Source: Chloroflexus aurantiacus J-10-fl (GTDB lineage Bacteria > Chloroflexota > Chloroflexia > Chloroflexales > Chloroflexaceae). Taken from it: DNA of 64,000 nt. Both the position numbers and the translations under genes were made by a program. The stretch spans positions 1,488,001-1,552,000 of the forward strand of contig NC_010175.1 in NCBI RefSeq assembly GCF_000018865.1. Reading direction: 5' to 3'. The first letter of the stretch is position 1. Each line of letters begins with the position of its first letter. The notes beneath the pieces were generated by a model that saw only the letters and a list, made by a program, of their open reading frames with translations, was not told the origin of the DNA and searched no databases. Below, piece after piece: positions 1-64,000 of this stretch.

Positions 1-2
1 GC

Positions 3-344
3 AAGAAGGATATGATCAATGTCGGTGGCCTCAAGGTGCTGCCCCGCGATGTCGAGGAAGTCCTCTTCATGCACCCCAAGGTGATGGAGGCCGTCGTTGT
101 TGGTATTCCGCATCCGCAGCGTGGTGATGATACGGTGAAGGCCTTTATCGTGCCGAAGCCGGGTGAAAATCCCACGGCTGAAGAGATCAAGGAGTTCTGT
201 AAGCTGCACCTTGCACCGTATAAGGTGCCACGCGAGGTTGAGTTCCGCAGCGAATTGCCGAAGACGCTGGTCGGTAAGGTGCTGCGCCGGGTGCTGGTTG
301 AAGAAGAGAAGGCCAAGCAGAAGGCGGCAATGGCAACCGCGTAA
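3..344 (+). CDS. Acyl-CoA ligase (ANL superfamily), C-terminal part
   Basis: The reading frame is open from the left edge, so the gene begins outside the window; about 113 C-terminal residues are visible. They form the mobile C-terminal lid domain of an AMP-forming acyl-CoA synthetase. This includes the hinge-proximal '[21 protein letters not shown]' type segment and the terminal '[11 protein letters not shown]' motif, whose lysine is the adenylation-step lysine in the family. The enzyme would activate a carboxylic acid (long-chain or related) to its CoA thioester in the cytoplasm. The chain-length specificity cannot be read from this fragment. A perfect hairpin follows the stop codon. Confidence 0.9.
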
Positions 345-361
345 GTCGGAGCCGGTCATGC

Positions 362-394
362 ACGTAGAGGCGGGTTCCAAACCCGCCTCTACGT
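362..394. terminator. Perfect 15-bp hairpin after the acyl-CoA ligase gene
   Basis: Positions 362-376 are exactly complementary to 380-394, with a 3-nt loop, beginning 17 nt after the stop codon. There is no T-run on either side, so it may be a Rho-type or mRNA-stabilising hairpin. Its core (GGCGGGTT...AACCCGCC) recurs elsewhere in the window at 1126-1154 and 24126-24154, so it may also be a small dispersed repeat. Confidence 0.5.
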
Positions 395-1770
395 ATGTGC
401 GCTGGGGTGATATATCAAATCTGGTGTTGTCTCTGGTACCCTATCCAATTACTACCCCGGCATTGCGCCTGAGTAATGCACTTTCTGGGAAAAAGTGTTG
501 GCATATCCCCTGGAAGCGCGAGCCGCTGGCTCGTCCACTGACCTGGCATAACACACGCTGCTGACCCCCGCTGAACAGTTTACTCCCCCAGCAATTCAAG
601 GACAGATAGAACAGGTGAGTGTCTATAGGTGATAGCGCCTGGGGATGCGCTGCACGTCCTCGCCCCGACCCCGATCCCACGCTACCTATGCATTACCCAC
701 ATGTCACGCTGCGTTAGGCCGGGCTGCCAGCGTTCCCCGTGGCACCGGCTTCCAGCCCGCGTGCCGGCATCATCGCCACTGCCGGCAGGTGCTGGCCCCG
801 CTGGCAGGCTTCCAGCCTGCCCCACGGTCGGATACACTGGCTACCGCCGCTACCACTGCGACCATCCGCTGCCCATGCGTGACGTGCGACCCACGCGACA
901 GCGATGCAACGCGATAGTGCCCAGGATCGCGCACAATGAGACAGGTGCTGCTCATGAGCGAAGAAGGTGACAACCTGGGTATGGGTAAGGCATAGCGCTG
1001 TGCGCGGGAGCGGGGCGCGTAGCGGCTGCGATCACCTCTGAACAACCATACCATAGCACGCGATGCAAGACATGCCCATCCACCGCATCCCTTGGATAGT
1101 CAGGTGAACGGTACAGATACCGTCCGTAGGGGCGGGTTGAGAACCCGCCTCTACACACCACCGGCACCAGCACGCTGTGGGGCAGGCTGCCGGCTTGCGT
1201 TCAGCCATCCCCCTCATCAGGGGCACGTACCGGCACGGGAGTCCGCTGCAATCCGCGCCGGATCGTAAGTCCGGCTGGCGCGGCAGCATGGCTGCCGCAG
1301 TCCACACCGCGCGACACACGTATGACGAACGGGTAAAGCAATTCATCCAGCACGTACCGGCACGGCCCGAGCAGCGCACTGTCACCTGGTTAGTCGCCCA
1401 CAACAGCACTCATGGCGATCATACCCGCTGATACACCCATGGTTGACACCAGTTGTGGGTAATTGCATAGTCCACGCTACGGGAGATGAGAGATCGAGAG
1501 TTCGATCTATGGCTTCCCGATACGGAAGACGTTATGTTAACTCATATTTTCTTGCCGGGGCGTCCTGATGCGGTAGACGTTGTGTTGGATTGTATATCCT
1601 GTCCGCCCTTGAAAGGCACCCGGTAGGGACGCACAGCGATACATTGGACACGGATAACGAGCCGTCGCCGTGCGGAAGCGCTGGTTGACGCTTCCACGCT
1701 CAGGTGCGGTGACAAGAGATAGCCAGATAGCGTATTACGCTTTCTCTTCACCAGATGTAACACAACCAAC
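395..1770. other. Non-coding spacer holding a MITE-like element
   Basis: No reading frame here has a convincing start, ribosome site or recognisable product; the translated frames are Cys/Arg/Pro-rich and overlap palindromes. The stretch from 686 to 1471 is a repeat element described separately. Outside it, 1672-1698 carries an imperfect inverted repeat (GGAAGCG at 1674-1680 against CGCTTCC at 1689-1695). Confidence 0.7.
686..1471 (-). mobile_element. MITE-like non-coding element, copy A (inverted relative to copy B)
   Basis: The left end reads CTATGCATTACCCACA (686-701) and the right end is its near-perfect reverse complement (TGTGGGTAATTGCATAG, 1454-1470, one extra T). The 9-bp sequence CCACGCTAC occurs directly on both sides (677-685 and 1472-1480), which looks like a target-site duplication. 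The inner sequence is the reverse-orientation counterpart of the element at 12027-12507, with roughly 300 bp more in the middle. It contains several palindromes: 803-821, a GGCGGGTT-type hairpin at 1126-1154, and GCGGCAGC-type palindromes near 1280-1298. No transposase is encoded, so mobilisation would have to be in trans. Confidence 0.7.
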
Positions 1771-1797
1771 CGGGGCGGCAGCTCCGCTACCGCCCCG
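1771..1797 (-). terminator. Hairpin downstream of the beta-glucan operon
   Basis: CGGGGCGG (1771-1778) pairs with CCGCCCCG (1790-1797), with further pairing inside (AGC/GCT) around a TCC loop. It lies 23 nt beyond the stop codon of the last gene of the leftward operon. The sequence beyond the stem on the minus strand is only moderately T-rich, so termination efficiency is uncertain. Confidence 0.5.
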
Positions 1798-1819
1798 TAC
1801 AACATCCGGTACTAACCAA

Positions 1820-4273
1820 TCATTCCTGATCCGCCAGCAACCGGAACCCTGCACGCAACCGAATATCGGCAGCCGAGCGCCCGATCAAAACGTGGAATTC
1901 GCCCGGTTCGGCAACCCAGCCCGGTACTGCTGGATCGTAATAGCTCAACGCCTGCCGATCAATGGTAAACGTCACCGTCGTCGTAGCGCCCGGTTCGAGT
2001 TCGACCTTCGCAAAACCCTTCAGCTCTTTGTCGGGACGCACCAGACGAGCGGCAACGTCGTGAACGTAGAGCTGTACCACCTCCGTCCCGGTTCGCGAAC
2101 CGGTATTTGTTATGTCAACACTTACCGTCAGTGTCTCGTTGGCGTGCATTGACTCGGCGGAAAGACGAAGGTTGCTGTAGGCGAATTCGGTATAACTCAA
2201 TCCAAACCCAAAGGGAAAGAGAGGCGCAACCCCTTTGCGGTCGTAGTAGCGGTAACCGACGAACAACCCTTCTCCGTAGAGCACATGACCGTTTTCGCCG
2301 GGATAGTTGATGTAGGCCGGGTTGTCGGCCAATCGCCGCGGGAAGGTGGTCGGCAGACGACCACCCGGATCGGCGTCGCCGAACAGTACAGCAGCAATCG
2401 CATGGCCGGCTTCCTGCCCACCGTACCATGCCTGAACCACAGCAGCGACCTCATCGATCCAGGGCATGCTGAGCGGTGAACCGGCATTGAGCACTACAAT
2501 TGTGCGTGGATTAACGGCTGCCACCCGACTGATCAATTCATTCTGACGGCCAGGCAGCTCCATGTCAACCCGATCAAAGCCCTCGCTCTCCCATTCTTTG
2601 GTCAAACCGGCAAAGATAATGGCAACATTCGAGCGCGCCGCCAGTGCTACCGCTTCTGCGATAGGATCGCTCTCACTTGCTGCCAGCAAGCCAACCTGCC
2701 AGCCACGCCAGTTACCGGCTCGCGGCCAGCGGAATTCAACGCGCAGACGATAGCGCCGATGTGCCTCTAATTGCACCATCTGCCGCTGATCGGCGCCATT
2801 CATCAAATCTTTCTCCCACAGATCGATCACCAGTTCGTCATCCAGCCAGAGGCGCGCCTGCCCCACGCACGCCAGACCCAGATGATAGCGACCACTCTGC
2901 GGCAGGATCAGATCACAGGTCGCACGGGTCGAGAAGACCGGCGTTGTGAGATCGGCGATTTGGTCGCCAAACCAGCTTGCTTCCAGCGTGTGCAGATGTT
3001 CGCTCCGCACTACTGGCCCTTCCAGATCGGGATTGGCAAAGTAGTCGAGCCGGGCGCCGGGCCGGTCAGTGTCGGGCAGGCGGAGCCAGCCGGTTTCAAG
3101 GTTGGGGAGGCGACGGAAGATCGGGCAGCCGATGGCATACTCAACGACACAACCGGTACCGGCTCGCTCCCGAATACCCTGGAGTGGAGTCACTACATAG
3201 TGGGGGGCGACTTCAGAACTCCCACCACCCATGACAGCCGCCCAATGCGCATTCGCACCGATAACGGCAATTGTTTGAGGTTGATCAGCGTTCAGCGGCA
3301 AGAGATGCTGTTCGTTCTTCAAGAGCACCATCGACTCGACGCCGACCCGTCGGATCAGGGCACGATGACTGGGGCGATCAACACCCTGTTCTGCTGTCGG
3401 GGTAGGATTGGCAAAGCCACCGACCCGCTCGATAGTGCGCAAGAGGCGCCGCACCTTATCGTCGAGTTCAGCCTCACTCAGATCACCCCGTTCGAGGGCG
3501 GCTATCACGTGCTCGCGACTGAGCCAGCGCGCCGGCCCCGGCATCTCGATGTCAAGCCCGTTGTAGACCGCTCGCTCGCTATAGGTGCCGTACCAGTCCG
3601 AAATGACCATGCCGTCAAATTGCCATTCGCCCTTCAGGATTTCAACCAGCAAGCGCCGATTTTCGCTGGCCCACACCCCGTTAATGCGATTGTAAGCCGA
3701 CATCAACGTCCATGGGCGCGCACGCTGCATCGCCATCTCGAAGGGCCGCAAATAAATCTCGCGCAGTGGACGCTCGCCAACGTCAGAGCTTATGCTGAAG
3801 CGCTCGAATTCTGAATCGTTGCAGACAAAATGTTTAATACAGGCACCCACGCCCCGGCTTTGCAGCCCGTTGATGTAGGCAGAGGCCATCACGCCGGTAA
3901 GGTAAGGGTCTTCGGAAAAGCACTCGAAATTGCGCCCGGCCAGGGGTGAGCGATGGATGTTCACAGTTGGGGCGAGCAAAATATGCGCCCCTTTGTCTCT
4001 GGTCTCTTCGGCAAGTGCCTCACCAACCTGCCGTATCAGTGCCGGGTTCCAGGTTGCGCCCATCGCCACCCCGACCGGAAAACAGGCCGACGTCGGAACG
4101 CCATTGCGGCTGGCACCACGGGCACCATTCGGGCCATCGGTAACCTTGATCGAGGGAATACCAAGACGCGGTACTGCGACGGTGTGCCATGCATCGGCAC
4201 CGGCAAGCAGGGCAATCTTTTCGTCAAGAGTCAGGTGAGCAAGCAGTGTTTCTGGATCAACGAGTGTAGTCAT
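1820..4273 (-). CDS. Glycoside hydrolase family 3 beta-glucosidase with PA14 insertion
   Basis: 817 residues from the ATG at 4273, which is preceded by a strong AGAGGAAGG ribosome site; a GTG nine codons upstream is also in frame but poorly placed. The N-terminal GH3 barrel has the 'KVTDGPNGARG' entry and the nucleophile Asp at about residue 226 in 'MVISDWYGTYS'. A second GH3 domain follows, interrupted at about residues 390-530 by a PA14-like beta domain that in this family shapes the +1 subsite. A fibronectin-III-like domain ends the protein. No signal peptide is visible, so it probably acts in the cytoplasm on imported oligosaccharides. It is the last gene of the operon and overlaps or abuts the GH16 gene. 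Confidence 0.93.
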   Translation of the reverse strand: MTTLVDPETLLAHLTLDEKIALLAGADAWHTVAVPRLGIPSIKVTDGPNGARGASRNGVPTSACFPVGVAMGATWNPALIRQVGEALAEETRDKGAHILLAPTVNIHRSPLAGRNFECFSEDPYLTGVMASAYINGLQSRGVGACIKHFVCNDSEFERFSISSDVGERPLREIYLRPFEMAMQRARPWTLMSAYNRINGVWASENRRLLVEILKGEWQFDGMVISDWYGTYSERAVYNGLDIEMPGPARWLSREHVIAALERGDLSEAELDDKVRRLLRTIERVGGFANPTPTAEQGVDRPSHRALIRRVGVESMVLLKNEQHLLPLNADQPQTIAVIGANAHWAAVMGGGSSEVAPHYVVTPLQGIRERAGTGCVVEYAIGCPIFRRLPNLETGWLRLPDTDRPGARLDYFANPDLEGPVVRSEHLHTLEASWFGDQIADLTTPVFSTRATCDLILPQSGRYHLGLACVGQARLWLDDELVIDLWEKDLMNGADQRQMVQLEAHRRYRLRVEFRWPRAGNWRGWQVGLLAASESDPIAEAVALAARSNVAIIFAGLTKEWESEGFDRVDMELPGRQNELISRVAAVNPRTIVVLNAGSPLSMPWIDEVAAVVQAWYGGQEAGHAIAAVLFGDADPGGRLPTTFPRRLADNPAYINYPGENGHVLYGEGLFVGYRYYDRKGVAPLFPFGFGLSYTEFAYSNLRLSAESMHANETLTVSVDITNTGSRTGTEVVQLYVHDVAARLVRPDKELKGFAKVELEPGATTTVTFTIDRQALSYYDPAVPGWVAEPGEFHVLIGRSAADIRLRAGFRLLADQE

Positions 4274-4296
4274 AACCTTCCTCTGAATAGGCCGGC

Positions 4297-5142
4297 TCAC
4301 GAGGCCGCACCAGCTTGATACACACGCACATAATCAACCAGGAGCTGCTGGGGAAAGACGGTTGTTTCGTCGGGGTACCCCGGCCAGTTCCCGCCGACGG
4401 CTAGATTGAGAATGAGAAAGAACGGATGATCAAACACCCATTCACCCGGTACCTGTTCACGACGCAGGGTGTGGTAGAGTTGATCATCGACGTACCAGCG
4501 GATCTCGTCGGCCTCCCATTCGACAGCGTAGATGTGAAAATCAGCCGACAGATCCACTGCACTGACAAATGACTTTGTGATCGCATTTCCACCAGAATAG
4601 CCTGGGCCGTGTACCGAACCATAAACAACGGTTGGATTACCGATATTTTCCATAATGTCGATCTCGCCACAGTTGGGCCAGCGCGCAGTAGCGATGTTTT
4701 CGCCTAACATCCAGAAGGCCGGCCAGATGCCTTTACCACCAACCGGGAGCTTCATGCGCGCCTCGATCCGACCATACGTCCAGCTCTGCAGATAGTGGGT
4801 CTTGATGCGGGCAGAAGTATATTCCCAGGCCATGTACTCTTCATTACGGGCTTCGATAATCAAGACACCATCTTCAATACGGATATTCTCTGGCCGATTG
4901 CTGTAGTACTGCAATTCGTTATTCCCCCATCCCCCGGCCCCTTTGTCGAACAACCAGTTCTGCGGGTTGAGCGTCTCGCTCTCAAACTCATCACTCCAGA
5001 CGAGCGTCCACGGTGAGGGGGTTGGGGTCGGTTCACCGATCACAGGCGTCGTCGGCATAGCAGAGCATCCAACCAGGAACAGACACACTATTCCCAGCCA
5101 CACTATCTGTCGCCTGATCATGGGTGACAATAATGTCTGCAC
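4297..5142 (-). CDS. Glycoside hydrolase family 16 lipoprotein (endo-beta-1,3-glucanase/laminarinase type)
   Basis: 281 residues from a GTG at 5142 with GGAAAGG nine nt upstream; the internal ATG at 5121 lacks a ribosome site. An N-terminal hydrophobic segment ends in the lipobox LVGC (Cys about 26), so the enzyme should be anchored on the outer face of the membrane. The GH16 catalytic signature 'GEIDIMENIG' gives Glu160 (nucleophile), Asp162 and Glu165 (acid/base). The 'GIWPAFWML' segment just before it is typical of the family. It would cut beta-1,3 or mixed-linkage glucans outside the cell, feeding oligosaccharides to the neighbouring importer. Exact linkage specificity is inferred from family and context. 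Confidence 0.92.
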   Translation of the reverse strand: MQTLLSPMIRRQIVWLGIVCLFLVGCSAMPTTPVIGEPTPTPSPWTLVWSDEFESETLNPQNWLFDKGAGGWGNNELQYYSNRPENIRIEDGVLIIEARNEEYMAWEYTSARIKTHYLQSWTYGRIEARMKLPVGGKGIWPAFWMLGENIATARWPNCGEIDIMENIGNPTVVYGSVHGPGYSGGNAITKSFVSAVDLSADFHIYAVEWEADEIRWYVDDQLYHTLRREQVPGEWVFDHPFFLILNLAVGGNWPGYPDETTVFPQQLLVDYVRVYQAGAAS

Positions 5143-5217
5143 GGTCTACAACCTTTCCAGACCACCAACGTTTCACATAAAGACCGGCTCGTTATCAGTA
5201 GAGGGCAACATCGCCGG

Positions 5218-7077
5218 TCAGGGCGTCAATCCGAAACCGTAGGGAAAGAGCGGCTGCCCATCACCGCTTCCCACCGGCAACTGATCAAGGCTGCGCGGCC
5301 ACGTAACCGGCAAGCGACCACGAAACGGCTGATCGCCAAAGAGCACATCGGCGACTCCGGCCCCTTCGCTACCGGGGAGCCATGCCATCACCAGCGCATC
5401 CCACTTCGGCAGATCGTCGGTCACCAGCAGTGGGCGTCCGGCGACCAGTACCACGACCAGGCGGACACAGGCTTCTTCCATGCGCCGTAGCACACGGTTC
5501 TCGGCAGGGGGCAGACTGAGGCTGGCGCTATCGCCCCGCCCTTCAGCGTATGGCAATTCACCAACGACAGCGATGCAAACTGCGTCGGCTGCACCCGGAT
5601 CACCGGTGAAGCGACCGTGTTGGTTATATTCAACGACCGTTTGTGGCGATACCGCGGCCTGAATGCCTTCCAGAATGGTTGTACCCGGAATAATCGGGCC
5701 GGTACGCCCCTGCCATTCGATTGTCCAGCCCCCGGCCTGGATGCCGAGATCGTGGGCTGCCTGACCGCCGATATAGAGATGACCAATATCCTTTGGCAGC
5801 GGAAGCAGATTGGCGTCATTCTTCAGCAGCACTAGCGACTGCGCGACCGCAGTCCGGGCCAGTTGACGATGCTGAGCACTCCCGATCTGATCGGACAACG
5901 CTGTATGCGCGAATGGCTGTTCAAACAGACCCATCGCGAATTTGACCGTCAGAATGCGGCGTACTGCGTCATCAATGCGCTCTTCGCTGACGGCCCCACG
6001 TTCCACTGCTCGTGTCAGCGAGTCGATAAAGCGTTGGGCATCGTAGGGCACCATATTCATATCGATGCCGGCATTGATCGCTGTAATAACTGCCTGATCG
6101 TAATCAGGGCTGATCTGATCGATAGCCGCCCAATCAGAAACCACAAAACCGGCAAAGCCAAGTTCCCGTTTGAGCACGTCGGTCAGCCAATAGGAGCTGG
6201 CGTGCATCTTCTGCCCATTCCAGCTCGAATACGAGGCCATAATTGTCTGGGCACCTTCTGCAATCAGCGCCTGATAGGGTGGGAGATGGACGGCTCGTAG
6301 AAAGGCTTCGTCGCCGAAGGTTTCTCCCTGGTCAAGTTTATAATTCTCAGTTGTAGACGATCCCCAGGCGGTACCGCCATCACCGAGGAAGTGCTTCGGG
6401 GTACCGATCACACGATTTGGGGCTGCGATGTCAGGTGCCTGCAAGCCACGCAGAAACGCACTGGCCAGCGCAGCAACGTGATCTGGACGCTCGGCGTAGC
6501 CTTCATAGGTGCGCCCCCAACGCACATCAAGCGGCACCATCACTGCCGGCGCATAATTCCAAAATACCCCGGTTGCCGCCATCTCCAGCGCGGTCGCCCG
6601 GCCAATCTGTTCCATAAGCTGCGGATTGTTGGCCGCGCCCAGCCCAATGTTATGCGGAAAGATCACCGCCCCGTAGAGATTATTGTGCCCATGCACCCCA
6701 TCAGCACCGTAGATAAGCGGAATACCCAGGCGCGTACTGAGCGCCGCCTGCTGAAATTCATTGACCATCGCCGCCCAGGCTGCCGGCGAGTTCTCTGCTT
6801 GAGGATAGCCGCCACCACCGCTCAGCACTCCACCAATAGCCAGATCGCGCACCAGATCGGGCGTCAGACTATTCTTCTCGATCAGCGTCATCTGCCCGAT
6901 CTTCTCGGCCAGGGTCATGCGTTGGAGCAGATCGTTCACCCGTTCAGCAATTGGCGCCGACGGATCGCGGTAGGTGATCACCGTGGCCGTTGGTGGCGGC
7001 GAACTTACCGGCGTCCGACCACAGGCAGCGATAAGGATTGGCAGTAGCACGATCACAAGCACTGAATGGAAACGCAT
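5218..7077 (-). CDS. Glycoside hydrolase family 3 beta-glucosidase, lipoprotein
   Basis: 619 residues from the ATG at 7077, one nt beyond the stop of the upstream permease gene, with GAGAAG as ribosome site. A signal segment with lipobox IAAC places Cys at about 19, so it is an extracellular membrane-anchored enzyme. The GH3 barrel shows 'GADGVHGHNN', 'KHFLGDGGT' and the nucleophile Asp at about 315 in 'GFVVSDWAAID'. It resembles plant/bacterial exo-1,3/1,4-beta-glucosidases (ExoP/BglX-like). Unlike the other GH3 in this operon it is exported and lacks the PA14 and Fn3-like domains, suggesting division of labour between outside and inside the cell. Confidence 0.93.
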   Translation of the reverse strand: MRFHSVLVIVLLPILIAACGRTPVSSPPPTATVITYRDPSAPIAERVNDLLQRMTLAEKIGQMTLIEKNSLTPDLVRDLAIGGVLSGGGGYPQAENSPAAWAAMVNEFQQAALSTRLGIPLIYGADGVHGHNNLYGAVIFPHNIGLGAANNPQLMEQIGRATALEMAATGVFWNYAPAVMVPLDVRWGRTYEGYAERPDHVAALASAFLRGLQAPDIAAPNRVIGTPKHFLGDGGTAWGSSTTENYKLDQGETFGDEAFLRAVHLPPYQALIAEGAQTIMASYSSWNGQKMHASSYWLTDVLKRELGFAGFVVSDWAAIDQISPDYDQAVITAINAGIDMNMVPYDAQRFIDSLTRAVERGAVSEERIDDAVRRILTVKFAMGLFEQPFAHTALSDQIGSAQHRQLARTAVAQSLVLLKNDANLLPLPKDIGHLYIGGQAAHDLGIQAGGWTIEWQGRTGPIIPGTTILEGIQAAVSPQTVVEYNQHGRFTGDPGAADAVCIAVVGELPYAEGRGDSASLSLPPAENRVLRRMEEACVRLVVVLVAGRPLLVTDDLPKWDALVMAWLPGSEGAGVADVLFGDQPFRGRLPVTWPRSLDQLPVGSGDGQPLFPYGFGLTP

Positions 7078-7078
7078 A

Positions 7079-8143
7079 CTACTTCTCAAAATTGGTAATC
7101 ACCACACCTTCAAGGAAGATGCGTTGGGCGAAGAAGAAGACGATAATCGGAATAACCGCCGAAATCAGCGACGCTGCCTGAATCAGATTGGTCGATTGCG
7201 AATACAGATTGTTGAACGCCGTCAACCCCACCGTAATCGGAAACTTATCGGGATGGCCGGCAAGATAGATCAGGGGGCCAAAAAAGTCATTCCAGGCCCA
7301 GAAGAAATGGAAGAGAGCCACGGCAGTCAGGGCCGGACGCGACATCGGCAGAATGATCGAATAAAAGATGCGGATCGGGCTGGCGCCGTCGATCATCGCT
7401 GCTTCTTCCAGATCACGTGGGATCGAGAGGAAGAACTGGCGCAAGAGAAAGACGTTAGTACCCCACGAAAAGAAGGCCGGAACAATGAGTGGGAGCCATG
7501 TACCAACCCAGCCAATCTGCAAGAAGACGAAGTAGGTTGGGATCAGCGTAACCGCACCCGGCAGGATCACGGTTGAGAGCATGATCATAAAGAGGATTTG
7601 CTTGCCGGGAATGCGGAAGCGGGCAAAGCCGTAGGCAACCAATGCTGCCGATAACACTGCGCCAAAGGTTGTGACACCAGCGTAGGTTATCGTATTGCGC
7701 AAAAGATTGGGAAAGTTGATCGTATTCCAGGCCCGGACAAAATTATCCCACTGAATATCAAGCTCCCACGTGCGCTCAAGCTGTCGCCACTGACCTTCCC
7801 ACTCGATCACCCCCGCCTCTGGATTATTCGGATCGATAAACTGACTCCGCTGCCGACCGGGCCGGTAGAGTGCCAGTTCACGCATCTCGCCATCGATGGG
7901 CACGAGATAGACATCGTAGCTCTTCCCTTCATACTCGAAGGTGCGTTTACTCGCCGGCCACCAGGGTGCGCCACTCTCGGAGATTTGATTGTCGGTTTTA
8001 ACGGCGGTCGTGATCCCATATACCATTGGGATGAGGAACAGACCAAGCACAACCAGGGTCAGGCCGGTAAGCGCAATGCGGGTCAGGGCGAGCCGTGCCG
8101 TTTTAGAAAGCGAACGCATGGGAACGTATTGTGTGCGTACCAT
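7079..8143 (-). CDS. Sugar ABC transporter permease, MalG/AraQ type
   Basis: 354 residues. The ATG at 8143 overlaps the previous stop (TGATG) and has GGAGG upstream; a GTG one codon earlier is possible. It is a six-TM inner-membrane permease with the EAA loop 'EEAAMIDGASPIRIFYSIILP' that contacts the ATPase. Between TM1 and TM2 (about residues 35-120) it carries an unusually long hydrophilic external segment rich in charged and aromatic residues, longer than in standard MalG-type proteins. It pairs with the next-upstream permease. No ATPase gene is in the operon, so a shared MsiK/MalK-type ATPase is probably used. Confidence 0.92.
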   Translation of the reverse strand: MVRTQYVPMRSLSKTARLALTRIALTGLTLVVLGLFLIPMVYGITTAVKTDNQISESGAPWWPASKRTFEYEGKSYDVYLVPIDGEMRELALYRPGRQRSQFIDPNNPEAGVIEWEGQWRQLERTWELDIQWDNFVRAWNTINFPNLLRNTITYAGVTTFGAVLSAALVAYGFARFRIPGKQILFMIMLSTVILPGAVTLIPTYFVFLQIGWVGTWLPLIVPAFFSWGTNVFLLRQFFLSIPRDLEEAAMIDGASPIRIFYSIILPMSRPALTAVALFHFFWAWNDFFGPLIYLAGHPDKFPITVGLTAFNNLYSQSTNLIQAASLISAVIPIIVFFFAQRIFLEGVVITNFEK

Positions 8144-9132
8144 CACCGTTCCTCCGTTGTGTAAAAGACCCAGAAGCGTGCCGTGCCAAAGAGCACAATC
8201 GTGATAATCATGGCGATGATCAGCATCAACCAGGCCAGGGTCGCCCCATACCCCATGCTGAAGAAGGTGAACGACTGCTTGTAGAAGTAGACCATAAAGA
8301 AGCGAGTCATCCCTTCAGGAAAGCCGGTACCATTGTTGAGCACAAATGGCGCGAGGAAATACTGCAATGAGCCGATAACGCCCAACACGACCTGGTAGAA
8401 GATAACCGGTGTTATCAGAGGAATGGTGATGAAGATTAAACGCTGAAACCAGTTCGCCCCATCGATCTGAGCCGCTTCGTAGAGTTCACTCGGCACGCCC
8501 TGTAGACCGGCCAGAAAGATGATCATCGCATTACCAACACCCCATAACCCGAACATCGTGTAGGCATAGTAGACCAGATTGGGATCGGACAGCCAGCGCA
8601 ATCCCTGCGTGCCGGTTGCCCGAATTCCGGTCAGGCGTTCAATCATGACATTGATCCAACCGGTCTGTTCATTGAGCACACCATTCCAGATCAAGACGGT
8701 CGCGACCAGCGGGATCATCGTCGGCATGTAGAAGAGCGTGCGATACACACTCTTGCCCAGCACGTGCTCCGAATTGAGCAAAATCGCCAGAAACAGCGCA
8801 AAGAGGAGCGAGATCGGCAACGAGATGGCGGCAAAGTGGATGGTACGACGCAGCGATAACCAGACTTCCTGATCTTGAAACAGTGCTCGCTGCCAGTTGG
8901 CAAAGCCAACAAATCTGGCCTGATCAGGAACCGCCGGATTGAAATCGTACAGCGAGAAGCCAAACGATGCGATCATCGGCAAGAGGTAGAAAGCCAGAAA
9001 GCCGATAATCCACGGACTGATGAAGAGTAGTCCCCAGCGGATCTCTTTCTTCTCAAGCTGGCTTAACTTCCGCCGCTTCGTTCTGGCAAAAGTACCCCGT
9101 AGGGCTTCACTTACATCAGGAACAATCGCCAT
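8143..9132 (-). CDS. Sugar ABC transporter permease, MalF/UgpA type
   Basis: 329 residues from an ATG with a strong AGGAGG site. Six or more predicted TM helices and the EAA motif 'YEAAQIDGANWFQRLIFITIP' identify a binding-protein-dependent transport permease. An N-terminal basic cytoplasmic stretch (RTKRRKLSQLEKKE) precedes TM1. Its stop overlaps the start of the second permease, implying translational coupling. Context (GH16, two GH3 genes) suggests import of beta-gluco-oligosaccharides. Confidence 0.93.
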   Translation of the reverse strand: MAIVPDVSEALRGTFARTKRRKLSQLEKKEIRWGLLFISPWIIGFLAFYLLPMIASFGFSLYDFNPAVPDQARFVGFANWQRALFQDQEVWLSLRRTIHFAAISLPISLLFALFLAILLNSEHVLGKSVYRTLFYMPTMIPLVATVLIWNGVLNEQTGWINVMIERLTGIRATGTQGLRWLSDPNLVYYAYTMFGLWGVGNAMIIFLAGLQGVPSELYEAAQIDGANWFQRLIFITIPLITPVIFYQVVLGVIGSLQYFLAPFVLNNGTGFPEGMTRFFMVYFYKQSFTFFSMGYGATLAWLMLIIAMIITIVLFGTARFWVFYTTEER

Positions 9133-9149
9133 AACAACCTCCTGGGGGC

Positions 9150-9184
9150 ACCATCGATCCTGTCTTTAGGACAGGATCGATGGT
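9150..9184 (-). promoter_or_regulatory. Intercistronic hairpin between binding-protein and permease genes
   Basis: ACCATCGATCCTGTC (9150-9164) is perfectly complementary to 9170-9184 around the loop TTTAG: a 15-bp stem. It lies 13 nt after the stop of the solute-binding-protein gene and before the ribosome site of the permease. No T-run follows, so it more likely protects the 3' end of the binding-protein mRNA, or partly attenuates, than terminates fully. Comparable hairpins follow the other two binding-protein genes of the window. Confidence 0.75.
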
Positions 9185-9197
9185 CTGAAACCAATAC

Positions 9198-10700
9198 CTA
9201 CTTCGCCGCGTCGAAGATCTTCTGTAAATCGGCTTGCAGTTTAGCTACTTCGGCCTCGAAATCGGCATCAGGTGTATTGGCAAGGTAGTTCCAGAACTCG
9301 TTATAGCGATCCGTAGTCTCCTGGAAGCTGGGCATCCAGCTCTCGTGGTTCGGATTATCGGCGTAGCTCATCGCTTCCACCACGACATTCCAGTTGATGT
9401 CGGTCTTGTTGGGGAAACTGGTCTGGTTGTACTGGGTGAAGTAATCGGATTGGAGCGAGAGCCGGGCTGGCATGCCGCCGTAGATGGTGAGCAATTCACT
9501 CACGTGCTCTTTGCTGAGCATGTAGGTCAAGACCTCGAATGCTTCATCAGGTGTCGGGCAGCCTTTCAGAATACCGAAGGTATCGGCATGCATCTTGGCC
9601 GTAATCGTCCCGTTGTAGCTCGGCGTGGCTGCCAGATTCCAATCGAAATCAACATTCCCCAGTGCCCACGGTGCCACGTACCACATATGGATGTGGATCA
9701 TCGCCAGATTGCCCGACGAGAAGGGGCCACCAGGGCCTTGCAGGAAGTCGGCACCACCGTAGGGGCCATTCGGAATAAACCAGTCTTTCCACCAGCCGTC
9801 ATACGTCCACTTCCAGGCTGCCTTCCAGTGATCGGGAATCTGCGCATTGCCATTGTCATCGACCAGCGAACCGGCGCCGAAGAAGGTCCCAATGCCACGG
9901 GGGTCAGTCCATTGGTTCATCCATCCGAACTGAACGATCTTCTCCGGGTCAAAATCGGGTGAGGTGGCATCATTACCATTGGCATCGACGGTCAGCTTCT
10001 TGGCCAGTTCGGTAAGCGTGGTCATGTTCCATTCACGCTCGACACCATTCTCATCAACCCACGGCGCACCATGTTCGGCAGGTGGATACGGCAACCCTGC
10101 CTCGTCAAACAGGTCTTTGTTGTAGATGATGAAGGAGGGGAAAATCGCGAACGGAATACCGAGCTGGCCCTCTTCCTTCACCTGGTAGAACTTCACCAGA
10201 TTGGGATCGAAGTCGCTCAGGTCATAGTTGTACTTGTCGATCAACGGCTGAAGGTCAAGCCAGGCGCCCTTGAAACTATCGCGTCCGCGAATACCCACCG
10301 GGCCGACGAGACAGGGAGCGTTACCGGCAGCAATCTGGGTGGCCAGGGTATCGAAGGCAACGTTGTTGTCAACAATCTCGATCACCAGTTCAATCTTATC
10401 CTGACTGGCATTGAAGCGCTCGACAAAAGCGTTCTGTGCCGGAATTGCCCCCTCATCTGAACCAGCTCCCAAACCGACAAACCAGCGCACTTTGGTACGC
10501 CCACTGGTAGCAGCCTGGGTGGGAGCAGGCGCCTGAGTCGGTGCCGCAGCCTGGGTCGGTTCTGCAGCCTGGGTTGGTTCAGCAGCAGGTGCGGTGGTGG
10601 GCTGGGCGGCGGGGGTTGAAGGACTGCTGCCACAGGCAGCATTGAGGATCGTGGCGAGAATAAACGTGAGGCTAACGAGCAGGACTTTGAACGACTTCAT
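9198..10700 (-). CDS. Sugar ABC transporter solute-binding lipoprotein
   Basis: 500 residues from the ATG at 10700, which has an AGAGGAGG ribosome site; the frame is open further upstream but that part lacks protein character. The signal peptide ends in a lipobox (LNAAC), followed by a low-complexity Ala/Pro/Thr/Gln linker (repeats of AEPTQA/APTQA) of about 50 residues that would space the domain from the membrane. The rest is a family 1 extracellular solute-binding protein (MalE-like). As first structural gene it would deliver oligosaccharides to the two permeases downstream. Ligand inferred as beta-glucan fragments from neighbours. Confidence 0.92.
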   Translation of the reverse strand: MKSFKVLLVSLTFILATILNAACGSSPSTPAAQPTTAPAAEPTQAAEPTQAAAPTQAPAPTQAATSGRTKVRWFVGLGAGSDEGAIPAQNAFVERFNASQDKIELVIEIVDNNVAFDTLATQIAAGNAPCLVGPVGIRGRDSFKGAWLDLQPLIDKYNYDLSDFDPNLVKFYQVKEEGQLGIPFAIFPSFIIYNKDLFDEAGLPYPPAEHGAPWVDENGVEREWNMTTLTELAKKLTVDANGNDATSPDFDPEKIVQFGWMNQWTDPRGIGTFFGAGSLVDDNGNAQIPDHWKAAWKWTYDGWWKDWFIPNGPYGGADFLQGPGGPFSSGNLAMIHIHMWYVAPWALGNVDFDWNLAATPSYNGTITAKMHADTFGILKGCPTPDEAFEVLTYMLSKEHVSELLTIYGGMPARLSLQSDYFTQYNQTSFPNKTDINWNVVVEAMSYADNPNHESWMPSFQETTDRYNEFWNYLANTPDADFEAEVAKLQADLQKIFDAAK

Positions 10701-10780
10701 CTCATTTCCTCCTCTGGAACTACTACACCATTGTGTTGGACACAGGTCGGGGTACGAGTTTTTGCAATGTGGCGGTATCT

Positions 10781-11809
10781 TCACCCCCTTTCTGAGTCGC
10801 GAATGCAACTTTCACGAATGATCAGCTCGGTAGGCAGAATAACCCGCTGTGGTGCAGGTTCGGAAGAAGCGATAATCAGGTGATCGAGTAAGAGCCGGGC
10901 CGCGGTCTGACCCAGTTCATTGATCGGCTGCCGAACGGTCGTTAACGCCGGTGTCATTGCTGCGGCGAGCGGAATATCATCAAATCCGGTCAACGCAATA
11001 TCACGCGGAACAACCAGATCGGCAGCACGCAAGGCTTTGAAAGCGCCAAGCGCCATCATATCGCTGGCCGCAAAGACGGCATCGGGCAGCGGGTCAAGCT
11101 GCAAGAGCATCTGCATCGCCGCAAAGCCACTCTGTTCGCTAAAGTTGCCCTCGACGACGAGTTCAGGTTGTACCGGTAATCCGGCAGCGGCCAGCCCTTA
11201 ACAATACCCGGCATAGCGATCTCGTCCGGCAACGATATTCATTGGCCCGGTAATGGTTGCGATCCGGCGGTAACCTCGTCGAATCAGGTGATCAACCATC
11301 ATACGCGCACCATGACGATTGTCCACATCAACATAGGGAATAACCGGATGCGAGCTGATGCGCCCAACTGACACCACCGGAAGCGTTTCTTGTTGTAGCC
11401 ATTGCGCCAGAAATTCATCTTCGATTGCCGATGCTACGATCGCACCATCGAGAAAGCCGCGCCGACCAATATGACGGTAGGGATTGCCAGTTGTATTGGT
11501 CGCCAGCTCCAGCATGATCGAAAATTCCCGCGCATTACAGACACAGGCAATCCCTTCGATCAAGAGCGGAAAGTACGGATCGGCGAACAGGGTGTGGATC
11601 GACTGCGGAATAATGATCCCAATCACCTGCGACCGACGGCTGGCCAGTGAGCGCGCAGGATGGTTTGGTTGATAATTGGTTTCGCGAATAGCCTGCCAGA
11701 CCCGCTCGCGCACTGCCGGGTTCACATGCGGGTGATTGTTGAGAACCCGTGATGCAGTTGATCGCGAGACCCCGGCCCGCCGGGCAATTTCGTCAAGGGT
11801 AATATGCAT
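10781..11809 (-). pseudogene. LacI-family transcriptional regulator interrupted by an in-frame TAA
   Basis: The N-terminal part (11809-11201) has the LacI helix-turn-helix 'TLDEIARRAGVSRSTASRVL' and the first half of the sugar-binding domain. At 11198-11200 the frame meets TAA immediately after 'RYAGYC'. Reading on in the same frame gives normal LacI sequence ('GLAAAGLPVQPE', then 'AVFAASDMMALG' and 'ALTGFDDIPLA') to 10781, about 342 positions in all, the usual family length. There is no frameshift; one base change (for example CAA to TAA) explains it. A true allele would give a truncated protein with the DNA-binding domain but no intact effector domain. A sequencing error is the main alternative. 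The ATG at 11809 is chosen over a GTG at 11821. Confidence 0.85.
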
Positions 11810-11825
11810 ATCTGCCACCACTCAC

Positions 11826-11839
11826 TGGGAACGCTTCCA
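11826..11839. promoter_or_regulatory. LacI/CcpA-type operator half-palindrome, proximal
   Basis: TGGGAACGCTTCCA is a 10/14 palindrome with the central CG and flanking AA.C/TT pattern bound by LacI-family proteins. It lies about 17 nt upstream of the regulator start, probably downstream of the transcription start. The candidate -10 (TACTAT on the minus strand, 11849-11854) sits between this and the second operator. Confidence 0.55.
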
Positions 11840-11909
11840 ACTGGCCTTATAGTACAAAAAAGGAGCAGGTCTGGCTTTTCAAAAAGCGCGAAGCACTTGT
11901 ACAAAACCG

Positions 11910-11923
11910 TGAAAGCGCTTCCA
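11910..11923. promoter_or_regulatory. LacI/CcpA-type operator, distal
   Basis: TGAAAGCGCTTCCA is 12/14 palindromic around AGCGCT, close to the classic LacI-family consensus TGnAAnCGnTTnCA. It lies 84 bp from the proximal site, a spacing compatible with loop formation across the promoter. The most likely ligand is the regulator encoded next to it, acting on itself and the beta-glucan operon. Confidence 0.65.
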
Positions 11924-12026
11924 GTCATGCGTTTGCTGATCGGTTGCGGGTAGTGTGCTGATCTACACCATCGGGGTTGTGGCAGTGCAACGGTGAGTAC
12001 GAGGGATACATCGCCCTGGCCGGGGC

Positions 12027-12507
12027 CTATGCATTACCCACAACTGGTGACAACCACGTGCGTATCAGCGAGTATGATCGCCATAGGTGCTATGTTGGGC
12101 GACTGGCCCGGTGACAGTGCACCGCTCCAGCCGTGCCAGCACGTGCTGGATGGGTTGCCTTACACGCGCATCATGTGCGTGTCGCACAGTTTGGAGTGCG
12201 GCAGCCATGCTGCCGCGCCAGCCGTACTCACGATCCGGCGCGTGGCATACCGTTACCCATCCTGGTCACGGGGGTGCTGAATGTGCTCGTGTCGCTCATC
12301 GAGTCGGTCAGGCATGCATGCGATACCTTCGCGTAGACGTTTGGTTGTACCAGGTTCGTGCCTGCGCACCAGCGGCCACGGCCGGCACCTGACGGCGGTG
12401 GAGAGGAATGCCTCCACGCAGGCTGGAAGCCTGCGCCACGGAAAGCCCGCGCCACGGGGAGCACGTGCAGCCTGTCATAACGCAGCGTGACATGTGGGTA
12501 ATGCATA
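12027..12507 (+). mobile_element. MITE-like non-coding element, copy B
   Basis: The ends form a perfect 19-bp inverted repeat, GGCCTATGCATTACCCACA at 12024-12042 against its complement at 12493-12511. The direct repeat GGCCGGGGC flanks the element at 12018-12026 and 12508-12516 (its first G could belong to the element), as expected for an 8-9 bp target duplication. Inside is the core shared with copy A and with the repeats near 21.4 kb and 37.7 kb, including the palindrome GCGGCAGCCATGCTGCCGC at 12198-12216. There is no coding capacity for a transposase. This copy is about 300 bp shorter than copy A, pointing to internal deletion or insertion. Confidence 0.7.
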
Positions 12508-12539
12508 GGCCGGGGCGGGGATGTGGGTTGGCGCAAATT

Positions 12540-12725
12540 GGCGGGTTGTGGGTTGACGGGTTATGACCCGGCGGGTTAAAACCCTGCCTCAAGTCTTGCA
12601 CGCTCCTTCGGGGCTGCCTGAAGGCGGGGAGATGCTTCCATACCTGCGCAAGGAGAGCGCCGGCGGGTTACGGGTTGACGGGTTATGACCCGGCGGGTTA
12701 AAACCCTGCCTCAAGTCTTGCACGC
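12540..12725. repeat. 64-bp direct repeat, two copies
   Basis: 12540-12603 and 12662-12725 are identical except for two adjacent bases (GTG against ACG in the first third). Each copy contains ACGGGTTATGACCCG and GGCGGGTTAAAACCCTGCC palindromes. The 58 bp between them is unrelated. The origin is unknown, possibly duplication or a small hairpin repeat. Confidence 0.85.
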
Positions 12726-12869
12726 CCTTCAAGGCTGTTTGGCGGTGGGGAAAGGGTTCCGGGCGTGCTGATACGTAGCCCCACCAGGACTGCCACGTCG
12801 TCAGGTAGGGCTTCAGCCCGCCTCACGGCACCACCCGCCTGGCGGTAGGTCGTGACCGCCCGGCCAGGA

Positions 12870-14090
12870 TTAGTCCCAGGTGCGCAGATCGACAAACGGT
12901 TTGGCATCGGCTGGCAGATCGCTAACCAGCTCTACCCGACAATGCAGTTTCAGCGCTTCGTGGAGCGCCTGCGCGGCACTATCACGAAGGTGTGCAGGAT
13001 CGGCATCGGCAGTCGGCACAAGCCGACAGATCAGCTCGTCGCGGTGGTTTTCACGCACCACAACCGCCTGATACGCCTGCAAGCCGGTCATACGCCGCAT
13101 CGCCTCGGCAATATGCCGGGGATGGACAAACAACCCTCGCACCTTGACACTCTCTCCACTCCGACCGAGCCACCCTACCAGGCGCGGGGTTTGAATGACG
13201 GTTGCAGTTGTTGGCTCCATCAACGCAGAGAGGTCGCCAACCGCAAAGCGGATCAGGATGTAGTCGCGGCGGAAGAGCGTTACCACAACTTCACCAGTCT
13301 GCCCAGGCGGTACCGGTTCACCGGTATTCAGGTCGCAAATCTGCACCAGAGCATCCTCAGGCAGGTGCCAGCCTTGCCGCTCTGGGCCGTTGTAGCCGAG
13401 GTTTCCTGTCTCGGCAGTCCCGTAACCGTCATACACCAGAATACCGTACTGCTCTTCAAACAACGCCCGCAGTGATGGCGGTAACGGTTCGGCAGCGACA
13501 AAGGCTTTGTTCAGCGGCCAGGTGCGCGGATCATGACCTGCCTCAACTGCTCGTTCGAGCAAGGTTTTCAGATAGCTCGGCAGGCCGGCGTAGGCGGTCA
13601 CACCGAGCTGGGCCATCACCTCGATTTGCTGAGCCTGATTACCAACCCCGGCTGGAATGACTGCACAACCAACCGCACGCGCACCCTCTTCAAACATCAC
13701 ACCGGCAGGCGTCAGGTGATAGCCAAAACAGTTAATCACAATATCATCAGGGCCAAAACCGGCGGCCCGAAACGCCGGTGCCCAGCGCCACGGGTCTGGT
13801 TCATCAGACTCAGGATCGTAGATTGGGCCAGGAGATTGAAAAATGCGGCGCAGCCGTGATAGGGGCACCGTGAGCATGCCACCTAACTGTGGCCCTTGAC
13901 GTTGCAATTCCACCAGTTGTTCTTTGCGCAATATCGGCAGCCGGCTCAAATCGGCGGTGGTCTGAATATCAGAGGGTGTCAAGCCGGCCGAGTCCATACG
14001 CTGGCGAAACGCCGGCGAATGCTCATAGCCGAAAGCAACAATCTCACGCACTCGTTGATCAAAACTGGCGTAAAATGCCTCAATATTCAT
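12870..14090 (-). CDS. PaaK-like phenylacetate/aryl-CoA ligase family protein
   Basis: 406 residues with AGAGG upstream of the ATG. The family opening ('FGYEHSPAFRQRMDSAGL... LPILRKEQL') and the 'YDGYGTAETGNLGY' adenylate-binding core match phenylacetate-CoA ligases. The usual Ser/Thr/Gly-rich P-loop (SSGTTGKP) at about residue 90 is replaced by a segment reading 'RIFQSPGPIYDPESDEPDPW', so ATP handling may differ from classical PaaK. The protein is slightly shorter than PaaK (about 435). As last gene of a Liv-type transport operon that also holds another CoA ligase, it probably activates, or senses, the imported acid. Confidence 0.85.
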   Translation of the reverse strand: MNIEAFYASFDQRVREIVAFGYEHSPAFRQRMDSAGLTPSDIQTTADLSRLPILRKEQLVELQRQGPQLGGMLTVPLSRLRRIFQSPGPIYDPESDEPDPWRWAPAFRAAGFGPDDIVINCFGYHLTPAGVMFEEGARAVGCAVIPAGVGNQAQQIEVMAQLGVTAYAGLPSYLKTLLERAVEAGHDPRTWPLNKAFVAAEPLPPSLRALFEEQYGILVYDGYGTAETGNLGYNGPERQGWHLPEDALVQICDLNTGEPVPPGQTGEVVVTLFRRDYILIRFAVGDLSALMEPTTATVIQTPRLVGWLGRSGESVKVRGLFVHPRHIAEAMRRMTGLQAYQAVVVRENHRDELICRLVPTADADPAHLRDSAAQALHEALKLHCRVELVSDLPADAKPFVDLRTWD

Positions 14091-14114
14091 ACCATCCTCT
14101 TATAGATAACCCGA

Positions 14115-14906
14115 TCAGGAGAGCCAGCGCTTGCGGCGCTTGTAGTGTTTGACGTCACGATAACTCTTGCGACTACCAATCTCGTTTAAGCCAAGATAAA
14201 ATTCGCGCACATCGGCGTTATCTTTCAAATCGTCTGGCGATCCATCAAGCACAATCCGCCCGTTCTCCATAATATAGGCGTGATGGGCAGCTTCCAGCGC
14301 CAGTCGCGCATTTTGTTCAACCAACAGAATCGTTGTTCCCTGCTCGCGGTTGATACGGCGGATGATCTCGAAGATTTCGGCGACCAGCAGTGGCGCCAGG
14401 CCGAGCGACGGTTCATCGAGCATAATCAGTTTGGGATGCGCCATGAGCGCCCGCCCAATCGCCAGCATCTGCTGCTCACCACCGCTGAGAAATCCAGCGA
14501 TCTGGTTGCGACGCTCTTTCAGGCGTGGAAAGTATTCATACACCAGCGCCAGATCACCGGCGAAGCGGCGAAATGATTGGGTGTAGGCGCCGGCACGGAG
14601 ATTCTCTTCGACCGTCAAATGCTCGAAGACGCGCCGTCCCTCCATCACCTGAAAGATGCCCATCCGCACGATCTCGGCAGCATCTTTTTTGTGGATCGGC
14701 TGGCCCTGAAACAAAATCTCGCCGTCGGTCACTTCACCGTTTTCCGGCTTGAGCAGCCCCGAAATAGCTTTGAGGGTTGTACTTTTGCCGGCACCGTTTG
14801 AGCCGAGCAGCGCCACAATGCGCCCTTCCGGCACTTCCAGCGACAACCCCTTCAGCACCAGCACCACATCGTTATAGATAACTTCAATATTGTTGAGTGT
14901 CAGCAT
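14115..14906 (-). CDS. livF: Branched-chain amino acid-type ABC transporter ATPase LivF
   Basis: About 263 residues from the ATG at 14906; a TTG two codons upstream is also open, and neither has a clear ribosome site. Walker A GSNGAGKST, signature LSGGEQQ and Walker B 'LIMLDEPSLGLAP' are all intact, and the spacing and 'EVPEGRIVALLG' start are LivF-like. It carries a basic C-terminal extension ('YRDVKHYKRRKRW') beyond the usual end. It would energise the LivHM permease together with LivG. The natural ligand of this family ranges over branched amino acids, urea, amides and aromatic acids. Confidence 0.92.
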   Translation of the reverse strand: MLTLNNIEVIYNDVVLVLKGLSLEVPEGRIVALLGSNGAGKSTTLKAISGLLKPENGEVTDGEILFQGQPIHKKDAAEIVRMGIFQVMEGRRVFEHLTVEENLRAGAYTQSFRRFAGDLALVYEYFPRLKERRNQIAGFLSGGEQQMLAIGRALMAHPKLIMLDEPSLGLAPLLVAEIFEIIRRINREQGTTILLVEQNARLALEAAHHAYIMENGRIVLDGSPDDLKDNADVREFYLGLNEIGSRKSYRDVKHYKRRKRWLS

Positions 14907-14943
14907 ATGCAAGAGGGCAACCGCAGCGATTGCCTGCTATGAA

Positions 14944-14979
14944 TGACCGGTGTGTTGTCAATAGACAACACACCGGTCA
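14944..14979 (-). promoter_or_regulatory. Intercistronic hairpin after the LivK-like gene
   Basis: TGACCGGTGTGTTGTC (14944-14959) pairs perfectly with 14964-14979 around AATA: a 16-bp stem just beyond the stop of the binding-protein gene. No T-run follows. It is placed like the hairpins at 9150 and 56216, suggesting a shared role in raising binding-protein mRNA over the downstream genes. Confidence 0.75.
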
Positions 14980-14987
14980 CGTGTAAC

Positions 14988-16196
14988 TTACCGCGCACTA
15001 ATGAAATCAGTGATCGCTACCCACCTACCATTTTCAACCCGGAACATGCGGGTTGACTTCACACCGGCGTGATCGGTGGAGCTGAACTGCACCGGCAGCG
15101 TTACCCCCTTGGTGTCGATGGCACCCATCGTCTCCAGCGTATTCTTGATATTCTCACCGGTCAGCTCTTTGCCGTCCGCCAGTGTTCGCTCGATACCGGC
15201 CACCAGAATTGACAGTGCCGTCCACCCCTGCACGAAGGTGCTGTCGGCACCGCCGTAGTCAATATTCTTCTGGCGAGCGTAATCAAGCGCAATCTTCCCA
15301 CCTTCCGCTTCGTGGTTGAAGGGCACCACGCCAACAACACCTTCAGCGTCGGCCCCAGCCTGCTTGATCAAAATCTCGTTTGCGCACCAGTTGAGGCAAA
15401 CGAATTGTACGTCGTAACCCAGGCTTTTCGCATTCTTGATCGCCAGTGCCGCCGGGCTAGAGACGTTCTGCAAGAAGATGTAGTTGGCACCGTAGTCGCG
15501 AATCTGGGTCAACTGTGGCGTCAAATCGGTTGCACCACGCGGCGAAGGAACCTCAAGCGGGGTATCGATACCCTGCGATGTGGCAAAGGCCGTACCATCG
15601 GCCAGTGGCGAACGACCGAAGGGGCTATCGTTGATCAGATAGGCAAACTTCGGCATCCCACTGTTGCCCTTCGCCTTCCAGTCATCAATCGCCCACTTCA
15701 TCGCGATAATCAACTGGTCAGAGTAGGTCGGCGCAACCAGGAAGTTGTAAGGCGTTTCCGCCGGATTGGCCAGCGTCGCCGAGTACGAGGCCGAGATGAA
15801 CGGAATCTTGTCTTCGGTAATCTTGGGGCGAAGCGCTTCGGTATCGCCGGTACCCCATCCTGAGAAGACCAGCACCTTATCCTGGGTTACGAATTGCGTA
15901 TACAACTCTTCCGCCCGCGGCACCTGATACGCATAGTCTTCGCTCACCAACTGCAAGCGCCGCCCGTTAATGCCGCCCTGTTCATTTTTCCAATCAATAA
16001 AGGCAATCTGTCCGCGGGCATAGGGCGTTCCTACGTCGGCTGTTGCACCGGTCAGGTCAAAAATCGCGCCAATCTTGATCGGTTCACTGCTTGCACCACC
16101 ACCTCCACCTGTGCCACCGCCACCACATGCTGCCAGCATTGTGGCAACCAACGCCATTACCATCCACCAACCGAACGTGCGTTTCCACCTGTGCAT
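14988..16196 (-). CDS. livK: Liv-type ABC transporter substrate-binding lipoprotein
   Basis: 402 residues from the ATG at 16196, preceded by AAGGAGG; the longer upstream frame is a Ser-rich artefact overlapping livM. The signal peptide ends in lipobox LAAC followed by a Gly-rich linker. The remainder is a periplasmic-binding-protein type I fold (Peripla_BP_6) with 'IKIGAIFDLTGATADVGTPYARG' start, as in receptors for amino acids, amides and aromatic acids. It is anchored outside the membrane and hands ligand to LivHM. The ligand is not readable from sequence; the CoA ligases in the operon favour an organic acid. Confidence 0.92.
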   Translation of the reverse strand: MHRWKRTFGWWMVMALVATMLAACGGGGTGGGGGASSEPIKIGAIFDLTGATADVGTPYARGQIAFIDWKNEQGGINGRRLQLVSEDYAYQVPRAEELYTQFVTQDKVLVFSGWGTGDTEALRPKITEDKIPFISASYSATLANPAETPYNFLVAPTYSDQLIIAMKWAIDDWKAKGNSGMPKFAYLINDSPFGRSPLADGTAFATSQGIDTPLEVPSPRGATDLTPQLTQIRDYGANYIFLQNVSSPAALAIKNAKSLGYDVQFVCLNWCANEILIKQAGADAEGVVGVVPFNHEAEGGKIALDYARQKNIDYGGADSTFVQGWTALSILVAGIERTLADGKELTGENIKNTLETMGAIDTKGVTLPVQFSSTDHAGVKSTRMFRVENGRWVAITDFISAR

Positions 16197-16218
16197 GCCA
16201 TCCTCCTTGCTACACACC

Positions 16219-17277
16219 TCAGTAACTGAACGGCCATAGCCGGAAATAATCTTTAACATTGCGCCACATCTTAACGATGCCTTCCGGCTCGAAGATGAGG
16301 AAGAGGATGATTGCCAGACCAAAAGCACCCTGCTGAATATACGGCAGATACGAGTTGATGTCGGGAACGACGCCACTCAGCGTGCGGGCCATATTCGACA
16401 GAAAGGCTGGGAGCAAGATCATGAATGCAGCGCCGTAGATTGATCCTGAAACGCTCCCTAAACCGCCGATAATAATCATCGCCAGGTAGAGAATGCTGGT
16501 TTCGATAGTAAACCGCTCCCACGAGATCACACCACGGTAGTGCGCAGTCAGCGCACCGGCCAGACCGGCGAAGAATGAAGACGTGGCGAAGGCCAGGAGT
16601 TTATACCGAAAGAGATCGACACCGATCACCTGAGCCGCAATGTCTTGATCGCGGATCGCAACAAAGGCGCGCCCGGTACGGGTTCGGAACAGATTGCTCA
16701 CGAAGATAACCGTCAGGATCAAAAAGGCGAGACACACCCAGTAGAAGGCAAAATCATTGTTACCGAGCCACTCCATTGGCAGACCGAAGAGATTATTGGT
16801 CGCCCGCGGTAACGAAAGTGACTCGCCGATGCCGAGCAGTTTGCCGTGTGTCAGGAGCCAGATGATAATCTCTTGCGACGCGAGGGTGGCAATCGCCAGA
16901 TACAGACCTTTCAGGCGCAGTGACGGCAGACCGAAGAAGGCACCAACTGCCGCAGTGAAAAAGCTGGCGATAGGAATGGTCAGCCACATCGGGGTACCAA
17001 GATGCACGGCCAGCAAACCGGCGGTATACGCCCCGACCGCCAGAAAGCCACCATGCCCGATACTGATCTGTCCGGTGTAACCGACCAGAATGTTCAGGCC
17101 GATAGCACCGATTGCAGCGATGGCAATCGTGTTGGCCAGATTGAGCCAGTAGCGGTCGGCAAACCAGGGAAAGATCAGCACTGCCACCAGAACAAGGACA
17201 ATCCGCATCCGTTGCGGCCAATAGGGGCGCAGACTGACATCACTGGCATACGTGGTATGAAATGTTCCGCTCTGCAT
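16219..17277 (-). CDS. livM: Branched-chain amino acid-type ABC permease LivM
   Basis: About 352 residues from the ATG at 17277 (a TTG two codons upstream is possible; the ribosome site is weak). Eight to ten TM helices and the family signature 'LNILVGYTGQISIGHGGFLAVGAYTAG' identify LivM. The C-terminus ends in a cytoplasmic 'FEPEGIVKMWRNVKDYFRLWPF' tail typical of the family. It lies 30 nt after livH and 22 nt before livK in the same operon. Confidence 0.94.
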   Translation of the reverse strand: MQSGTFHTTYASDVSLRPYWPQRMRIVLVLVAVLIFPWFADRYWLNLANTIAIAAIGAIGLNILVGYTGQISIGHGGFLAVGAYTAGLLAVHLGTPMWLTIPIASFFTAAVGAFFGLPSLRLKGLYLAIATLASQEIIIWLLTHGKLLGIGESLSLPRATNNLFGLPMEWLGNNDFAFYWVCLAFLILTVIFVSNLFRTRTGRAFVAIRDQDIAAQVIGVDLFRYKLLAFATSSFFAGLAGALTAHYRGVISWERFTIETSILYLAMIIIGGLGSVSGSIYGAAFMILLPAFLSNMARTLSGVVPDINSYLPYIQQGAFGLAIILFLIFEPEGIVKMWRNVKDYFRLWPFSY

Positions 17278-17307
17278 AGGCAACCCTGTCTGTATGGTCT
17301 GTATCCC

Positions 17308-18189
17308 CTACACCCGCTCGATAATGCGCTGTCCGAAGAGACCGTAAGGACGTACCAGCAGAATGAACAAGAGGATGATGAACGGCACAACCTCACCTAC
17401 TCCCCATTCGGGAGGCAGATAGCCACCGGCGAACGATTGCAACAGACCGATGATCAGCCCGCCGATAATTGCACCCGGAATGCTATCGAGGCCACCGAGA
17501 ATCACGACCGGAAAGACGATCAAACCAACCCGGGCAATGGTGCCGGACACACCACCGAAGATGCTCATCAGCAAAATACCGCCAACTGCGGCGGTAATTG
17601 CCGCAATAGCCCAGGCCACCGCCCATACCTTCTTGACGCTGATACCCATGCTGAGCGCCGCCTGTTGATCATCGGCCACCGCACGCATGGCAATTCCATC
17701 ACGGCTGTAGCGGAAGAAGAGGGTTAAGATCACGAAGAGTGTAATAGCCAGGCCAAATGCCCAGATGCGATCCACGCCAACATTTGCGCCTAAAATGGTG
17801 ACCGTGTCGGTAGGTAGAAATTGCGGGGCCGGACGTGGGGTGACACCCCAGATCGCGCCGACAATTGCCCGCAACAGCGACGATAGACCGATGGTGACCA
17901 TAATCACCGAAATCGCCGGCTCACCAATCATTGGTCGCAGCACCAACTGCTCGATCAGCACGCCGGCAACCGCTGCCAGCACAACCGCCAAGACCACACC
18001 TGCCGGCCACCAGAGGCCGAACTGCTCGACCATAGCGTAGGTCAGGTAAGCACCGATCAACAACAATTCGCCCTGCGCAAAATTGATCACGTCGCTGCTT
18101 TTGTAGATCAACACAAAACCGAGCGCGACCAGCGCAAAAATGGCACCGTTTGCAATACCACTCAGGGCAAGCTGAATGAACCGATCCAT
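17308..18189 (-). CDS. livH: Branched-chain amino acid-type ABC permease LivH
   Basis: 293 residues, ATG preceded by GGAGAG. Hydrophobic throughout, with the LivH hallmark 'IANGAIFALVALGFVLIYKSSDVINFAQGE' (shown in part: VALGFVLIYKSSDVINFAQG). It forms the heterodimeric channel with LivM. It is translated 20 nt downstream of the acyl-CoA synthetase gene, which is itself embedded within the transporter operon. Confidence 0.94.
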   Translation of the reverse strand: MDRFIQLALSGIANGAIFALVALGFVLIYKSSDVINFAQGELLLIGAYLTYAMVEQFGLWWPAGVVLAVVLAAVAGVLIEQLVLRPMIGEPAISVIMVTIGLSSLLRAIVGAIWGVTPRPAPQFLPTDTVTILGANVGVDRIWAFGLAITLFVILTLFFRYSRDGIAMRAVADDQQAALSMGISVKKVWAVAWAIAAITAAVGGILLMSIFGGVSGTIARVGLIVFPVVILGGLDSIPGAIIGGLIIGLLQSFAGGYLPPEWGVGEVVPFIILLFILLVRPYGLFGQRIIERV

Positions 18190-18209
18190 GCCGCTCTCCG
18201 TTGCTTCAA

Positions 18210-20159
18210 CTAACGAACTGCCATCCGCGACGGTGATGCTGCCAGTGTCGTCGCCGGATCATCTATCTCTTCGATCCGCAGGCGCGTCTTGATCAGCGCA
18301 GTCCGCCCATCCTGATAGGTGATCGTGGTCTCGATTTCAAGTTCGTCCTGATCGCTATAGAGCGCATCGACAATCTCTTGATAACGTTGGGCGACCAGAC
18401 GACGGCGTACCTTACGGGTGCGGGTCAGTTCACCATCATCGGCATCAAGCTCCTTGTGCAACAGCAGAAAGCGGCGAATCCGTGCTGCCGGGGGTAAATC
18501 GGCATTGGCGCGTTCAACATCTTTGCGGATGAGGGCGTACACCTGCGGCTTCTGCGCCAGATCGGTATACGTCGTGTAGGAAATTTGAGCGTTCTCGGCC
18601 CATTTACCGACATTCGCGAAATCAATGTTGATCATCGCGGTCACGAAGGGCCAGTCACCACCGAAGACCACGGCCTCTTTGATGTATGGGCTAAACTTGA
18701 GTTTATTCTCAATAAACTGTGGCGAGAATTTAGTGCCGTCGTGAAGAGTCATTACATCCTTGGCTCGATCAATCACGATCAGATGGCCATCTTCATCAAA
18801 ATAGCCGGCATCGCCACTGTGCAACCAGCCATCTTCGAGCGCTTCTGCGGTTGCCTCCGGATTTTGATAGTATCCCACAAAGACAGAGGGGCTTTTAACC
18901 AGAATTTCGCCATTTTCGGCAATCCGAATCTGGGTATTTGGCAGCGGTGTCCCCACAGTTTGAAACTTAATCTGCCCATCACGATGGATGACGCTCAGGC
19001 CGGCACTTTCCGTTTGCCCGTACACCTGTTTCAGATTCACCCCAATCGCGTGGTAGAAGCGGAACACATCAGGGCCGAGCGCGGCACCGCCGGTGTAAGC
19101 CCGTTTGAGGAAGCGCAGGCCAAGATGGTCTTTGAGCATCTCAAAGACCAGCAGGCGCGCCAACCCATAGCGCAGGCGCAGCCAGAGATCGGGCTGTTTC
19201 CCGCTGAAGCGGGTATCGGCCATCTCGTACCCCTGGCGCATTGCCCACTCGAAGATCGCACGTTTGAGCGGTGTCGAGTCCTGAATCTTCACCTGCACCT
19301 GCGAGAGCATATTCTCCCAGATGCGTGGTGGCGAGAACATCACCCGTGGCCCGATCTCGCGAATATTCTCTTGGACGGTACTGGCCGATTCCGGGAAGTT
19401 GATGGTAAAACCGCACTGCATACCGGCGGCCACAGTCACCATCTGCTCTCCCACCCAGGCCAGCGGGAGGAAGCTGACAAACTCATCATCGGGGCCGAGA
19501 GGATCGACAGAGAGCAGACCGGCACCCTGGCTGATCATGTTGCGATGGGTCAGCATGGCCAGCTTCGGCTTGCCGGTGGTACCGGAGGTGGTCGAGAGAA
19601 TGGCTACATCATCAGGTTTACCGGCAGCGAGTTCAGCCTCAAACAGACCCGGATGCTCGCGATCATACGTCCGGCCAAGCTCTTCAATAGACGGAAAATC
19701 GGCGAGGTAGGGCTGGCGATAATTGCGCATGCCTTTCGGTTCGTAGTAGATTACCTTCAACACCCCTTCCAGCCGCGGCCAGATTTCGATGATCTTATCG
19801 ACCTGCTCTTGATCCTCGACCACGATCACCCGTGCGCCGGCAGCCGAGACGATGTAATAGACCTCTTCGGCAACTGAGTCCTGATAGACCCCAATCGACA
19901 TTGCACCGATGGTTTGGGCGGCGAACTCGGCGTACAACCATTCGGGGCGGTTATCACCGAGAATGGCAATGACATCACCGCGCCGAACCCCCAGCGCGTG
20001 TAATCCCATCGCGAAGGCGCGCACGTGGTCAGCAAACTGCCGCCAGGTCACCGTTTGCCAGATGCCATAATCCTTTTCGCGCAGGGCCACCTTATCGCCA
20101 AAACGTTCCGCGTTCTGAAAGAGGAGCCGTGGTAGAGTTGTCTCCGGTATCTGTATCAT
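18210..20159 (-). CDS. AMP-dependent long-chain acyl-CoA synthetase family protein
   Basis: About 649 residues from the ATG at 20159 (an in-frame ATG at 20180 is the alternative). The ANL P-loop 'LSTTSGTTGKPKLAMLTH', the 'QVYGQTESAGL' A5 motif and 'GWLHSGDAGYFDEDG' (A7) are intact, as is the C-terminal 'IDRAKDVMTLHDGTKFSP' hinge. It belongs to the FAA1/FadD15-like group. It would convert an imported carboxylate to its CoA ester at the membrane, trapping it in the cell. Position between livG and livH indicates co-regulation with transport. Confidence 0.92.
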   Translation of the reverse strand: MIQIPETTLPRLLFQNAERFGDKVALREKDYGIWQTVTWRQFADHVRAFAMGLHALGVRRGDVIAILGDNRPEWLYAEFAAQTIGAMSIGVYQDSVAEEVYYIVSAAGARVIVVEDQEQVDKIIEIWPRLEGVLKVIYYEPKGMRNYRQPYLADFPSIEELGRTYDREHPGLFEAELAAGKPDDVAILSTTSGTTGKPKLAMLTHRNMISQGAGLLSVDPLGPDDEFVSFLPLAWVGEQMVTVAAGMQCGFTINFPESASTVQENIREIGPRVMFSPPRIWENMLSQVQVKIQDSTPLKRAIFEWAMRQGYEMADTRFSGKQPDLWLRLRYGLARLLVFEMLKDHLGLRFLKRAYTGGAALGPDVFRFYHAIGVNLKQVYGQTESAGLSVIHRDGQIKFQTVGTPLPNTQIRIAENGEILVKSPSVFVGYYQNPEATAEALEDGWLHSGDAGYFDEDGHLIVIDRAKDVMTLHDGTKFSPQFIENKLKFSPYIKEAVVFGGDWPFVTAMINIDFANVGKWAENAQISYTTYTDLAQKPQVYALIRKDVERANADLPPAARIRRFLLLHKELDADDGELTRTRKVRRRLVAQRYQEIVDALYSDQDELEIETTITYQDGRTALIKTRLRIEEIDDPATTLAASPSRMAVR

Positions 20160-20209
20160 CGTCCCACCCGATAGTGACATCGCCAGTTTCCGCCGGTATA
20201 TCGCCCAGG

Positions 20210-21019
20210 TTATACTGTTGGCATCGCGTGTTCACGGCCAAGATAGGCATCGATCACCTTCGGATCACTGCGCACCTCAGCCGGGGTACCATAGGCGATC
20301 AGTTGTCCAAATTCAAGCACAGCGACCCGATCACTGATGTCCATCACCACACCCATATCGTGTTCGATCAGGACAATGGTTGTACCGTATTCCTCGTTAA
20401 TATCGAGGATAAAGCGAGCCATATCCTCTTTTTCTTCGTTATTCATGCCGGCCATCGGTTCATCGAGCAGGAGCAGACGCGGATTCATTGCCAGCGCTCG
20501 CCCCAGCTCGACCCGCTTTTGCAAGCCATACGAGAGCGTCCCCACCATCTTCTTGCGGATCGACTGAATTTCGAGCAGATCGATCACCTGCTCAACAAAC
20601 TCGCGATGCTCAACCTCTTCCCGTTGGGCACGCCCCCAGTAGAAACCGCCACTGAAGATACCGCTGCGCATATGGATGTGACGACCAAGCATCAGGTTGT
20701 CAACCACCGTCATATGGCGGAAGAGTTCGATGTTCTGAAATGAACGGGCAATGCCAAGACGGGCAATCTGGTGGGGCGGTAGGCCGATGATGTTCCGGCC
20801 TTCAAAACGAATTTGCCCTTGCTGAGGGCGGTAAAGACCACTGATACAATTGAGCAGGCTGGTCTTTCCGGCACCATTCGGGCCGATAATCGCCTGGATC
20901 ATGCCGGGGTAAATGTTAAACGTAACCGATAATAGTGCTCGCACACCACCGAAGCTAAGCCCCACATGATCAATCTCCATTTGGGGCGCCGGTAGTGTTG
21001 TTGAATCACGATGCGTCAT
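20210..21019 (-). CDS. livG: Branched-chain amino acid-type ABC transporter ATPase LivG
   Basis: 269 residues; ATG with GAGGATCGC upstream. Walker A GPNGAGKTS, signature LSYGLQKRVELGRAL (LSYGxQ is usual for LivG) and Walker B 'LLLLDEPMAGMN' are intact. It is the first gene of the operon livG-acyl-CoA synthetase-livH-livM-livK-livF-paaK-like. A promoter with TATAAT lies about 130 nt upstream. Confidence 0.94.
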   Translation of the reverse strand: MTHRDSTTLPAPQMEIDHVGLSFGGVRALLSVTFNIYPGMIQAIIGPNGAGKTSLLNCISGLYRPQQGQIRFEGRNIIGLPPHQIARLGIARSFQNIELFRHMTVVDNLMLGRHIHMRSGIFSGGFYWGRAQREEVEHREFVEQVIDLLEIQSIRKKMVGTLSYGLQKRVELGRALAMNPRLLLLDEPMAGMNNEEKEDMARFILDINEEYGTTIVLIEHDMGVVMDISDRVAVLEFGQLIAYGTPAEVRSDPKVIDAYLGREHAMPTV

Positions 21020-21146
21020 GCGATCCTCATTGATAATGCACGAAACAACTACGCACCGCTTAACCGATCAATGACCCAACAATCTTTGCTGAGTCCGTGA
21101 TGATCGATTAATTACTCTCGTACTGGACGGGGAATATCCAAAAATT

Positions 21147-21175
21147 ATTATAACGAAGTTTGAAAGATCGCGCAA
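21147..21175 (-). promoter_or_regulatory. Sigma-70-type promoter of the liv operon
   Basis: On the minus strand TTGCGC (21175-21170), a 17-nt spacer and TATAAT (21152-21147) lie in an A+T-rich stretch, pointing towards livG. This predicts an untranslated leader of about 120 nt with no obvious structure. Confidence 0.6.
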
Positions 21176-21758
21176 ATACTTTGTGGAATAGTGGAATGGT
21201 GTGAGAAGCGGCTTAAAGATCAACCAGACTAGAACTTATTTCATTAAGCTGTGCTATCGTTCTCCCAGACGCATGAACGCTTGCCAATCACCAACGACAG
21301 CCTGCCCTGCTCCTGGCCCGTTGGCAGAGGGTCGGGCCATCACGCGCTGGATGGGGTACCTTGCCCGCTCGGCATGCGCGTGTCGCGACGTTTGGAGTAC
21401 GGCAGTCATGCTGCCGCAGCAGCTGTGCTCACGATCCGGCACGTGGCACGCCGTTGACCCTACCGGTCAGGTGGATGCCAGGTATGCTCGTTACGATCAT
21501 AGCGTTGGTCAGGAATCCTTGCCAAAGCCGGGGGTGACGAAAACGCATGTCGTACCCGTTCAGCAGGGTGATCGGTGCGACACGCGCCGGTGGGTGCGGA
21601 AGTCTGCCTTCCGCACGCCAAACCACAGCACACACCCATCATGGAGAATAAGGTGGATGGAAGACATCGCCTCTACCTCCCTTGCCGGTGTGCCGAACAC
21701 AGGGAATGCTGTCTGAGGCACGTTGTCCCTTTCGCTGGCACAGCCTGACGCGATAAGT
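21176..21758. other. Non-coding spacer with copy C of the dispersed repeat
   Basis: No supported gene. From about 21340 to 21500 the sequence matches the core of the MITE-like elements: ATGCGCGTGTCGCGACGTTTGG-like stretch, the GGCAGTCATGCTGCCGC palindrome near 21401, then CTCACGATCCGGCACGTGGC. No CTATGCATTACCC termini were found around it, so this copy is either truncated or a separate subfamily. A hairpin (GTGCGGAAG 21594-21602 against CTTCCGCAC 21608-21616) follows. Confidence 0.6.
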
Positions 21759-22562
21759 TTACACAATGTGGGTTCCGCCACCATTCAATGCCTGACTCAC
21801 ACACGCCGGAATCCGGGCATCGGCAAGGATCACGCGCTGCACCCCACCGGCCAGGGCCTCCTGCGCACCGAGCAATTTTTTCTTCATCCGACCGGCAGCA
21901 TATGTCATGGATGATTCGAGATCATTGCGGGGGATATGGGTAATCAGTGATGACTCGTCTGGGAAATTGCGCAGCAGGCCCGGTACGTTCGAGAGCAGGA
22001 TGAGCGTCTGCGCACCAATAGCTGTCGCAATGGCCGCTGCGGCACGATCACCATCGACGTTCACCGCTTCGCCGGCCTCCGAACAGGCCAGCGGGGCCAC
22101 AACCGGCAGGTAACCGGCAGCGAGCAGCATGTGCAACAGATCACGATTGACCTGCTCGATGGTACCAGTCCAATCGTCGCGCAGGATCATCTGCCGTCCC
22201 TGTTCAATGACTCTGATCGTCGCTTTGCGCTTCCCGGACAAGAGACGGCCATCAAGCCCGCTGAGACCAAGTGCCATCACACCGCGCATGTGCAGGCGTT
22301 CAACCAGTTGCTTGTTGATCAGGCCGGCAGTCGCCATCATAAAGATTTCGAGTGTGCGGCGGTCGGTATAGCGACTGGTATGTCCGCTCGGCGAGGTGAC
22401 GAACCGCGGCGGATGGCCAAGCGCCTCACCCAAACGGTTGGTCTGATCTGAACCGCCGTGAACGAGAATGAGCCGTTCACCGGCACGCCAGCGTTCGGCA
22501 ATATCATCGCAAAGCGCATCGTAATCGTTACCGGCACTACCACCAATCTTCACCACGATCAT
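21759..22562 (-). CDS. lysZ: LysZ/ArgB-family amino-acid kinase (LysW-aminoadipate or LysW-glutamate kinase type)
   Basis: 267 residues, ATG with GGGAGG upstream. The amino-acid kinase fold is clear: 'MIVVKIGGSAG' (phosphate-binding Lys), 'LVHGGSDQTNRLGEALGHP', 'VNVDGDRAAAAIATAIGAQ' and the C-terminal 'GRMKKKLLGAQEAL'. The segment 'FVTSPSGHTSRYTDRRTLEI' is the form found in LysZ proteins, which phosphorylate the gamma/delta carboxylate of an amino acid carried on LysW, rather than in classical ArgB. It would act in lysine or arginine biosynthesis. No lysW, argC/lysY or lysJ gene lies nearby, so it stands alone. Substrate assignment is by family likeness. Confidence 0.82.
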   Translation of the reverse strand: MIVVKIGGSAGNDYDALCDDIAERWRAGERLILVHGGSDQTNRLGEALGHPPRFVTSPSGHTSRYTDRRTLEIFMMATAGLINKQLVERLHMRGVMALGLSGLDGRLLSGKRKATIRVIEQGRQMILRDDWTGTIEQVNRDLLHMLLAAGYLPVVAPLACSEAGEAVNVDGDRAAAAIATAIGAQTLILLSNVPGLLRNFPDESSLITHIPRNDLESSMTYAAGRMKKKLLGAQEALAGGVQRVILADARIPACVSQALNGGGTHIV

Positions 22563-22635
22563 GACATTCCTCCCATAGTTAGGCTCTCAGCAAATTCTTA
22601 AACAACAATTGTCAAGTCAATGATATGATACCGGC

Positions 22636-23793
22636 ATGAAACCGAGAATGATCTCTATTCTAATCTACCTGCTGGTCTTGTCCGCCTGCTCATCGGCCAC
22701 ACCGATTCAACAACCGGTGCCGACCGCTGAACCATCGTCGGTTGCAGTGGCAGCGGTGGTAACTGCCACTGCGTTACCAACAATGGTCTTGCCGACACCG
22801 TTCCCATCCCCAACTGCAACGCCACAACGGGTTGCCCAGGCTGCACCGGTGAGTGATCTGGTGGCCGAACCGGTCGTTCCTTCACCAACCACTCAACCGG
22901 GTGTTATCCCCACCCCGACACCACGGCCACCCGGCACACCCCCGCGGGTCGGTTTGCAGATTGGTCATTTACGTTCAAACGAACTACCGGAAGAACTGGC
23001 CCACTTGCGAACGTCAACCGGAACATACTGGCAGAACATTCGCGAGGTCGAGGTTAATGAGGCAATTGCGATCCGCGTGCGTGACATCCTGGTTGCGGCT
23101 GGAGTTGAGGTTGATCTGCTGCCGGCGACGGTTCCACCCTCATACGATGCTGATGCGTTTGTCGCCATTCACGCCGACGGTTCTACGGCTGGGGCCCGCG
23201 GCTGGAAGATTGCCACGCCCTGGCGCACCTCAGCCGCGAGTCGGGCATTGATGGAAGCAGTAGCTTCGACCTACGGTGTCATTACCGGTCTGCCGGAAGA
23301 TCGCAACGGGATTACGATCAATATGCGCGGCTACTACGCCTTCAATTACCGTCGCCATACCCACGCGATTGCCCGTACTACGCCGGCCATTATTGTCGAA
23401 ACCGGATTTCTAACCAATGCTGCCGACCGGACGATTATCGTCGACCGGCCAGACCTGGCGGCACGGGGGATTGCCGAAGGGATTTTGAAGTATCTCAATC
23501 AGCGCGATCCAAATGACGGTGCTGCCTTGCTGCCCCCCGAATGGCCGATTCTTTACACCAGTGTTGAGGCAGCAGTTCGTGCAGCGCCATCGGCGCAGGC
23601 GCGAATTTTCGTCCAGGCTCCGCCAGATAGTCGAGTGTTTGTCTTTAATCAGGAGGGTGACTGGTACGAGGCAATGGTACGTGTCGGTGACACGCGCTAT
23701 GTGGGTTGGCTGCGCGTCGATCAGACCCGACCGGCCACACCGGCAGATAACCCTTCAGCACCACCGGCAGAAGCACCGGCGACCAATCCGTAA
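22636..23793 (+). CDS. N-acetylmuramoyl-L-alanine amidase (Amidase_3), lipoprotein
   Basis: 385 residues with lipobox LSAC after a short hydrophobic segment, then a Pro/Thr/Ala/Val-rich linker to about residue 100. The Amidase_3 domain has the expected zinc ligands and catalytic residues: His in 'LQIGHLR', Glu in 'EVEVNEAIAI', His in 'FVAIHADGS' and Glu in 'AIIVETGFLTN'. An SH3-like domain ('ARIFVQAPPDSRVFVFNQ') ends the chain. It would cleave the amide bond of peptidoglycan stem peptides outside the membrane. Divergent from the kinase gene with 73 nt between starts. Confidence 0.9.
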   Translation: MKPRMISILIYLLVLSACSSATPIQQPVPTAEPSSVAVAAVVTATALPTMVLPTPFPSPTATPQRVAQAAPVSDLVAEPVVPSPTTQPGVIPTPTPRPPGTPPRVGLQIGHLRSNELPEELAHLRTSTGTYWQNIREVEVNEAIAIRVRDILVAAGVEVDLLPATVPPSYDADAFVAIHADGSTAGARGWKIATPWRTSAASRALMEAVASTYGVITGLPEDRNGITINMRGYYAFNYRRHTHAIARTTPAIIVETGFLTNAADRTIIVDRPDLAARGIAEGILKYLNQRDPNDGAALLPPEWPILYTSVEAAVRAAPSAQARIFVQAPPDSRVFVFNQEGDWYEAMVRVGDTRYVGWLRVDQTRPATPADNPSAPPAEAPATNP

Positions 23794-24359
23794 GTCTTGA
23801 CTGATACCGGGTGTCATTCAGGTTATCAGAATCGCGCTGGTGTACTGCCGGACTGTCACCAGGCAGCCGCTGATGGATCGGCACAGACGCACAAATTCGG
23901 TTCACGCTCCATCGCATGCAGCGGCAGCACCAGCCCACTCGCTCCCTATCAGGCTGGTGCTGGTTGCAGCACTGCGTGGCGACACGCCCCTGGCCTCACC
24001 CGCCCCCACCCCAACCTGTCCCCAGCGGGGGCGGGATTCATCTGCGCAGGCAGGGTGGTGAGTGAGCCGGAGGCTCGTGCTCCCAGGGGACACCTCATCT
24101 GGATGATGACGGAGAGGCGGGTTCCGTAGGGGCGGGTTTAGAACCCGCCCCTACAGACGGTGTCTTTACCCGTTCACCTTACCACACAAGGGATGCGGTG
24201 AATGGGAATGTCTTGCATCACGCGCCGTGGATGGTTTTTCAGATGTGATCTCAGCCCTCTACTCTTCCCTCTCTCGCTGCGCGGGAGAGGTGCCGGGGGT
24301 GAGGGCGTTCATGGCTTCTTTAAGCCCTATCTACCGAACACGCTCGCAGCCGAAACTGC
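23794..24359. other. Non-coding spacer with partial copy of the dispersed repeat
   Basis: No supported gene. 24120-24255 matches, in opposite orientation, the middle of MITE-like copy A (about 1020-1155). It includes a perfect 13-bp hairpin at 24126-24154 (GTAGGGGCGGGTT around TAG) and the AAGGGATGCGGTG...ATGTCTTGCAT block. 24265-24305 holds a CTCTCGCTGCGCGGGAGAGG palindrome. Confidence 0.6.
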
Positions 24360-27014
24360 TCAGCGCTGGAGCAGCGGCACATCCACCCGGTAGAGTGGCC
24401 GCGCCGCTACCGGTGTCAGCGGATCGCCGAGCAACAGGAATGTCCGCAACGATGCCGGCGCCTCGCCACTGGCGGCCAGTTCGGCATAACCGGCAGCCAC
24501 CAGGTGACCGAGCGGCGGTGGCGAGGTTGCGTGCCAGCTCCAGAGAGCTTCCACAAAGCCCAACAGCAGTTGACGATGACCGTAAGCGACCCCGAAGCCG
24601 CTGGAACTCCAGGCGGCAATCGCACCGCCGTCAGGATTTAAGACCAGGGCTTCATCAATGGTCGTGCCCCGAAACGAGGGATGCTGAAACGCGCCGGTCA
24701 AACACGTCATACTCAACACAACCGGCAACGCCGAACCATTGCGCAGATCGGTGGCCGTATCGACGTTGAGCAGAAATGGCTCGTCAACACCAAAAGCCGT
24801 AAATGCCCACTGAAACTGCAAGCCATGACCGGCGTAGACAAGCAAGCCGGCACCCTGGTTGAAGGCCGCAAATGCCTGCTGACGCGCCAGGTTGGCATCA
24901 GCAATCCTGCCCTCACCGCCATCCGGGTTGTAGTAGACGCGAGTAGTACTTGTTTGCGATGGTTGCAAGCCGATAGCATCGTCGAGCATAGCCGCAAAAT
25001 CACCGCTACTGTCGGGATTGTCGGCCAGATAGACGGCATGACGTTGCCAGGCACCCCGGCTCTGCTCGTAGGCAAGCATTTTTGCGACCAGCCGACGCAG
25101 CTCTTCCGCAGTCTTCACCGGCAGGCGTCCGATCCAGAGATCGGCCTGAAAGAGGGTTTCAGCCGTTGGATCATCACCGTCCAGTTGGGCAAAACAGACT
25201 TCACAGGCCGTCTCGCCCAACCACGGGTCTACCTCGGCCAGATACGGCGGAATCAGTGTCGGCCAGCCGCGCCGCAGATAATCGCGTGGGTCAGAACTGC
25301 CATCACCAACCAGAATCACCGCCTCTGGAGCAGGCGACCAGGTCGCGGCAGCGTAGCGCAGAAAATCGCGGATGGCCCGCGGATCAGGTTCGCCACCACT
25401 CCAACCGGCATACACATCTTCGACGGCAATGGCTAGCGGTGACCAGCCCTGGGCCTGGCGACGGGCAAGCAAAGGTTCCAGTTCACCAATCAGCGCTCGC
25501 GGCGCAATGTAGATCGCCCGCGCCTGCCGTGGGGTCGTCACATCAACCGGATTGTGACGCGCTACCAGCGGTGTGTGCAGTGTGGCCGAACCGGTCACCA
25601 GATAGCGACGTGGCGCAGGTGCATCATCGGCAAAGGTTGTACCGCTAAAGTGCAACCGCACCGGTTGGTACGGATCACTGATGTCGTACACCGCACTTCC
25701 AGGCGCCATGCCGGTAAGCGGATAGGCAAAACGCCCGGCCTGACCGCTAAAGATCGCACCGGCAGAGGTGAGGTTAATCTGCGCCGGCGCCTGGTAGAGG
25801 AGCCGATCCAGATAGATGCGGTCAATCCCACTGATCGGATCGAGGGTCAGCGTGAGCACCGTCGTCGGCGACGGCAGCGTTATATCGGCGCGATGGCTAC
25901 CGTGCCCGCTCCACTCCAGCGACGTACTCCAGCCGTTCCCGGCAGCCACCCGCAGCCGATGCGTACCACTGTGCCGCACCAGCGTGGCCAGTTCAAACGT
26001 TACCTGCATCGAGCCACTGGTGGCGAATGGCAGAGTTGGGGTGATCGTCAGGGTCGTGCTGACCGGTGCGCCTGCACTGGCATCGAGCTGACGGCGAAAG
26101 AAGTAATCGCCATCAAAACCGGCCAGCGTCGACTCATAGATGGTCGGCGTTTCATCCGGCCCGCTTCCGCTCACGGTGATCCCTGCCGGTACATCACCGG
26201 CCTGTGGCTGCGCGGTTCGGCTGGCCATCAGGTTCAGACTGGCCCCCGGCTCAACCGTGAGCCAGTAACGATCAGACGCCGACCAGCGATCTCCGGGGGG
26301 AGGTGCGTAGAAGCGCAGGGCGGTCACGCTCGCGCCACCGATCACCGGTTCCAGCGGCAGCGTTCTCCCGGCACGGTAGAGGCGCAATTGCGTCAGCGCG
26401 ACCTGATCCAGATCGAGGCCGAGCGAACGCAACGTGTTCGCATCAATCTCCTGGATACCTTCCGCCGAGACATCGATTGTCCAGGCCGGTCGTGTCGCAA
26501 TCGGGTCGGGCAGCGGGGCACTACTCAGACCCACTGCCGGCTGATGATGGGTTGGAGCCAGCATTGCTCCGGCGACAAATGCCCGTAGCCATAGCGCCTG
26601 CCGGGGGCCATTGGGCGCCCGGTAATAGGGAGAGATTTCATACAGGGCCAACCGCATGCCTTGCCGATAACCTTCACCGAGCAGACGCAGGGGCGCCGTC
26701 GGTGGTGCTGGGGCGAATGACGGCAGCGGTGGGCGCGGCTCGCCATCGACAACCACAGTGGGCAGGGATGGTAGGGCAAGCGGCCTATTGAGTGGCTGGT
26801 CTTGCAACTCGCGCAAGACAGGCGACGGTGAAGCATCCGCCGTGAGGTAGAGTAACAATCGTTGCGGCTCAGATGACTGATCTGCCGTCCAGACAATCTC
26901 AACCCCATCGGGCCGTTGGTGCAGGATCAGGCCGGTGGATGGCTGCGCCCAGGTTGCAGGCGCAGCCACTACTAAAAGTGCGGCAACAGCAAAGAAGAGA
27001 CAAAGACGCCGCAT
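24360..27014 (-). CDS. Peptidase C25 (gingipain-like) family secreted protein
   Basis: 884 residues with an N-terminal signal peptide (LCLFFAVAALLVVAAPATWA). The N-terminal 500 residues are beta-rich, and the C25 caspase-like domain follows, with the catalytic dyad His730 in 'LLVYAGHGLQ' and Cys771 in 'VVLSMTCLTGAF'. The family includes the gingipains and the PorU-type sortases of Bacteroidetes. The chain ends in 'YRVDVPLLQR', resembling the tails of two neighbouring surface proteins. It is the third gene of an operon, 14 nt after the DUF11-LPQTA gene, so it may process or attach those surface proteins; that role is inference. Confidence 0.85.
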   Translation of the reverse strand: MRRLCLFFAVAALLVVAAPATWAQPSTGLILHQRPDGVEIVWTADQSSEPQRLLLYLTADASPSPVLRELQDQPLNRPLALPSLPTVVVDGEPRPPLPSFAPAPPTAPLRLLGEGYRQGMRLALYEISPYYRAPNGPRQALWLRAFVAGAMLAPTHHQPAVGLSSAPLPDPIATRPAWTIDVSAEGIQEIDANTLRSLGLDLDQVALTQLRLYRAGRTLPLEPVIGGASVTALRFYAPPPGDRWSASDRYWLTVEPGASLNLMASRTAQPQAGDVPAGITVSGSGPDETPTIYESTLAGFDGDYFFRRQLDASAGAPVSTTLTITPTLPFATSGSMQVTFELATLVRHSGTHRLRVAAGNGWSTSLEWSGHGSHRADITLPSPTTVLTLTLDPISGIDRIYLDRLLYQAPAQINLTSAGAIFSGQAGRFAYPLTGMAPGSAVYDISDPYQPVRLHFSGTTFADDAPAPRRYLVTGSATLHTPLVARHNPVDVTTPRQARAIYIAPRALIGELEPLLARRQAQGWSPLAIAVEDVYAGWSGGEPDPRAIRDFLRYAAATWSPAPEAVILVGDGSSDPRDYLRRGWPTLIPPYLAEVDPWLGETACEVCFAQLDGDDPTAETLFQADLWIGRLPVKTAEELRRLVAKMLAYEQSRGAWQRHAVYLADNPDSSGDFAAMLDDAIGLQPSQTSTTRVYYNPDGGEGRIADANLARQQAFAAFNQGAGLLVYAGHGLQFQWAFTAFGVDEPFLLNVDTATDLRNGSALPVVLSMTCLTGAFQHPSFRGTTIDEALVLNPDGGAIAAWSSSGFGVAYGHRQLLLGFVEALWSWHATSPPPLGHLVAAGYAELAASGEAPASLRTFLLLGDPLTPVAARPLYRVDVPLLQR

Positions 27015-27028
27015 AGAACTCCGAATTC

Positions 27029-28270
27029 CTAACGATATGAACGTCGGCGCACGAACGCGCCAATACCAATCGCAAGCAGTGCCAGACCCATCAGGATCAG
27101 CAACGAACGCGACACATCGCCTGCGGTTTGGGGCAGGGAAGCCGGCGGCGAACCGAGTGTTACACTACCGGTATTGTTGTCCGTCGTGATCTCACCACCA
27201 CTGGTGCGCACCGTAGCCGTATTGAGCGAATTTGCTGAGGTGAGTGGTGCAGTCACCTGTGCCGTCACCTGCACGACAATGATGTCGCCAGGGGCAAGCG
27301 TTGGTGCAGTGACTGTCACCTGATTGCCGTTCGTCTGCACATCGCCGACGGTGGTAGTTGCGCCAATCAGGCGCAACACCGGCGGGAGATTATCGCTCAG
27401 CGTCACATCACTGGCCGGCGCCCCACCGATGTTATGCACCGTGATGGTATAGACAACGTTGTCGCCAACCTGAGCGATAGCCGGGTTTACCTCTTTCGTA
27501 ACGATCAGATCGGGAAGCGCAGGCAACAGAGTCGCGCTGCTGGTATTGTTGTCCGTTGTGATTTCGCTACTGCTGGTGCGTGCCGATGCCACATTACGAT
27601 TCTCCGGCGGAAGTGGGGCGGCAATCAGTTCGGCCTGGATGGTGATAGTCACGCTTTCACCGGGGGCAAGCACCGGAATGCTCACCGTGACCTGATTGCC
27701 GACGGTCTGCACCGTACCGCTTGAGGCACTGACATTGACCAGACGGAGAAATGCCGGTAAGGGGTCATCAACCACCACTTCACTGGCTGCTGCTCCACCG
27801 ATGTTGCTCAGCGTTAACGTATAGACGACCTGATCGCCTACCTGGGCAACCCCAGGTGAAACCGATTTGCTGAGAACGAGATCGGGACTCGAACCAGGCG
27901 CATCTGGTGGCGGACTGGTCGGCGTGCTGGTTGGTGGCACCACCGGTGGACTGGTCGGTGTGCTGGTTGGTGGCACCACCGGTGGACTGGTTGGTGTGCT
28001 GGTTGGTGGCACTACCACAGTTGGCGTGGTGGTGCCCACGCTGGTGGTCGGCGTGGTGGTACCCACACCGGTGGTTGGGGTGGTGGTGCCCACGCTGGTG
28101 GTCGGCGTGGTCGTGCCTGGTGTTCGCGTCGGTGGCTCAGCCGTGCCCGTTTCAGTGATGCTAAGCGGTGGCGCCGCGGTAACTGCCCCGAACGGTGTCG
28201 TCAGTAGAAAAGCCAGCAGAATTCCCCCTCCGATAACGATTGGTACTAAACGCCAGAACTGGTCTCTCAT
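27029..28270 (-). CDS. DUF11-repeat surface protein with LPQTA sorting-type C-terminus
   Basis: 413 residues: signal peptide, then a low-complexity linker of TTPTTSVG-type and PPVVPPTSTPTS-type tandem repeats (about residues 40-125), two DUF11 (beta-sandwich, 'DLVLSKSVSPGVAQVGDQVV') domains, and a C-terminal LPQTA, a hydrophobic helix and the basic tail 'FVRRRSYR'. That triad is the layout of a sortase substrate; LPxTA is an accepted variant of LPxTG. The repeats would extend the domains away from the wall. No sortase gene is in the window. It sits between the giant DUF11 protein and the C25 peptidase in one operon. Confidence 0.85.
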   Translation of the reverse strand: MRDQFWRLVPIVIGGGILLAFLLTTPFGAVTAAPPLSITETGTAEPPTRTPGTTTPTTSVGTTTPTTGVGTTTPTTSVGTTTPTVVVPPTSTPTSPPVVPPTSTPTSPPVVPPTSTPTSPPPDAPGSSPDLVLSKSVSPGVAQVGDQVVYTLTLSNIGGAAASEVVVDDPLPAFLRLVNVSASSGTVQTVGNQVTVSIPVLAPGESVTITIQAELIAAPLPPENRNVASARTSSSEITTDNNTSSATLLPALPDLIVTKEVNPAIAQVGDNVVYTITVHNIGGAPASDVTLSDNLPPVLRLIGATTTVGDVQTNGNQVTVTAPTLAPGDIIVVQVTAQVTAPLTSANSLNTATVRTSGGEITTDNNTGSVTLGSPPASLPQTAGDVSRSLLILMGLALLAIGIGAFVRRRSYR

Positions 28271-28284
28271 GATGGTTCGCTCCC

Positions 28285-31200
28285 CTATCGCCCAATCAAC
28301 GGAATGAAATAGCGATGCTGCTGGCTTATCGTACCACGAGACTGTAACGGGCCGTACTCATTGACGGTACCATCCAGTTCAATTTCGACCAACCAGTACG
28401 AGTAATCCACCCCGGTCAGCGCAGTGGTATCACTGAAGCGATAACTGGCACCATTGGTCGTACTGCCTCGCGCCGGAATTGGGATTGGTGTCAACAATTG
28501 CGCTTTATCCCGGCCAGCAGTTGAGCGATAGATCAGGAAGCCACGGGTATTAATTTCAGCCCCGGTTGTCCAGACGATGTCCCAGCCACTACCGGATGTA
28601 ACCAGACGTAACTCGGTGAGCACAATAGCGGTTGGCGGCCCACCGGGTGGCGGCGTGCGCAGACGGGTCGGATCGTCAGGATCGGTGGTCGTTGGATCAT
28701 CACTCGGCGTTGAGGAGATATTCGCGCCCGTAGCCGTGGCCTGGTTGCTGATTTCAGTGACACTGTCGGGTAGAGGATTGTTTACCTGCACCCGGAAGGT
28801 AATGGTTAGCACCGCATTCACAGCCAGCTCGTCTAAGGTGACTTCCACGGCGGCATCGCCGGTAGTATTGCCACTCACAATCACCGCAGTTGGCGGCGTC
28901 GCTGCCACACTGCCCACGACGAGCGTGGTATTTGCATCGGGCGTGTCACTGACATTCAGCCGGAGTGCAATCTCTGGGCCGGTATTGGTCAGCACCAGGG
29001 TGTACTCAATAACGTCACCCGGCCCGGCCAGATTATCACTGTTGCTATCGACAACCAGGGATGCCCGTTTGATAAGGTCAACTGTGGTTGGACCAGGCAC
29101 GTAGGTGCTATCACTCGCGCTCACTTGTGGGCGCGGCTGGTTGGCGCTGTCGGTGTAGTTCAGCGTCGCCGTGTTGGTCAGCGTGGTCGGACCGGTCACG
29201 GTGGTGTCCACCTGCACGGTGATGCTCACGCTGGCGCTTGCCCCCGCCGCGAGTGTGCCGAGGTTAAAGGTCACGGTACTGCCGCTCACGTTACAGGCTG
29301 GACTACAGCTCTGGTAGCTTACGCCAGCGGGTAAGGTGTCACTCAACGTGATGTTATACGCATCACCCACCCCGGTGTTAGTAAAGGTCAGCGTGTAGGT
29401 CAATGTCTGCCCTGGAGCAGTTACGGTTGACCCATCCGTCTTACTCAGCACGATGGTCGGCTGCGCCGGTACCTGTGTTGAGTCACTCGCGCTCACTTGT
29501 GGGCGCGGCTGATTGGCGCTATCGGTGTAGTTTAGCGTCGCGGTATTGGTCAGCGTGGTCGGGCCGGTTACTGTGGCGTTCACCTGCACCGTCGTGCTCA
29601 CGCTGGCGCTATCCCCCGCCGCGAGTGGGTTGGTCAGGGTGAAGGTCACCACCCCACCGCTCTCGCTACACGTCCCACTCAGGCTGCCGAGGTTACAGCT
29701 CTGGTAGGTCACACTGGCGGGTAAGTTATCGCTCAGCGTGATGTTGTATGCATCACCCGCGCCGGTGTTGGTAAAGGTCAGCGTGTAGGTCAACGTTTGA
29801 TTGGGGGCGGTGACCGTCGAGCCGTCGGTCTTACTCAGCACAATGTTCGGCTGTGCCGGTACCTGCGTTTGGTCAGTCGCACTCACCGACGGACGGACAT
29901 TGCCGTTGACATCGGTATAGTCGAGCGTCGCGGTATTGGTCAGTGTGGTCGGGCCGGTCACTGTGGTATTCACCTGCACGGTGATGCTCACGCTGGCGCT
30001 TGCCCCGGCTGCGAGTGGATTGGTCAGGGTGAAGGTCACCACCCCACCGCTCTCGCTACACGTCCCACTCAGGCTGCCGAGGTTACAGCTCTGGTAGGTC
30101 ACACTGGCGGGTAAGTTATCGCTCAGCGTGATGTTGTATGCATCACCCGCGCCGGTGTTGGTAAAGGTCAGCGTGTAGGTCAACGTTTGATTGGGGGCGG
30201 TGACCGTCGAGCCGTCGGTCTTACTCAGCACAATGTTCGGCTGTGCCGGTACCTGCGTTTGGTCAGTCGCACTCACCGACGGACGGACATTGCCGTTGAC
30301 ATCGGTATAGTCGAGCGTCGCGGTATTGGTCAGTGTGGTCGGGCCGGTCACTGTGGTATTCACCTGCACGGTGATGCTCACACTGGCGCTTGCCCCGGCT
30401 GCGAGTGGATTGGTCAGGGTGAAGGTCACCACCCCACCGCTCTCGCTACACGTCCCACTCAGGCTGCCGAGGTTACAGCTCTGGTAGGTCACACCGGCGG
30501 GTAAGTTATCGCTCAGCGTGATGTTGTATGCATCACCCGCGCCGGTGTTGGTAAAGGTCAGCGTGTAGGTCAGGCTCTGACCGGGGGCGGTGACCGTCGA
30601 GCCGTCGGTCTTACTCAGCACAATGTTCGGCTGTGCCGGTACCTGCGTTTGGTCAGTCGCACTCACCGACGGACGGACATTGCCGTTGACATCGGTATAG
30701 TCGAGTGTCGCGGTATTGGTCAGCGTGGTCGGGCCGGTCACAGTAGCGTTCACCTGCACGGTGATGCTCACGCTGGCACTTGCCCCGGCTGCGAGTGGGG
30801 TGGCGAGGTTAAAGGTCACAGTACTGCCGCTCGCATTACAGGTTCCACCTAGACTGCCCACACTACAGCTCTGGAACGTCACCTCCGGCGGCAACGTGTC
30901 GCTCAGCGTGATGTTGTATGCCGGAGCGAGACCTGTGTTGGTGAATATTAGCGTATAGGTCAATGCCTGCCCTGGAGCAGTTACGGTTGAGCCGTCCGTC
31001 TTGCTCAATTGCAGCAGTGGTTGATTGACAACCGTCGTATCGGTCGCCTGGAGCTGTGGATACTGGTTGCCAAAGCCATCCCGATAATCGAGTACGGCAG
31101 TATTGGTCAGGGTGACGGAAGAGGTAAGTGATGGATTAATCTGCACCGTGATCGTGATCGTGTCGCTGGCGTTATGATTCAGAGGATCGGTACGGGTGTA

Positions 31201-32439
31201 CGTAACCGTACCTCCAAAGGGGTCGCCGCTATGCGTACATGTGCCGTTCGGTGCCACACAACCTTGAAATATCACATCCGCCGGCAGCGTGTCGATCAGC
31301 ACAACGTTGTAGGCCGGGCCAGGGGCAGTAATACCGTTGCCGGTATTGGTGAAGGTCAGAGTATAAGTCAGCACTTCACCCGGCGCAGCGAAGTCTACCC
31401 CATCCGTTTTCGAGAGGGTCAAGCCTGGGGCCGGCGGTGGCTCAAGATACACTGGAACACTTGACTGACCTTCCTGGATGAACTGATTATTGTTGTTAAC
31501 GCAGCTCACAATGCGCCACCAGCCTGGTTCGGGGTTATTAACAACATCACCAGCACGTGTTGCATTGGTACTGCCATTCCAGCGTGTCGCACCTGACACG
31601 GTACCTGCGCTTCCTCCTGTCAATCCGCTAGCATCGAACGTAGCACTCGGCGCGTAGTATCTGACCCGCACATTCCCATCCATGTCAAAATTATGAAATG
31701 TGACAGTGGGTTGACCAGGGGCAACATACTCAAACAGAGTCAGACATTGGGCACCAGCACCACTGTGCTGATACGTTGTGTAAGCCATCCCAATCGACAG
31801 CTCATCACCCGTACCAGGCTGACCATCAGGATTGTCGTAGTTGGGCAATGGATCAGTAGCTGGATTGTTATCGTTATCCGCACCAAACCGGAGGCGCCAG
31901 CTATTGTCAGCATTCCCGTTGGTTTGCGCACGCAGGATGTAGGTACCACAGCCTGTATTGCCAACGTCGATGGTGTAAAACCGGTTCCATTGTGGCCCAA
32001 CACTACCCGAAGTGTATATTGTCTGCTGGAGTGACCCAGGGGCACCTGGCCCCGGCGCTGTCGGATTGGTTGCCGGATTGAGTGATGTGCCTGGCTGGTA
32101 GATTTCAAATACGGTGCTACCGGCAGTGGTTATTTCATCAGCCACACCAGCACCTGATGTATTATTGAGATCGGGATGGAACAGATCGACATAAATGGGC
32201 GTACCAGAAGGCCAGCCACATGGTACATGCAGGGTAATGTAGTGATAACCATCGCCCGCTGTCGAATTTGTGTACCAGTCGCCGATACCAAGTGCACGAT
32301 TTGGACTTGAAGTCTGGAGGTAGAACACTGAACCGGCGGGTGGTAGTTCAACCGCCTGAGTGGTATCCTTCGACCATACAGGCAACAACAAGGCTGTGAC
32401 CCAGATCAGCAAGGTCATCATTGTGGTGCGACGTTGCAT
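28285..32439 (-). CDS. Giant DUF11-repeat secreted/surface protein
   Basis: 1384 residues; ATG with GGAGAAAA upstream and a consensus-like promoter. Signal peptide, a roughly 330-residue N-terminal region of unknown type, then a string of about six DUF11 domains ('LSKTDGSTVTAPGQ(T/S)LTYTLTFTNTG' type, about 130 residues each). One more divergent DUF11 and a fibronectin-like module follow before the C-terminal 'HRYFIPLIGR'. Several repeats are nearly identical at DNA level. Such proteins are usually cell-surface or sheath components; adhesion is a guess. There is no LPxTG-type anchor, but the tail matches that of the HYR protein at 33690. Confidence 0.87.
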   Translation of the reverse strand: MQRRTTMMTLLIWVTALLLPVWSKDTTQAVELPPAGSVFYLQTSSPNRALGIGDWYTNSTAGDGYHYITLHVPCGWPSGTPIYVDLFHPDLNNTSGAGVADEITTAGSTVFEIYQPGTSLNPATNPTAPGPGAPGSLQQTIYTSGSVGPQWNRFYTIDVGNTGCGTYILRAQTNGNADNSWRLRFGADNDNNPATDPLPNYDNPDGQPGTGDELSIGMAYTTYQHSGAGAQCLTLFEYVAPGQPTVTFHNFDMDGNVRVRYYAPSATFDASGLTGGSAGTVSGATRWNGSTNATRAGDVVNNPEPGWWRIVSCVNNNNQFIQEGQSSVPVYLEPPPAPGLTLSKTDGVDFAAPGEVLTYTLTFTNTGNGITAPGPAYNVVLIDTLPADVIFQGCVAPNGTCTHSGDPFGGTVTYTRTDPLNHNASDTITITVQINPSLTSSVTLTNTAVLDYRDGFGNQYPQLQATDTTVVNQPLLQLSKTDGSTVTAPGQALTYTLIFTNTGLAPAYNITLSDTLPPEVTFQSCSVGSLGGTCNASGSTVTFNLATPLAAGASASVSITVQVNATVTGPTTLTNTATLDYTDVNGNVRPSVSATDQTQVPAQPNIVLSKTDGSTVTAPGQSLTYTLTFTNTGAGDAYNITLSDNLPAGVTYQSCNLGSLSGTCSESGGVVTFTLTNPLAAGASASVSITVQVNTTVTGPTTLTNTATLDYTDVNGNVRPSVSATDQTQVPAQPNIVLSKTDGSTVTAPNQTLTYTLTFTNTGAGDAYNITLSDNLPASVTYQSCNLGSLSGTCSESGGVVTFTLTNPLAAGASASVSITVQVNTTVTGPTTLTNTATLDYTDVNGNVRPSVSATDQTQVPAQPNIVLSKTDGSTVTAPNQTLTYTLTFTNTGAGDAYNITLSDNLPASVTYQSCNLGSLSGTCSESGGVVTFTLTNPLAAGDSASVSTTVQVNATVTGPTTLTNTATLNYTDSANQPRPQVSASDSTQVPAQPTIVLSKTDGSTVTAPGQTLTYTLTFTNTGVGDAYNITLSDTLPAGVSYQSCSPACNVSGSTVTFNLGTLAAGASASVSITVQVDTTVTGPTTLTNTATLNYTDSANQPRPQVSASDSTYVPGPTTVDLIKRASLVVDSNSDNLAGPGDVIEYTLVLTNTGPEIALRLNVSDTPDANTTLVVGSVAATPPTAVIVSGNTTGDAAVEVTLDELAVNAVLTITFRVQVNNPLPDSVTEISNQATATGANISSTPSDDPTTTDPDDPTRLRTPPPGGPPTAIVLTELRLVTSGSGWDIVWTTGAEINTRGFLIYRSTAGRDKAQLLTPIPIPARGSTTNGASYRFSDTTALTGVDYSYWLVEIELDGTVNEYGPLQSRGTISQQHRYFIPLIGR
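29407..30966 (-). repeat. 390-bp tandem repeats encoding DUF11 domains
   Basis: Units start at about 29407, 29797, 30187 and 30577 with a period of 390 bp (130 codons). The units 29797-30186 and 30187-30576 differ at only a few positions; the outer ones are more diverged. Near-identity implies recent duplication or gene conversion, so copy number may vary between strains or be mis-assembled. Confidence 0.85.
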
Positions 32440-32519
32440 GAATTTTCTCCGTGTGTTATTCCCAGGAAGATCAGTTCGCGGGAGCGAAACGAACGCCTGC
32501 AGGTATAAATTCTCATCGA

Positions 32520-32548
32520 ATTATAAGACATTGCGACCATATTGCCAA
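32520..32548 (-). promoter_or_regulatory. Sigma-70-type promoter of the DUF11/C25 operon
   Basis: On the minus strand TTGGCA (32548-32543), exactly 17 nt, then TATAAT (32525-32520): one mismatch to consensus. The predicted start is near 32512, giving a leader of about 70 nt before the ATG at 32439. The rest of the 325-bp spacer (32549-32764) is A+T-rich and presumably also carries the promoter of the hydrolase gene on the plus strand. Confidence 0.72.
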
Positions 32549-32764
32549 TACCTTTTGGGCTATTATTTAGCAGGACTATAGTACTATAAGAACGTAATGT
32601 TTGTTGAATTGTTTGTCATATCATTGGGTGGCAGAAACTGGGAATATATCAGCCAAACAGGGAAGAGCCACGGTTTATTCTGGAGATAAGCTGATACAAT
32701 TAGTTGAGTAAATGTTAATATACTACGTTTAATCGTAATTTTGTAATTTTAGAGGTGAATTTCA

Positions 32765-33520
32765 GTGTCAACAATTTCTACCCGTCATGGCCCACTGCAC
32801 TATCTCACCGTTGGTCAGGGTGCACCGTTTGTACTGCTTCACGGCAACACCTATAGCGCGACCACCCAGGTGCGGCTGGCGCAACGGTTTGCCGATCAGT
32901 TTACAGTCTACTCGTTTGATCTGCTTGGTCATGGTGGTTCGGCGCGTCCGCCAGATCTCTTTACCACTCGCTACTTTCAAATGCAAGGCGAGGCGGTGGC
33001 CGATGCGCTGGCCGGTCTGTTCCACACACCGGTACCGGTCTTCGGGATGAGTGCCGGTGGGATCAGTGCCTTGAATGCGGTCTGTATTCGCCCCGATCTG
33101 ATCGCAGCTCTCATTCTTGACGGGGTGTTTGCCCGGGTAACCGCAGCCACCTATCAGGCGCATCGCCACGCCACAGCCAGTATGTCGCCGAGCTGGCACC
33201 GTTATATGGCAGGTCAGCACGGTGCCGACTGGTGGCCGATTCTCAATGCCGGCGTCGAGTCGGTGATCGAGCAACTGGCCGCCCAGGAAGCACTGGTCAC
33301 ACCGTGCCTTGACCAGATTCGGGTGCCGACCATTATTTTTCACGGTGGCAAAGACCCGTTCGTTCCCGACGAACAGGCGCGGGCGGTAGCTGCCGGCATT
33401 CGCGGTGCCCGCATTGTCTACGAACCAGAGGCCGGCCATCTGATTGCCTGGCGTAATCCTGATGCCTTCCGCGCCCGTGTTGGGCGGTTTCTGGTTGAAG
33501 CAGGTGTGGTAGCGGGGTGA
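32765..33520 (+). CDS. Alpha/beta hydrolase
   Basis: 251 residues from a GTG with AGAGGTGA upstream. The fold is recognisable from the oxyanion 'LLHGNTYSATT', the nucleophile elbow 'GMSAGG' (Ser), the acid 'GGKDPFVP' (Asp) and the catalytic His in 'EAGHLIAW'. Size and motifs fit small esterases, haloperoxidase-like or MhpC-type hydrolases; the substrate cannot be inferred. It is a single gene between two leftward surface-protein units. Confidence 0.88.
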   Translation: MSTISTRHGPLHYLTVGQGAPFVLLHGNTYSATTQVRLAQRFADQFTVYSFDLLGHGGSARPPDLFTTRYFQMQGEAVADALAGLFHTPVPVFGMSAGGISALNAVCIRPDLIAALILDGVFARVTAATYQAHRHATASMSPSWHRYMAGQHGADWWPILNAGVESVIEQLAAQEALVTPCLDQIRVPTIIFHGGKDPFVPDEQARAVAAGIRGARIVYEPEAGHLIAWRNPDAFRARVGRFLVEAGVVAG

Positions 33521-33653
33521 CGGCGGACAGGGTGAGCGCACCGCTACGTCTCCAGCATGTTCTCTGCACGCAGTGTGCACGTAACGCGCTGATCTGGTGT
33601 ACCCTGTTGCTTCTCATTTGACATTCCCGCCCTTTTGCATTGCGACGTTGATA

Positions 33654-33678
33654 GGGGCCGAAGCCCGGCTTCGGCCCC
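33654..33678. terminator. Hairpin between convergent genes
   Basis: GGGGCCGAAGC (33654-33664) pairs with GCTTCGGCCCC (33668-33678) around CCG. It lies between the hydrolase stop (33520) and the HYR-protein stop (33690) and could serve both strands. No T-run is present. Confidence 0.55.
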
Positions 33679-33689
33679 AGAGATTGCTG

Positions 33690-36600
33690 TCAGCGCACAA
33701 TGACGGGTACGAAGAGACGATGTTGCGGTGCTTCAACCGGCGGTGATCCCGGTGGCGTGATCGTCACCGTAAAGCTGCCACTCGCCACATTGCCGGCAGT
33801 ATCGCTGGCAGTACAGGTGACGGTCGTCGTACCTATCGCGAAGGTGCTACCGCTGGACGGCGTACAGCTCACCGGTACCGGCCCAGCCACCGCATCGCTG
33901 GCAGTGGCAGAGAATGTCACTACCGCGCCCGCCGGCCCACTTGCTTCACGGGTGAGGTTGCCGGGCAGGGTGAGGGTTGGCGCTGTCGTGTCCGCCACCG
34001 TCACCGTAAAGCTGCCACTCGCCACATTACCGGCGGTATCGCTGGCAGTACAGGTGACGGTCGTCGTACCTAGCGCGAAGGTACTGCCGCTGGACGGCGT
34101 ACAGCTCACCGGTACCGTCCCGGACACCGCATCGCTGGCGGTGGCGGTGAAGGTTACTACCACGCCTGCCGGCCCACTTGCCTCACGGGTGAGGTTGCCG
34201 GGCAGGGTGAGGGTTGGCGCCGTGGTGTCCACCACCGTCACCGTAAAGCTGCCACTCGCCACATTGCCGACAGTATCGCTGGCAGTACAGGTGACCGTCG
34301 TCGTACCTATCGCGAAGGTGCTGCCGCTGGATGGCGTACAGCTCACCGGTACCAGCCCAGCCACCGCATCGCTGGCGGTGGCGGTGAAGGTTACTACCAC
34401 GCCTGCCGGCCCGCTCGTCTCACGGGTGAGGTTGCCGGGCAGGGTGAGGGTTGGCGCTGTCGTGTCCACCACCGTCACCGTAAAGCTGCCACTCGCCACA
34501 TTACCGGCGGTATCGCTGGCAGTACAGGTGACGGTCGTCGTGCCTATCGCGAAGGTACTGCCGCTGGACGGCGTACAGCTCACCGGTACCGTCCCGGACA
34601 CCGCATCGCTGGCAGTGGCAGAGAATGTCACTACTGCACCGGCAGATGTCTCTGCTTCAACGGTAACTTCTTCCGGCAAAACGAGCGTCGGTGGAGTTGT
34701 ATCGATGGTAAACGTGAGCGATACATCGTCACCCAGTGCAATACCACCGACACTGCTCAACGTGGCACAGGCAATCAGCGTATATTGACCATCCGGCAGA
34801 GGCTGAATGGTAGGAACAATGGTCGTTGTCGCATCGTTGACCGATACACTGGCGATCAGATTGCTGCCGGTGCTGCTGCATGAGGGAAGATCGCCCGACC
34901 ACAACCGATAGTTTGCCTGATCGGTACCGTTGCGCAAACGTTCGGCAAAGATGAGGCTGAGTTCGGTGATAGTGGCATTGACGACATCGCCATCTTGCAA
35001 TGGCGTCGTGCTCGCTCCATCACTACACACGACTGCTGATACGGTCGGCGGCACAAAGCTCAGGCGGCGTCCGAAGATCTCAAACTGTCGATCAGCCGCA
35101 ACACCGTTCAGATAGCCGGCCCAGACGGTCATAAAGCGTCCACTACCGGTTGCTGCAAGTCGCGGCGCAACGCGATGCCAGTTCACCGGATTCAACGTGG
35201 TCGAGCTGGCGATCTCTACTTCGCCACCGGGTAATGGACGGGCTAAGCCGCTCGAACTTGCCTGAAACGCGGTTGGTGCCAGTGCTGGCGTCGTCCCGAT
35301 CTGAAAATTCGCGCCAATCGTTGCCAGCGGCGTACTCCCGTCAGAGTCAGCATCGAGACGCTGACCGTAAATCTCGAAGCGATCATTCACGCTGGGATCA
35401 CCGCGCCAGATTACCAGCCATTCCTGATTGAACGGATCATAGGCAACATCAACATCAAGTCCCTTGAAGCGGTTGTCAGTACCATTAGAGCTAAAACTGA
35501 CCTGTTGCCCACTGACACTCGTCCCGAAGCCGGTGGGCTGGCGCAAACTGACATACACCTCGTCAAAACCGTTGACGTTATCACCGAACCACGCAACCAG
35601 ATACTGATTGCGGTCAGGATTGTAGGCTACAGCAGGTCGATAGGCATCACAACTGGCATTATCACATCCGGTAGCTTCCCCGATCTGGCTAATCCGATGA
35701 TCATCGCGATAGTTTGCACCAATGCCGGGTAACAAATGAGCCTGCGTGCCGTCGGCAGCCAATACCTGACCATAAATCTCAAACTCGCCATCTTCTACCC
35801 CGCTGGCGTTGTTATCGGCTGACCAGACCACAAACCATTGATTATCTACGCTGTTGTAGGTAATCGCTGGCGTCACTGCATCATAGTCGGGTCGCACATA
35901 ACCGGTAGCCGAGGTTGTAAAACCAGCCCGGCTGATGAGGAAATCGTTTGGCCCAATCTGACCGACAAAGCGCCGGGTGGGATGGGGGTCGAGCGAAAAA
36001 CGCTGACAGCGAATTTCAAACTCACCACCCTGCTCGGCGAACGGTTGCGAAAGAAACCCATTCGCCCGGTCATCAGACCAGCAGATCAGAAATTCGCCAT
36101 TCTGGCTATTGTAGGCAACCGCTGGCGAGAATGCGTCCCAATCGGGGTTACGGCTTTCAAAATTGTTTTGGTAAAACAACACATTGATCTCGGTGATCCG
36201 GTCATCCTGGGGATTCCCACACTCATCGCGGATCAGGAGATCGCCATCGGCAGTCACAACCTGGACATAGATCTCAAAGGCACCGGCGGCACGATAACCG
36301 GCCCGACCGGCATCCGGGTTGTTGCAGTCAATCAGAGGATTGGTATTGTCGGCTGTCCATGCCACCAGAAACACGTTATCACGTGCGCTATAGCTCACGA
36401 CGGGGCTATAGGCATCGAAGGGGTCAGTCGAGCGATCATTGCCGTTGCGACTGATCCGAAAAGCGGTACCACTGACTTCAGCCCCGGATGCCGTAGGTGC
36501 GATCAAGGCACCGGTCGCTGCGTCAATAAACTGCCCATAAATCTCGAACTCATTCGAGCCACCTCCCTCACGAGGACGCGCATAGACAACCAGATATTGA

Positions 36601-36833
36601 TTGGTCACCGGGTTGTAGGCAATGTCCGGTTCAAACGCATCCCGTGTCGGTGCAACATCACTAATCCGCTCGTCATTCTCGCCAATCATACTGTTCAGCG
36701 AGGAACGGGCACTGATACCCGCCGATGTATCAAGCACCGGTGTTGATGATGTATGCGCTGCACTGATAGCTGGTATCGTCGCCAATAGCAGCCAGATTGC
36801 TCCCAGAGCAAGCGCGATCCATCGTGGTCGCAT
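33690..36833 (-). CDS. Secreted protein with propeller-like repeats and four HYR domains
   Basis: 1047 residues, AAGGAGAATCT before the ATG, signal peptide. Residues about 60-600 hold roughly seven copies of a 'AYNP..NQYLVVW.AD...EFEIYGQ' module, suggesting a beta-propeller. A Big/CBM-like region follows. Residues about 710-1030 are four almost identical 79-residue HYR (Ig-like) domains ('TCTPSSGSTFAIGTTTVTCT'). The chain ends in 'HRLFVPVIVR', very like the giant DUF11 protein's 'HRYFIPLIGR'. Probably a cell-surface or matrix protein; no enzymatic motif was seen. Confidence 0.85.
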   Translation of the reverse strand: MRPRWIALALGAIWLLLATIPAISAAHTSSTPVLDTSAGISARSSLNSMIGENDERISDVAPTRDAFEPDIAYNPVTNQYLVVYARPREGGGSNEFEIYGQFIDAATGALIAPTASGAEVSGTAFRISRNGNDRSTDPFDAYSPVVSYSARDNVFLVAWTADNTNPLIDCNNPDAGRAGYRAAGAFEIYVQVVTADGDLLIRDECGNPQDDRITEINVLFYQNNFESRNPDWDAFSPAVAYNSQNGEFLICWSDDRANGFLSQPFAEQGGEFEIRCQRFSLDPHPTRRFVGQIGPNDFLISRAGFTTSATGYVRPDYDAVTPAITYNSVDNQWFVVWSADNNASGVEDGEFEIYGQVLAADGTQAHLLPGIGANYRDDHRISQIGEATGCDNASCDAYRPAVAYNPDRNQYLVAWFGDNVNGFDEVYVSLRQPTGFGTSVSGQQVSFSSNGTDNRFKGLDVDVAYDPFNQEWLVIWRGDPSVNDRFEIYGQRLDADSDGSTPLATIGANFQIGTTPALAPTAFQASSSGLARPLPGGEVEIASSTTLNPVNWHRVAPRLAATGSGRFMTVWAGYLNGVAADRQFEIFGRRLSFVPPTVSAVVCSDGASTTPLQDGDVVNATITELSLIFAERLRNGTDQANYRLWSGDLPSCSSTGSNLIASVSVNDATTTIVPTIQPLPDGQYTLIACATLSSVGGIALGDDVSLTFTIDTTPPTLVLPEEVTVEAETSAGAVVTFSATASDAVSGTVPVSCTPSSGSTFAIGTTTVTCTASDTAGNVASGSFTVTVVDTTAPTLTLPGNLTRETSGPAGVVVTFTATASDAVAGLVPVSCTPSSGSTFAIGTTTVTCTASDTVGNVASGSFTVTVVDTTAPTLTLPGNLTREASGPAGVVVTFTATASDAVSGTVPVSCTPSSGSTFALGTTTVTCTASDTAGNVASGSFTVTVADTTAPTLTLPGNLTREASGPAGAVVTFSATASDAVAGPVPVSCTPSSGSTFAIGTTTVTCTASDTAGNVASGSFTVTITPPGSPPVEAPQHRLFVPVIVR
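33764..34711 (-). repeat. 237-bp tandem repeats encoding HYR domains
   Basis: Four units begin at 33764, 34001, 34238 and 34475, with a constant period of 237 bp (79 codons). They are almost identical over the first three units. The G+C-rich, near-perfect identity suggests recent amplification or conversion. Confidence 0.9.
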
Positions 36834-37017
36834 AGATTCTCCTTCGCTAGTTGAGGAAATAATGAGATGTGTGTTGAGCGGGAAATGATGTAAGCAATGT
36901 AGCCCGGTATAAACATACCGGGCTAATGTGTGGTGGCGATGAACAGGTAGCGATGAGCGATTACAAAATTATTAATTCGCGCTACGAATAATTGTCGGTA
37001 CGGCCAGGAATGGGATC

Positions 37018-37065
37018 AGAACGGCCTGGAAGAGCGGCTGATGTTGCTCTCTTCCAGGCCGTTCT
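37018..37065 (-). terminator. 17-bp perfect stem between surface-protein gene and small gene
   Basis: AGAACGGCCTGGAAGAG (37018-37034) is exactly complementary to 37049-37065 with a 14-nt loop. It starts 19 nt past the stop of the leftward small gene at 37084, suiting a 3'-end hairpin of that transcript. No T-run follows. The rest of 36834-37083 shows nothing else. Confidence 0.55.
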
Positions 37066-37083
37066 CGCAAAACGACGGCGATA

Positions 37084-37383
37084 CTACACATGAAACTGAT
37101 CCAGAATCGTCTGCACCTGGCTGCGATACTGTGGCCACGCTCGTCGGCCAATCAAACCCTCGATGAGATGTTCCAGGCACATACGATTACTAAACGACGC
37201 CTCCAGGCCATCGGTTGGGCGCAGGATATGACCACTCCACTTACGAGCATCGTCAAAGACGATATGCAGTGTTTGATTGGCGACAAATAACCGGTATTCC
37301 ACAGGATGTTCACTTTCACGTTGATATGTTACAGCAACTCGCTTATTGCAAGCGTGCGGTGTGTAGTCCATGCACAAAAACAT
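37084..37383 (-). CDS. Hypothetical protein, 99 aa
   Basis: Start chosen at the ATG at 37383 because TGGAGGGGAACG lies directly upstream; the longer frame to 37482 lacks such a site. The protein is not recognised. Its composition is protein-like, mixed alpha/beta ('YRLFVANQTLHIVFDDARKW', ending 'SQVQTILDQFHV') with no TM segment or signal peptide. A strong hairpin follows the stop. No functional link to the neighbouring surface protein or to the repeat region upstream is evident. Confidence 0.5.
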   Translation of the reverse strand: MFLCMDYTPHACNKRVAVTYQRESEHPVEYRLFVANQTLHIVFDDARKWSGHILRPTDGLEASFSNRMCLEHLIEGLIGRRAWPQYRSQVQTILDQFHV

Positions 37384-37981
37384 CGTTCCCCTCCACCCGA
37401 CATATCTGGTTGTACGCACGAGACGCCAAAAGACACCTGGCGATGTGCTAATGCTGACGGCAACAGGTGTTTGGCGTGGCATCGGAGGTCAGCTCGATGC
37501 AGAGATACCGTACCACGATGCATCTAATACGCATACCCACCCAGGGTGGATCGGCGGGTTGATAGCAGACTCCAGGGTTGGATCAGCGTATTCCAACCTG
37601 TTTGAGATGGACAAATGCATGATCGCGACAAGATCACATAGCATCCCCGCGACCGGCAGGGTGAACGGCGTGACCCACGCCTGATCGTGGGCACGGCTGC
37701 TGCGGCAGCGTGGCTGCCGCACGCCAAACAAGGCGACACGCGCATGACGAGCGGGCAAGGCAGCCAATCCAGTGCGTGATTTGCCCCGTGATGGCCGCCG
37801 GCGCTGCTCGATTCGGTACCGGCGGGCTGCCATCCTCTTGCGAGCGGACAGATGTGGCGGGTGGATGTCCAGGACATAGGGGCGGACGTGCGCCCCTATC
37901 GGCCAGGGTACGGAAGCCGGACTTCTCTGGGTACCGGTGTGTGTCCGACTTACCTACCGGCATATCACATGAGACGTGCGT
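37384..37981. other. Non-coding spacer with copy D of the dispersed repeat
   Basis: About 37640-37800 is the reverse-orientation counterpart of the repeat core at 21340-21500, with the GCGGCAGCGTGGCTGCCGC palindrome near 37702-37720 and GACACGCGCATGACGAGCGG next to it. A 9-bp hairpin (37876-37884 with 37891-37899) follows. No supported gene. Confidence 0.6.
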
Positions 37982-37989
37982 GGTATAAT
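37982..37989 (+). promoter_or_regulatory. Extended -10 promoter of the hydrogenase-like operon
   Basis: TGGTATAAT (TG-n-TATAAT) ends at 37989, 27 nt before the start of the large-subunit gene. No good -35 hexamer is seen 17 nt upstream, as tolerated for extended -10 promoters. The predicted leader is only about 20 nt. Confidence 0.6.
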
Positions 37990-38015
37990 GCGCCGCGACA
38001 GAAAAAGGAGGTTGC

Positions 38016-39101
38016 TTGAAGTACCAACTGACACTCCATCCGGTTGCAGGAGCCTGGCATAGCGAGCGCCTGACGCTGACGATTCAGGGTGAGCGCATTG
38101 TTGATGTTGAGTATCGCCCTTCGGTCGGTGATGGGGCGTATGCCCGGCGTCTTATGCAAGGGGGAATAACAGGCGCATTGCAGGCTGCACGTCAGGTTTG
38201 CCCACATTGTCATGTGGCCCACACCCTGGCATTCAGCCTGGCTATCGAGCAACTCGCCGGCGTCACCGCACCGCTCCGTGCGCAGGCGGTGCGCGTTATG
38301 CTGGCCGAACTGGAACGCGCAACCTCTCACATCAATACGCTGGCGGCACTGGCAACTGCGCTCGGCCTGACCGATGCGGCCCGGCTCAGCCGGTTAACGA
38401 CCCGTTTGGGCTTGATCGCGCTGAAACTCTCTGGCAATGACGAGGCCGCGCTGATTCGGCCAGGCGGCCTGCTGGCTGATCCCAGTGAATCGGCGCTAGC
38501 CGAAACGGCTCAGGCCATCAACGATTTATTGCCGAGGATGATAGCGGTTGCCGAGCAGAGCATTCCACGCCGCTCACTGCTGGCGCGCACGGTAGATATT
38601 GGCGTGTTGCAGCCAACCGCTGCCCGGCAGTTTGGTCTGGCCGGCCCACTGGCCCGAGCAAGTGGGGTTGCCACTGATGTCCGCATTCAGGAACCTTATG
38701 CTGCTTACAACATCCTGGCCCCGGCACTGGTAACCGAGGAGGGTGGCGATGTGCATTCCAGGGCAGTGGTTCTGTTGCTCGAAGCAATAGAGTCGTTGCG
38801 GCTGGTTGTCCGCTGGTTGCAGAATCTCCCAATTGGCAACGTGTATGAAGAGGTTCCGTTGGTGGCCGGCGAAGCAACGGTGACGGTTGAAGCGCCGCGT
38901 GGCTCATTGCGCTATACTGTGCGTAGCGATGGTCAGCGTTTGACCGGGGTGGAGATTGGTATTGCGCCACAGCTTGATCGATTGCTGGCTCGCTCGCTGT
39001 TGCAGCAGGCAGCGGTTGATGATGTGATGCTGATCGCCATTTCGACCGATCCCTGTACGGCTTGCTGGCAGTCGGCAACCTACCTGATCGGACGTAGTTA
39101 G
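38016..39101 (+). CDS. [NiFe]-hydrogenase large subunit/NuoD-like protein
   Basis: 361 residues from a TTG with AAAGGAGG four nt upstream. Length and layout match group 4 hydrogenase large subunits (EchE/HycE C-terminal part) and NuoD. Both Cys pairs that hold Ni-Fe are present: Cys62 and Cys65 in 'QVCPHCHVAHTLAF' and Cys347 and Cys350 in 'STDPCTACWQ'; NuoD proteins lack them. However the upstream 'R-G-x-E' proton-relay segment reads 'ARRLMQG' here, so the usual Glu seems absent. It heads an operon with four membrane subunits. No small-subunit or maturation gene is nearby. Hydrogenase activity is therefore uncertain; an Ehr-type (hydrogenase-related) complex is a likely alternative. Confidence 0.75.
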   Translation: MKYQLTLHPVAGAWHSERLTLTIQGERIVDVEYRPSVGDGAYARRLMQGGITGALQAARQVCPHCHVAHTLAFSLAIEQLAGVTAPLRAQAVRVMLAELERATSHINTLAALATALGLTDAARLSRLTTRLGLIALKLSGNDEAALIRPGGLLADPSESALAETAQAINDLLPRMIAVAEQSIPRRSLLARTVDIGVLQPTAARQFGLAGPLARASGVATDVRIQEPYAAYNILAPALVTEEGGDVHSRAVVLLLEAIESLRLVVRWLQNLPIGNVYEEVPLVAGEATVTVEAPRGSLRYTVRSDGQRLTGVEIGIAPQLDRLLARSLLQQAAVDDVMLIAISTDPCTACWQSATYLIGRS

Positions 39102-39187
39102 TGTCCAGAACCCTGATGCCGCATTGCAGAGCCGTGTCTATGTAGTGTGTCACCCGGTGGAGTACCGGGTTGTTATATCGAGGATGC

Positions 39188-40891
39188 ATGGGTCTTATCG
39201 CTAGCTTTATCAGCCTGATCACAGGTGCCGTGTTCTGTTTTGGGCTGGCCCGGATTGGAATTACCCGCCGTCTGGCATTGCTGGCCGCGCTGGCGACCGG
39301 CCTGGCAGCTATTGGTGTCATCGCCAATCCGCTAGAAACGACCCCGGCAGAACCGCTGTCGAGTATCGGTGCATTATCGCTCGTTCTGCCGGCAGCGCCC
39401 GAACTGAGTGAACGAGCAATTGCGGTCATGTTCCTGGTTGGGGGCACCCTTGGCTTACTGGCCCTGGCCGTGGTTGTACCGCCGGAGGTAGAGGGATTTG
39501 GCGCGTTGTTCGGCTGGCTCTTGCTGGCCCTGACTGCCGCCCTGCTCAGCTTAACCATTCCACCGCTCAGCTTTCTGACCCCGTTGAGCTGGGCACTGGC
39601 GGTGATTGCCGCTCATGGAGCGCTGATTGCCGCAGGCGTTGATCCAGCACCTGATCAATTACCGCCCCATTTGATTGCCGGCGGGCTAGCCGTGGTCGCT
39701 GTGACAGGTCTGATTGCAACGAGCGCCGCCTTACCTCCAGACACCCTGCCACCAACTACGCTGGTCGGACTGGCGCTGTTCGGTGCGCTGGCTTTGGCCG
39801 GAGCACCTCCCTTTGGCGGTGCGCGCAGTGCTTTTACCGCGGCACCGGCCCTGGTGGCTGCGCTCATGAGCGGACTGACCCTGCCCACTATTGGGCTTGG
39901 CTTTATCGTTCGTTTCCTGCCACAGATACCTCCTTTGCCGGCATCAACCGGTTTCATCATGGCTGCTGTTGGCGCATTTGGGGCACTGGGGGCAGCATTC
40001 ACCGCCCTCAATGCGCAGTCCGGTCGCGATCTGGTCGCTCGCCACGGCGCGTTGCAGGCAGGAGTGGTCGTATGCGCGGCTGCCCTCAATGAACCGTTAG
40101 CTGGTCTGGCAGCACCGGCCCTGTTGTTGTCGCTCCAGCTCCACGCCGTTGCCGGCGGATTGGTTTGCGCTGCGATTGAACGACTGCAAGGTTCCGACCT
40201 GCTCGATGGCAAGCAACCGACAGCACAACTACCGTTCATTGGCCTGATCTGGCTTGTGACAACGGCAGCCGCAACCGGTCTACCGCTGACCTGGAGCTTT
40301 TGGGGATGGCGCTGGCTGATAGAGGCCGCCACCAGCCATCACGTGTGGATTATTGGCCCCTTGATGACTGCGGCAGTTATCGGTTTTGCCGCCGGATTGC
40401 CACTGCTCATTCGTTGCTGGCAGGGGAAAACACCAGTTTATACACATTGGCCAGAGGGTATGCTAAGCCTGCCGATCCTGATCCCCTTGATCCTGGCCGG
40501 GTTTGTGCCCTGGCTGGCCTGGCCACTCTGGCTGAGCTGGTCACCGTTCGCCCCACCGGTCATGCCTGCCGAACCACTTGCCTGGCCTTTTATCGGCACG
40601 GCCATCGCGACCGGCGTCATAAGCTGGTTCCTGTTACGCAAGGCCAATCCCTACCAGACAGAGCGTATGCCTGAAGACCCGGCAGTCAGTCCAACCTGGC
40701 AAGGCATGGGAGAACTCTTGCAGGGCATGAGCGAGCTGGCCGATGCCCGTCGGCTATTCAGCCTTCTCGGTCATGGGATCGACCGCGTAAGCAGCTCGCT
40801 CCATACCATTATGATCATCTTTGAGCAACGGTATTATCTATTTGGGGTGATGATTGGCCTGTTGGCAATCCTGTTTCTGATGGCGCAATAG
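39188..40891 (+). CDS. Antiporter-like membrane subunit (NuoL/M/N, HyfB type)
   Basis: About 567 residues from the ATG at 39188 (GAGG five nt before). Extremely hydrophobic, about 14 or more TM helices, with the general pattern of Mrp/complex I proton-translocating subunits ('GAPPFGGARSAFTAAPALVA' in the middle recalls the family's G.PP..GF.SK). A final TM ('YYLFGVMIGLLAILFLMAQ') after a cytoplasmic loop resembles the extra C-terminal helix of HyfB-like subunits. The conserved charged residues are weakly kept, so ion pumping is not certain. Second gene of the operon. Confidence 0.65.
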   Translation: MGLIASFISLITGAVFCFGLARIGITRRLALLAALATGLAAIGVIANPLETTPAEPLSSIGALSLVLPAAPELSERAIAVMFLVGGTLGLLALAVVVPPEVEGFGALFGWLLLALTAALLSLTIPPLSFLTPLSWALAVIAAHGALIAAGVDPAPDQLPPHLIAGGLAVVAVTGLIATSAALPPDTLPPTTLVGLALFGALALAGAPPFGGARSAFTAAPALVAALMSGLTLPTIGLGFIVRFLPQIPPLPASTGFIMAAVGAFGALGAAFTALNAQSGRDLVARHGALQAGVVVCAAALNEPLAGLAAPALLLSLQLHAVAGGLVCAAIERLQGSDLLDGKQPTAQLPFIGLIWLVTTAAATGLPLTWSFWGWRWLIEAATSHHVWIIGPLMTAAVIGFAAGLPLLIRCWQGKTPVYTHWPEGMLSLPILIPLILAGFVPWLAWPLWLSWSPFAPPVMPAEPLAWPFIGTAIATGVISWFLLRKANPYQTERMPEDPAVSPTWQGMGELLQGMSELADARRLFSLLGHGIDRVSSSLHTIMIIFEQRYYLFGVMIGLLAILFLMAQ

Positions 40892-41012
40892 AAACCCGGT
40901 AACAAGACGCGGCCCGGATAGGTGAAGAGTAACCTTCACCTACTCAAAATAAAACCCGTTGCAGCTTGTTCGGATAGACGTTCAAGATCGGATTGGTCAA
41001 GGACAACACTGT

Positions 41013-41735
41013 ATGGCGATAGATCCCTGGATTATCGTGATCGGTATCTCAGCCGGCGGCATCTTACTATTACGCGACTGGCGCCTGACCGTTGGGCTGC
41101 TGTTGCTCAACTATTTCGGCCTGGCCGGCCTGCTCAACGAACAGCCGTTCATCGCGACCGATTTCACCCAATTCAACGTTAGCTCGCTGGCATTGATCAA
41201 GATGGTGACCGGTGTTTGTGCTGCGCTGATTCTTGCCGTTACAGCATTGACCTTTTCGCGCGACTACGGCCTGGAAAACCTCGATGAATTTGGGCAGGCC
41301 GAATTACGACGTGCGTTACGAGCTGCAACCCGGCAGCGTTCAACCGAATCGACCCGCCTGAATGAATATCTCCTACCGTTCTTATCGGGGGTCGCTGGAC
41401 TGACTGCCAGCCTGATGTTACCCATCATCTATCCGATTGCCCCCAGCCCCACTCTCGATTTTGCCTGGTACTGGCTGGTTCTCAGTGGCGTGCTAGCAAT
41501 GGCAACCGCAAACGATGTATTGAAGATCGGCCTGGGGATGCTCCTCTGCACGAGTGGTATCGATCTGTTGTACAGTGCGGTTATCAGTGCCCCAACCGCG
41601 AGCGGACTGAAGATCATGCCACTCTTGCTCCTCAGTATTGTGCAGATATTGCTGGCGCTGGCCATTGCCTACCTGGCCGGATTAGTCTACGGGCGGTTGA
41701 AGACGCTTACGATCAGTGAGCTATACCGCGGATAA
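41013..41735 (+). CDS. Small membrane subunit, HyfE/NuoK-like
   Basis: About 240 residues from the ATG at 41013 (AAGGA upstream); the longer frame from 40959 lacks one. Roughly seven TM helices with one cytoplasmic loop rich in charges ('LDEFGQAELRRALRAATRQR'). The segment 'NDVLKIGLGMLLCTSGIDLL' recalls NuoK/HyfE helices that carry buried polar residues. Assignment rests on size, hydropathy and position between two antiporter-like subunits, two nt before the next gene. Confidence 0.55.
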   Translation: MAIDPWIIVIGISAGGILLLRDWRLTVGLLLLNYFGLAGLLNEQPFIATDFTQFNVSSLALIKMVTGVCAALILAVTALTFSRDYGLENLDEFGQAELRRALRAATRQRSTESTRLNEYLLPFLSGVAGLTASLMLPIIYPIAPSPTLDFAWYWLVLSGVLAMATANDVLKIGLGMLLCTSGIDLLYSAVISAPTASGLKIMPLLLLSIVQILLALAIAYLAGLVYGRLKTLTISELYRG

Positions 41736-41737
41736 CT

Positions 41738-43189
41738 ATGCTATACCTGCTGCTCATCTTCTTTCCAATTAGTATGGCGTTTAGCACCTTTCTGCTGCGC
41801 CGCATGCCACGTATTGCTGTTGGTTTGGGCATTGGCACGCTGATTGTTGAACTATTGCTCGCAATACAGGTGCGAGTAGATGACCCGGTGCGAGTTTTCG
41901 GCGTTACCATGCTACTCAGCCCATTGCACCAGATTTTTCTGTTTCTCTTTCTGGGCATAGGGATTGTGGTGCTGATCGCGGCGTGGGTATTTCCACACGG
42001 CGAGAACTTCAGCGCAACCGGCCTGCTCATCATCGCCCAAACTGTTGCCATTCTGCTCATGCAAGACTCGTTTGTGACGGCTTTAATGCTGGTGGCAATC
42101 GCGCTCACTGCGGTGCTGGCAATTGTCGATCTGCCGGTCGGGGCAGGTGTGCTGGTAAGCAGGCAGATACTGGCAGCCGCGCTGAAGTATCTGGTGTTAA
42201 TGGTAGTTGCCGGCATCCTGCTCTACGCCGCCTACGTACTCACCGATCTATTCCGACCGGGCGAACTACCAGGTCGAATTTCACCGGCTCGCTTTATCCT
42301 GGCGTTGCTGGCAGCCGGTTTTGCCCTCCGTTTGGCGCTCGTACCCTTCCACGCATGGCTGGTCGATCTCATTACCTATGCCGGTTCACTGGCGTCAGTG
42401 TTGATCATTGCTTTGCCGGTACCGGCCAGTTTGCTCGTCTTCCTGCTCACCCTGCAAAGTTACCCTGCGTTGCTCTTTGAAGGCGGGCAGGCCCTGACTG
42501 TGCTACGCATTGGGGCTGCGTTCAGTGCCTTACTGAGCAGTGCGCTGGCGCTTACCGCTGCTTCACTGCGCCAACGGCTGGCCTATCTGATTGCCGGCCA
42601 TTGCGGTGTTATCTTCTACAGTTTTGCATCTCTGTCACTCATTGGGCTAAGTGGAGCCGTCTTCGGTGCAATTAATATCGCGCTTGCCATCACAACGGTA
42701 CTTATCAGCCTGACTCTGCTGGAACATGCTATTGGCGGTGGCACCATCGAGTCGTACAACGACCTGATCTGGCAACGCCCTGTCGCCGGGGCAGGATTAC
42801 TGGCAGGTGGCCTGGCCTTAACGGGATGGTTGCCATCACCAGGCGGAAGCGCCTACCTGCTGGCGCTTCAAGCTGCGGCTGACTCCGGTCTGGTTGAGGT
42901 GTTCATTCTGGTGGCGGCAATGAGCCTGGCGACACTGACCCTGATCCAACTGACCGTCCAGTACCTGATTGGATCGCGTAGTAAGGCCATCGAAGTCGAG
43001 CCGCGCCTGCTGGGTGAAACTGAGGTCGACCGTCCCTCGCCCGTTCGGCTCTCACCAGAGCCGTGGACTGCCAGATGGCTGATTATTGGGTTGATAGCAG
43101 CTATGCTGGTGATTGGGATGACCCCGCAAACATTACTGACCACGATTGAAGCCGCCGTGCGCAGCCTGGCAGCACTGAGTTCGGGATAA
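41738..43189 (+). CDS. Antiporter-like membrane subunit (NuoN/MrpD/HyfF type)
   Basis: 483 residues, ATG two nt after the preceding stop. About 14 TM helices in the arrangement of complex I/Mrp antiporter subunits; 'RLALVPFHAWLVDLITYAGS' corresponds to the family's conserved 'P.H.WL.dAy..ap' helix. It is expected to be an ion-translocating module. It ends 22 nt before the NuoH-like gene. Confidence 0.75.
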   Translation: MLYLLLIFFPISMAFSTFLLRRMPRIAVGLGIGTLIVELLLAIQVRVDDPVRVFGVTMLLSPLHQIFLFLFLGIGIVVLIAAWVFPHGENFSATGLLIIAQTVAILLMQDSFVTALMLVAIALTAVLAIVDLPVGAGVLVSRQILAAALKYLVLMVVAGILLYAAYVLTDLFRPGELPGRISPARFILALLAAGFALRLALVPFHAWLVDLITYAGSLASVLIIALPVPASLLVFLLTLQSYPALLFEGGQALTVLRIGAAFSALLSSALALTAASLRQRLAYLIAGHCGVIFYSFASLSLIGLSGAVFGAINIALAITTVLISLTLLEHAIGGGTIESYNDLIWQRPVAGAGLLAGGLALTGWLPSPGGSAYLLALQAAADSGLVEVFILVAAMSLATLTLIQLTVQYLIGSRSKAIEVEPRLLGETEVDRPSPVRLSPEPWTARWLIIGLIAAMLVIGMTPQTLLTTIEAAVRSLAALSSG

Positions 43190-43211
43190 CCGGTGGTCAT
43201 GGGAGGCAAAA

Positions 43212-44036
43212 TTGACGACTGACGTAGTTATAGCCGGATTGGTTGCGCTTTTGCTATATCCGGGTATATTATTTGCAATAGGGTTAAGTATCGGTTATCG
43301 AATCCTGTCCGGTCGGCCACTGCCATTTCCCGGTAAAATGATCGTCAGTCCTGATCTCACCGGCGGTCTGGGGTTGACATCGCTGGCGTTGATCGGTGGG
43401 GGTCTGGCCGGTTTGACCTGGCCAGGGCATCCGTGGTCATTACCGTTCGGTTGGATCGGTAGCTGGGCATTGTTTGAACTGGCTGCATGGTTACCATTGT
43501 TGCCGGCCCTGATGGCAGGTGCACCTCGTACAGTCCGTGCTGCGCTACGGGAAGCGCAAATCGGCATGCTGGCACGGGCGATACTGTGGGGAAGTATTGC
43601 CACCGGCCTGGCCGCCGCCGACAATCTCAATGGCTGGTCACTAAGCGGACACGGCTTCGTCCTGGTGAGTGCTCTCCTGAGCCTGCCGGCAGCTATCAAC
43701 TGGGGACCATTCGGCCCTGAACCATCACTTGGCCCGCAGGGGATCACGGAAGGTCTTTCCACCCGGGCGGCAACAACGCTGACGTTCGCCCGCGATACAC
43801 TGGCTGCGGCACTCATTGCCACCATCTGGCTGGCCGGTTTCCCAATAGCAGTGCTGCCAGTGTGGCTGGGCTTGTTGGTGATTGGGATTGGGAGTATCAT
43901 CACCACACTGGGATTACGGTGGCTCAACGGACGCTTTCCGCGCTTTAGCGTGCCGGCTGCGCTGCGAGTCATCCTCATCGGGGCAGGTAGCCTGGCCGGA
44001 GTGGCCCTGGTAGCCTTGTCTGTGGGGCAGATGTAG
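43212..44036 (+). CDS. NuoH/HyfC-like membrane subunit
   Basis: 274 residues from a TTG with GGGAGG five nt upstream. Six to eight TM helices and the length (NuoH about 325, HyfC/EchB about 290) fit the proximal membrane subunit of group 4 hydrogenases that links the peripheral arm to the antiporters. 'PLPFPGKMIVSPDL' near the N-terminus and 'GPFGPEPSLGPQGITEGLST' after the fourth helix resemble the quinone-site loops. The Glu/Asp residues of true NuoH are only partly preserved. Fifth gene of the operon. Confidence 0.6.
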   Translation: MTTDVVIAGLVALLLYPGILFAIGLSIGYRILSGRPLPFPGKMIVSPDLTGGLGLTSLALIGGGLAGLTWPGHPWSLPFGWIGSWALFELAAWLPLLPALMAGAPRTVRAALREAQIGMLARAILWGSIATGLAAADNLNGWSLSGHGFVLVSALLSLPAAINWGPFGPEPSLGPQGITEGLSTRAATTLTFARDTLAAALIATIWLAGFPIAVLPVWLGLLVIGIGSIITTLGLRWLNGRFPRFSVPAALRVILIGAGSLAGVALVALSVGQM

Positions 44037-44070
44037 CCACGGTAGAGACCATGAACTGGAGATCAACCTA

Positions 44071-45126
44071 ATGACCGATGTCATCGTTGTCGAAGGACTT
44101 ACCAAAAGCTACGGTCATGTCTCGGTCTTGCGCGGTGTTCATCTGCGGGTTGCAGCAGGTGAAGTGTACGGCTTGCTGGGACCGAATGGTGCCGGCAAGT
44201 CAACGCTTATCCATCTGTTACTCGGTTTTTTATACCCCGATAGCGGGCGGATTCGCGTACTGGGAAGCGCTGATCTCGAAGCACAGCGTCGGCAGATTGG
44301 CTACATCCCCGAACGGCAGCGTTATCACAACTACTACACACCACGCGAATACCTTACCTTCCTCGGTCGTTTCGATGGCATGCCGGAAACCATCTTACGC
44401 AAGCGGATCGACGAGCTACTAGAGCTAACCGGCTTAACTGCTGTTGCCAACCGCTACCTGCGCACCCTCTCGAAAGGCATGATTCAACGGTTGGGCATCG
44501 CCCAGGCCCTGCTTACCGATCCCGATCTTTTGCTAATCGATGAGCCAACCAGCGGCCTGGATCTTGACGGCCAGCAAGAACTGCTCGTCTTGCTCAACGA
44601 TGTTCGCCAGCGCGGGCACACTGTCTTGCTCTGCACCCATCGTCTTGCTGAAGTTGAATATCTCTGCGACCGGGTCGGTATTTTAACCAACGGTAAGGTT
44701 GCGCTTGAGGTGAATGTCGCCGATGTACGACACATGACCGGCAGTATGGTCGTCCAAACAGGGCCACTCGACCTGCCATTACGCCAGCGATTAGAGATGA
44801 TCGGACGTGAGATTCGCTGCGATGAACAGGCGGTTGTGATCAGTCCGCATTCGCCTGAATTACAGGCAAAAGTTCTTCAGGTCTTGATCGAAGCGAATGT
44901 GACAATCCGGGCGCTAGAGCCACAGTTGAGTCGCCTGGCGCAGATCTATATGCGCACAGTGCGTGGTGAACCGGTGGATAACCTGCTGGTTACCGACCAG
45001 GCGCCGCTACGTGCTGTCCTGAACGAAGCCATCAATCCGGCACCAACTGATGACATTGATCCGCTCTTGAAACGATTGCTGCAACGGCGAGAGGGCGACT
45101 CCAGACAAAAGGATGGCCACCAATGA
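44071..45126 (+). CDS. ABC transporter ATP-binding protein (ABC-2 type exporter)
   Basis: 351 residues, GGAG before the ATG. Walker A GPNGAGKST, signature 'LSKGMIQRLGIAQAL', Walker B 'LLLIDEPTSGLD' and the switch His ('LCTHRL') are intact. The C-terminal 100 residues form the extra domain (DUF4162-like) common in CcmA-type drug or polysaccharide/NatA exporters. It starts 34 nt after the NuoH-like gene, so it is probably transcribed with the membrane complex. Its stop overlaps the permease start (ATGA). Confidence 0.9.
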   Translation: MTDVIVVEGLTKSYGHVSVLRGVHLRVAAGEVYGLLGPNGAGKSTLIHLLLGFLYPDSGRIRVLGSADLEAQRRQIGYIPERQRYHNYYTPREYLTFLGRFDGMPETILRKRIDELLELTGLTAVANRYLRTLSKGMIQRLGIAQALLTDPDLLLIDEPTSGLDLDGQQELLVLLNDVRQRGHTVLLCTHRLAEVEYLCDRVGILTNGKVALEVNVADVRHMTGSMVVQTGPLDLPLRQRLEMIGREIRCDEQAVVISPHSPELQAKVLQVLIEANVTIRALEPQLSRLAQIYMRTVRGEPVDNLLVTDQAPLRAVLNEAINPAPTDDIDPLLKRLLQRREGDSRQKDGHQ

Positions 45127-45902
45127 TCCGAACCGGTAAACAAGCTATACTCCTGACCGGCTTCACCTTACTTGAGTATTTGCGCTCTGGCCGGTTCTTT
45201 CTCGAATTGACCATCGTGATTGCCAGTTATGTTGTATTCCTGCGCCCTACCGGAACCCCAATGAATGCCGGCTATCTGTTTACTGTGGCAGGCATCTTTG
45301 GACCAGTTCTGGCCATTCTGAGTACCGGTTTTATGATCGGCCTGGGTGATCGCCCCCAGGGCTACATTATCCTGTCGCACAACGTCAGTCGTGGTGCGTA
45401 TCTGATCGGGCTATTTTACGCTGCCTGTCTTGTTGTACTGGTTATGTACGGAATACTCTGCCTGCTGGTAGCCCTGACAAATCGAGTGGTTGATCTCGAT
45501 CTCATTGGCTGGTTCCTGGCCAGCTTACCGCTTATTCTCAATATCGGGTTGTTCTCCGCCCTGACGATCTTACTTTCGCCTCTGGTGTTGGGTACTGGCT
45601 GGCGTTTGTTCGTGCTTGCCCTGATTGCATTGGCACTATCGAGTAACGTGATCGGCGGCCCAATCATCAATCAACTCGAGGAGATCAATCCCTTTTTGGT
45701 TACGATCTTACGCGCCGTGCAAACCGTGTTGAGTGGGCCACTGGTTCCAATCTTTTACGGCTACCAGATTAGCATCAGCGGTAGTTTCAGTGAGGTCTCG
45801 GTCTGGGCTAACCTGGTCGCGCAGAGTTCACTCTTACTGGCATTTCTAGGACTGGCCCGCTATGCGTTTAACCAGCGTGACCTGATCTTCAGCGTGTCGT
45901 AG
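45123..45902 (+). CDS. ABC-2 type transporter permease
   Basis: 259 residues, ATG overlapping the ATPase stop. Six TM helices with short loops, as in the membrane partner of NatA/CcmA-like ATPases. No substrate motif. Its stop lies inside the 3' end of the convergent M23 gene (14-nt overlap). Located at the end of the hydrogenase-like operon; a Na+/metal or metabolite export role for the complex is an inference. Confidence 0.85.
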   Translation: MIRTGKQAILLTGFTLLEYLRSGRFFLELTIVIASYVVFLRPTGTPMNAGYLFTVAGIFGPVLAILSTGFMIGLGDRPQGYIILSHNVSRGAYLIGLFYAACLVVLVMYGILCLLVALTNRVVDLDLIGWFLASLPLILNIGLFSALTILLSPLVLGTGWRLFVLALIALALSSNVIGGPIINQLEEINPFLVTILRAVQTVLSGPLVPIFYGYQISISGSFSEVSVWANLVAQSSLLLAFLGLARYAFNQRDLIFSVS

Positions 45903-47688
45903 CATCAGTCACCGGCACGAACGCCACCGCGTCAGCCCAGATACCACGTCGGCGATCACCGGCAATGGTACCGGTCGCAACCAGCGGTGAGGATGCCGGG
46001 TCAAAGGTATAGACTCCCAAATCTGCCCACCAGTTGCGTTCGGCTTCCAGATCAACGGTCACCACTGTCTCACCGTCTTGATGACGAATGAGAAAGCGGG
46101 CTTCACGCGAGTCGTCATAGCCGTTAAGGGCAAACGGTACGTATGCCAGCACCCGGTATTGCCCGCCAGTCGGAAGCACTGGTTGCCAGACAGCCACCAG
46201 GGGGGCCGCGAAATCGCTGAAACGCCAGGGACGAGTGATGCTGGGTGTTAACGTTGATGGAGCAAAGTGGGCACCACCGGCGTAGCCCATATCAATCACC
46301 TGCCAGTCACCACTCAGCAAAAAGCCGGGATCGCGATCATCAACCACGACCACACCCGGCGGCGGTGGCGCACAAGGTGATGGCATATCGACCCACAGCC
46401 AGACACTGATCTGACCAACCGGGTTCAGCGCCCATGGATCGGGGTCAGTACCACACCAGCCATACGGATCGACATCACGCCCAAGGTACTGCACCTGCAA
46501 ATGGAGATGCGCACCACGGGCACAGCCAGTATCGCCGGCAATCCCGATCACTGCCCCCCGCTCCACCATTGTTCCAACCGTCACACTCACCCGAGCCAGA
46601 TGCCAGTAGAGCGTGCGATAGCCGTTGCCGTGTTCGATAATCACTGCCCCGGCAGGCGTCGCACAACCATCATCAGAATAGCCGGCAAACACGACCTGAC
46701 CGGGTGCCGCAGCCAATACCCGATCCGGAGGCCCCATTGCATAATCCCAACCAGTATGGCCATCATAGGCGAACGCCCGGTCAGTTTCAGCGCGTCCCCA
46801 AAAGGTATGCAGAGAGCCATTCGTGCGGAGAAAAGGGGCATCGTGATCGAAAAAGGAGGTAACCGGGAAGTTTCGTTCGGTCGGACGGGTGAGAAACGGT
46901 TCAGCGGGTGGCGGCCAATCGGTTGGCTCCAGCCGTGGATCGAGGTCGAACAGACGCTGGTAAGTTGGCGCAACGGCCACGAGCAGTGCTTCGAGACGGT
47001 TGGAAGTCGTTGTTGGTGCCAACGCTCGACTAAGGACATAGCGACTCAGGTCCGTTCCGGGCGGGAGCGCAAGGGTGCTCCCATCGGCAAAAGTAAGCGG
47101 AGGTAAAGCCATCGGCCCCAGCAATGCATAGTCGCGCAAGGCAGCCCGTAGTTCGCGGGTCAGCCAGCGTAACTGCGCAAACAGACCGCGTCGATTCCCA
47201 TTCTCGCCCCGAAACCCGGCAGCCCAGGCCATCTGATCACTGCTGGGGTTAGGGGTGCTGAGAACGCCACTCTGCAGATCCATGAGACTTAACAGTAATC
47301 GCGGGCTGACACTGTAGAGATTACTCAGCGACACCAGAACATCGGTAAACGAATGGCTGCGACCGCCAATAGTGATACGCATCGTTGCCAGCGGACTCTG
47401 GCGCGCTTCCAGAAATGCCTGAATCTCCGGTCCGCTGAAATTGTGGTCGTAGCTGAGCCGTTGTGGATCGAAGAGGGGATGCACGGCAGGTTGCGGTGTG
47501 GCCGTCGGTGCCGGCGTGGGTGTTGCCAGCGGTGTGGCGGTTGGTACCGGAGTGGCAGAGGTAGCGGTCGGCACCTGATTGACAACAGTCGGCGTGATCA
47601 CCGACTGCGGTGTATTTGTCGGCGGAGACGGCAGCGGAGCCGCACATGCAGTTAGCACGATAGCGAGGGTAAGTAACAGGTAACGCAT
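45889..47688 (-). CDS. M23 peptidase (LytM-like) lipoprotein
   Basis: 599 residues from the ATG at 47688; the frame continues upstream without a ribosome site. The lipobox LTAC is followed by a Thr/Pro/Ala linker. The M23 domain lies at about residues 300-430 with the zinc-site residues in 'DGHTGWDYAMG' (His, Asp) and 'GAHLHLQVQY' (HxH). A C-terminal beta-rich domain of about 150 residues follows and carries 'WWADLGVYTFDPASSPLVAT', a carbohydrate-binding-like or golvesin-like module. It would cut peptide bridges in peptidoglycan outside the membrane. Confidence 0.9.
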   Translation of the reverse strand: MRYLLLTLAIVLTACAAPLPSPPTNTPQSVITPTVVNQVPTATSATPVPTATPLATPTPAPTATPQPAVHPLFDPQRLSYDHNFSGPEIQAFLEARQSPLATMRITIGGRSHSFTDVLVSLSNLYSVSPRLLLSLMDLQSGVLSTPNPSSDQMAWAAGFRGENGNRRGLFAQLRWLTRELRAALRDYALLGPMALPPLTFADGSTLALPPGTDLSRYVLSRALAPTTTSNRLEALLVAVAPTYQRLFDLDPRLEPTDWPPPAEPFLTRPTERNFPVTSFFDHDAPFLRTNGSLHTFWGRAETDRAFAYDGHTGWDYAMGPPDRVLAAAPGQVVFAGYSDDGCATPAGAVIIEHGNGYRTLYWHLARVSVTVGTMVERGAVIGIAGDTGCARGAHLHLQVQYLGRDVDPYGWCGTDPDPWALNPVGQISVWLWVDMPSPCAPPPPGVVVVDDRDPGFLLSGDWQVIDMGYAGGAHFAPSTLTPSITRPWRFSDFAAPLVAVWQPVLPTGGQYRVLAYVPFALNGYDDSREARFLIRHQDGETVVTVDLEAERNWWADLGVYTFDPASSPLVATGTIAGDRRRGIWADAVAFVPVTDATTR

Positions 47689-47778
47689 AGCAGCATTATA
47701 GCAAGAGTTTGGGGAGACGTTGGAAAGAGAGGCGAGTCTTGCCTGGCAAGACGAACCCCTGCTGACCCAGTGATGGAA

Positions 47779-47937
47779 GATGCACCACAGAGACACAGAG
47801 GGCACAGAGGCTTGAAGCGCTGGGTTTCGTTTGCGTCTGCCGCAGTCGGAAGCGATGGTTCAGGCATCAATGGGCTTCCCAGTGGAGTGGTAGGAGATGC
47901 ACCACAGAGACACAGAGGGCAGAGAGGCGTGAAGCGC
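47779..47937. repeat. 42-bp direct repeat, two copies
   Basis: 47779-47820 and 47896-47937 match except at a few positions (GATGCACCACAGAGACACAG... through GAAGCGC). The CCACAGAGACACAGAG core resembles a short A/G-rich repeat known to recur between genes in various bacteria. No gene spans it. Confidence 0.8.
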
Positions 47938-47967
47938 ATCTGTTCAAGATTTAAGCCCGTTACCCTA

Positions 47968-47996
47968 TTGACGATTACCCCTGATAGATGTATAAT
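47968..47996 (+). promoter_or_regulatory. Near-consensus sigma-70-type promoter
   Basis: TTGACG (47968-47973), a 17-nt spacer and TATAAT (47991-47996) point at the decarboxylase gene. One mismatch to consensus makes this one of the strongest promoters in the window. Predicted transcription start near 48003. Confidence 0.75.
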
Positions 47997-48002
47997 GCGC
48001 AC

Positions 48003-48337
48003 TCGGTCGAGCCAATCGACCATGTCATTCGCGCCCCCCGTTACGTTCGGGTTACGGGTTTCGCGTTTCGGGAAGGCACCCGACACACGTAACACGCAAC
48101 ACCGAACGCCGAGCGGAAATCGTCGTCATGGCACGCTGGTGCCCCGTGGAGAAGACGACGTCGGGCGGGCTAGTGTGAGGCAGTATGGACGGCGCATACA
48201 ATTTACGCGCGATTCAGCGCTCCCCAAACTGCACACCTGCACGCCGTGCGTCGGTAGGTTCCGCCTGCTAGACGTGCGCGAGTGACGCTGCGCGTTCTCG
48301 CTCCTCCGGCCGCTGCATCAGGTGCAGGGCCTTTTTT
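48003..48337 (+). ncRNA. Candidate structured leader RNA or small RNA, unidentified
   Basis: A 335-nt stretch between the promoter and an intrinsic terminator with no reading frame of substance. Directly visible stems are CGTCGTC (48121-48127) with GACGACG (48154-48160) enclosing GGCAC/GTGCC (48130-48134/48139-48143, loop GCTG); GTATG/CATAC just downstream; GCGC-, GCAC/GTGC and GAG-CTC stems further on. Not tmRNA, RNase P, 6S or SRP RNA by their conserved strings, and no T-box or guanidine-I motif was found. It is either a cis-regulator of the decarboxylase (attenuation) or an independent RNA. Confidence 0.5.
48308..48337 (+). terminator. Intrinsic terminator ending the leader
   Basis: GGCC (48308-48311) and CTGCA (48313-48317) pair with TGCAG (48323-48327) and GGCC (48328-48331) around loop TCAGG, with one bulged G, followed by six T (48332-48337). 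The decarboxylase start is 158 nt further on, so expression of that gene would need read-through or another promoter. Confidence 0.75.
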
Positions 48338-48494
48338 CATCCCCTGACGCTGAATCGCTATGGTCACGGCAATCTAGTGCCTGTCACGGCCATTGCCGGT
48401 GTTCGCTTGTGATCTTGCCCGCTTCTGGTGGGATAGGTCTTATTTTGCCCTGGTTTCGTGGTGCGGGTTGTTCCCGCTGTATGAATGGAGGAAT

Positions 48495-50006
48495 GTGGTA
48501 CAGTTGAAGACGCTAACCTTTGCCGACTTGATTGCACAGCAGACCGGCTTTGCCGGTGAGGGCCGCCTGACCGATTTCGTGAGCCGTTACGACGGCGACC
48601 TCTACTTTGGTGATCGTCTCAACTTGAACCGACTGGTACGCCAACACGGTGCACCGCTCGAAGTCGTATACACACCGCAAATTACTGCACAAATTCACCG
48701 CATGATCGGCTGGGCCGCGCAGGCTCGTGCCGCTACCGAATACGCAGCCCCCTTCCATTACGCCTATGCGACCAAGGCTAACTTTGCTGCCGAGGCGGTG
48801 CAAACGGCGTTGGCGGCTGGTGCTCATTATGAAACCTCGGCAACTGCCGACCTGATCATCGCCCATGGTCTCTGGCGTCAGGGCATCCTGCCACCTGATC
48901 GACTGATCTGTTGCAACGGCTCAAAGGAGCCGGCCTACCGCAACGCGATCCGGCAATTGCGTCTCGACGGTTGTGAGACGGTGATACCCGTCCTCGATGA
49001 TCTCAGTGAATTGCACGATCTGATCACAACGCCGGCACCCTTACAATTTGGTGTGCGTGAACGTGCCGCCGGAAATCGGGATGGTCGACACCCCGGCAAT
49101 GATCGTTTTGGCTTGACAATGGCCGAGATCGAACAGGCTGCCGATCTGATTGCAACGACTGAACACCGGCTTGTGCTGTACCATGCCATGATCGGCAGCC
49201 AGATCGAAGACGAAGGGCACTTCCTGACCACCCTGCGGGCTTCGATTGAGAACTATTGTCGTCTACGCCGCCGTGTACCAACCCTGCGCTACTTCAATTT
49301 TGGTGGTGGCGTACCAACTGCCGGGTATCAGTTGACGTTCAACTTCGACTACCAGCGTTTTCTTGCCCGGCTGATGGCAACGGTGCGCGATCTGTGTGCC
49401 GAATACGATGTACCGGTGCCGGAGTTAATCGGTGAATTTGGCCGTTACACCGTCGCCACCCACAGCGCCTATCTGGTTGAGGTGGGCGCCGTGAAAGCGG
49501 GACAACCCGATCAACCAGACTGGTATTTGATCAATGGCTCACTGATGGTGATGTTACCGGACACCCTTTTCGTCAGTGGGCAGGAGTTTGTCATCCTGCC
49601 GCTCAGCGACTGGCATCGGCCAGTGCGTCCAGTACGGCTTGCCGGTCGGCGCACATGCGACAGCGATGACATCTATCCGCGACCGGAACAGCCGCCATTG
49701 TGGTTGCCGGAGACCGATGGCGGTTTGGTCCTGGCCATTTTCGGCATTGGTGCGTACCAGCAGATGATTTCTGGCCGTGGCGGGGCCCACCACTGTCTGA
49801 CGCCCGAAGCGGCTCGCTTCATCGTCGAAGAGCGTGATGGGCGTCTCAGTTCACGACTGGTGCCACAGCAGGATCAGGCGACTATTATGCGCTTGCTCGG
49901 TTATCGTCCGCAGCCGACAGCACTGCCATTGCCATTCCGCCAGCCGGCTCGCCCGGCAGTACTCGCTGCCCGCCGGCGTACCCGGGAGCGAATGGTATCG
50001 ATTTGA
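48495..50006 (+). CDS. PLP-dependent Orn/Arg/DAP decarboxylase-family protein (arginine decarboxylase-like)
   Basis: 503 residues from the GTG at 48495, just after GGAGG; a TTG nine nt on is possible and the longer frame to 48393 is not protein-like. It is a fold-III alanine-racemase-barrel decarboxylase: PLP lysine in 'HYAYATKANF', phosphate-contact 'FNFGGGVPTAGYQ', then a beta domain. Of the family it best resembles arginine decarboxylase, which starts polyamine synthesis. Specificity is by resemblance. An intrinsic terminator follows, so it is monocistronic, and a long structured leader with its own terminator precedes it. Confidence 0.8.
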   Translation: MVQLKTLTFADLIAQQTGFAGEGRLTDFVSRYDGDLYFGDRLNLNRLVRQHGAPLEVVYTPQITAQIHRMIGWAAQARAATEYAAPFHYAYATKANFAAEAVQTALAAGAHYETSATADLIIAHGLWRQGILPPDRLICCNGSKEPAYRNAIRQLRLDGCETVIPVLDDLSELHDLITTPAPLQFGVRERAAGNRDGRHPGNDRFGLTMAEIEQAADLIATTEHRLVLYHAMIGSQIEDEGHFLTTLRASIENYCRLRRRVPTLRYFNFGGGVPTAGYQLTFNFDYQRFLARLMATVRDLCAEYDVPVPELIGEFGRYTVATHSAYLVEVGAVKAGQPDQPDWYLINGSLMVMLPDTLFVSGQEFVILPLSDWHRPVRPVRLAGRRTCDSDDIYPRPEQPPLWLPETDGGLVLAIFGIGAYQQMISGRGGAHHCLTPEAARFIVEERDGRLSSRLVPQQDQATIMRLLGYRPQPTALPLPFRQPARPAVLAARRRTRERMVSI

Positions 50007-50026
50007 GGTAAGGTGATACGATGAGG

Positions 50027-50059
50027 ACAGGTGGCCCATAGAGGCCACCTGTTGGTTTT
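50027..50059 (+). terminator. Intrinsic terminator after the decarboxylase gene
   Basis: ACAGGTGGCC (50027-50036) pairs perfectly with GGCCACCTGT (50043-50052) around CATAGA, followed by TGGTTTTC. Confidence 0.75.
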
Positions 50060-50737
50060 CATGAGTCCAGACCTCATCCTAAAACCCGCTGATAATTCAA
50101 ACCGTGAATTGCGTGAAGTGGAACAAAATCTCTTAATACATTGGCGCAGATGTGGTTGTGAGTTCAATTTAGATACCAAACGGATTTAACAATCCCACAA
50201 ATTCTCTGAACACGAGAGCTAGCCTGATTCAGGTTTTGCTTTCTGCTGCCGAAGCGATGTCGATAGAGCAGAATGCTTCATGCACATTTGGTAGTAGCAG
50301 GTCGCAACTCACAGGTTAGCGGGCGAACCGTGCAGTCAGTACCGAAGCACAGTAAGTGCGGAAGCTACGCTTCCGCACTTCAAACTGGTAAGATGGGCAC
50401 ACTGGGTAGGAGCGGGTATCCTCGCAACAGCGTGTCCACTGATACATTCACACCAGCGCACGTTCAGACTACACCATGCCTGCCATCTCCAGTCAACTCC
50501 TCCCTTCAAAAGATCACGAGCCTGGCATCACAGTGGAAAACTTCATGTCAATCGCACGGTCGTGATTATCCTGAATCATTGTGCTTCAAAAATATTTGGA
50601 AGGAAAGAAGCATTCCTCCATTTCCAACATTCGTGAATAACAAGGGTGAGATCGTCCTGCGACGAATGACATCCATACATACCCAAACGGTATCTTAAGT
50701 GTCGCTCTCAATGCTGTGAGAATGGCCAGTTATCCTC
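50060..50737. other. Non-coding spacer with one strong hairpin
   Basis: No supported gene: the longest open frame (50273-50698) has no ribosome site and an unprotein-like, Ser/Thr/His-rich composition. AAGTGCGGAAGC (50354-50365) pairs perfectly with 50369-50380 around TAC, a 12-bp hairpin of the GCGGAAG kind that also occurs at 21594. The 3' half is A+T-rich and leads to the promoter of the next gene. Confidence 0.65.
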
Positions 50738-50766
50738 TTGACAGGGTTTTATTTGCGTGCTACTAT
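50738..50766 (+). promoter_or_regulatory. Sigma-70-type promoter of the glycan operon
   Basis: TTGACA (50738-50743), 17 nt and TACTAT (50761-50766): consensus -35. The TTAGTTCATTGGACTATCTAA stretch just downstream (50771-50791) is an imperfect inverted repeat (TTAG/CTAA ends), a candidate operator for the ROK regulator encoded next. Confidence 0.75.
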
Positions 50767-50806
50767 TTTGTTAGTTCATTGGACTATCTAATTAAGACGA
50801 TCTGCT

Positions 50807-52033
50807 ATGACAACTCTTGGCGAAAAAGCAACCCGTCAGCACACCCGGGACGTCAACTTACGTCTGGTATTGCGGCTTATCTACGAGCTAGGTGCGGTGA
50901 GCCGAGCTGACCTGGCACGTTTGACTAACTTGACGCGAACGACGGTTTCCGATGTTGTAGGAGAACTGATAGAACGTGGCTTAGTCATCGAGACCGGATT
51001 GGCGACAGGTGGAGGAATAGGGCGTACACCTATGCTCCTGAGCGTTGCTGAATGGTCACGACCGGTAGCAGCTATTAGTGTCAATGCTGACAGCGTCGAA
51101 GGGGCGCTGGTTAGTCTGCGAGGAAACGTAGGAAGGCGTATCAGCCGCTCGATTCAGGGGCAGACAGGTGCCGATGCACTAAACACCTTGCAAGAAACTC
51201 TTGACGAGCTGATTCAGACGGCAAACCAGCCACTTCTCGGCATTGGTGTAACCACTCCTGGCTTGATTAACGCCAGTTCGGGAATGATTGTCCGCGCAGT
51301 CGGACTGGAATGGGCCGATCTACCACTTGGTCAGTTACTCCATGAACGCTACGGCTTACCGGTGAAGGTGGTCAACGATAGTCAATGCCTGGCTTTAGCT
51401 GAGCATCTATTTGGTGAATGGCGAGGTGTAGCCAACTTGGTGGTCCTGAAGATTGGGAAAGGTGTAGGTGCCGGTATTGTGCTGAATGGTCAACTCTATG
51501 CTGGTGAAGGGTTTGGTGCTGGTGAAATTGGACACCTGGCCTTTACCGCGAACGGACTGCTTTGCAAGTGTGGAAATCGGGGGTGTCTTGAAACCGTGTT
51601 GGGAAGTGACGCCCTGTTACACCAGGCTCGAACAGCAATTGCTGCCAATCCAAATAGTATTCTCGCAGCATACGCCAGCGATCTATCACTCGGGCGGATT
51701 GCTGAAGGGGCAGCGATGGGCGACCCGGTTGCCCAGCACGTTATAACAACCGCTGCCGCAGCAACCGGCGCCGCAGTAGCTACCATTATCAGTCTGTTGT
51801 CGGTTCGTCATGTCTTGATTACGGGTCGGATTACCGCCTTCGGAGAAACGTTTGCTGAGTTAGTGCGTCGTGAAGTGGCACAGCGGGCACTACCAGCCCT
51901 GGTACGGGATACTGAGATCAGACTTGCGCCGGCACCGACCATTACGCCCCTCATTGGCGCAGCAGCCCCAGTCTTGACCGGGGAATTGGGTTTGATTCGT
52001 CTTCACCGTCGTGAGGAACACGTTGATGCTTGA
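50807..52033 (+). CDS. ROK-family transcriptional regulator
   Basis: 408 residues. N-terminal winged helix-turn-helix (about residues 20-70, 'SRADLARLTNLTRTTVSDVV') then a ROK domain with 'GIGVTTPGLIN' and the zinc signature 'GHLAFTANGLLCKCGNRGCL' (Cys-x-Cys-Gly-x2-Gly-Cys). NagC/XylR-like proteins of this type repress sugar genes until a sugar or sugar phosphate binds. Given the GH38/GH3/SIS neighbours the effector could be mannose, N-acetylglucosamine or their phosphates. First gene of the operon; likely autoregulated. Confidence 0.9.
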   Translation: MTTLGEKATRQHTRDVNLRLVLRLIYELGAVSRADLARLTNLTRTTVSDVVGELIERGLVIETGLATGGGIGRTPMLLSVAEWSRPVAAISVNADSVEGALVSLRGNVGRRISRSIQGQTGADALNTLQETLDELIQTANQPLLGIGVTTPGLINASSGMIVRAVGLEWADLPLGQLLHERYGLPVKVVNDSQCLALAEHLFGEWRGVANLVVLKIGKGVGAGIVLNGQLYAGEGFGAGEIGHLAFTANGLLCKCGNRGCLETVLGSDALLHQARTAIAANPNSILAAYASDLSLGRIAEGAAMGDPVAQHVITTAAAATGAAVATIISLLSVRHVLITGRITAFGETFAELVRREVAQRALPALVRDTEIRLAPAPTITPLIGAAAPVLTGELGLIRLHRREEHVDA

Positions 52034-53195
52034 AGCCTTCGCCAATCGTTATCGGATTGAACTGTCCGAGCGTGTCATTCCATTCTGGCTACGCCATTCG
52101 CTTGATCATCAGCATGGCGGTTATTTCAGCGCACTTGATCGTGACGGAACTGTCTACGATACCCGCAAGTATGTCTGGCTGCAAGGCCGGGCAATCTGGA
52201 TGTTTAGCCGACTCTACAACACATTTGAGCCACGTCACGATTTTTTAGCCGCAGCAAGGCTGGGTGTCGAATTTCTCCGTCGTCATGCCCGTGATCGTGA
52301 AGGTCGAGTCTACTTTAGTCTGACTCGCGATGGTCAGCCGGTCTTTATGCAACGAAAACCGTATGCGGCTGTGTTCTACCAGATGGGATTAGCGGAATAT
52401 GCACGTGCCACCGGTGATGATTCCTGTCTTGCTGAAGCGAGAGAGGTCTTCGCCTTGATTTGCCAATGGATCGCCAATCCCGGCCTATTAGGTCGTCCTT
52501 CGTTGCCGGGCATGCCGGTCGTGAGTCAGCTCACCGATCTGCTGGTTGTCGGCATGATGGCACTGGATATGTTCACGCTAACCGGCGAGCAGGAATACTC
52601 GACAGCGATTATTGAAACCATTGCAGGCATCGTTCGTCACTTTGACCCGGAACGTAACATTTACCGCGAACGCGTAGCACCTGATGGTTCAGTGCTGGAA
52701 GATAATCCAGATAGCCGACTATTTAATCCTGGTCATTCGCTAGAGACAGCATGGATAATGTTGCATCTTCTCGAATGGCAACCGGATCAGGCGCTCCGCA
52801 AGCAGGCTCTGGCAGCGATCCGCGGCTCGCTTGAACTGGGTTGGGATCAGACATACGGTGGCATCTTCTATTTCGTTGATCTGGCCGGTCGACCAACATT
52901 ACAGATCGAGTCAACGATGAAGCTCTGGTGGCCACACGCAGAAGCAATATATGCGCTGGTGCTGGCAGCAACCATCACCGGTGATCGGCAATGGATCGAA
53001 TGGCTGGAACGGATCGATGCCTATACCTTTCGGTACTTTGCCGATCCCGTCTACGGCGAATGGTTTGGCTATTGTGATCGGCGCGGCGAAGTAGCCTTGA
53101 CCAGTAAGGGTGGCAATTACAAAGGCTTCTTCCACATGCCGCGCGCACTCCTCTTTAGCATACAGGCAATTGAGCGGGCAGGAGGAAAGGTGTGA
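52026..53195 (+). CDS. N-acylglucosamine 2-epimerase (AGE) family protein
   Basis: 389 residues from the ATG at 52026, overlapping the ROK stop, with GAGGAA upstream (a GTG at 52011 is also open). (alpha/alpha)6-barrel family that interconverts N-acetylglucosamine and N-acetylmannosamine or mannose/glucose (cellobiose 2-epimerases also belong here). Conserved 'HQHGGYFSALDRDG' start, 'WLQGRAIWMFSRLYN', and 'NPGHSLETAWIML' with the catalytic His are seen. The GTGA overlap with the next gene implies coupling. Substrate inferred as a mannose-type sugar from context. Confidence 0.9.
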   Translation: MLEAFANRYRIELSERVIPFWLRHSLDHQHGGYFSALDRDGTVYDTRKYVWLQGRAIWMFSRLYNTFEPRHDFLAAARLGVEFLRRHARDREGRVYFSLTRDGQPVFMQRKPYAAVFYQMGLAEYARATGDDSCLAEAREVFALICQWIANPGLLGRPSLPGMPVVSQLTDLLVVGMMALDMFTLTGEQEYSTAIIETIAGIVRHFDPERNIYRERVAPDGSVLEDNPDSRLFNPGHSLETAWIMLHLLEWQPDQALRKQALAAIRGSLELGWDQTYGGIFYFVDLAGRPTLQIESTMKLWWPHAEAIYALVLAATITGDRQWIEWLERIDAYTFRYFADPVYGEWFGYCDRRGEVALTSKGGNYKGFFHMPRALLFSIQAIERAGGKV

Positions 53196-54721
53196 TACGG
53201 ATTGGTTTAATCCCGCTCGATGAACGTCCGGCGAATACCCGCGATCCGAAACTGATTGCCGAGGCTGCCGGAATCAATCTGATCTTGCCACCATCCCACC
53301 TCCTGAGTCGCCAGCACCAACCTGGTAACTGTAGCGGATTGGCTGGGTGGTTGGAACAAGTCGCGCCAAAACTGGATGGGCTGATTGTCTCTTGTGAGCA
53401 ACTCGGTTACGGCGGATTGATCGCCTCACGAACAACCGACGAACCGCCAGAGACAATCAGTCAGCGCTTGAGTGTACTTCGACGCATACGTGATCGCTTT
53501 CCCCACTTATACATCTACGGCTTTAATCTCATCACTCGTGTCTCCAATGCCAGTGATGCCAGCGAAGAGCCGGCGTATTGGGCCGAGTATGGCACAGCGA
53601 TCTACCATTGGTCGCAAATCCTGGATCAGGTACATCAGGGGGCCCTGAGCAAGACGCGACGAGAAGAAGCTGAGCGGGCAATCCCTGCTACTTACCGCTC
53701 CGATGTTTTGCGGCGTCGATTGCGCAACCATCTTATCAACCTGACAGCACTCCAGTTGCTGAATGACGGTATCTTCGACCTGCTTGTCCTCAGTTCTGAT
53801 GATACCAGTCCTTTTGGCTTACCCAGCCGTGAGAAACGCTGGTTACATACTTGGGCAGAGTTGCTCCCGCTTCAGGAGCGGTTGCTAATGTACCCTGGTG
53901 CAGATGAAGTAGGCAGCGTATTGACGATACGGATGGCATTGACGCATATCGGTTTGCATCCCGCGGTAAGTGTGCGTTACGCTCCACCGACCGATGCCAT
54001 GAATATTGCAGCGTTTGAAGATGGGCCAATCCGTCTCACTGTGGAACGTCAGATTACCGCAGCCGGATGCCAGTTAATCGGCGTGCCCGAAATAGCGCGC
54101 ATCTGGCTGGGTGTGAATGCACCAATAGCACGGCGCGCTGAATGGAATCCAGTGGATGGGCACCATGATCGCATGGCACGTCAGGCCGCAATAGAAAACT
54201 TGGTCACCAAAGCAGGTGAAGCATTGGTCGACGGCAAGACGGTTGCCTTTGCTGACGTTGCTTACCCAAATGGGGCAGATCCGTTGCTGATCGAGCTGAT
54301 AACGACCCGGCTCGATCCCACGAAACTGGCAGCATATGGAGGTTGGAACACTGCCGGTAACACGATTGGCGGCGTTATCGCCCAGACCTGTGCGACACTG
54401 ATTGGAGACCGGTCATGTCGTATTGCGCAAGAACGACTGTTGCTCCATCGCTTCATCGAAGATTACGGCTATCAGCACATCGTTCGTCGTGAAATCCGCG
54501 AATGGCTACAGACAACCTACAACCAGAACGAGCTTACTCCTGAATTACGTGGACTGGCTGCCACACGTGTAGAACAACGGCTCAATGAGATCGTGACGGC
54601 TTTGCCTGGTTTCGCCTATCGCTGGCGCATTCTACCCGGCAGCGTGCACTTTCCGTGGCAGCGCGTGTTTGAGATCGACTTCACACTCCAGTATCTACAC
54701 GAGAAAGGAGGTGACAACTGA
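53192..54721 (+). CDS. DUF4127 family protein, function unknown
   Basis: 509 residues from GTG overlapping the AGE stop; GGAGGAAAGG upstream. It opens with the family motif 'IGLIPLDERPANTRDPKLI' and has Asp/Asn/Gly-rich segments ('VLSSDDTSPFGLPSREK', 'PGADEVGSVLTIRMAL', 'AYGGWNTAGNTIGGVIAQT') that look like a metal- or sugar-binding active site. No TM segment or signal peptide, so it is cytoplasmic. It lies between an epimerase and the transporter of a glycan-catabolic operon, suggesting sugar catabolism, possibly glycosidic or amide cleavage, but the reaction is unknown. Confidence 0.85.
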   Translation: MIRIGLIPLDERPANTRDPKLIAEAAGINLILPPSHLLSRQHQPGNCSGLAGWLEQVAPKLDGLIVSCEQLGYGGLIASRTTDEPPETISQRLSVLRRIRDRFPHLYIYGFNLITRVSNASDASEEPAYWAEYGTAIYHWSQILDQVHQGALSKTRREEAERAIPATYRSDVLRRRLRNHLINLTALQLLNDGIFDLLVLSSDDTSPFGLPSREKRWLHTWAELLPLQERLLMYPGADEVGSVLTIRMALTHIGLHPAVSVRYAPPTDAMNIAAFEDGPIRLTVERQITAAGCQLIGVPEIARIWLGVNAPIARRAEWNPVDGHHDRMARQAAIENLVTKAGEALVDGKTVAFADVAYPNGADPLLIELITTRLDPTKLAAYGGWNTAGNTIGGVIAQTCATLIGDRSCRIAQERLLLHRFIEDYGYQHIVRREIREWLQTTYNQNELTPELRGLAATRVEQRLNEIVTALPGFAYRWRILPGSVHFPWQRVFEIDFTLQYLHEKGGDN

Positions 54722-54786
54722 CGTAAAGCCAGTTAATAACCCGATACACTTGCAACATTTAGTCTTCAGTGCAAAGGAGAAGTCTT

Positions 54787-56184
54787 ATGCGTCGCATCTT
54801 TGCGCTACCGCTTGCGATTATTAGCCTGATCAGCCTCACCCTGAGTGCGTGTGGTTCATCAACCCCTCAGACTGCTCAACCACAAATCGTTACTCAAATC
54901 GTTCGGGAAACCCAAATTGTTGAAGTCGAAAAGACGGTTGAGGTCGTCGTCACACCAACACCTGGCCCCCATCCTGAAGCTGTCATCAGTGGGGTGGAAG
55001 AGGGAGCAGAAATTACCTTCTGGACATTCTACCTCTCACCAACATTTGATCAGTACATCAAAGACACCATAGCGCGTTTCAATGAAGCCTATCCGGGTGT
55101 TAAGGTCAGATGGGAAGACCGTCAGGCTACCTTGCAAGAAGAGTACCGCAACAGTCTAGCCGCCGGTAATGCCCCAGATGTCGTCAACATTCCAACCGAT
55201 TGGGTTCTGGAGTTTGCCCAAAAAGGGCAGCTCTTGAATATGAGCGAAGCCTTACCGCCAGAGGTGCAGAAACAGTATTTTGAAGGTCTCTTCAATCAGG
55301 TTAATGTTGGCGGTGCCAGCTATCAGGTGCCGTGGTATCAGGCAGTCGATGGGTATCTGGTGAACAAGCAGCTCCTGACACAAGCCGGATTGACCATCGA
55401 CGACCTACCCAAAACCTTCGACGAACAGAAAGAGTTCTGTGCCAGAGTGAAAGCCGCGACCGGCATTCCCTGTGGTCTGCGGCTAAATACCGGCAATTTG
55501 TTGCAGAGTATGGCCTACGAAGGCAATGTCACGATTATGGATGCCAATGGCCGTTTCGTCTTCGACTCGCCGGAAGCGGTAAGCTGGCTTCAGTACTACG
55601 TCGATATGATCAAGGACGAAACAACTGCGCGTGACATTCTCTTGCTCAACAGCAGTGACGACCGGATCGGTCTGGAGCGCTTCTCGGCAGGGCAAATGCC
55701 GTTTTACGTTACTGGTCCACAATTGATCCGATTGGTGCGTGAGAGCAATCCCGGATTATACGGCTATCTGGCAATGGTTCCCCGGGCAGTAGGGCGCTCT
55801 GGAAAGCTCCCGCCGGTCTCGATGTCAATTGTCGTATCGAAGAATACCAAGTATCCTCGTGCAGCGGCGGCACTGGCTGTGTTCTTCACCAATCCTCGGA
55901 GCATGCTTGAATTCTCGAAACTGGTGCAAATCTTTCCTTCCACTCCAGCCTCTTATGATGATCCCTTCTTCACACAGCCACCGGTCGCAATTGAAGATCA
56001 GATCCGGCCAATTGCGCGTGACATTATCGCACGGCAAAGCAATATTTTGCCCGAAATCCCGCGCTTGAACGAGGTGAATGAGATTGTACGTCAGGCGATT
56101 GAAGCAGCCATTTTCGGCGGTGTACCGGCAGAACAGGCGCTAAAAGATGCCGTTACGCAGGCGAATACGTTGATCGGAAAGTAG
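54787..56184 (+). CDS. Sugar ABC transporter solute-binding lipoprotein
   Basis: 465 residues from the ATG at 54787 with AAGGAGA upstream. Signal peptide with lipobox LSAC, a Thr/Val/Gln-rich linker with repeated 'IV.ETQIVEVEKTVEVV' (charged, coiled), then a family 1 binding protein ('EITFWTFYLSPTFDQYIKDT'). It would capture mannose/hexosamine-type oligosaccharides for the two permeases that follow. A strong hairpin lies 31 nt after its stop. Confidence 0.92.
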   Translation: MRRIFALPLAIISLISLTLSACGSSTPQTAQPQIVTQIVRETQIVEVEKTVEVVVTPTPGPHPEAVISGVEEGAEITFWTFYLSPTFDQYIKDTIARFNEAYPGVKVRWEDRQATLQEEYRNSLAAGNAPDVVNIPTDWVLEFAQKGQLLNMSEALPPEVQKQYFEGLFNQVNVGGASYQVPWYQAVDGYLVNKQLLTQAGLTIDDLPKTFDEQKEFCARVKAATGIPCGLRLNTGNLLQSMAYEGNVTIMDANGRFVFDSPEAVSWLQYYVDMIKDETTARDILLLNSSDDRIGLERFSAGQMPFYVTGPQLIRLVRESNPGLYGYLAMVPRAVGRSGKLPPVSMSIVVSKNTKYPRAAAALAVFFTNPRSMLEFSKLVQIFPSTPASYDDPFFTQPPVAIEDQIRPIARDIIARQSNILPEIPRLNEVNEIVRQAIEAAIFGGVPAEQALKDAVTQANTLIGK

Positions 56185-56215
56185 GGTTAACGACAGACCA
56201 TCGTTTGCCCATTCA

Positions 56216-56241
56216 AACGGGGCGGTCGTTACCGCCCCGTT
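56216..56241 (+). promoter_or_regulatory. Intercistronic hairpin after the binding-protein gene
   Basis: AACGGGGCGGT (56216-56226) pairs perfectly with ACCGCCCCGTT (56231-56241) around CGTT. The permease ribosome site follows at once. The third example in this window of a hairpin directly after a solute-binding-protein gene. Confidence 0.75.
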
Positions 56242-56254
56242 AATGGAGAAAGGT

Positions 56255-57133
56255 ATGAAGGCACGAATATGGTCGCGGGTAACACCTTATCTCTTTTTGG
56301 CACCTGCTCTGATATTTATGAGTGTTTTTACGCTTTATCCGCTAGTGGCAGTAGGATACTACAGTTTCACTGAATACGACATTCTGCGCCCACCAACACC
56401 TGTAGGTTTTGCTAATTATCAACATTTGCTGAATGACAATGTTTTCTGGCTGTCATTGCGCAATTCGTTTGTATATCTCATCGTGACTCCGACCATTATT
56501 ATACTGTCTATTGCCCTGGCGATAGCCCTAAACCGCAAATTACCCGGCATCAGTTTCTTTCGAACACTCTACTACATCCCGGTTATCACCGGTAGCGTAG
56601 CGATTGGCATCGCCTGGCAATTTCTCTTCAACGGCAGCGGTGGGCCAATTAACGGCTTATTGATCTGGTTGGGAGTGATCGAAAAACCGATTGTCTTTTT
56701 AACCGAGCCGGATTTTATCCTACCTATCGCAATGCTGATGACCATCTGGATGGGCGTTGGTTACTACATGGTGATCTTCTTGGCGGCATTACAAAATATT
56801 TCCGAAGATCTCTATGATGCAGCGCTCATTGATGGTTGTAATCGCTGGCAGAAACACTGGCATGTAAGTATTCCCGGTATTCGACCTGCTATAGTCTTCG
56901 TGGCTGTTATCTCCAGTCTAAGTGCGCTCAAAGTATTTGATGAGATTTATATCTTAACAAATGCTACTGGAGGTGTCCTTAATAGTGGATCAACGATAGT
57001 TTTCTATCTGTGGAAGCAAGCTTTTCGCCTGCAAAATGTTGGCTATGCTTCAGCAATAGCGATGGTTTTATTAATCATAACGCTGAGTTTTTCGATTATC
57101 AATGTTCGTCTGCTTGAGCAGCGTGATGATTAA
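56255..57133 (+). CDS. Sugar ABC transporter permease, MalF/UgpA type
   Basis: 292 residues from the ATG at 56255 (GGAGAAAGGT upstream; ATG at 56243 also open). Six TM helices and EAA motif 'YDAALIDGCNRWQKHWHVSIP'. Pairs with the next permease. The operon has no ATPase gene. Confidence 0.93.
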   Translation: MKARIWSRVTPYLFLAPALIFMSVFTLYPLVAVGYYSFTEYDILRPPTPVGFANYQHLLNDNVFWLSLRNSFVYLIVTPTIIILSIALAIALNRKLPGISFFRTLYYIPVITGSVAIGIAWQFLFNGSGGPINGLLIWLGVIEKPIVFLTEPDFILPIAMLMTIWMGVGYYMVIFLAALQNISEDLYDAALIDGCNRWQKHWHVSIPGIRPAIVFVAVISSLSALKVFDEIYILTNATGGVLNSGSTIVFYLWKQAFRLQNVGYASAIAMVLLIITLSFSIINVRLLEQRDD

Positions 57134-57145
57134 GGAGTAGAGTCA

Positions 57146-58012
57146 ATGGCAACTATAGCAAGATCACAAACACTTGCAAACCGTTCACGGATGACGCTCA
57201 GCAGTGCGGCTGGCTGGTATGTTGTATTAGGCATTGCCAGCGTTGTAACAATCTTTCCCTTCTTTTGGTTGGTGACAACGGCATTGAAAGGGCCAAATGA
57301 TGCAGTGTTTAGCTTCCCACCACAATGGATTCCTTATGAGCCAACGTTACATAATTTTACTCGTGTCTGGCAACAAATTACTGTCTGGCGCTTTTTTCTG
57401 AATAGTCTATTTGTCGCAACCTGCACCGTGATCTTGAATGTTACCGTCTCGGCATTGGCTGCATATCCTCTGGCCAAGATGCGGTTTCCAGGACGTGAAT
57501 TAATCTTTTACAGTCTGTTAGCAACGTTGATCGTGCCTCTCGAACTCACTTATGTGCCCGGCTATATCCTGGCAGTACGGGTCTTTCGTTATGATGACAC
57601 CCTTTGGAGTTTGATATTTCCTAACGTCTTCAGTGCCTTCAATATCTTTTTGCTGCGTCAAGCGTTTCAAGCTGTACCAAATGATCTCATCGATGCAGCA
57701 CGGATTGATGGTGCTAGCGAATTACGAATCTGGGCACAAATCGTTTTGCCTACAGTTCGTCCGTCACTGGCAACGGCGGCTGTGTTCACGGGTGTCACCT
57801 CGTGGAACGCACTCCTCTGGCCGTCACTGATGCTGCGGACGCGCGAGATATATACGTTACCGGTTGGTTTGAACACCCTGCGAGGAATGTTTTCTGCAGA
57901 TTTTCGGCTCATTGCTGCCGGAACAATTATTGCAATCATTCCCATATTGATTGGGTTCATCTTTGCCCAACGCTACTTTGTCAGTGGTCTGAGCGGCGCA
58001 GTTAAGGGATAA
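57146..58012 (+). CDS. Sugar ABC transporter permease, MalG/UgpE type
   Basis: 288 residues, AAGGAG before the ATG 12 nt after the preceding stop. Six TM helices and EAA motif 'IDAARIDGASELRIWAQIVLP'. Unlike the homologue at 7079-8143 it lacks the long external insertion after TM1. Confidence 0.93.
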   Translation: MATIARSQTLANRSRMTLSSAAGWYVVLGIASVVTIFPFFWLVTTALKGPNDAVFSFPPQWIPYEPTLHNFTRVWQQITVWRFFLNSLFVATCTVILNVTVSALAAYPLAKMRFPGRELIFYSLLATLIVPLELTYVPGYILAVRVFRYDDTLWSLIFPNVFSAFNIFLLRQAFQAVPNDLIDAARIDGASELRIWAQIVLPTVRPSLATAAVFTGVTSWNALLWPSLMLRTREIYTLPVGLNTLRGMFSADFRLIAAGTIIAIIPILIGFIFAQRYFVSGLSGAVKG

Positions 58013-58084
58013 TAATATCAGGTTCTGTCAAACCCCTGTTGAATAGCAATAGCTCATCGTGTCTTGAAGGAATGGAGATCATCG

Positions 58085-60808
58085 ATGGCGTGCCGCCGTG
58101 CTCATTATGTGCTCAGTACCCACTGGGATCGTGAGTGGTACCGTCCATTTCAACATTTTCGCTATGCGTTGGTAGCATTGCTCGATACTGTGCTCGATGG
58201 CTTGAATAACGGTGCTTTGCCTGGCCCATTTACCACGGATGGTCAGGCCGTTCTCCTGGAAGATTATCTCGAAGTGCGACCGGAGCGTCGGGAACAGATT
58301 GTCACATTAGCCGCTAACGGTAAACTGGTGATAGGCCCGTGGTATGTAGCTCCCGATGAGTTTCTAAGTGGTGGTGAAGCGTTGATTCGTAATCTGCGGC
58401 GCGGTGCTCACGTTGCCCGACAGTTGGGCGGGCAGCCATCACGGGCTGGGCTGGTATGCGATCAGTTTGGGCATATTGGTCAGTTACCTCAGTTACTGGC
58501 CGGGTTTGGGATACACGGGATTCTCCTTTGGCGTGGTACAAACGAGCAAGCCCGCCACTTTCGCTGGTACGGTAGTGATGGCACGATGATGCCGGTCTAT
58601 CGTTTTGGCCGTGTCGGGTATTGTAGTTTTGCCTTCGATGTTCGTCGTGCTGATTTATCCGGCTCTTCGCCTACCCGATCGGAACTTACTGCAAATCTGG
58701 CGGCATTTATTGCTGCTGAAGCTGCCGCTACGTCATTACCATCCATTCTCCTCTTTGATGGTGGTGATCATCTGGCCTGGGATCCACAAGTAACTGAGGT
58801 ATTGCAATCGTATGCCGCAGATCCTGCTGCACCGGTTGAGATCGTTTTCAGCGATCTTGACTCCTACCTTGATGATATTCTGCCACACGTTGATATGATT
58901 ACTACCGAAGCCCGTGGTGAACTACGTGAACCAGCTCTGCCACCTCGTGCTGAAAATGAACAATACCTGATACCTGGGGTCTTGAGTAGTCGGATCGATT
59001 TGAAGCTGGCAAACGCAGCCTGTGAGCAGTTGTTAACTCAATGGGTTGAACCCTTTACCGCCTGGGCACACCTGGTAGCCGGAGCACCGGACGAAGCGGC
59101 ATTTCTGGATGAGGGATGGCGCTGGTTGCTACTAAATCATCCACACGACTCGCTGGGTGGATGCAGTATCGATCTGGTGCATCGGGATATGCGCTACCGC
59201 TATAGCCAGTGCCGGCAAATTGGTGAACTTCTTACAGCCCAGGCTTTACAACGATTAGCCGCAGCCGTTGCTGACTCAGATTCCAATCAGGGCCGACGTT
59301 TAGTCGTCTTTAACCCATTACCTGTATCCGTTCAAGAGACTGTTGAATTAACTATCGAGCTACCCCCAGATTGGCCTGCTTTTGCCGAGTTCTTTGGTTT
59401 TGAGTCATTACCGGCGTTCCGTATCTATGATGCGGACGGACACGAAATTCCTTATCAACGACTTGCTCAGCACCGCCAGCGAACGCGCTTCACCTGCTTC
59501 CCCCACACCTTTCCCGATGTCTATCAGGTCGATGAAGTGAAAGTGAGTCTCCCTCTCTCGCTCCCGCCGTTGGGTTACACTACACTGACGGTTCAGCCGG
59601 GGGATCTCGATCCACTGCCCGCCCATCCGGCCCGGCGAACACCCGCACAACCTATCCGCTATCCAGGACAGGGCATGCTGATTGGTGAACGTCGCATAAG
59701 TAATGGGCGCTTGACGGTCGAGGTGGCTCACGATGGCACTCTGACAATTCATGATTTGGTTCACGGGCAAGAATACCAGGGATTACTTGAGCTAAGTGAT
59801 GACGCCGACATTGGTGATGGCTGGTACCACGGTCCGGCCCTGGCCGGTAACCCAACAGTGAGTAGCACCATGCTCAGTGTGAGCGTCATTCATAATGGTC
59901 CCTTTCTGACGACTCTGCGTGTTCAACGACAACTGCTCGTACCGGCCAACTTTGATTTTAACCTGATGCAGCGAGCCACTCATCTGGTTGAGTTACCGGT
60001 AACCATCGATCTGAGTTTACGCCCTGAGAGCGACCGTCTCGAAATTCAGCTCTACCTCTGTAATACAGCCGCCGATCATCGCTTGCGGCTCCTGTTCCCA
60101 ACCCATGCCCCGGCAACAACCTATCTGGCGGATGGGGCATTTGATGTTGTTGAACGGGCAATTTCGTTACGACCCGATAACTACCGCTATCGTGAACTCG
60201 AAGTAGAAACTCGCCCCCAGCGCAGTTGGACGGCAGTGTTTGCAGACGGACGAGGACTGGCATTGATTGCACCGGGTTTGCTGGAAACAGCGGTGCTTGA
60301 TCGTCCTGATCGAGCGATTGCTCTGACGCTTTTACGGAGCACTCGTCGTACAGTCTTCACCGATGGCGAACCTGATGGATTACTGCTCAACACAGAACTT
60401 CATTACCGCATGTGGTTACTCCCGTTAAGTGCTACACCTGATCGAGCACGCCTCAACCTCCTTGCCCAGCAGTTGGCAGGTGGGATTCAATCAGTGCATT
60501 GTCGTCAACCAGACTATGGTCGACTCCCCCGCACTGCCAGCCTGCTCGTACTTGAAGGTCCGCTGACGTTAAGTTGTCTCAGACTGGCAGCAACACGCAG
60601 AATAGAAGTACGGGTGTTTAATCCGTATGAAACTCCTGAGTCTGGTAAACTCCACCTGGCATTGCCTGTTGAGGCAGCCCAACCGATCACGTTAGCTGGA
60701 GAAGCATTAGCCCCGCCGCAACCCTTGACAGATCGAACCTTACACATTCATTGTGGACCAAAGGAAATTCAAAGCTGGTGGTTCATCATTGGTGAGGAGG
60801 CGACCTAA
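58085..60808 (+). CDS. Glycoside hydrolase family 38 alpha-mannosidase
   Basis: 907 residues from the ATG at 58085 with GGAG eight nt before; a TTG at 58064 is open but poor. The GH38 zinc site begins 'STHWDREWYRPFQHFRY' (His13, Asp15), and the nucleophile is Asp126 in 'GLVCDQFGHIGQLPQLL'. The family's linker and C-terminal beta-sandwich domains follow. No signal peptide, so it acts on imported mannosides in the cytoplasm. Its TAA overlaps the ATG of the next gene (TAATG). Confidence 0.92.
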   Translation: MACRRAHYVLSTHWDREWYRPFQHFRYALVALLDTVLDGLNNGALPGPFTTDGQAVLLEDYLEVRPERREQIVTLAANGKLVIGPWYVAPDEFLSGGEALIRNLRRGAHVARQLGGQPSRAGLVCDQFGHIGQLPQLLAGFGIHGILLWRGTNEQARHFRWYGSDGTMMPVYRFGRVGYCSFAFDVRRADLSGSSPTRSELTANLAAFIAAEAAATSLPSILLFDGGDHLAWDPQVTEVLQSYAADPAAPVEIVFSDLDSYLDDILPHVDMITTEARGELREPALPPRAENEQYLIPGVLSSRIDLKLANAACEQLLTQWVEPFTAWAHLVAGAPDEAAFLDEGWRWLLLNHPHDSLGGCSIDLVHRDMRYRYSQCRQIGELLTAQALQRLAAAVADSDSNQGRRLVVFNPLPVSVQETVELTIELPPDWPAFAEFFGFESLPAFRIYDADGHEIPYQRLAQHRQRTRFTCFPHTFPDVYQVDEVKVSLPLSLPPLGYTTLTVQPGDLDPLPAHPARRTPAQPIRYPGQGMLIGERRISNGRLTVEVAHDGTLTIHDLVHGQEYQGLLELSDDADIGDGWYHGPALAGNPTVSSTMLSVSVIHNGPFLTTLRVQRQLLVPANFDFNLMQRATHLVELPVTIDLSLRPESDRLEIQLYLCNTAADHRLRLLFPTHAPATTYLADGAFDVVERAISLRPDNYRYRELEVETRPQRSWTAVFADGRGLALIAPGLLETAVLDRPDRAIALTLLRSTRRTVFTDGEPDGLLLNTELHYRMWLLPLSATPDRARLNLLAQQLAGGIQSVHCRQPDYGRLPRTASLLVLEGPLTLSCLRLAATRRIEVRVFNPYETPESGKLHLALPVEAAQPITLAGEALAPPQPLTDRTLHIHCGPKEIQSWWFIIGEEAT

Positions 60809-62355
60809 TGAATGCATTGAGTGAACAACTACTAATCTGGTTCGCCGGTGATGAAGTACCATCACATCTGCCGGACCTGATCTTCAACCATCGCGTTGCC
60901 GGTGTGACGCTCTATCGCCACCTCAATGGCGCATCACCAGCCCGTATCCGTGCATTAACCGCGCATTTACAGCAACTGGCAGCAGCCTCGGGCTACGGTC
61001 CTCTCTTAATCGGTGCCGATCAGGAGGGTGGTCAATTGCAAGCCTTACCGGGATTAACCGCTTTTCCCGGTGCAATGGCATTAGGAGCAACCCAATCGCC
61101 AGCTTTGGCCTTTCGTGTTGGCAGTGCAATCGGGGCGGAACTGGCAGCACTTGGGGTTAACCTGGTCTATGCCCCGGTTTGTGATGTTAATACGAACCCA
61201 CAAAACCCGGTCATCGGGATCCGTGCCTTTGGCGATGACCCCAAGATCGTCGGAGTACTGGCTGCGGCAATGATTGCCGGCCTGCAGCAGCATGGAGTTG
61301 CCGCAACAGCCAAGCACTTTCCCGGCCACGGAGATACGTTTGGTGATAGTCATTATGGTCTGGTTAGGGTTAATCACGATTACGAACGATTACAGCACGT
61401 AGAATGGTTGCCATTTTCGGCGGCTATCGAGGCTGGTGTTCAGGCAGTGATGGTTGGACATCTGGCTGTACCTGCATTGCAGGCAGCGGATCGCCCTGCC
61501 ACCCGCGCACCACAGGTCATAGCGCATCTGCGGCATCACCTCGGATTCAGAGGTGTTACGATTAGCGATGCACTCGACATGAAAGCCTTTGCACCTGACG
61601 ATGGATATGCCAGAGCTTTGTCGGAAGCAGTTCATGCAGGTATCGATCTGCTCTTGCTCGGTGCAGGAAATGATCTGGAGCAGACAATAAAGTTTCTCAG
61701 TACAATTGATAGAAACACTAAAAGTACTATTTCCAGCCAGCGCATTGCGGCGCTGCGCCAATGGCTGCGGAATCGTCCTCAACCAGATCTATCAGTTGTC
61801 GGATGTGCAGCTCATCACGCGCTGGCAGATGAGGTGGCGCAGCGCGCATTAACCCTGGTGCGCAATCAGGAAGGCTTATTACCACTACAATTATCAACAA
61901 CAGCCCGTGTCGTGGTAATCATGCCGCAACCCGTTGATCTTACCCCTGCCGACACATCAGCAAGTGAACGGCCTGCACTTGCCGAGGCGATCCTTTCTTG
62001 CCATTCTTATGTTCAGTCCTTCATTATCGATATTGATCCCTCTCCAGCCAGCATTGCCGATATTCTAGCTGCTCTCGCCGAAGCCGATCTGGTGATCATA
62101 GGAACAATCAACGCCCAAACGTATCGTGGTCAGGCTTCGCTCGTACACGAGATCTTTCAAAGAGGCATTCCCCTGATTACCGTAGCATTACGTCTCCCCA
62201 CCGATTTGCTCGCCTACCCGGAAGTGTCAACGCATCTCTGTACTTATAGTTTGCAACCGGTAGCCTTGAAAGCACTTGCTGCTGGCCTATGGGGTGAAAT
62301 TCCATTCCAGGGTAAGCTACCATTACGAGTATTGTCTGAGGAATTTAATGTATGA
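60808..62355 (+). CDS. GH3 beta-N-acetylhexosaminidase (NagZ-like)
   Basis: 515 residues, ribosome site GAGGAGG. NagZ-type residues: substrate loop Lys169-His170 and 'FPGHG' (171-175), the Asp/His pair in 'GDSHYGL' (Asp180, His182) typical of N-acetylhexosaminidases, and nucleophile Asp254 in 'TISDALDM'. A C-terminal alpha/beta domain of about 160 residues lengthens it relative to NagZ of about 340 residues. No signal peptide: cytoplasmic. With the GH38 enzyme it suggests breakdown of N-glycan-like or mannose-GlcNAc oligosaccharides. Confidence 0.9.
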   Translation: MNALSEQLLIWFAGDEVPSHLPDLIFNHRVAGVTLYRHLNGASPARIRALTAHLQQLAAASGYGPLLIGADQEGGQLQALPGLTAFPGAMALGATQSPALAFRVGSAIGAELAALGVNLVYAPVCDVNTNPQNPVIGIRAFGDDPKIVGVLAAAMIAGLQQHGVAATAKHFPGHGDTFGDSHYGLVRVNHDYERLQHVEWLPFSAAIEAGVQAVMVGHLAVPALQAADRPATRAPQVIAHLRHHLGFRGVTISDALDMKAFAPDDGYARALSEAVHAGIDLLLLGAGNDLEQTIKFLSTIDRNTKSTISSQRIAALRQWLRNRPQPDLSVVGCAAHHALADEVAQRALTLVRNQEGLLPLQLSTTARVVVIMPQPVDLTPADTSASERPALAEAILSCHSYVQSFIIDIDPSPASIADILAALAEADLVIIGTINAQTYRGQASLVHEIFQRGIPLITVALRLPTDLLAYPEVSTHLCTYSLQPVALKALAAGLWGEIPFQGKLPLRVLSEEFNV

Positions 62356-63386
62356 CCATTCAACACGAAATTTACGCACAACCCACAGTTATTAGTGAAC
62401 TACTTGAACATGGGTTGGTACAGGCATACCAATTGGCCGCTAAAATTCGCAAGCATGATATCCGTTATGTGTATGCAGCCGGTCGGGGAACTTCTGAACA
62501 TGCCAGTATTTACGGTCAGTATTTGTTCGGGACGCTCAATCGGTTACCGGTAGCGCTAGCTGCGCCATCACTTTTCACTATCTATCAGCAGCCACCAAAC
62601 CTGCGCCACGCATTAGTTATCGGCGTTTCGCAATCGGGGCAATCTCCAGACATTCTGGCAGTGATTGATGAAGCACAACGGCAAGGGGCTCTCACGCTGG
62701 CTATAACCAACGATCCAGCTTCGCCATTGGCTCAGCACGCTGCCCTCCACTTCGACATCGCTGCCGGCCCAGAGTTAGCAGTAGCCGCGACGAAAACCTA
62801 CACGGCTCAACTGACCGCTTTCGCATTGCTGGCAATAGCGCTGGCCGATGATCAGGCAAGATTAACTGAATTGCGCCGACTTCCTGTAGCACTTACTGAA
62901 GCCTTGCAACTCGAAGAAGTTGTAGCAACTGCTGCCAGCCATTTTCGCACGATGTCATACTGTGTAGTACTTGGTCGTGGATTTCAACTGGCAACTGCTC
63001 TGGAATGGTCGCTGAAACTGAAAGAGATGGCCTATGTCGTAGCCGAACGCTACTCTACCGCCGAGTTTCAACACGGCCCAATTGCTCTGATCGAGCCAGG
63101 GTTTCCAGTGCTAGCTGTGGCTACCCGCGATGCTGGCAGTATGTACATCGCCAATCTGCTCGACCGCTTACGAGCCGCTGGCGCTGAATTGCTCGTACTC
63201 AGTGATGATCGCACACTCTTTGCGCACGGTGTTACCGGCTTGCTCATACCCGCAGGTATTCCCGACTGGTTAACCCCCATCGTTACCATCGTTCCGGCAC
63301 AACTATTCTGTTACCATCTAGCCCTGGCACGAGGCGTCGATCCGTTGCATCCCCGCGGGTTACGAAAAATAACACGCACCCACTGA
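62352..63386 (+). CDS. SIS-domain sugar isomerase/deaminase (GlmS C-terminal-like)
   Basis: 344 residues, ATGA overlap with the upstream gene. Two SIS domains: 'GRGTSEHASIYGQYLFG', 'GVSQSGQSPD', 'ATKTYTAQLTAFA' and 'RYSTAEFQHGPIALI'. It lacks the N-terminal glutaminase domain of GlmS and fits the AgaS/NagB-II type aldose-ketose isomerase or deaminase that handles amino-sugar phosphates. In this operon it would turn glucosamine 6-phosphate or a relative into fructose 6-phosphate. Last gene of the operon. Confidence 0.9.
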   Translation: MTIQHEIYAQPTVISELLEHGLVQAYQLAAKIRKHDIRYVYAAGRGTSEHASIYGQYLFGTLNRLPVALAAPSLFTIYQQPPNLRHALVIGVSQSGQSPDILAVIDEAQRQGALTLAITNDPASPLAQHAALHFDIAAGPELAVAATKTYTAQLTAFALLAIALADDQARLTELRRLPVALTEALQLEEVVATAASHFRTMSYCVVLGRGFQLATALEWSLKLKEMAYVVAERYSTAEFQHGPIALIEPGFPVLAVATRDAGSMYIANLLDRLRAAGAELLVLSDDRTLFAHGVTGLLIPAGIPDWLTPIVTIVPAQLFCYHLALARGVDPLHPRGLRKITRTH

Positions 63387-63535
63387 TATGATGAGCCTGG
63401 ATTGGCACCTGCCTGATTGCAACTTATTCATCGTCAGCTCATGATGAAACTGCTAAAAGCACGAAAGCGTCTATCATGCGCAGCAGCTTATCAGCTATGC
63501 TGCCAGCATTTCAGGCGTGAAAGGTCATTTCAGCC

Positions 63536-64000
63536 ATGATTGTCTCGCATCTCGCCAATCTTCAGCGTTCGTATCACCATATTGTGCTTTCACCTCATCT
63601 CGATGACGCTGCCCTCTCCTGTGGCGGTTCACTGGCCGCCGCTGTGGCTGCCGGCGAACCGGTGTTGGTGGTGACGATCTGTACCGCAACGCCACCCACT
63701 GATATGCAATTTAGTGCGCTGGCCCAACAATTTCATGCTGATTGGGGGTTGTCACCGACGATGGTAATGCAGACCCGCTGCCGCGAAGAGGAGACAGCGC
63801 TGTCGATATTGGGGGCCGATGGGGTGTGGGTCGGTGCGCTTGATGCCATCTACCGGATGCCAGAGGTGTACAACAGTCGTGCAGCTCTCTTCGGCGAGCC
63901 GGCTGCTGGTGATCCGCTGTTCACCACTCTTCACGATCTGTGTCACCAGCTTCGCCACCGGTTTCCCCACGCTACCGTCTACGCCCCCTTGGGTGTGGGG
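63536..64000 (+). CDS. PIG-L (LmbE-like) deacetylase family protein, N-terminal part
   Basis: 155 residues to the right edge; the gene continues outside. The zinc signature 'LSPHLDDAALSCGGSLAAAV' (His, Asp-Asp) is the PIG-L family motif, and 'TRCREEETALSILGADGVWV' matches the conserved Arg-rich helix. Such enzymes remove acetyl groups from GlcNAc of glycolipids, LmbE or bacillithiol/mycothiol-type substrates. A deacetylase next to a hexosamine operon fits, although a 149-nt gap separates it. Confidence 0.88.
   Translation, partial: MIVSHLANLQRSYHHIVLSPHLDDAALSCGGSLAAAVAAGEPVLVVTICTATPPTDMQFSALAQQFHADWGLSPTMVMQTRCREEETALSILGADGVWVGALDAIYRMPEVYNSRAALFGEPAAGDPLFTTLHDLCHQLRHRFPHATVYAPLGVG

Follow-up and report, generated by a model that had tools for sequence, protein, structure and literature searches.

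A hydrogenase-derived membrane module linked to ABC transporter genes in Chloroflexus aurantiacus and its order, with probable loss of redox function

By its sequence, the five-gene module described here is derived from a hydrogenase; in Chloroflexus aurantiacus it appears to be a complex without redox chemistry or canonical ion pumping that cooperates with the ABC transporter encoded just downstream. We give this reading a probability of slightly more than one half (about 0.52). At the level of sequence, the hydrogenase-type ancestry and folds are established. There is good support for the view that the complex no longer acts as a hydrogenase, while we infer the partnership with the transporter. 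The reading draws on the absence of the small subunit from the Chloroflexus clade, on Fe-S and NiFe ligands that several other lineages have lost, on the existence of module genomes without detected HypD, on most key membrane residues being lost or reversed, on purifying selection and on the linkage to the ABC pair. The ancestor would have been a group 4 (Hyf/FHL-type) [NiFe] hydrogenase complex, of which the Chloroflexus form would have lost both redox catalysis and the canonical proton path. Its subunits would form a single membrane arm capped by the HycE-type protein, with the NuoH-type protein as anchor. This arm would bind, anchor or gate AbcAB, the system being powered by ATP hydrolysis, and the remaining cysteines of the large subunit would be structural or bind something other than a NiFe(CN)2CO site. 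We propose only tentatively a more specific form, in which the hydrogenase, with the charge of its E-channel reversed, was rebuilt into the membrane platform for an ABC-2-type transporter specific to the order. Such a complex-I-type machine would use neither electrons nor the known proton path; it would anchor or gate an exporter driven by ATP, or transmit force to it.

Gene content and distribution of the module

The window analyzed, 64,000 nucleotides of the C. aurantiacus J-10-fl genome, contains the module as open reading frames in the order large subunit, antiporter, HyfE, antiporter and NuoH (Table 1). The gene content given in the original prediction (a large subunit, two antiporter-like subunits, one HyfE-like and one NuoH-type) was confirmed by the reading frames, Pfam matches and predicted folds. 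The ABC pair, which that prediction had not mentioned, lies directly downstream, 34 bases behind nuoHl. No homologue of NuoB, NuoC, NuoI or ferredoxin was found between positions 25000 and 60000, in line with the earlier statement that no NuoB, NuoC or NuoI lies alongside, and the HypD gene of the genome is about 2.2 Mb away.

Table 1. Features of the module and of the adjoining ABC genes; positions are those of the window.
Feature	Positions	Strand	Description
hycE	38016..39101	+	HycE/NuoD-type large subunit, 361 aa, C62/C65 and C347/C350
antA	39170..40891	+	antiporter-like (NuoL/M/N-type) subunit
hyfE	40959..41735	+	HyfE-like membrane subunit; conserved in 74 alignment rows
antB	41738..43189	+	antiporter-like subunit
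antB-nuoHl junction, 22 bp	43190..43211		site of the small-subunit gene in relatives
nuoHl	43212..44036	+	predicted NuoH/HycD-type membrane anchor, R122 at the E-channel Glu position
abcA	44071..45126	+	ABC transporter ATPase, DrrA/GldA-like (below the cut-offs of those models)
abcB	45123..45902	+	membrane protein, presumed ABC-2-type permease

The module is spread across the order of Chloroflexus, with 84 module genomes or loci; the search of the phylum covered an even draw of 400 genomes. hycE, counted at E≤1e-28, was present in all 41 genomes of the family and the operon is conserved, indicating that the module is not a product of chance. No further operon gene was consistently present in the 84 neighborhoods, many of which end at contig ends and some of whose automatically taken reading frames have overlong N-termini; the most widespread other family lies beside the module in 8 genera. 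The module, its membrane subunits included, is under strong purifying selection where tested, with dN/dS ratios of 0.05 to 0.21 where computable and dS near saturation. Known members are gliding filaments; a role in gliding was considered for this reason and dropped, as nothing was found in its support.

Large and small subunits

The Chloroflexus large subunit matched the Pfam family Complex1_49kDa with 107 bits, and NuoD models scored it below their cut-offs. Its predicted model (pLDDT 93.7) had E. coli HycE (7z0s_E) as top PDB match, with a Z score of 45.5 and an rmsd of 1.9 over 348 residues, and its neighbors among the 50 matches listed in the VIA comparison were HycE and complex I/NDH-type chains. 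Residues were compared in 82 of the 84 loci, the fragments of G009 and G020 being left out. The four cysteines that had been described as conserved are all present in Chloroflexus (C62, C65, C347 and C350), but the family as a whole does not conserve them as a site: the set is complete in 52 of the 82 members and at least one is lost in the other 30. The positions of C347 and C350 hold Cys in 79 and 77 members, respectively, the first CxxC is variable, and three or four of the cysteines are missing in some members (G017, G018, G021 and G022). Other active-site positions have changed as well. Glu at the beta1-beta2 loop position of HycE E193 is found in 21/22 outgroup rows versus 5/82 in the family, and the terminal Arg (HycE R537) in 21/22 versus 11/82; Chloroflexus has Ser at both. 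Asp at the position of HycE D529 is kept in all 22 outgroup rows versus 53/82. The Chloroflexus protein also keeps the canopy Arg and Asp. Retention of these two residues with all four cysteines would be odd for a useless site and argues against our reading.

A HyfI/NuoB-like small-subunit gene sits between antB and nuoHl in 30 of the 84 loci, including four genomes of Chloroflexus's own family; 9 of the 10 module small subunits tested exceeded the PF01058 cut-off. The original prediction had named the presence of such a gene in a close relative's operon as speaking against it, and this is what was observed. The gene is absent from 28 genomes, Chloroflexus among them, in which both antB and nuoHl were available. 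Because relatives, some of them within the same family, carry it in the operon, Chloroflexus most plausibly lost it secondarily. On a quick hycE tree (71 rows, 18 forks left open), the small subunit changed independently at least three times; 39 of the rows were scored for this subunit (G048 and cut loci left out).

The number is three rather than four since the split-locus relatives, which we take to be Herpetosiphon-type, were counted as a relocation and not as a loss. That these genomes lack both NuoH and the small subunit had been considered and was rejected: profile searches found nuoHl at a second locus in 8/8 and the small subunit in 7/8. The three small subunits examined from this group have no cluster cysteines, and the protein thus sometimes persists without its iron-sulfur ligands. 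Across the small subunits as a whole, the four cluster cysteines are complete in 26/33 and altered in 7. As most existing small subunits keep the full ligand set, a redox role may survive outside the Chloroflexus clade, for example in Roseiflexus-like genomes.

We searched the whole Chloroflexus genome with a profile of the module small subunit (A5), which scores 128 to 183 bits in the 10 searched genomes that possess the gene. It matched only the two NuoB genes and HoxY (58, 52 and 18 bits), and an orphan small subunit elsewhere in the genome was rejected as a candidate. The proposal that the electron partner is encoded elsewhere thus finds no backing in this search. Each of the four NuoB-like genes of Chloroflexus adjoins large subunits, namely those of two complex I sets, of the Hox hydrogenase and of another NiFe hydrogenase, which we take as Hya-type. 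The genome thus encodes two further NiFe hydrogenases. In 32 of the 84 module genomes, HypD was not found. No other NiFe hydrogenase large subunit was found in 27 of these, 15 of which carry a hycE with all four Cys; the remaining five of the 32 do have another hydrogenase, so that the absence of HypD there may reflect an assembly gap. Ten genomes with rated completeness of 90% or more and contamination of 5% or less carry a four-Cys hycE, and searches found no HypD and no other hydrogenase in them.

Membrane subunits and the ABC pair

The two antiporter-like proteins matched Proton_antipo_M with 30 and 38 bits, and none of the NCBIfam antiporter models reached its own cut-off for either. At the positions of the TM5 Glu, TM7 Lys, TM8 Lys and TM12 Glu/Lys, Chloroflexus has A, L, T and W in AntA and V, R, P and Y in AntB; Glu and Lys are thus gone from all eight key positions, one of which is Arg. 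The TM5 Glu is retained in 2/78 AntA and 1/74 AntB rows, and the TM8 Lys is in none of the listed residues of either protein. A near-total loss of pump residues was nevertheless dropped as a description after a recount, which shows basic residues at TM7 of AntB (Arg in 71/74) and, in many members, at TM12 (Arg in 61/78 for AntA, Lys or Arg in 46/74 for AntB). Other conserved polar residues are D131 of AntB, D186 and K189 of HyfE, and E89, R109, R113 and R122 of NuoHl.

Neither HyfE nor NuoHl had a match above the Pfam cut-offs. HyfE aligns to E. coli HyfE, which upholds the HyfE-like half of the original designation; its NuoK-like identity is weak by sequence, with an E value of 0.6 against Oxidored_q2 for the Chloroflexus protein and E≤1 in 6 of 23 members. 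NuoHl is predicted to be NuoH-type with a NuoH fold: its model (pLDDT 92.7) matched complex I, NDH, MBS or FHL entries with a Foldseek probability of 1.00 and TMq of 0.55 to 0.68 among the 50 listed. Comparison of its alignment with single NuoH sequences by hhalign gave no significant score, so that the assignment follows from the fold search; a NuoH profile, run without a positive control, had no match in six genomes of families f5 and f6. In the 53 NuoHl rows of at least 255 aa, R122 aligns with the E-channel Glu (HycD E138/NuoH E157) and is Arg in 53/53, versus Glu in 22/23 outgroup rows; the position of HycD E189 is Ala in 53/53.

abcB has no Pfam or NCBIfam match. In families f1 and f4, abcA follows nuoHl in 45 of 49 loci; the four exceptions are at contig ends. 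In family f2, abcB accompanies nuoHl in 9/9 genomes, eight of which have a split operon, and the linkage of module and ABC pair thus survives the splitting of the operon. The abcB family was found in 78 of the 82 genomes of the order. Several observations argue against a partnership: in family f3, abcB is on other contigs than the module; it was not found in f5 and f6; and three of the four genomes of the order in which hycE was not detected still carry abcB (one, G065, is rated 100% complete). Co-occurrence of the two may also reflect common descent, which weighs against it too.

Alternative readings and known systems

That the module is a non-redox ion-translocating variant, a Mrp-like secondary transporter or channel using the remaining and new polar residues of AntA, AntB, HyfE and NuoHl, is rather doubtful in our view. 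The membrane subunits are under selection, and the basic residues at TM7 of AntB and at TM12 of both antiporter-like proteins, with D131 of AntB, the D186/K189 pair of HyfE and the four charged residues of NuoHl, would allow a changed ion path, which argues against our preferred reading. The known mechanism offers this part of the original prediction little support, however, as the TM5 Glu and TM8 Lys are almost or entirely missing, both TM12 positions are lost in Chloroflexus (W and Y), the E-channel Glu is Arg throughout and the antiporter models stay below their cut-offs. The other half of that statement, that redox catalysis is not what the complex does, finds support in the Chloroflexus form through the lack of a small subunit in operon and genome and through the loss of the loop acid and terminal Arg.

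A working redox enzyme receiving electrons via the complex I NuoB, the small subunit of Hox or Hya, or soluble ferredoxin seems quite unlikely. It would account for the four cysteines and the canopy Arg and Asp of Chloroflexus, whose genome has HypD, and the Herpetosiphon-type genomes show that a split small-subunit locus exists; but all four NuoB-like genes are paired with large subunits of their own, the module-type subunit was not found genome-wide, two active-site residues are lost, and the ten high-quality genomes keep the cysteines with neither HypD nor another hydrogenase found. The CxxC pairs might bind Zn or Fe or form disulfides, so that hycE would act as a sensor gating the ABC transporter by redox or metal. 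The persistence of C347 and C350 beside a variable first CxxC and the linkage to the ABC genes fit this idea, which we hold to be unlikely; sensing cannot be general, since G017, G018, G021 and G022 do without three or four of the cysteines. A decaying remnant without function would explain why a subunit and active-site residues disappeared step by step, but it is highly improbable in view of dN/dS ratios of about 0.05 to 0.2 and of frames that stay open in many species.

Coupling of redox chemistry to ion pumping is what defines the complex I/group 4 hydrogenase superfamily. The module offers a graded natural series within it, from a Cys-complete small subunit to no small subunit and few known pump residues, under purifying selection where tested. 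With this series one can directly test how a membrane arm functions in the absence of electrons and distinguish structural from catalytic residues. A further lesson is that, in Chloroflexota, CxxC pairs together with a HycE-like fold are not enough to annotate a protein as a hydrogenase.

The module resembles E. coli formate hydrogenlyase and hydrogenase 4 (group 4 [NiFe]) in the fold of hycE and in its antiporter-like, HyfE-like and NuoH/HycD-type membrane subunits; in contrast, the Chloroflexus form lacks a small subunit, any ferredoxin subunit and a NuoC domain and has lost the loop Glu, the terminal Arg, the E-channel Glu and most key antiporter residues. Mrp cation/H+ antiporters likewise have antiporter-like subunits without redox subunits, whereas the module adds HycE-type and NuoH-type subunits and has lost most of the key Glu/Lys. 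In passages of two reports, Ehr is described as a group 4-like complex with unconserved NiFe ligands and a suspected role in linking redox reactions to charge translocation (PMC6349859, PMC10284858). Unconserved ligands are a possible common trait, one or more being lost in the 30 module members mentioned above and none in Chloroflexus; the module differs in that its cysteines vary within one family, its small subunit was lost in a clade, its pump residues are mostly gone and an ABC pair is linked to it. The subunits are also homologous to those of respiratory complex I (NuoD/H/K/L/M/N), whereas the operon has no NuoB, NuoC or NuoI and the Chloroflexus genome encodes its two complex I sets separately.

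Composition and ancestry of the module

The five genes of the module were found where the original prediction had placed them, and its claim that the operon has no redox partner subunit held, as none was found among the operon genes of the window. The gene order is hycE (large subunit of the HycE/NuoD type), antA (antiporter-like), hyfE (HyfE-like), antB (antiporter-like), nuoHl (NuoH type), abcA (ABC transporter ATPase) and abcB (presumed ABC-2-type permease), with 34 bases between nuoHl and abcA and a four-base overlap between abcA and abcB, in a genome assembled as one contig of 5,258,541 bp. HycE matched the NuoD/49-kDa family, and AntA and AntB both matched Proton_antipo_M. No family match over the cut-off was obtained for hyfE and nuoHl of the window. 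Among the matches listed, the predicted structure of HycE (pLDDT 93.7) was closest to E. coli HycE (Z 45.5, rmsd 1.9 over 348 residues), with complex I chains ranking below it (Z 43.3 or lower). The NuoHl model (pLDDT 92.7) fitted, among the matches listed, chains from complex I, MBS and FHL entries; going by their chain names, we take these to be NuoH, ND1, MbsM and HycD.

hycE was present in 41/41 genomes of the window's family and in 84/158 genomes at class level (E<=1e-28). Its closest relatives among named genomes belong to Chloroflexus: C. islandicus and three MAGs, whose hycE is 71-76% identical. The neighbourhoods of all 84 loci were collected, many of them cut by contig ends, and no other gene constantly accompanied the module across them. 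In the rest of the phylum, the 20 closest group-4-like loci all had a small-subunit match, and 18 had a ferredoxin-type (HyfH/NuoI) match. In a 71-row tree, the module's 49 large subunits split from the group-4-like loci of the phylum and from NuoD (SH-aLRT 94). Judged by sequence, the module descends from a group-4 hydrogenase complex. Comparisons with three other Chloroflexus genomes yielded dN/dS values of 0.05-0.21 in 16/21 cases, rough values because these 16 were near saturation, and the remaining five were saturated; by sequence, the genes are under selection.

In other Chloroflexota, the group-4-like set at loci L100-L103, L105, L108, L109 and L114 is more complete and has one conserved order: NuoK/HyfE, NuoL, NuoN/HyfB, small subunit, large subunit, NuoH/HyfC and ferredoxin-type subunit.

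Small subunit, active site and HypD

A short HyfI/NuoB-like gene (small subunit) lies within the module in 30/84 loci (four in the window's family f1, one in f2, five in f3, 17 in f4, two in f5 and one in f6), between antB and nuoHl wherever the operon includes nuoHl; 9/10 of those tested passed the Oxidored_q6 cut-off. Among the genomes for which antB and nuoHl are both available, 28 lack it (27 belong to f1 and one to f4), and their antB-nuoHl gap ranges from -77 to 465 bases. A small-subunit profile search of those 28 genomes found nothing above 59 bits, and the same profile scored 128-183 bits in 10 searched genomes having the gene. On the tree (39 rows scored), presence or absence changed at least three times, the rows lacking the gene being the Chloroflexus clade and genomes G030 and G056.

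The operon is split in eight genomes of f2, presumably a Herpetosiphon-type family, with hycE-antA-hyfE-antB at one place and nuoHl and the ABC permease gene elsewhere. The small subunit adjoins nuoHl in seven of them, and was not found in the eighth (G048, 76% complete). ORFs were catalogued for four of these second loci, three of which have a small subunit without cluster cysteines.

Active-site residues were variable. All four cluster cysteines were present in 26/33 small subunits, the other seven being the four f2 sequences examined, both of f5 and one of f3; the four large-subunit cysteines were complete in 52/82 sequences. At the E. coli HycE positions E193, R537 and D529, the residue was kept in 5/82, 11/82 and 53/82 module rows versus 21/22, 21/22 and 22/22 outgroup rows. 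Retained positions were H284 (78/82), R395 (82/82) and E437 (82/82), part of a pathway also conserved in complex I according to the consulted part of the FHL structure paper (PMC9474812). The window hycE retains all four cysteines and the R478 and D529 positions. At the f5 loci L083 and L086, the large subunit has all four cysteines and the small subunit misses most or all cluster cysteines; the latter is probably devoid of Fe-S and retained as a structural part.

HypD was not found in 32/84 genomes with the module. Of these, 22 have a completeness of 90% or more and a contamination of 5% or less; a four-cysteine hycE occurs in 18 of the 32 and in 12 of the 22. An assembly gap may explain the absence in G003, G020, G056, G066 and G086, because these five contain another NiFe hydrogenase large subunit. 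None was detected at E<=1e-12 in the remaining 27, of which 15 (10 of high quality) have a four-cysteine hycE. A NiFe(CN)2CO site would not be expected in genomes with neither HypD nor another hydrogenase. As far as sequence can tell, the Chloroflexus module lacks the equipment for hydrogenase function, and annotating it as a hydrogenase should be avoided.

Membrane arm and ABC transporter

Most key membrane residues have been lost. Aligned to the NuoM of the same genome, the window antA has A, L, T and W, and antB V, R, P and Y, in place of TM5 Glu, TM7 Lys, TM8 Lys and TM12 Glu. TM5 Glu is retained in 2/78 antA and 1/74 antB rows, and TM8 Lys is absent from the family residues listed. antB has Arg at TM7 in 71/74; TM12 is Arg in 61/78 antA and Lys or Arg in 46/74 antB rows, the latter including 7 of the 28 genomes without small subunit. 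The divergent f6 member L087, possibly a transitional form, still has TM5 Glu in both antiporter-like subunits.

The nuoHl alignment register was fixed by one Arg common to 53/53 members and 23/23 outgroup rows. Nine residues further, the outgroup has Glu in 22/23 (HyfC E146, NuoH E157, HycD E138) and nuoHl Arg in 53/53, on which three alignment modes concur. Mutation of HycD E138 decreased in vivo H2 production by 98%, according to the consulted part of PMC9474812. The HycD E189 position is Ala in 53/53, and that of E201 is still acidic in 48/53.

abcA comes after nuoHl in 45/49 f1 and f4 loci, the other four stopping at contig ends, and in split f2 operons the ABC pair stays with nuoHl rather than with hycE. 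The abcB family occurs in 78/82 genomes of the order, alongside hycE in 75, and gave one weak match among 76 genomes outside it. The three with abcB and no detected hycE are G054, G063 and G065, the last rated 100% complete. abcB lies on other contigs in the five f3 genomes with hycE, and was not found in the six of f5 and f6. Common descent partly explains this co-occurrence. We infer that the subunits assemble, partner with AbcAB and have no hydrogenase activity.

Published descriptions and other features

Two complex I clusters are named in the C. aurantiacus genome paper (PMC3150298), and two such clusters and two NiFe hydrogenases in a C. aggregans transcript study (PMC8004040). The consulted portions of both, and of the C. 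aurantiacus proteome paper (PMC9316378), do not mention the module operon, and no publication on it was among the hits listed in a search of open-licence papers. Ehr complexes are described in PMC6349859 and PMC10284858; HydDB keeps Ehr separate as not metabolising H2 (PMC5037454; extracts of all three).

Coordinates of the module and of other features
Feature	Location	Strand
Module, five genes	window 38016-44036	
Long protein, many near-identical internal repeats	window 28285-32439	minus
Long protein, many near-identical internal repeats	window 33690-36833	minus
Convergent gene, peptidase-like lipoprotein by eye	window 45889-47805	minus
HoxEFUYH-type set, complete	L014:5085-9973 (genome about 1,662,084-1,666,972)	
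f2 second locus, nuoHl and ABC pair	L169:6762-9764	
f2 second locus, nuoHl and ABC pair	L170:2492-5607	
f2 second locus, nuoHl and ABC pair	L171:1143-3745	
f2 second locus, nuoHl and ABC pair	L172:6734-9736	

The genome paper, in the part consulted, takes Caur_1185 as the nuoF of the second complex I, at a distance of 800 genes from the nuoE of that complex (PMC3150298); from its position, Caur_1185 is probably the HoxF of the L014 set. Both repeat proteins are apparently secreted, judged by eye. The family of the convergent gene was found near the module in five genera.
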